Source of the DNA: Peptococcaceae bacterium BRH_c23
GTDB taxonomy: Bacteria > Bacillota_B > Desulfitobacteriia > Desulfitobacteriales > Desulfitobacteriaceae
NCBI GenBank assembly: GCA_000961805.1
Contig: LADV01000100.1
Span: forward strand, 1-18,320
Length of the DNA stretch: 18,320 nucleotides
Direction: 5' to 3'
The position numbers were made by a program, and so were the translations under genes. Shown one piece after another: positions 1 through 18,320 of this stretch (position 1 is the stretch's first letter; the number at the start of each line of letters is the position of its first letter). Below the pieces are notes generated by a model. The model ran no database searches and had not been told where the DNA came from. It was given only the letters and a program-made list of their open reading frames with translations.

Positions 1-1660
1 GAGGTGAGCATCGGGAAAGATGGTACATTTAAGTTGTTTCAATTCCTTATAGGCAGGCTACGGACCGGTAGTGATGGCAGAAAGATATTTGGGTTAGACA
101 GTTTCAATTCCTTATAGGCAGGCTACGGACGTCAAAAAGAAGTTTAATCAAGTATGAATTTGTTAAAAGTTTCAATTCCTTATAGGCAGGCTACGGACAG
201 CGGCCCCCTTGCCACAGGGAGCCACCGAAGAAAGTTTCAATTCCTTATAGGCAGGCTACGGACTGTTGCATCTCTTAGATTGTCGTGAAACCCTACTTCA
301 AGTTTCAATTCCTTATAGGCAGGCTACGGACGGAACAATACTTAACTGAACTAGGATTCAATACAGAGTTTCAATTCCTTATAGGCAGGCTACGGACGGA
401 GAAACCATTAGAGCAAGATCACTTTTTGGCATGTTTCAATTCCTTATAGGCAGGCTACGGACATTATTTTTGAGACGCTAGGAATCTATGTTATTGCTGG
501 TTTCAATTCCTTATAGGCAGGCTACGGACGAAGCGGCCCCCTTGCCACAGGGAGCCACCGAAGAAAGTTTCAATTCCTTATAGGCAGGCTACGGACGATA
601 GAGCTTGATTAAGAAACACTGAGTAATTCACAGTTTCAATTCCTTATAGGCAGGCTACGGACCTGGGACAGCGGCATTTAACCTTGGAGTCAAAAGATTA
701 GTTTCAATTCCTTATAGGCAGGCTACGGACGAAGAAGATAGTTAAGGGGGTAATCTCCATAGTAATGAGTTTCAATTCCTTATAGGCAGGCTACGGACTC
801 ATGTGTTTTCCTCCTTTTTATTTTGTGTTGACGGTTTCAATTCCTTATAGGCAGGCTACGGACGTAAAAGAGTACGAGATTAAGAACGGTTGGAAATAGT
901 TTCAATTCCTTATAGGCAGGCTACGGACCTTGTTTACTTACGTGATGCGCAACTACATTATCTCTGGTTTCAATTCCTTATAGGCAGGCTACGGACCCGT
1001 GTTGATTAGTCATGATTTTCCTCCTTCGTTGGTTTCAATTCCTTATAGGCAGGCTACGGACTGAATAATTAAAGGTTGTTGCCGGGAATTTTTCAGGTTT
1101 CAATTCCTTATAGGCAGGCTACGGACGAGAGATTTTAGCGAATTAGAAAAGGCTATTCCCGAGTTTCAATTCCTTATAGGCAGGCTACGGACAAGCCTGA
1201 GCCTGTTCGAGGGTTTCTTCCATGCGAATGGTTTCAATTCCTTATAGGCAGGCTACGGACGAGCCATCAGAGTAATGCAAATATCTGCATGAGTCCGAGT
1301 TTCAATTCCTTATAGGCAGGCTACGGACGGAGCGGAAATATCATATCTTCCGCAATCTCCTTGCAGTTTCAATTCCTTATAGGCAGGCTACGGACCATGC
1401 AGGAGCATTGGTCCATCGTAGCTGTTAAATTGTTTCAATTCCTTATAGGCAGGCTACGGACGGTTGCAGGAAAAAGCAGAAAAGCAAAAGTGCACAGGTT
1501 TCAATTCCTTATAGGCAGGCTACGGACTAGCAGCCACACGGCAATGATAGCAATCAAGAGGAAGTTTCAATTCCTTATAGGCAGGCTACGGACACCAGCA
1601 GCGGTTTCAAAGTTCATTGCAATTTTACGGGTTTCAATTCCTTATAGGCAGGCTACGGAC
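1..1660 (-). CRISPR. Type I-B CRISPR array, 25 repeats in window
   Basis: Twenty-five repeats of 30 bp, identical by eye, start at 36, 101, 169, 234, 302, 368, 433, 500, 567, 633, 701, 769, 834, 899, 967, 1032, 1097, 1163, 1231, 1299, 1366, 1432, 1498, 1564 and 1631. On the plus strand each begins GTTTCAATTCCTTATAGG and ends CTACGGAC. They bound 24 complete spacers of 35-38 nt; bases 1-35 are one more spacer, complete or partial. The reverse complement ends in ATTGAAAC, the usual 8-nt type I-B crRNA 5' handle. Transcription is therefore inferred on the minus strand, from a leader at 1661-1830, making the spacer at 1594-1630 the newest. The lack of repeat decay fits an active array. The leader-distal end lies outside the window. 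Confidence 0.99.
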
Positions 1661-1830
1661 CCATTTTTGGCCCAAAAATAATGAGTTTCCCGGGACCAAC
1701 AAATATAGTTTAACAACCCCATAACTGGGAAACCGCATAGGTAGGACTTATCACTGTCGTCGATCTCCAAGGGTTTTTACTTTATTGTACATCGACGACA
1801 TCACAAAGAATGCGGTTCCTTACCCTTTCT
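1661..1830 (-). promoter_or_regulatory. CRISPR leader with nested inverted repeats
   Basis: This is the non-coding stretch between the cas2 stop and the first repeat, on the side from which the array should be transcribed. Two inverted repeats are nested. The outer arms are GGAAACCGCAT (1728-1738) and ATGCGGTTCC (1810-1819), with one bulged A. The inner arms are TGTCGTCGAT (1755-1764) and ATCGACGACA (1791-1800), a perfect 10-bp match around a 26-nt loop. A third dyad, ATTTTTGG-C-CCAAAAAT (1663-1679), sits two bases from the first repeat. A TATATT-like -10 can be read on the minus strand but has no good -35, so the array promoter is unassigned. The dyads could dock the Cas1-Cas2 integrase or a DNA-bending protein, or fold in the cas2 3' untranslated region; that role is inference. 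Confidence 0.8.
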
Positions 1831-2094
1831 CTAAATAATAAGCTCTTCTCCACCTTTACGCAAGCCCATAATTTCTCGATCCGTATACTTAGTCGTACGA
1901 GATGTGTAGATAATCACTGAATCATGGTCAGACTCAATAATTCGTTCCAATTCCATTTTTAATTTCTTCAGATTGCTTTCACTGATATCTCCCTCTAAAA
2001 CCGAATTTTGTACCCAGTTTAAATACTTTCGGCAACGTTTAAGCACTTTATTAACGCGCTTTTCTCCGACATCGTATACTACGATCACAAACAT
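1831..2094 (-). CDS. cas2: CRISPR-associated endonuclease Cas2
   Basis: This 87-residue protein has normal Cas2 length and begins MFVIVVYDVGEKRVNKVLK, the ferredoxin-like first strand with the conserved Asp (D8) of the family. The segment NWVQNSVLEGDISESNLKKL is also typical. Cas2 dimers bridge two Cas1 dimers in the integrase that inserts new spacers at the leader end. The ATG is preceded by GGAGGAAACGCT, a good ribosome binding site. It is the last gene of the adaptation cluster and lies directly upstream of the leader, with 36 bp between it and cas1. It is the only cas2 in the window. Confidence 0.97.
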   Translation of the reverse strand: MFVIVVYDVGEKRVNKVLKRCRKYLNWVQNSVLEGDISESNLKKLKMELERIIESDHDSVIIYTSRTTKYTDREIMGLRKGGEELII

Positions 2095-2130
2095 AGCGTT
2101 TCCTCCGTTTTAACACTTAGCCATTTTCAA

Positions 2131-3126
2131 TTACCACTGAGTAACAAAAGGCTCATAATCTTTTTCCCCCATTAAATGCTTCTCCAGCTTATACAGTTCT
2201 AAGCGCAATAATCGTCGGTAAGAAACGGGTGATCCAATCTCTCTGTGATTAATCGTTGTCTTTAACCGATTTTCCAGCTCCTCAACAAACACCCTCCGAC
2301 CTTGTTCTTTGAGTATTAACCCACCCCCCTCTTTTTTGAAATCCTTCTTACTGATCATTTTCTTGCCAATCACAGAAAAAATGACGCGATCCACAATGAT
2401 CGGCTTAAAGATTTCCGCTACATCTAAATTGAGTGTAAACCGTCTAAAATTTGTCGTATGCAAATAACCAATACGTGGATCAAGATGGGTCCGATAAATT
2501 TCACTAAGGACTGTAGAATACATGATCGTATTGCCAAAACTAATCAATGTGTTGATCTCGTTTTTTGGAGGCCTCCTAGAACGACCATCGAAGATAAAGT
2601 CTTCTTGCCCATGGATCGCGTCAAACGCCCGATAATATTGGTCCCGAATATTCCCTTCGATGGCCATAAGTACAGATATATCTGCTGATGAGCTAATTTT
2701 TTCTGCCAATCTTTCGATCTCACTCAGTTGCTCCCCAACATCTTTACTACGATTGGCATAATATTTTAGGACCTGGCGAATATTGCGCTCGGCCCCAGTC
2801 ACAAACTGTCGGGCAATGTGCAGTCGGGATTCCGGTTTAAGATAATGCTCCGCTTGTCGCAGGATCATATAACCCGAGTTATAGTGTTCTCTAGGATAAA
2901 ACGTGCCTGTGTAATACCCGTAATGATTATAGTAATGGATTATAATTTCCTTCTGCGTACAAAACTCCAAAAAGCGCTTATTCAGGTCAACCTCACCAAA
3001 AACCATCAGTTCCGACGTGTCCTCCACCGGAATAAATTTACGATCCCCTTCTTCACTCTCAAAGAAGATGGTGTTATCTTTGCGGTGCAATTGTCCATTT
3101 GAAAAAATATAGAGCGTTTTTTTCAA
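2131..3126 (-). CDS. cas1: CRISPR-associated endonuclease Cas1, type I-B
   Basis: A 331-residue Cas1, the integrase that joins prespacers to the leader-proximal repeat. The N-terminal beta domain (about 1-85) includes DTSELMVFGEVDLNKRFLEF. The helical C-terminal domain carries the metal ligands: E157 in MAIEGNIRDQYY, H223 in IGYLHTTNFRRF, and E238 in LNLDVAEIFKP. All three catalytic positions are present, so the protein should be active. The DGRSRRPPKNEINTLISFGN segment is a strong family signature. Only 35 bp separate it from cas4. This is the sole cas1 in the window, so both effector operons must rely on it for new spacers unless another copy exists elsewhere. Confidence 0.98.
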   Translation of the reverse strand: MKKTLYIFSNGQLHRKDNTIFFESEEGDRKFIPVEDTSELMVFGEVDLNKRFLEFCTQKEIIIHYYNHYGYYTGTFYPREHYNSGYMILRQAEHYLKPESRLHIARQFVTGAERNIRQVLKYYANRSKDVGEQLSEIERLAEKISSSADISVLMAIEGNIRDQYYRAFDAIHGQEDFIFDGRSRRPPKNEINTLISFGNTIMYSTVLSEIYRTHLDPRIGYLHTTNFRRFTLNLDVAEIFKPIIVDRVIFSVIGKKMISKKDFKKEGGGLILKEQGRRVFVEELENRLKTTINHREIGSPVSYRRLLRLELYKLEKHLMGEKDYEPFVTQW

Positions 3127-3161
3127 AGGTTTCCCCTCGATTCTATCTAAAATAACTCTTG

Positions 3162-3674
3162 TTACGCCCAGCAGAATTCTTTATAAGCACAATTTCTACA
3201 TAAGGGAATTTTCCGAAGAAGTGGAGGAGTATCTTGCTGTGCGATACTCTCAATTTCCAACGCCGCCACATCCAATTCATGTTCCAGCTCTGGCGTCAAC
3301 TCAACTTCTTCTTTCCGTTTCTCTTTAGGAAATAACAATTCTCCTTTCGCGTCAATTCCTCGGTCTTTTAGTTCTCTAAGATAAAAGGCCAGTTGCATGC
3401 GTGCACTTTGAAGGTATTTGGAACTTTTCTTCACTTCTCCGATGACCAATTTGTCCCTGTCTTGACGCACAATGTCCAGTTTGATATGTCCGATCGATAT
3501 CTCCTTTTGCTTATCTCGATTATAAGTGTTCTCATGAATAAACCGCCCTAAATCCATATTGCCATCATCTTGATCAGCATTAATCTGATGCACCATTAAC
3601 CATACCTCACGCGGACAGCAATAATAATACCAGATAAGGGTTCCCGTTAAGTTAAATTCGTTCTCACTAAGCAC
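3162..3674 (-). CDS. cas4: CRISPR-associated exonuclease Cas4
   Basis: A 170-residue Cas4 of the RecB nuclease family. It trims prespacers and, in type I systems, helps select and orient those next to a proper PAM. The iron-sulfur cluster cysteines are C19 or C20 near the N-terminus and C159, C162 and C168 in the tail LCRNCAYKEFCWA. The nuclease core is visible as H47, D67 (GHIKLD), E80-x-K82 (IGEVKKS) and Q94 (ARMQLAFYL). It sits between cas3 and cas1, which is the usual I-B order. The cas3 stop lies 51 bp beyond its start on the minus strand, so it probably shares the operon 1 transcript. Confidence 0.96.
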   Translation of the reverse strand: MLSENEFNLTGTLIWYYYCCPREVWLMVHQINADQDDGNMDLGRFIHENTYNRDKQKEISIGHIKLDIVRQDRDKLVIGEVKKSSKYLQSARMQLAFYLRELKDRGIDAKGELLFPKEKRKEEVELTPELEHELDVAALEIESIAQQDTPPLLRKIPLCRNCAYKEFCWA

Positions 3675-3725
3675 TTCAACCCTCCTCTCCTCAAGTAGCT
3701 ATCCAATACAACGATCAAGACACCA

Positions 3726-6110
3726 TCATAATATCATCGTTTTTCCTTCAACATTTAAGCCACCTGCTGGTGCATAATATCCTGATCTTAGAATCCATAG
3801 CTCTCCAGGGTGTTCATTGGCAATCTGCCGTGGGCTAAACCCCGGTTTAGCAAAAACATGAATGGAAACCATCGCAATCCGTCCTGCTAAAGCCCGCCTC
3901 GCTTCGCGCCGCTCCCACCGATCCTCCACCTGACTTGCTTGAGTCAGATCCTCTAACAATTCGGGATCTTCCTCACTCACGAGGAACGTAAACTGTTGCC
4001 GTTCTTTTCCTCGCAATAGTTCTCTGACCGGGTCATCCTCCAACCAACGCATATACCTTTCCAAATGCTCTTTGCCCGTATCCTTCTTTTTAGATAGTTC
4101 AGCAAAATAGCGTTCTGCTAACAACAATACATTTTCTTCTTGAACTTCGTCTTTATCTTGGAGTAGAGAGCGCGTCACTTGTAAATGAATCGCATCATAG
4201 ATCATCTCAGAGTAGCGACGCTCATTCTCATTAACAATATCAAAAATTTCCACGGTTCCACGCGAACCTTTCCCTTCCCGATTACAGCGGCCGGCTATTT
4301 GAATCAAACTATCGAGAGGAGCAAAATCGCGTAGGACTAAGTCTAGATCAATATCCACCCCGGCTTCAATGGACTGGGTCGAGACCACAATACACGGGTA
4401 CCCTTTTTTAATCTCATCCACAATAACGAGTCGATCTTTAGGGGTCACATCGGCACTAATAAAGAAGAGCTTCATTCCTTCTTCAACGTCAATCCAGCTC
4501 TCCTTGATTTCCTGCCAAACCTTTCGGGCACTCCCCCGCGTATTCAAGGTGATCAAAACCCGTTTGTGTTCACTGATCCAATCAGGCAGACGCTCTACCA
4601 TCAATTCACAGAAGGCGTCCAAGCTTATCGTTTCTTCCAAGCTAAATACCAGCTTGTACCTAGCAAAAGCAGAGAAATACGCCGGATAGTCTTTTACTAA
4701 AGGAGTGTGCTGGGAAACAAACGAAGGCAGAGTTGCCGACATCAAGAGCAGTTTGCTGCTCCCTAGACTCATTAAGCCCTGAAACACTCGATCAAGAGGT
4801 TGCCAGAGTTGGCAGGGCAATGATTGTACTTCATCCATAATAATCAGCGCATCACAAAGATGATGGAAACGCATTTGGTAGCGAGCCTTCGGATCCATTA
4901 AACTCATCAGAAACTGATCGTAGGTCGTTATAATTAGTTCACTTCGCCAAGTGTCCACGAAAAATCGTTCATCTTTCACTTCCATGTCCTGAGCATAGCT
5001 CCGATCCGATAAAGAGTGACTGGTCAAGAGCCAACGACCATCCTTCTCGACTCCTCCGATGGCTAATAGTTTGGCATACTCTTTGGCGGTTTGATCAATC
5101 ACCGATAGAAATGGCAGTACGACAATAATCTTCGGTGGATTTTCTGCTCTTCTGCGGATTTTCTCCTGCATTTTAAGTGCCCAGGTCGCTGCCAATAACG
5201 TCTTACCACATCCTGTAGGAGCCGTTAAGCTAAAAATGCGGTCTTCAAATTTTCCCTCAATCGAAAGCTTAACCTCCTCCCTCATTTTTCTACGCAATTG
5301 ATTGGTCAGTGACTCCAGGTCCTGAGGCAGATCCTTTTCCTTATTCTGATCCTCAAAGTTTCTAATCCGCTGTTCAACCCATTGCGCATCCCACTGTTGA
5401 ATCTCTCGTTTAAGATAGTTTTCCGGATTTGAGACAGCCAGCAGAGCCTTGTCCGCCTCTAGTAGCATGGAGAATAACAGTTGAATCTTTAAACGATAAG
5501 CCACTGCTTCCTCTTCAGTCAGCTTTTGGACAGTTTTAATTAATACCTCATTCATATAACGTTTCATCTTTATAACATAACTTGCAGGGTCATCACGAAT
5601 CCGCTCCCAATCCTTGGTCACGGGAAGGCCCGTTTGACGTTCCAACTCGACAAAGTCCAAGTTAGTTAGTTGCTTCTTAAGCACCCTGACACTCTCTCCA
5701 CCGGCAAAGTTATTTATGTCCCGATCGGAGCAGGATACTGCTCCGATCTTGCGTTCTGGGATTGTCGGTAGGGCGGTATGATGACCCCGAACCACCGCGC
5801 CTAAGCAGAGGGCATCGAGTGCATTCCATCCGTCTCCTTGAGTTAAGAGTAGCGTCAAAAACAACGAAAGAGAAGTATGAGCCTTTTCTTTGGGATCCCC
5901 TCGATAATGCTGAGGATCCTGAATAAAGGTTTGGAAGGCCGCCGAACCTTTACCAAGATCATGAAATTTTGCTAGCTTCGGTAACCACTCGGTTACGACC
6001 TCCCTGACTTCTTGAGAATGCCACTGAAGAAGGGCCTTCAACCCACTCTCGACTTGTTCAATATGTTCATGAAGCTCTAAATGTGGATGGGAATGAATCA
6101 CCGCACTCAT
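3726..6110 (-). CDS. cas3: Cas3 nuclease-helicase, operon 1
   Basis: A 794-residue Cas3 with an N-terminal HD nuclease fused to a superfamily 2 helicase. Cascade recruits it to target DNA, which it unwinds 3'-5' and degrades. HD motifs: FHDLGKGSAAF (H50, D51), H78 in KAHTSL, and the HH pair at 110-111. Helicase motifs: APTGCGKT (297-304), MDEVQ (425-429), LMSATLP (457-462), QSIEAGVDID (579-588) and QIAGRCNREG (604-613). The box II sequence is DEVQ where the operon 2 paralogue has DEVH; I read this as subtype variation, not damage. Its ATG overlaps the end of cas5 by 4 bp, implying coupled translation. It is clearly distinct in sequence from the second Cas3. Confidence 0.97.
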   Translation of the reverse strand: MSAVIHSHPHLELHEHIEQVESGLKALLQWHSQEVREVVTEWLPKLAKFHDLGKGSAAFQTFIQDPQHYRGDPKEKAHTSLSLFLTLLLTQGDGWNALDALCLGAVVRGHHTALPTIPERKIGAVSCSDRDINNFAGGESVRVLKKQLTNLDFVELERQTGLPVTKDWERIRDDPASYVIKMKRYMNEVLIKTVQKLTEEEAVAYRLKIQLLFSMLLEADKALLAVSNPENYLKREIQQWDAQWVEQRIRNFEDQNKEKDLPQDLESLTNQLRRKMREEVKLSIEGKFEDRIFSLTAPTGCGKTLLAATWALKMQEKIRRRAENPPKIIVVLPFLSVIDQTAKEYAKLLAIGGVEKDGRWLLTSHSLSDRSYAQDMEVKDERFFVDTWRSELIITTYDQFLMSLMDPKARYQMRFHHLCDALIIMDEVQSLPCQLWQPLDRVFQGLMSLGSSKLLLMSATLPSFVSQHTPLVKDYPAYFSAFARYKLVFSLEETISLDAFCELMVERLPDWISEHKRVLITLNTRGSARKVWQEIKESWIDVEEGMKLFFISADVTPKDRLVIVDEIKKGYPCIVVSTQSIEAGVDIDLDLVLRDFAPLDSLIQIAGRCNREGKGSRGTVEIFDIVNENERRYSEMIYDAIHLQVTRSLLQDKDEVQEENVLLLAERYFAELSKKKDTGKEHLERYMRWLEDDPVRELLRGKERQQFTFLVSEEDPELLEDLTQASQVEDRWERREARRALAGRIAMVSIHVFAKPGFSPRQIANEHPGELWILRSGYYAPAGGLNVEGKTMIL

Positions 6111-6844
6111 AAAAACAAAATCACCTTCCCAGCCACTTCATACCCTTCCGATGTAAGAACAGGAATTGGGGAGCCATCCCTTTCTAGAATATATCCCTCA
6201 TGTGTGAATACCCGCTCTGGAGTGACTGATCTCGGCATCCGGAGTAGATGCAAGGCAAGGTTCCGTTCTAATACTTTGGGAACCTGAATTTCTCCATGCC
6301 CTTGCCGAATTACCGAAGATACCTCATAACACCCACTTGGCAAGGGTTTAGCCGTCTCACTTCCTAAATACTGTAGATCTGCCATCATCTCAGAAAGCCC
6401 TAAGGAAGGCTGATAATACCACTGTCGCTCTCTTACCCGCCTCTCAAGCTCCTCATGATAGGGCTCTGGCAAGGATACCCAAAGGGTATAACTAGGATTA
6501 AGCAGCCACTCCTGCGCAATCAACGTTGCTCGTTCCGGCTTCGTGGTTTTTTCCTCTGATTGAGATCGTTTAACCACCTGAGGTAGTAACTCGGGAGGGT
6601 CCTTACGAAGTTTAGCTTTATGCCAAAATCCTTGGGGAACTTTCCCTGCTAAGGCAACTTGAAACGGTTCTAATACAACCTGAGGGCTGTCCTTCTGCAG
6701 ACCAAGCACCGCTCCAATCAACCCAAGAATAACGGTGCGTGGTGGAATGGGATAGCTCAAAGCGCTAGCTCCCGCTTCCGCTCGCAAAAAATGAGCAAAT
6801 CGTCCTCTTAATTGGAAAGAAATTAATTCAGTCACTTGCCTCAA
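6107..6844 (-). CDS. cas5b: Type I-B Cas5 (Cas5h-like), operon 1
   Basis: A 245-residue RAMP protein. Cas5 caps the 5' handle end of the crRNA in Cascade and contacts the large subunit. The N-terminus has the Cas5 pattern, ISFQLRGRFAHFLR followed by SYPIPPRTVILGLIGAVLGL, which is the conserved proline and hydrophobic helix segment of the family. It overlaps cas7 upstream and cas3 downstream by 4 bp each, so the three genes are translationally linked. Subtype assignment to the Csh series rests mainly on the neighbouring Csh2 and TM1802-type genes. Confidence 0.93.
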   Translation of the reverse strand: MRQVTELISFQLRGRFAHFLRAEAGASALSYPIPPRTVILGLIGAVLGLQKDSPQVVLEPFQVALAGKVPQGFWHKAKLRKDPPELLPQVVKRSQSEEKTTKPERATLIAQEWLLNPSYTLWVSLPEPYHEELERRVRERQWYYQPSLGLSEMMADLQYLGSETAKPLPSGCYEVSSVIRQGHGEIQVPKVLERNLALHLLRMPRSVTPERVFTHEGYILERDGSPIPVLTSEGYEVAGKVILFL

Positions 6845-7827
6845 CGTCCTTTGGGGAGATCTTCAATAGCAAGTTCCTCCCAATATTCCGGCAACGGATC
6901 GGTCAAACCTATATCCTTAGAAATTGCATAGCGCACGGTGGAAATCCGACCCTTCTGTTCATTAATTCTAGTCACAAGTTTGCCGAGATCGAGTTGATAA
7001 TCATCTGGCGAAGACCACTCTTTTTCTTCTTTTTCCGCCGTCGCTAAGAGTTTCACATAATCGTGCAAACGCCCGAACTGAAATTCCTCTCCAGGTTGAT
7101 AGTCGATGCTCAGGATTAGACGGGGGATTTGTCCAACCTTGGTACGTGTATTACCAGCACTCCTTACTCCGTGCCAAAGAGATTTTAATAAAAGCTCATA
7201 GTCTTCATCGCTCAGACGAGAAAGCTCTGCGGAATGTTCATTGGCAAACCCCGAAAAGCCAATCAACGCATAACGCAGTCCGTAATAAGAGGTGAAGGTT
7301 CCTTGGCTCTTGCTTTCATCACTCCCAAAGACAGACGTGCCATGAATATCGACGCTCTCCGCTCGGTGTAGAACCTCTCCCATATTTAGTTGCACCGCAC
7401 CCGTTAACGTTTTTGGCACAGGTTTGGCTTTCCATGTTTGATCTTTTCCTTTATCATCTTTGAATTTCTCTTCTTTAAAGGCTAAAGAACTTCCAAATAA
7501 CCGAGCATCTATAAAGGCATCTAACAGTACCTTGACCAGCTCTTGTCCATCGACCTTCTCCTTGCCATTATTGGCCAAGTAATGTACGACCCGACCGGTG
7601 AGATTCGTGGTACGCCCCTCAATATTGTCCACGAGAATTTCATACTTGCGACTTTTTAAGAAGTCTCGGCTAAAGCGCTTTAAGCGAACATCTGTCACAT
7701 AGTACGTTCCATCTGGTAACACCCGCGGTCGGTTTTCATCAGGGTCCCCATTAGGGTTTCCCATTTTAATATCATAGAGAAACAAGAATTCGCGCCGTCC
7801 GCTCAGAGTTTTGATTTGATCAGACAT
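6841..7827 (-). CDS. cas7b: Type I-B Cas7/Csh2 backbone subunit, operon 1
   Basis: A 328-residue Csh2-type Cas7, the RAMP subunit that forms the helical backbone along the crRNA spacer. The signature begins REFLFLYDIKMGNPNGDPDENRPR, followed by VTDVRLKRFSRDFLKS, and later DARLFGSS and LTGAVQLNMGEVLHR. The ATG follows AGGAGGTTAAATC, a strong ribosome binding site suited to a subunit needed in several copies per complex. It is separated from cas8b by 11 bp and overlaps cas5 by 4 bp. The related I-C protein Csd2 also has a GNPNGDP motif, but the TM1802-type large subunit upstream argues for I-B. Confidence 0.95.
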   Translation of the reverse strand: MSDQIKTLSGRREFLFLYDIKMGNPNGDPDENRPRVLPDGTYYVTDVRLKRFSRDFLKSRKYEILVDNIEGRTTNLTGRVVHYLANNGKEKVDGQELVKVLLDAFIDARLFGSSLAFKEEKFKDDKGKDQTWKAKPVPKTLTGAVQLNMGEVLHRAESVDIHGTSVFGSDESKSQGTFTSYYGLRYALIGFSGFANEHSAELSRLSDEDYELLLKSLWHGVRSAGNTRTKVGQIPRLILSIDYQPGEEFQFGRLHDYVKLLATAEKEEKEWSSPDDYQLDLGKLVTRINEQKGRISTVRYAISKDIGLTDPLPEYWEELAIEDLPKGR

Positions 7828-7838
7828 GATTTAACCTC

Positions 7839-8258
7839 CTATACCTCTTTTGATTTCGACGGTAAAATGCTTTCCGTCATCGATTGACCTAAGAGCAAAA
7901 AATAGTTAGTGCCCACTTCATCTAGTTTAATTCGATCACCTAAACGAATTCCGAGTTGCCCCAACTCTTGAATTAGCATGCGTATATCTGGGCTCTTCTC
8001 TGACTCATAAGACAAGAGCTTTTCACGGATCTTAATATACAGTTCCGGAAGATCCTTGCCTTTCAGAGTAAGTCGTTTGAGCCAAGTCAAAGCGTTCGCA
8101 CCTACATTCACGCCTCTCGCCCCTTGGACTTGAAGCAACTTACCGTAGAGTACGCCTAAGAGAAAAGCATAGGATTTTTCTGGAGAATCAATCCCACTTT
8201 CCGGACCAAAATAAGGCTTCAAAGCCTCCATAGCAGGTTCATAAGGTTGTTTGTTCAT
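7839..8258 (-). CDS. Possible internal start for Cas11b small subunit within operon 1 cas8b
   Basis: An in-frame ATG at codon 538 of cas8b (sequence MNKQPYEPAMEALKPYFG) would give a 139-residue C-terminal product. A purine-rich AAAGAGGTG lies at 8271-8279, 12 nt upstream, somewhat further than optimal. Separate translation of the small subunit from inside cas8 is established for some type I systems, including I-B. This instance is weaker than the one in operon 2 and is offered as a candidate only. Confidence 0.35.
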   Translation of the reverse strand: MNKQPYEPAMEALKPYFGPESGIDSPEKSYAFLLGVLYGKLLQVQGARGVNVGANALTWLKRLTLKGKDLPELYIKIREKLLSYESEKSPDIRMLIQELGQLGIRLGDRIKLDEVGTNYFLLLGQSMTESILPSKSKEV

Positions 8259-9869
8259 TGGAAGTACACCCACCTCTTTGCTTCTAAAATAATTGAGATA
8301 CCAATTAAAATGTTTAATCCAAGCTGCAGCGGAGATCTCATTGCCGTTTTTGTCCGCCGATTCGTATAACAAACTCCGATAGCCATCCTTATTAGCTACT
8401 GCCTCAGCGACATAACTCCTTGCCGTGGTTAACGCTTCATCCCAAAATCGGTTCTCTGCTATTGATGTGCCATGATAAACCCCTTCCGCCAAGAGCCGCT
8501 TAAGCTGAAACAACTGTTTACTGGCATTGGCATCTTTAACCTTTTTACCGCCCGGGCGTAAAAACAAGGGGTTAAGAGCGGATAGAGCCAATTGTGGTTT
8601 GAAGTTAAACCGTCCACTCCAGAGAGGCTTCTTGGGAAAAAGCGGACTTACCCACTCTTGGGTTGAGTCATTAAACTGAGAGAGCTGTCGTAATCGACTC
8701 GGAAGGACTTGCGTGATCAAACCAGTGACGTTTTCAAGATTCTGGCCAACATCTGCCCAGAGAACGGTCAAATTCAGAATACCCTCTGAGTCCTTCAGTG
8801 AATCAAGTAACCCCTTCTCATCCTCCTCCACATCCTCTTTAAATCCTTGGATATACTCTTGTACATCATGCAAACAGTTTTGCCGCACCTCTAAAGGGAG
8901 TCCCGGAAAAAACTCTGGGATAACTAAAGCATTTTCTCCTGCAACCTTCGCTCCAAATGGTTGCCCCTTTTTTTCAGGCCCCCCTTTCTTCAAAACATGA
9001 AATTTAAAGACGTAGAGAAGATCAGAACACGAGGCACAAAGCGCATATCCCTTCCAGGCCTGTGCTGCATCGATTCCAGGAAAAACTCCAATCCGATCTG
9101 TATTTAAAAGATTAACCCCTGCACCTTTAAGTGCATTAGGAAAGACCGTGACAGCATCTTGTCCACATAACGGACAACGCGCTTCTTCCTCGGCGGGCGA
9201 TCCTCCAGTCACATAACGTTCCCCCGCCAACTTTGCCTTTAAAAGATAATCTGTGTAAACCAACTGTTCACCCGGGAGTTTGTCCTGAGCATCTCTAATT
9301 GTTAGAAACACTGTGTTCTTCTGTGGTCCAATGCCTTCAACTACACAAGCTAGCATTGAAGAAAAGCCTTCTTTTTCCCAATCCATGACTAGCCCATCAG
9401 CCAGTCTAAGCTTTGGTCTTTCCAAGATCCCCAGTATTTCTTTGAAATAATCAGACCATGGTTTTTGCGCTTCAGATACCTCCCGAAAATATTTAACAGT
9501 TGTTGCGAGAATCTTTTCACTTGGACCACTGCCTTCTTTAGCATAGGTTCTTTTGATCACTGGTCCAACAGCAGGACTCTGTGACCCCGATGGTTTCATA
9601 AAAGGCAGTTTATAAGCAGGGCACCCGCCACTCTCCTCCTTCCCTTGTACGACATCTTCCACAGTTAATTTTGCTGTATCAGCGGATTCCCGTTCCAAAA
9701 TATAGACCTTGTCCACCTTACCACTGTCCTCAACCAGATAGGGAAATAATTGGCCTAGTGAATTCAGTCTGAGATTTTGATACCAAGCCTCCGAATTCTC
9801 TGGCATATCTCCCTGATTTAAGTTTTCTAGAAGATAATCCAATGCCAACTCGCGCATTGATGCGATCAT
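7839..9869 (-). CDS. cas8b: Type I-B large subunit Cas8b (Csh1/TM1802 family), operon 1
   Basis: A 676-residue large subunit that reads the PAM and starts R-loop formation in Cascade. A zinc-finger-like pair is visible: CPLC at 232-235 and CASC at 278-281, spaced as in the TM1802/Csh1 group. The helical C-terminal portion (from about 538) corresponds to a fused or separately translated small subunit. The start at 9869 is chosen because AAGGAAG lies 7 nt upstream; an in-frame Met at residue 5 is the alternative. It is the first gene of operon 1. Upstream is a broken cas6, the gene that normally leads this operon. Family assignment is from motif and context, so the exact Cas8b variant is less certain than the I-B call. 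Confidence 0.9.
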   Translation of the reverse strand: MIASMRELALDYLLENLNQGDMPENSEAWYQNLRLNSLGQLFPYLVEDSGKVDKVYILERESADTAKLTVEDVVQGKEESGGCPAYKLPFMKPSGSQSPAVGPVIKRTYAKEGSGPSEKILATTVKYFREVSEAQKPWSDYFKEILGILERPKLRLADGLVMDWEKEGFSSMLACVVEGIGPQKNTVFLTIRDAQDKLPGEQLVYTDYLLKAKLAGERYVTGGSPAEEEARCPLCGQDAVTVFPNALKGAGVNLLNTDRIGVFPGIDAAQAWKGYALCASCSDLLYVFKFHVLKKGGPEKKGQPFGAKVAGENALVIPEFFPGLPLEVRQNCLHDVQEYIQGFKEDVEEDEKGLLDSLKDSEGILNLTVLWADVGQNLENVTGLITQVLPSRLRQLSQFNDSTQEWVSPLFPKKPLWSGRFNFKPQLALSALNPLFLRPGGKKVKDANASKQLFQLKRLLAEGVYHGTSIAENRFWDEALTTARSYVAEAVANKDGYRSLLYESADKNGNEISAAAWIKHFNWYLNYFRSKEVGVLPMNKQPYEPAMEALKPYFGPESGIDSPEKSYAFLLGVLYGKLLQVQGARGVNVGANALTWLKRLTLKGKDLPELYIKIREKLLSYESEKSPDIRMLIQELGQLGIRLGDRIKLDEVGTNYFLLLGQSMTESILPSKSKEV

Positions 9870-9927
9870 CCCATCACTTCCTTTTAGCAGACTTCCTGTC
9901 TTACTTAATGACTGACTCTGACAATCG

Positions 9928-10007
9928 TTATCCCTTCCCCATCACCTCAAACATCCGCACCCTTGAGAATTTCTCTTTCCTAATTCCTGCATCTATTTCA
10001 ACCTCAT
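9928..10007 (-). pseudogene. cas6: Deletion scar of operon 1 cas6
   Basis: Minus-strand remnant aligned by eye to the intact cas6 at 17325-18131. Bases 9928-9997 match its last 70 or so bases (decayed tail ending in EVMGKG, intact EVMGRG), with a one-base deletion and several substitutions. Bases 9998-10007 match its first codons. The join lies in TCTATTTCAACC, where about 724 bp present in the intact gene (roughly codons 6-245) are missing. The remaining ATG at 10007 reads M-R-L-K then TAG, so no protein is made. The 5' flank to about 10135 is also clearly homologous to the flank of intact cas6 (18132 to about 18250). It sits just ahead of cas8b, where I-B operons normally carry cas6. Confidence 0.85.
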
Positions 10008-10135
10008 AATTACAGCCCCCCTTATGTAGTCCATTATCTCAACCTGCTTAAAGTTTACAGTATTAGCTAGACATTTTTCTGTTATGATTAACTAATTTCT
10101 CATTACATCAAATATTAAACCTTTCTTCTAACCTT
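10008..10135 (-). promoter_or_regulatory. Retained cas6 upstream region ahead of operon 1
   Basis: This AT-rich stretch aligns by eye with the region upstream of the intact cas6 (18132 to about 18250), including the G-rich Shine-Dalgarno run, CTCAACCTGCTTAAAG against CTCAACTTACTTTAAG, and TTAGCTAGACA against TTAGACA. It has kept recognisable similarity although the gene behind it is gone. That would be expected if it still supplied the promoter for cas8b-cas7-cas5-cas3-cas4-cas1-cas2. I cannot assign -35 and -10 boxes confidently here. Confidence 0.45.
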
Positions 10136-10160
10136 TGCATAATACCAACTTCACTCTTTT

Positions 10161-10223
10161 ACACGCATAAAAATGCGTATAATTCTTCCCTCAATAGTTT
10201 ACACGCATTATTGATACGTGTTA
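10161..10223 (+). promoter_or_regulatory. Two inverted-repeat operators upstream of hicA
   Basis: Two related dyads lie ahead of hicA. Operator 1 (10161-10180) is ACACGCAT-AAAA-ATGCGTAT, with arms matching at 7 of 8. Operator 2 (10199-10223) is TTACACGCAT-TATTG-ATACGTGTTA, with arms matching at 8 of 10. Both share TTACACGCAT. Operator 2 lies between the -35 and -10 boxes of the hicAB promoter, so binding there would block transcription. The ribbon-helix-helix tail of HicB is the obvious binder, as in known hicAB autoregulation. Confidence 0.75.
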
Positions 10224-10227
10224 TAAT
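10198..10227 (+). promoter_or_regulatory. hicAB promoter
   Basis: TTTACA (10198-10203) and TATAAT (10222-10227) are spaced by 18 bp, a good sigma-70-type promoter. The predicted start lies just ahead of the ribosome binding site AAGGAGG at 10237-10243. Operator 2 fills the spacer between the boxes. Confidence 0.75.
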
Positions 10228-10251
10228 AATACTTGCAAGGAGGTCGCGGAG

Positions 10252-10467
10252 TTGGGTAAGCAAATAACAGTAAGAAAAGTCCTGCAAAAACTGAAAGAAG
10301 AAGGATTTGTTAAATCCCCAAACCACGGTAAAAGCACAAGCCATCAACGCTACTCACACAAAACCGACCCTACCAGATACGCTGATCTAGCTTTTCACCA
10401 CAGCGGTCAAGTAATCCCAAAAGGAACGCTAAATAGTATTGAACAAACATCAGGAATAAAATTCTAG
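10252..10467 (+). CDS. hicA: HicA family mRNA interferase toxin
   Basis: A 71-residue HicA, a small double-stranded-RNA-binding-fold toxin that cleaves mRNA independently of codon context. The N-terminus GKQITVRKVLQKLKEEGFV and the C-terminal VIPKGTLNSI (54-63) are family hallmarks. H31 in KSTSHQRY is the expected catalytic histidine. The start is TTG at 10252, chosen because AAGGAGG (10237-10243) is 8 nt upstream and because this frame reads straight into the conserved domain. It is followed after 46 bp by hicB. It is transcribed away from operon 1 and against the direction of all cas genes. Confidence 0.93.
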   Translation: MGKQITVRKVLQKLKEEGFVKSPNHGKSTSHQRYSHKTDPTRYADLAFHHSGQVIPKGTLNSIEQTSGIKF

Positions 10468-10513
10468 CCACTGGTGTAAATAAATACAAAAAATATTAAG
10501 GAGTTGATTACAG

Positions 10514-10936
10514 GTGTCCAATCATTTAATTTATCCAATAGTTGTTGAAAAATCTGGCGATGGAGGCCTGGGTATGTATTTCCCCGATTTCCCAGGAACT
10601 GCGATCTTGAGTATTGATATTGCGGATGGTATTCGAAAGGCAAAAGAAATGCTCGTAGATCTCGTTTTAGAAAAAGAAGAACAAGTCCAGCCACTGCCCA
10701 TTCCTTCTGCTCCTGAAAATATCTCCTTACTCGATGCAAATGACCGTATTGTATTTGTGGAGATTTACATGCCACCATATCGCAACGAAGCTGCAAATAA
10801 GGCTGTAACTAAAAATTGCACCTTGCCTAAATGGTTACGTGATGTTGGTGAAGAAGCAGGCCTGAATTTCTCGCAACTTCTTCAAGCGTCAATCAAGGAT
10901 GCACTTGGGATTAAGTCAATTGAAAAGCAACCTTGA
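10514..10936 (+). CDS. hicB: HicB family antitoxin with ribbon-helix-helix domain
   Basis: A 140-residue HicB. The N-terminal domain has the pattern YFPDFPGTAILSIDIADGI (22-40), a partial RNase H-like fold that masks HicA. The C-terminus (about 97-133), with VTKNCTLPKWLRDVGEEAG then NFSQLLQASIKDALGI, is a ribbon-helix-helix DNA-binding domain, which fits autoregulation at the two dyads upstream. The start is GTG at 10514 with AAGGAG 10 nt upstream. The pair is intact and should be functional. Sitting among cas genes, it may stabilise the locus against loss; that is inference. Confidence 0.93.
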   Translation: MSNHLIYPIVVEKSGDGGLGMYFPDFPGTAILSIDIADGIRKAKEMLVDLVLEKEEQVQPLPIPSAPENISLLDANDRIVFVEIYMPPYRNEAANKAVTKNCTLPKWLRDVGEEAGLNFSQLLQASIKDALGIKSIEKQP

Positions 10937-10954
10937 ATTAATATAACAATTTTT

Positions 10955-10982
10955 AAAAAGCAGCCTAATCAGCTGCTTTTTT
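10955..10982 (+). terminator. Rho-independent terminator of hicAB
   Basis: AAAAAGCAGC (10955-10964), loop CTAATCA, then GCTGCTTTTTT (10972-10982). The stem is perfect, with a GC core and a trailing T-run. It lies 18 bp after the hicB stop. The A-run on the other side makes it usable from the minus strand too, where it could shield hicAB from read-through out of operon 2. Confidence 0.92.
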
Positions 10983-11305
10983 ACTTATCATTTATCAAGT
11001 ATAATTCCTATTCTCCGCATCATATGGCCAAACTTCGGAAATCTTTAACTCTCTTCGAACAACCCGTTAAATAAATCTCACACCAATCACTTAGCTCATC
11101 CATCCATTTTCACAGTTGACACAATTATTAGTTCCATCATCCCTGAGTACCCTTTGATGATTCCTCCTCGTATACTCCAAAAATGTGCAACTTTGGATAG
11201 TTAAGCATTGTGAATTTGAAGTATAAATGAAACTCAATTGTAAACTTCTTAGCAATATTATTGGGAAAGCATCCAAAACCTAATCTTGATCACCGCTTGC
11301 TATTT
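10983..11305. other. Non-coding gap between hicAB and operon 2
   Basis: Apart from the cas6 fragment at 11128-11214 I see nothing recognisable here: no ORF with family features, no repeat of the CRISPR type, no clear terminator behind cas3. The composition is AT-rich, and the short ORFs do not resemble any family. Confidence 0.6.
11128..11214 (-). pseudogene. cas6: Internal cas6 fragment
   Basis: About 87 bp that align well by eye with 17423-17506 of the intact cas6 (codons about 209-236). On the minus strand one frame reads LEY and, after a frameshift, another reads RGGIIKGYSGMME, against ILEYKGGIIKGYSGMME in the intact protein. It has no start and cannot make Cas6. It lies downstream of the operon 2 cas3 in the same orientation. 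It is a different part of cas6 from the scar at 9928-10007 and lies on the other side of hicAB. Confidence 0.8.
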
Positions 11306-13636
11306 TCAAAAGCACCTTGCCTCAAAACTATTTTCAGAATTCAAAATTCCCTCTTCTTTTGTATAAGGTATTTCATAAATCGGCAGACTCATGGGATTGG
11401 ATACTGCTTTAAGCTCTCGCAAATGAGATCCCCCAACTGATACTTCATATAATCTAATCAATGAATATTTCTTTTTTCCCCACAAGTCCACAACTTCCCC
11501 ATAAAACTTTTGTGGAATAACCGTAATTTTTAGATAATTATCAAAATTGCGGGTAGCTGTTTGTTCATTTACTGGCAGATCAAAGATAAACCCTTGGGAA
11601 TTTACAGCGGTGGCTATTTCTGCATAGAGTCGGTATCCTTTTTGGAATTCGTCATTGTCCGGCCCTAATTTAGTTCCTTCATAAACATTTTCTAGTAACC
11701 GGGCCAATTCATCTTCTCTAAGTTTTTTTTGGTTTTCTCTAACAATATCAGCCGTTTTTTTAAGGACCGCATCCGCACTTTTATAAACATATTCTAGTGC
11801 CGTTTCCGAAGCCGGAAATACAATAAAGAAGTACTCGCCTTCCCTTCCGTAGCGGTTACATCTCCCTGCCCTTTGAATTAAACTATCCAGAGGAGCGCAT
11901 TCGCTGTACATCACATCAAAGCTGATATCAAGGGAAACTTCAATAGCCTGTGTGGCAATGACCAAATCGTAATTTATAGGACGACCTTTATCGTCCTTGT
12001 CCAATAAAGCGTCCTCTTTCTCCTGACGGTCCTTCATAATAAACTGGCTATGATAACAAAGCACCTTTTCTTTGTCAATAAATTTGACCCACTGACGATA
12101 GGCTTCTTGTGCCGCTTGGACAGTATTGAATACAATTGCTACTTTCTTTCCCTGCTGTAGGAAATGCCGAATTTCTCCTATCATTTCATCAATTGTATCT
12201 TCTCTGTATTTCCATTGACATTTTTTTCTGCCCATTAATTCTTCGGCAACAACTGGTGCCGGTACATCCAAAAGCTTTAGAAAATGCTCCCGCAGAAAGG
12301 TTGGCATGGTTGCACTCATCAGACATACTGAACCGCCAAGCAGCTTAATTTTTTCAATCGCCGCAGTAATAAGGCCTAGCGTGTAAAACTGGTAAGCATG
12401 AACTTCGTCGAATATAACCCTACTGCCCACCAAGGCCCATTCTTTTTGACACCAAGCCCCGATATTGAACCCACTGGTTAACACCTGATCTACCGTTGCC
12501 ACCATCACCGGGGCCATGAAAGCTCGATAGCGGATTAATTCCCAGCGTAAATCCTGCGAAGTATTATCCTGCTCCCCGTCATTTTGCTGGGCAAAATAAG
12601 TATCCGCTCCCGAATGAATTAAGCCGCATTCCTTATCCTGAAAATAGTTATTACTCATGCGTCTATACAGGCTGTTTGAAGTCACCATAGTTGGCATCAA
12701 AAAAATAATTTTCGCTGGTTCTCCATTCGTTGCCCAGAGCAAAGCTGCTTCTGTTTTACCTGAACCTGTGGGGGCAATTGCCAATAGATTACCTTGAGTT
12801 TTTTCACATATAAGGTGGAACAGGCGTTTTTCAAAAACCAGCCCATCTTGTTCCACCTTGACTTGTATTTTTCCCCACAAAATAGAACTTGACATTTGAT
12901 GATTAATTGGCAATCTTTTATCTTTATCTTTTTCAGAAGCCAACCAGTCACAATCCATCAACAATCCTTTAATTAAAGCGTAAACCAGCCTAATCTCTTG
13001 CCTTTCCTCAGCAGGAATTTTCTTCAGGTTTGTTTCTTCTAACCTTTGTCTGAGTGCTCGGAACAAGGTTGAAGGCCATTGGGAAAGTGTAAATATCTTT
13101 GTAAGCAAGAAAGTATCAAAAGAGCAAACCAAACCATTTTGAGCAGCAACCTCAAGTACCCGTTTAATCTCCTCCGCCTGCAGTCCAGGTGACTCTTTAC
13201 GGGACATTTCCCTCTCAAAACTGTGCCAATCCACTTGCAGAGTTTTATGGTGACCTAACACGGCCAGCAGTTCACAAGGGATCAACGTTGCTTCTGTTTG
13301 AAGTCGCTCCTGTTCCATTACAAATAGAAACAGCGCTGATGCCAGTTCATGCCGAAAATTCAGGGAACGATCGGTTGGCTGATATGCCACCAATCGCTGC
13401 ATTTGCTGTTGAAAGGTCGGAAGAAGTTTCCCTGCGTCATGAAATAAGATTGCTTTTTCTGTCTGTTCCTTAAAATCCTCAAGTGACATCCCAATGGAAC
13501 TGCAAAAGTAGGCAAGCGCATTTTGTCGACTTTGAAATGATTCTTGCCAAAGTTTGTGGCATTCCGTAACGTGATAAATATAGCTTCCTTTTTCCCCGGT
13601 ATCGGGTTTAGCATATTCTGTCCGCATGTCCATCAT
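11306..13636 (-). CDS. cas3: Cas3 nuclease-helicase, operon 2
   Basis: A 776-residue HD-helicase fusion and the second Cas3 of the window. HD motifs: H22, ILFHDAGKLLPTF (H66, D67), H96 in NFRHE, and the HH pair at 129-130. Helicase motifs: APTGSGKT (288-295), IFDEVH (408-413), LMSATMP, QAIEVSLDISFD and QRAGRCNRYG. All are intact. Its ATG overlaps the cas5 stop by 4 bp (ATGA). It is the last gene of operon 2; no adaptation genes follow. Having a separate Cas3 fits the rule that each effector complex recruits a matched nuclease. Confidence 0.97.
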   Translation of the reverse strand: MMDMRTEYAKPDTGEKGSYIYHVTECHKLWQESFQSRQNALAYFCSSIGMSLEDFKEQTEKAILFHDAGKLLPTFQQQMQRLVAYQPTDRSLNFRHELASALFLFVMEQERLQTEATLIPCELLAVLGHHKTLQVDWHSFEREMSRKESPGLQAEEIKRVLEVAAQNGLVCSFDTFLLTKIFTLSQWPSTLFRALRQRLEETNLKKIPAEERQEIRLVYALIKGLLMDCDWLASEKDKDKRLPINHQMSSSILWGKIQVKVEQDGLVFEKRLFHLICEKTQGNLLAIAPTGSGKTEAALLWATNGEPAKIIFLMPTMVTSNSLYRRMSNNYFQDKECGLIHSGADTYFAQQNDGEQDNTSQDLRWELIRYRAFMAPVMVATVDQVLTSGFNIGAWCQKEWALVGSRVIFDEVHAYQFYTLGLITAAIEKIKLLGGSVCLMSATMPTFLREHFLKLLDVPAPVVAEELMGRKKCQWKYREDTIDEMIGEIRHFLQQGKKVAIVFNTVQAAQEAYRQWVKFIDKEKVLCYHSQFIMKDRQEKEDALLDKDDKGRPINYDLVIATQAIEVSLDISFDVMYSECAPLDSLIQRAGRCNRYGREGEYFFIVFPASETALEYVYKSADAVLKKTADIVRENQKKLREDELARLLENVYEGTKLGPDNDEFQKGYRLYAEIATAVNSQGFIFDLPVNEQTATRNFDNYLKITVIPQKFYGEVVDLWGKKKYSLIRLYEVSVGGSHLRELKAVSNPMSLPIYEIPYTKEEGILNSENSFEARCF

Positions 13637-14397
13637 CCGTTTCCCAAAGAAAATAAAGGGATGGTCTCCTGACCAAAAGAATAAGCAGGACAGGGATTTT
13701 TTAAGTTGTGAAACTTGGCTAGAAAAGTAAAAGTCTGATATTCCGAACCTTTGCGCTCACCATCTGCGCCAAAGACAAAGCGGACCGGTAATTTTTTGAC
13801 CATGGGTAAGGCTAAAAAAACCGTAACCTTTTCTTTCTCAATCAATTCCCAGTTAAACGCATAATTATCTGATTGGTCTCCGGGAACTAACCTGTAGCTA
13901 AGGTCAGTTGAACCTCCCGCAATTTTTCTGACTCTGTCAATAGACGATACCTCTTTTAGCAAAGCAATATCATCGCTGGTGCCTAAAGTTAGGGCCCAGG
14001 CAGGAGAGTGGAAAGCTTGCTGCAAAGACTCCATAACTCTCCGTTCTTGGCTGCCATAATAAAGCCGATACGCCGGACGGAACAAAAACTCTCTCTTTAG
14101 AATATCGCTTCGTAATTCTTTGGATACAATCTTTTGGTATTTCCAAAGATCCAGTCCTTTACCCGCCGATTTTTTTCTCTCCTTAACACTAATATCCTGG
14201 ACACCTACTCCGATATTATTCTCAAGGAAATACTCCCAAACCTGTTGAAACGGAAACCCTAAGGCTGCTCCGGCAATACCTATGATCGTCGAGACGGGAG
14301 GCATGGGCAGGGTTGCATGATAAAGCTGTCCACCCGGATCGCGGAATGAAGCCGTTTCCGCTAAAAGTATAACAGAGAAACCGTAACCGTCCATCAT
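13633..14397 (-). CDS. cas5b: Type I-B Cas5 (Cas5t-like), operon 2
   Basis: A 254-residue Cas5. The N-terminus FSVILLAETASFRDPGGQLYHATLPMPPVSTIIGIAGAALGF is the Cas5t-type form of the conserved beta-strand and proline-helix segment. It caps the crRNA 5' handle in Cascade. The gene overlaps cas3 by 4 bp and follows cas7 after 18 bp. It is only distantly similar to the operon 1 Cas5, consistent with two separate complexes and not a recent duplication. Confidence 0.92.
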   Translation of the reverse strand: MMDGYGFSVILLAETASFRDPGGQLYHATLPMPPVSTIIGIAGAALGFPFQQVWEYFLENNIGVGVQDISVKERKKSAGKGLDLWKYQKIVSKELRSDILKREFLFRPAYRLYYGSQERRVMESLQQAFHSPAWALTLGTSDDIALLKEVSSIDRVRKIAGGSTDLSYRLVPGDQSDNYAFNWELIEKEKVTVFLALPMVKKLPVRFVFGADGERKGSEYQTFTFLAKFHNLKNPCPAYSFGQETIPLFSLGNG

Positions 14398-14415
14398 TCT
14401 GCTCTCCTCACCATT

Positions 14416-15285
14416 TTAATATATACCATCCAACCAGGCTTTCATCTTGCCAAAGGCTTCGCCCATGGTCAGTGCCTGCATAGTATCCTCAGGGAAAAAA
14501 CCTTTACGCTCTCCAATAACGGTTTCTTTAATTACGTTGGAAAAATCTTTAATGGTAGATTCAATTAGTCCAATTTTTACTATTCCTTGTGCATCCACAT
14601 CAAGGCATTCTAAAAATATTGGATTTTTTACCGCCATAAGTCCTGCGCATATAAATTTAGGAGAAATATCGGCTAAGAAACGGCTTTGTCTTCCTACTCC
14701 CCAAAGGTTTTGAATCGCGTCCAATAGGACACCTACCCGGCGCTTCTTTTCAGCAGCTTCTAAATCTAACTTGTACGTAGAAGCATCTGCTACCCCGATT
14801 CTGTCGAGTTCGATCAGAATGGTTCCCCGATATATGCCGGAATGAATTTCACTTTCAAATATATTCGGATTTCCACCAGCTTTAACACCCATATAATTGG
14901 TGGCAAAATCAAGTTCGCCACGATACTCTTCTAAAGAAATTAAAGGGGATACCCGTACTGGACTGGTACGTTTGATGGTTTCTTTGTCAGCCTGCATAAA
15001 ACCAAATAAATCGTCATCAATATATTCTTGTGGTTTGCATTGAGTAGAAGTGGCACCTTTGTCCTGTTTTGCCTCCGTAGATTCCGATAGTTTTTCTCCT
15101 AAAACGGCCAATTGTTCACGCAAATCCCGACGGATCGCCTGCGAAGATTTATAGGGATATTCTTTACCATCCGCCGCTTGGATTTTTTTTATACTGGAAA
15201 TGTTGTCTGCTTCTTTGTCCGAACCGTTCAAAGATGCATAGGAAGCTTTCGTTAAATACGTAATAGTTAAACATTTAGCTTGCAT
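14416..15285 (-). CDS. cas7b: Type I-B Cas7/Cst2 (DevR-like) backbone subunit, operon 2
   Basis: Cas7 of the Cst2/DevR family, 289 residues from the chosen start. The N-terminus CLTITYLTKASYASLNGSDKEADNISSIKK is characteristic of this group. TSPVRVSPLISLEEYRGELDFATN and later segments also fit. An ATG 51 bp further upstream would overlap cas8b by 47 bp. I prefer 15285 because the conserved domain begins there, AAAGGAG lies 9 nt upstream, and the start is then just 4 bp past the cas8b stop. Role: oligomeric backbone gripping the crRNA. Confidence 0.93.
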   Translation of the reverse strand: MQAKCLTITYLTKASYASLNGSDKEADNISSIKKIQAADGKEYPYKSSQAIRRDLREQLAVLGEKLSESTEAKQDKGATSTQCKPQEYIDDDLFGFMQADKETIKRTSPVRVSPLISLEEYRGELDFATNYMGVKAGGNPNIFESEIHSGIYRGTILIELDRIGVADASTYKLDLEAAEKKRRVGVLLDAIQNLWGVGRQSRFLADISPKFICAGLMAVKNPIFLECLDVDAQGIVKIGLIESTIKDFSNVIKETVIGERKGFFPEDTMQALTMGEAFGKMKAWLDGIY

Positions 15286-15289
15286 AAGA

Positions 15290-15652
15290 TTACTCTCCTT
15301 TATCTTCTTGGTTTTCGTCTCTCGTCTCTTCATCATCTTTTTTGCCTTTTGATCGTTTGAAATTATTATAAGTATTCAAAGCCCCCAATAGGCAGTAAGA
15401 TTTAAAATCGTCAAAAGTTACTTTTTCTAATATCCCTCCCAAGATCTGATTGGAAACGACAATATTGTAACGGAACTGGATTCTGTTCAGTTGTTCTAAA
15501 AAATCTGTGACAGTGCGGGTTTTACGCAAAGTGAATAAATCCCCTTTTACCCTGTCAAAATTACTGCCTGAAATATCCTTAGCAATATCTCTGGCAGAAA
15601 GAACAATCTGCCTACCCAAATTAACCGCTACATCAACTTGGTCTTGAGTCAT
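15290..15652 (-). CDS. cas11b: Cas11b small subunit from internal start in operon 2 cas8b1
   Basis: Codon 468 of cas8b1 is an ATG (15650-15652). AAAGGAGG lies at 15661-15668, exactly 8 nt upstream, as strong as any ribosome binding site in the window and unlikely to arise by codon choice alone. The product would be 120 residues, MTQDQVDVAVNLGRQIVL onwards, largely helical, about the size of a Cascade small subunit. Internal translation of Cas11 from cas8 is established for several type I subtypes. Not separately proven here, but the signal is clear. Confidence 0.75.
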   Translation of the reverse strand: MTQDQVDVAVNLGRQIVLSARDIAKDISGSNFDRVKGDLFTLRKTRTVTDFLEQLNRIQFRYNIVVSNQILGGILEKVTFDDFKSYCLLGALNTYNNFKRSKGKKDDEETRDENQEDKGE

Positions 15653-17053
15653 CCCGATCCCCTCCTTTATTTTTAACTGATAACTTTGAGTAAAATTTAA
15701 TAAATTTCCGAGAAAAGGAAAATCATCTTTCAAGGATTTTCTAAAAGCAAAAGACTCCATCTGCTGAAGAATGTCCTTTTTCTGAAGAACCCTTTGCAAA
15801 ATACGGTTTCGCCAAAGATTATTACTAATATCAAATGCTTTCCCTTCGTTAGGCAGATATAGGTCTCGGAAAACTTTGAATAAAAATTTATGATCTTGAG
15901 CAAACTCTTCATGAAACGAATGTAATAAACGGAAAGCATAAGCAGTTTCTGAATAAGCAATAATTTCTTTTATCATAAATGTTTGTCCTTTATACCCAAT
16001 CACTAACAAGTATATCTGTAGAGGTGTTTCAATTACCGGCTTAATACATAACATCGTCAGTTCCTCAGCAGATTGAGCATGCTCTTCTGCTTCTATCCGC
16101 AAAGATTCATACGAATCATGAAAAAACGCCCAAAGAAATTCATAAGGTAATTTAGCATAATAAAGCAACCGATTATCGCTTTTTGTGGTTCCAATATTAG
16201 ACAAATGATTTTCTTCATCGAATTGGCGTACATTTGCTTGAGCGTTAAGAAACATATGACTATTGATCAACTTTTCTGCATGACTTGTCGTCATTTGTAA
16301 AATGAATAGATTTTCTGGTTTCCTATCTTTTATCCTTTGTTTGTAATAAGCAGCCTCTACAGCAAATTTGCTCAAAAATTGACATTCCCAACAAATTTTA
16401 TCCGGCTTTTTCCCTTCGGAATTAAAAGATAATGTCGCGGTTGGGCTTGCAAACAATAGAAATGAAGGTTGAGATACTTCACTACATATATTCTCTTGGC
16501 CACAAATACAGCAAGTTGTTCTTGTACCTTTGTTAGGAAACAACTGGATTATTGGATGGCACACCGGGGAATCATAAAGTAAACGTTTTTTCGCACCCCA
16601 AAGCGTCTTTTGATTTTCAAGTAAGAAAGTATCCACTCTTTCCTGCATTTTCATGGATAATTTTGCATATTCTTCATTTTCCGCTCGATAACTACTTCCC
16701 TTCGTAAACAGGCCAGGAATAGGGGTGGGACTGCGGCGTGGAATTAGACCGAATTGGTTAGTATTTTTATCATAAATCACAAGCTCGTTTGCTTCGCGTT
16801 GTTTTCTTGTCGACACATTCCAATATCTGTTGGCCAATTCTTCGTAACAACTGTCCAAAAAATCTTTTAGCGTCTGCTGAGATGGCGCTTGAAAAATTAA
16901 TTCTTGCATATTAACGGAATAGTGAATGGAATGATATTGAGAATTGCTATCCTTTAGTTGTCCCGCTATATTGTACAGTCCAATAATGCCAGAATCGATC
17001 CACCAATGATGTCTTAAGGGGAAGGTATGTTCATAAACCAGTTTCTCTTCCAC
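15290..17053 (-). CDS. cas8b1: Type I-B large subunit Cas8b1/Cst1, operon 2
   Basis: A 587-residue Cst1-family protein, named for paired CXXC motifs. Both are present: CCIC at 181-184 and CWEC at 221-224, presumably a zinc ribbon. It acts as the Cascade large subunit. The start is GTG at 17053 with AGGAGG 7 nt upstream, an excellent ribosome binding site. The acidic-basic tail (KKDDEETRDENQEDKGE) is disordered-looking. It leads operon 2 and is separated from cas6 by a 271-bp non-coding gap holding a candidate regulatory RNA. By eye it is more AT-rich than operon 1. Confidence 0.93.
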   Translation of the reverse strand: MEEKLVYEHTFPLRHHWWIDSGIIGLYNIAGQLKDSNSQYHSIHYSVNMQELIFQAPSQQTLKDFLDSCYEELANRYWNVSTRKQREANELVIYDKNTNQFGLIPRRSPTPIPGLFTKGSSYRAENEEYAKLSMKMQERVDTFLLENQKTLWGAKKRLLYDSPVCHPIIQLFPNKGTRTTCCICGQENICSEVSQPSFLLFASPTATLSFNSEGKKPDKICWECQFLSKFAVEAAYYKQRIKDRKPENLFILQMTTSHAEKLINSHMFLNAQANVRQFDEENHLSNIGTTKSDNRLLYYAKLPYEFLWAFFHDSYESLRIEAEEHAQSAEELTMLCIKPVIETPLQIYLLVIGYKGQTFMIKEIIAYSETAYAFRLLHSFHEEFAQDHKFLFKVFRDLYLPNEGKAFDISNNLWRNRILQRVLQKKDILQQMESFAFRKSLKDDFPFLGNLLNFTQSYQLKIKEGIGMTQDQVDVAVNLGRQIVLSARDIAKDISGSNFDRVKGDLFTLRKTRTVTDFLEQLNRIQFRYNIVVSNQILGGILEKVTFDDFKSYCLLGALNTYNNFKRSKGKKDDEETRDENQEDKGE

Positions 17054-17074
17054 TTGATAACCTCCTCTCTTATT

Positions 17075-17103
17075 ATGATATAATGTGGTACAAATAAATG
17101 CAA
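17075..17103 (-). promoter_or_regulatory. Candidate promoter of operon 2 (cas8b1)
   Basis: On the minus strand TTGCAT (17103-17098) and TATCAT (17080-17075) are separated by 17 bp and end 21 bp ahead of the GTG start. The -35 is weak, the -10 differs from consensus at one base. The same bases also carry a plus-strand TATAAT (17079-17084) with TTGATA 19 bp upstream, so the polarity is not certain. The segment 17076-17090 is the predicted target of the crRNA-like RNA described nearby. Confidence 0.5.
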
Positions 17104-17127
17104 GATGTTATGGAAATATTTTTCAAA

Positions 17128-17156
17128 TTGCTTATAACTGTCATATGAATTATAAT
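17128..17156 (+). promoter_or_regulatory. Promoter of the crRNA-like RNA
   Basis: TTGCTT (17128-17133) and TATAAT (17151-17156) with exactly 17 bp between them, a strong sigma-70-type promoter on the plus strand. Initiation near 17163 would be about 12 nt ahead of the first degenerate repeat. No protein-coding gene lies downstream in this direction. Confidence 0.75.
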
Positions 17157-17174
17157 AAGTAATCAATGTTGCCA

Positions 17175-17204
17175 AAGTTTAGTTTGCCTATTAGGATTTG
17201 AAAC
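17175..17204 (+). repeat. Degenerate CRISPR repeat 1
   Basis: Core GCCTATTAGGATTTGAAAC keeps the repeat body and a nearly intact 5' handle (TTTGAAAC). The differences cluster in the first ten bases, the part that would end up at the 3' end of a preceding crRNA. Confidence 0.85.
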
Positions 17205-17219
17205 TGATAAAATGTTGTA

Positions 17220-17249
17220 AATTTTAGCTTGCCTATAAGGATTTTAAGG
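17220..17249 (+). repeat. Degenerate CRISPR repeat 2
   Basis: Core TAGCTTGCCTATAAGGA is kept but the handle is lost (ATTTTAAGG). Losing the downstream handle is what would be expected if only the first repeat has to supply a functional handle. Confidence 0.85.
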
Positions 17250-17270
17250 AAATTTACTAAGACCTTGAGC

Positions 17271-17318
17271 AAAGTCAAAAATACCTTACGAAATGTACGT
17301 AGAGGTGTTTTTGACTTT
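17271..17318 (+). terminator. Long hairpin ending the crRNA-like transcript
   Basis: Arms AAAGTCAAAAATACC (17271-17285) and GGTGTTTTTGACTTT (17304-17318) pair fully if one G-U wobble is allowed in the plus-strand RNA; in minus-strand RNA the same position is an A-C mismatch. The flank GTTGTCTT is only moderately T-rich, so terminator strength is uncertain. It lies 6 bp past the cas6 stop and may stop both converging transcripts. Confidence 0.55.
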
Positions 17319-17324
17319 GTTGTC

Positions 17325-18131
17325 TTATCCCCTCCCCATCACCTCCAAACATCCGCACCCTTGTGCATTCTTACTTCCCAGGCCTGCATCTATGGCAACT
17401 TGAAGCAACTCAGGCGGCCCAGATAGTTCCATCATCCCCGAGTATCCTTTGATGATCCCCCCCTTATACTCCAAAATGTGCATCTTTGGATTATTGAGCA
17501 TATGAAGGTTAACGCTCCTTCGCTCACCTTCTAGATGATCACTGGCGTTGTTCATGGGATAGGAGCTTGCGCTTTCATCCTTTTTCTCGGCTTGATTCCA
17601 AGTTCTGATCCCTTCCCATTTCTTCTGGAGATTTTCAGCCACAATGCGCCTAAACTCCGGTTCTCCGGGCTGCAGATAGACTGTATATTTGCTCCCGTCT
17701 CCACGAAACATAGTGCTATAGGCTACAACAGGTGAGAGTGTGCGTACACGAATAGTCTCGCTCAGCACATTCGGATGTGAGACTTGAATCCCAGTAATCT
17801 CCGCACTAATCCCGCCGATTCTTAACGCCAACTGTTTTAGCAGTCCCCCTGCGATAGAGCCTAGAATATCGTCTATCGGTGAGGAGACAATCCAATTGGC
17901 TCCTTCAGGGAAACGGATATACTTTTTATCCTTAGATAGCTCATAACGTCCCAATAGCTTTGAAAATGTAAAGAGACGAAAAATCCGTCCATCTCCTTCA
18001 AAACCCTGGGTATGGACCTGATCTGCAATATTTCCTTCCATCACATGATAAATCGCGCTTTGAAGCCAATAGTGATAATGAATTGGAAACCCTTCTGTTG
18101 GTGAAAACTTTAAGCATATATTCAACCTCAT
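17325..18131 (-). CDS. cas6: CRISPR pre-crRNA endoribonuclease Cas6
   Basis: A 268-residue Cas6, which cuts pre-crRNA within each repeat just 5' of the ATTGAAAC handle. Visible features: the N-terminal strand RLNICLKFSPTEGFPIHYHYWLQSAIY with candidate catalytic histidines H18 and H20, the internal GGIIKGYSGMMELSG strand (about 224-238), and the C-terminal glycine-rich loop GLGSKNAQGCGCLEV typical of the RAMP family. The ATG follows an AAGGGGG ribosome binding site. It is the only intact cas6 here; two broken relatives lie around hicAB. It therefore probably processes the array for both effectors and also the crRNA-like RNA whose gene converges on its 3' end. Confidence 0.95.
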   Translation of the reverse strand: MRLNICLKFSPTEGFPIHYHYWLQSAIYHVMEGNIADQVHTQGFEGDGRIFRLFTFSKLLGRYELSKDKKYIRFPEGANWIVSSPIDDILGSIAGGLLKQLALRIGGISAEITGIQVSHPNVLSETIRVRTLSPVVAYSTMFRGDGSKYTVYLQPGEPEFRRIVAENLQKKWEGIRTWNQAEKKDESASSYPMNNASDHLEGERRSVNLHMLNNPKMHILEYKGGIIKGYSGMMELSGPPELLQVAIDAGLGSKNAQGCGCLEVMGRG

Positions 18132-18320
18132 ATTTCTGCCCCCTTATGAAGTACCATTTTCTCAACTTACTTTAAGCTTACAGGATAAGTTAGACAATTT
18201 TCTGTTTCACTAGCAAATTTCCCATTTTATTAAATATTTAACATTTCTACTATTTCTCATAAAATCCTTTATTTTTCTTTATTTAACTGCAAAGGGTGCT
18301 CAAAATAGGTCTTAGAATTA
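18132..18320 (-). promoter_or_regulatory. cas6 upstream region
   Basis: AT-rich and non-coding to the window edge. A minus-strand TTGTCT (18197-18192) and TAAAGT (18174-18169) lie 17 bp apart, a modest promoter candidate. The first 120 bp or so are duplicated, diverged, upstream of the cas6 scar at 10008-10135. Beyond about 18250 I see nothing. Confidence 0.4.

What the first reader, a model, noticed from the sequence alone, without database searches (positions are those of the whole stretch)
17054..17324. crRNA-like RNA whose pseudo-spacer targets the cas8b1 promoter with mismatches only at positions 6 and 12
Seen: a TTGCTT-N17-TATAAT promoter, degenerate repeat, 15-nt pseudo-spacer, degenerate repeat and hairpin on the plus strand, between cas6 and cas8b1. 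TGATAAAATGTTGTA against 17076-17090 gives 13 of 15 matches. The two mismatches fall exactly at 6 and 12, the nucleotides type I Cascade flips out of the guide-target duplex, and the flanking 5' trinucleotide is TTA, plausible as a type I-B PAM. The matched block covers the predicted -10 of operon 2. Known: CreTA and CreR use crRNA-like RNAs with degenerate repeats and short complementarity so that Cascade represses a promoter without recruiting destruction; creTA in haloarchaeal I-B also lies between cas6 and cas8. Inferred: Cascade loaded with this RNA autorepresses operon 2 (CreR) or a small toxin transcript (CreTA).
Basis: partly seen in the sequence, partly recalled or inferred. Interest (0 to 1): 0.93.

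Follow-up and report, generated by a model that had tools for sequence, protein, structure and literature searches.

The report
CRISPR-like RNA aimed at cas8b promoter
Between two CRISPR genes of an uncultured bacterium lies a miniature CRISPR unit whose 15-letter guide matches the DNA just ahead of the cas8b gene, so its RNA is predicted to steer the CRISPR complex to turn down its own genes: a known kind of feedback switch, here in a locus that carries two CRISPR effector sets.

Summary
Two degenerate 30-nt repeats (17175-17204, 21/30; 17220-17249, 20/30) are the two best non-array matches to the array repeat in the window, on one strand, with a 15-nt pseudo-spacer between them. It matches 17076-17090 at 13/15, with mismatches only at 6 and 12 and 5' TTA; nothing else in the window exceeds 11/15, and all 13 non-sixth positions match in at most 1 of 20,000 gap shuffles. 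The pairing (1-5, 7-11) is what CreA guides were shown to need (PMC8501985). TTA is the best PAM of a Parageobacillus I-B system, where short guides repress without cutting (PMC10551041). The only ORF with a ribosome-binding site beside the target is cas8b, so I favour CreR-type autorepression of the cas8b operon over CreTA. Not shown: transcription, Cas6 processing, repression, this system's PAM. The strongest promoter-like match at the target lies on the opposite strand, so the unit may also repress itself. Co-variation could not be tested: the one relative with DNA has its gap cut. New member of the CreR kind, in a locus with two effector modules.

The parts
17175..17204 (+). psi-repeat 1, 21/30 to the array repeat; last 8 nt TTTGAAAC would be the 5' handle
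17205..17219 (+). 15-nt pseudo-spacer (guide)
17220..17249 (+). psi-repeat 2, 20/30; first 22 nt 16/22, last 8 nt 4/8
17197..17241 (+). predicted mature RNA of 45 nt (8-nt handle, 15-nt guide, 22-nt 3' handle)
   Evidence: inferred from the processing reported in PMC8501985; no RNA data
17076..17090 (+). target (protospacer), 13/15, mismatches at 6 and 12
17073..17075 (+). TTA, candidate PAM
   Evidence: sequence; PAM of this system not determined
17075..17103 (-). candidate cas8b promoter TTGCAT-N17-TATCAT, its -10 overlapped by PAM and target
   Evidence: crude score, recalled weights; not found by the strict scan
17149..17175 (-). alternative cas8b promoter TTGGCA-N15-TATAAT, upstream of the target
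   Evidence: crude score
17054..17084 (+). plus-strand promoter-like TTGATA-N19-TGATATAAT overlapping the target; highest crude score in the gap
   Evidence: crude score
17128..17156 (+). candidate promoter of the unit, TTGCTT-N17-TATAAT
   Evidence: sequence; not found by the strict scan
17268..17321 (.). strong hairpin on both strands, perhaps a terminator; no run of T follows
17325..18131 (-). cas6, the only intact one in the window
15290..17053 (-). cas8b of the Cst-type module, GTG start behind AGGAGGT; predicted regulated gene
11306..15336 (-). cas7 (Cst2), cas5, cas3 of the Cst-type module
1831..9869 (-). second I-B module: cas8b (TM1802/Csh1), cas7 (Csh2), cas5, cas3, cas4, cas1, cas2
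1..1660 (-). CRISPR array, 25 repeats visible, spacers 35-38 nt; runs off the window; crRNA sense inferred to be the minus strand

Best explanation
A plus-strand miniature CRISPR unit (17175-17249) carries a 15-nt guide that matches the DNA 22 bases ahead of the cas8b start at 13 of 15 positions, and it is predicted to be a CreR: an RNA that likely guides Cascade to sit on that DNA and repress the cas8b-cas7-cas5-cas3 operon. Inferred steps: the RNA is transcribed, cut by Cas6 to about 45 nt (17197-17241) and bound by Cascade. The complex would open 17076-17090 next to TTA and block RNA polymerase, at the cas8b promoter if that is the one at 17103-17075, or as a roadblock if transcription starts further upstream (the candidate at 17175-17149, or read-through from cas6). 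The guide is too short to license Cas3 cutting, so binding would repress and not destroy. When array crRNAs or anti-CRISPRs draw Cascade away, the operon would rise again. The site also overlaps a plus-strand promoter-like sequence, so the unit may limit itself too.
For: Paired degenerate repeats are the two best non-array scores in the window; 1 of 10,000 gap shuffles gives such a pair at 18 or more. Guide-target match 13/15 with mismatches only at 6 and 12, unique in the window; all 13 non-sixth positions match in 1 of 20,000 shuffles of 17054-17174 and 0 of 20,000 of the whole gap without the spacer. Of both strands of the window, only this site and the spacer itself reach 9 or more of the 10 seed positions. 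The repeats keep the halves that two-repeat creA genes keep. In H. hubeiense CreA each of nucleotides 1-5 and 7-11 is needed and 6 and 12 are free (PMC8501985 section 15). TTA is the most effective PAM of the Parageobacillus I-B system, whose guides of 26 nt or less, 15 nt included, repress without cutting (PMC10551041). Cas8b is the only ORF beside the target with a ribosome-binding site, AGGAGGT at spacing 6. In H. hispanica the cas6-cas8 gap holds a strong promoter for the downstream cas genes (PMC9458426, passages). CreR autorepression is reported for I-B, I-E and V-A (PMC13131331, passages).
Against: No expression data. Neither candidate cas8b promoter nor the unit's promoter passes the strict scan, and the highest crude promoter score at the target is on the plus strand. 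The hairpin lacks a run of T, so cas8b may also be reached by read-through from cas6. The PAM of this system is unknown: no protospacer was found for the 2 of 24 spacers searched in viral contigs. The one relative with DNA has a cut gap and no cognate handle-plus-seed in its genome. The two repeats differ from each other at only 6 of 30 places, whereas creA repeats share 11-19 of 30. In Haloarcula a 16-nt guide left 66.66% of the mRNA of the gene it targeted (PMC10989794, passages), so a 15-nt guide may repress weakly. Neither psi-repeat folds better than shuffles, as is true of the array repeat too.
Confidence: 0.72

Rival explanations
1. CreTA: the guide represses a small toxic RNA read on the plus strand from TTGATA-N19-TGATATAAT (17054-17084), which would begin near 17091, carry the 16-codon ORF at 17098 and run into the guide gene, as in the H. 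hubeiense creTA operon.
For: The highest crude promoter score in the gap lies on that strand inside the target. H. hubeiense creT and creA share one promoter that CreA represses (PMC8501985). In H. hispanica creTA lies between cas6 and cas8.
Against: The 16-codon ORF and the other plus-strand ORFs from 17054 to 17293 lack a ribosome-binding site, while the Acinetobacter CreT needs one and H. hubeiense CreT needs strong initiation signals. 17091-17174 does not fold better than shuffles. The one relative with DNA shows nothing on this point because its gap is cut.
Confidence: 0.12
2. Self-limiting guide: the RNA represses chiefly its own plus-strand promoter (17054-17084), and cas8b is affected little or not at all.
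For: Same plus-strand promoter-like sequence inside the target; auto-repression of the guide's own operon is known for H. hubeiense.
Against: The unit has a nearer candidate promoter at 17128-17156. A complex 22 bases ahead of the cas8b start would lie in the path of transcription from either candidate cas8b promoter. The plus-strand sequence needs a spacing of 19.
Confidence: 0.09
3. Decayed fragment of an old CRISPR array with a chance resemblance to AT-rich promoter DNA.
For: The repeats are diverged and share six positions that both differ from the present array repeat; the gap is AT-rich; no expression data.
Against: The spacer is 15 nt against 35-38 nt in the array. The match and the places of its mismatches exceed shuffles. 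The handle of repeat 1 and the front of repeat 2 are the parts that survive.
Confidence: 0.07

Closest known systems
CreR, cas-regulating RNA of type I-B, I-E and V-A systems (PMC13131331, PMC12737573, PMC12948488: passages seen; the original paper is not in the library)
   Same: crRNA-like unit beside cas genes; partial match to DNA in front of a cas gene; no recognisable toxin
   Different: Here one of two I-B modules in a locus carries the site, and the target overlaps promoter-like sequence on both strands; repression not tested
CreTA of haloarchaeal type I-B (PMC8501985, PMC9458426)
   Same: Two degenerate repeats with the same conserved halves; pairing at 1-5 and 7-11; in H. hispanica also between cas6 and cas8
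   Different: PAM TTC there, TTA here; repeats here share 24/30 with each other against 11-19/30 there; no small ORF with a ribosome-binding site
CreTA of Acinetobacter type I-F (PMC10097628)
   Same: An ORF with a ribosome-binding site lies downstream of the target and divergent from the guide gene; guide mismatched at 6
   Different: Here that ORF is cas8b, not a 33-bp toxin ORF; type I-B; 15-nt instead of 20-nt guide
Shortened crRNAs in Parageobacillus thermoglucosidasius type I-B (PMC10551041)
   Same: TTA as best PAM; guides of 26 nt or less repress and do not cut
   Different: Engineered, fully matching guides aimed at a reporter gene; kinship of its Cas8b with this one not tested

Membership tests
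CreR | Degenerate mini-CRISPR unit beside the cas genes | tested here: met
CreR | Guide partly complementary to DNA in front of a cas operon, seed positions paired | tested here: met
   target 22 bases ahead of the cas8b start
CreR | The paired DNA is the operon's active promoter | tested here: inconclusive
   candidate promoters by crude score only; strict scan negative
CreR | Target flanked by the system's PAM | tested here: inconclusive
   TTA present; no protospacers found to define the PAM
CreR | RNA processed by Cas6, carried by Cascade, represses cas expression | not testable with these tools
   needs RNA sequencing and reporter assays
CreTA | Guide gene with degenerate repeats | tested here: met
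CreTA | Adjacent creT with well-initiated mini-ORF under the targeted promoter | tested here: not met
   no ribosome-binding site before small ORFs beside the target; a toxin RNA without an ORF is not excluded
CreTA | Toxicity in the absence of Cascade | not testable with these tools
   needs transformation assays
Ordinary CRISPR array | Near-identical repeats and spacers of the array's usual length | tested here: not met
   repeats 21/30 and 20/30; spacer 15 nt against 35-38 nt

The most novel reading that the evidence does not exclude
The RNA is a switch for a reserve effector. Two type I-B Cascades share one Cas6 and one array, and the crRNA-like RNA, with its own TTTGAAAC handle, keeps the Cst-type Cascade and its Cas3 silent as long as Cascade is free to carry it. 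When phage anti-CRISPRs or a flood of crRNAs disable or occupy Cascade, the second effector set, with a different Cas8b, Cas7, Cas5 and Cas3, is released as a back-up that the same inhibitor may not recognise.
Probability: 0.2. Interest if true: 0.8.

Novelty: new member of a known kind. Interest (0 to 1): 0.56.

Why it matters
It is a compact, testable bacterial type I-B case in which the guide-target pair itself carries the sixth-position signature of Cascade, and the target sits in front of only one of two effector modules. That makes a concrete question answerable: can a crRNA-like RNA let one Cascade hold another in reserve? If only the ordinary reading is true, it still adds a CreR candidate from an uncultured Firmicutes-like lineage (lineage judged from the named relatives), attached to a divergent Cas8b that matches no Pfam or NCBIfam model.

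Tried and rejected
Co-variation in relatives: one scan of genome contigs with the cas8b protein gave 1 locus (L001, Firmicutes bacterium UBA5435, 65% identical). The protein search lists 83 proteins including the window's own, without DNA. Viral contigs, plasmids and phages gave no relative of this cas8b, viral contigs none of its cas7. In L001 the DNA up to 3476, about 112 nt before cas8b, is a second copy of 2368-2439, which I read as an insertion, so the gap is lost. The handle-plus-seed expected from L001's own upstream DNA has no match in that genome at up to 3 mismatches. Five stretches of that genome hold no same-strand pair of degenerate repeats at 18/30 or more within 80 nt (by inspection of the printed lists). 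PAM: 2 of 24 spacers searched in viral contigs, no match; whole array against phages, 10 records, the longest match 38 bases and no E-value under 0.5; against plasmids, 2 records with long weak matches, which I take for other arrays. A composite of the two psi-repeats against plasmids gave 3 weak hits. A scan of viral contigs for close-set repeat cores gave 11 stretches, none like this unit. Rfam: no family. Solved structures: 5 weak hits to a proteasome subunit, set aside as unconvincing. Papers: listings (RNA kind; paired I-B modules) named no paper on this locus; only the shown rows were seen, and the original CreR paper and its prediction lists are not in the library. No structure was predicted.

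Full report
What is there. The window holds two type I-B effector modules read on the minus strand. Nearest the array are cas8b (TM1802/Csh1), cas7 (Csh2), cas5, cas3, cas4, cas1 and cas2 (1831-9869). Further up are cas8b, cas7 (Cst2), cas5 and cas3 (11306-17053), preceded by cas6 (17325-18131). The Cst-side cas8b matches no NCBIfam or Pfam family but matches PADLOC Cas8b models. A second cas6 is only a remnant: pieces at 9928-10130 and 11129-11208 match the intact gene or the DNA at its start. One array of 25 repeats is visible. No whole genome is held for the window, so other arrays or cas6 genes elsewhere cannot be excluded.

The crRNA-like unit. In crRNA sense (inferred) the array repeat is GTCCGTAGCCTGCCTATAAGGAATTGAAAC. 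Scanning both strands, the two best non-array matches are 17175-17204 (21/30) and 17220-17249 (20/30), on one strand and 15 nt apart; the other listed ones are 18. Of 10,000 dinucleotide shuffles of the gap, 9 reach 20 or more and 1 holds a same-strand pair of 18 or more. Repeat 1 keeps its last 8 nt (7/8) and repeat 2 its first 22 (16/22), while repeat 2's last 8 are largely lost (4/8). That is the tendency reported for two-repeat creA genes, whose repeats supply an 8-nt 5' handle and a 22-nt 3' handle (PMC8501985, sections 14 and 19). Unlike those, which share 11-19 of 30, the two repeats here are still alike (24/30). By reading the printed alignment, six positions are the same in both and differ from the array repeat. 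I infer descent from a repeat variant that is not the present array's.

The match. The pseudo-spacer TGATAAAATGTTGTA matches 17076-17090 at 13/15 with mismatches at 6 and 12 and TTA on the 5' side. Apart from itself, the next best site in the window is 11/15, and no other site reaches 9 of the 10 seed positions. Against 17054-17174, 0.5% of 20,000 shuffles reach 13/15 and 1 of 20,000 matches all 13 non-sixth positions; for the whole gap without the spacer the figures are 0.64% and 0; for 17054-17104 they are 0.1% and 0; 50,000 letter-shuffled spacers give 0.29% and 0.008%; 0 of 2,062 real noncoding 15-mers reach either mark. The best matches upstream of cas6, upstream of the other operon, in the leader and in the hic-cas3 gap are 11, 10, 9 and 11 of 15.

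Why CreR. In H. hubeiense each of nucleotides 1-5 and 7-11 of the guide is needed, while 6 and 12 can be changed (PMC8501985 section 15). A solved type I-B Cascade shows the 5+1 pattern with the sixth base flipped (PMC11096372, passages). In Parageobacillus the best I-B PAM is TTA, and guides of 26 nt or less, 15 nt included, repress without cutting (PMC10551041, passages and sections 6 and 7); those guides matched fully and were aimed at a reporter gene. CreRs are described as autorepressing I-B, I-E and V-A cas genes through partial promoter complementarity (PMC13131331, passages; also PMC12737573 and PMC12948488, passages). In H. hispanica the cas6-cas8 gap carries a strong promoter for the downstream cas genes (PMC9458426, passages). 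Whichever cas8b promoter is used here (17103-17075, 17175-17149 or read-through from cas6), a Cascade at 17073-17090 would lie on it or in its path. Cas8b is the only ORF beside the target with a ribosome-binding site; the other matches to one are at 17272-17320, in the hairpin.

What speaks against it. The strict promoter scan finds neither the cas8b candidates nor the unit's own promoter, and lists no terminator; the strong hairpin at 17268-17321 has no run of T behind it. The highest crude score in the gap is on the plus strand, TTGATA-N19-TGATATAAT, inside the target (weights recalled). It could drive the unit itself or a small toxin RNA. The plus-strand 16-codon ORF at 17098 has no ribosome-binding site, and 17091-17174 does not fold better than shuffles, so CreTA is less likely but not excluded. 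In Haloarcula a 16-nt guide left 66.66% of the mRNA of its target (PMC10989794, passages). The PAM of this system is unknown.

Relatives. One relative came with DNA (L001, UBA5435). Its cas8b, cas7 and cas3 are 65-66%, 80% and 64% identical, but the DNA ending about 112 nt before its cas8b is a second copy of a nearby stretch, read as an insertion. ATCATAAT upstream of cas8b is kept in both; its complement contains the TTA and the first four guide bases, but promoter constraint would explain this equally. The expected handle-plus-seed is absent from that genome.

Verdict. The CreR reading is the best supported, at about 0.72, and every functional step is inferred. By kind it is a new member of CreR. 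What could lift it is the two-module setting: of the two I-B modules, the guide matches upstream of the Cst-type one alone (best match upstream of the other 10/15), so the RNA might hold a reserve effector in check. That is untested.

Noticed in passing
9928-10130 and 11129-11208: Remnants of a second cas6 (80-86% identical DNA to the intact gene or its start region) lie on either side of the hicAB-like pair; DNA upstream of the Csh-type operon resembles that at the start of cas6.
   Followed up: partly
10252-10936: HicA-like and HicB-like pair (Pfam; HicB below its cut-off) between the two effector modules.
   Followed up: no
199-233 and 530-564: The same GC-rich spacer occurs twice in the array.
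   Followed up: partly
17175-17249: The two psi-repeats share six positions that both differ from the array repeat, as if both came from another repeat variant (read from the alignment).
   Followed up: partly
L022, L023, L024, L025, L027, L028, L029, L032: Eight of 11 viral contigs found carry a near-identical solitary mini-CRISPR unit with an I-B-like repeat core, perhaps RNA-based anti-CRISPRs (recalled idea, untested).
   Followed up: no
L020 18001-18225 (Aneurinibacillus thermoaerophilus plasmid pAT1): A stretch that matches the array weakly on a prophage-like plasmid; no cas1-cas8 gene is named in the incomplete gene table of the 36 kb shown.
   Followed up: no
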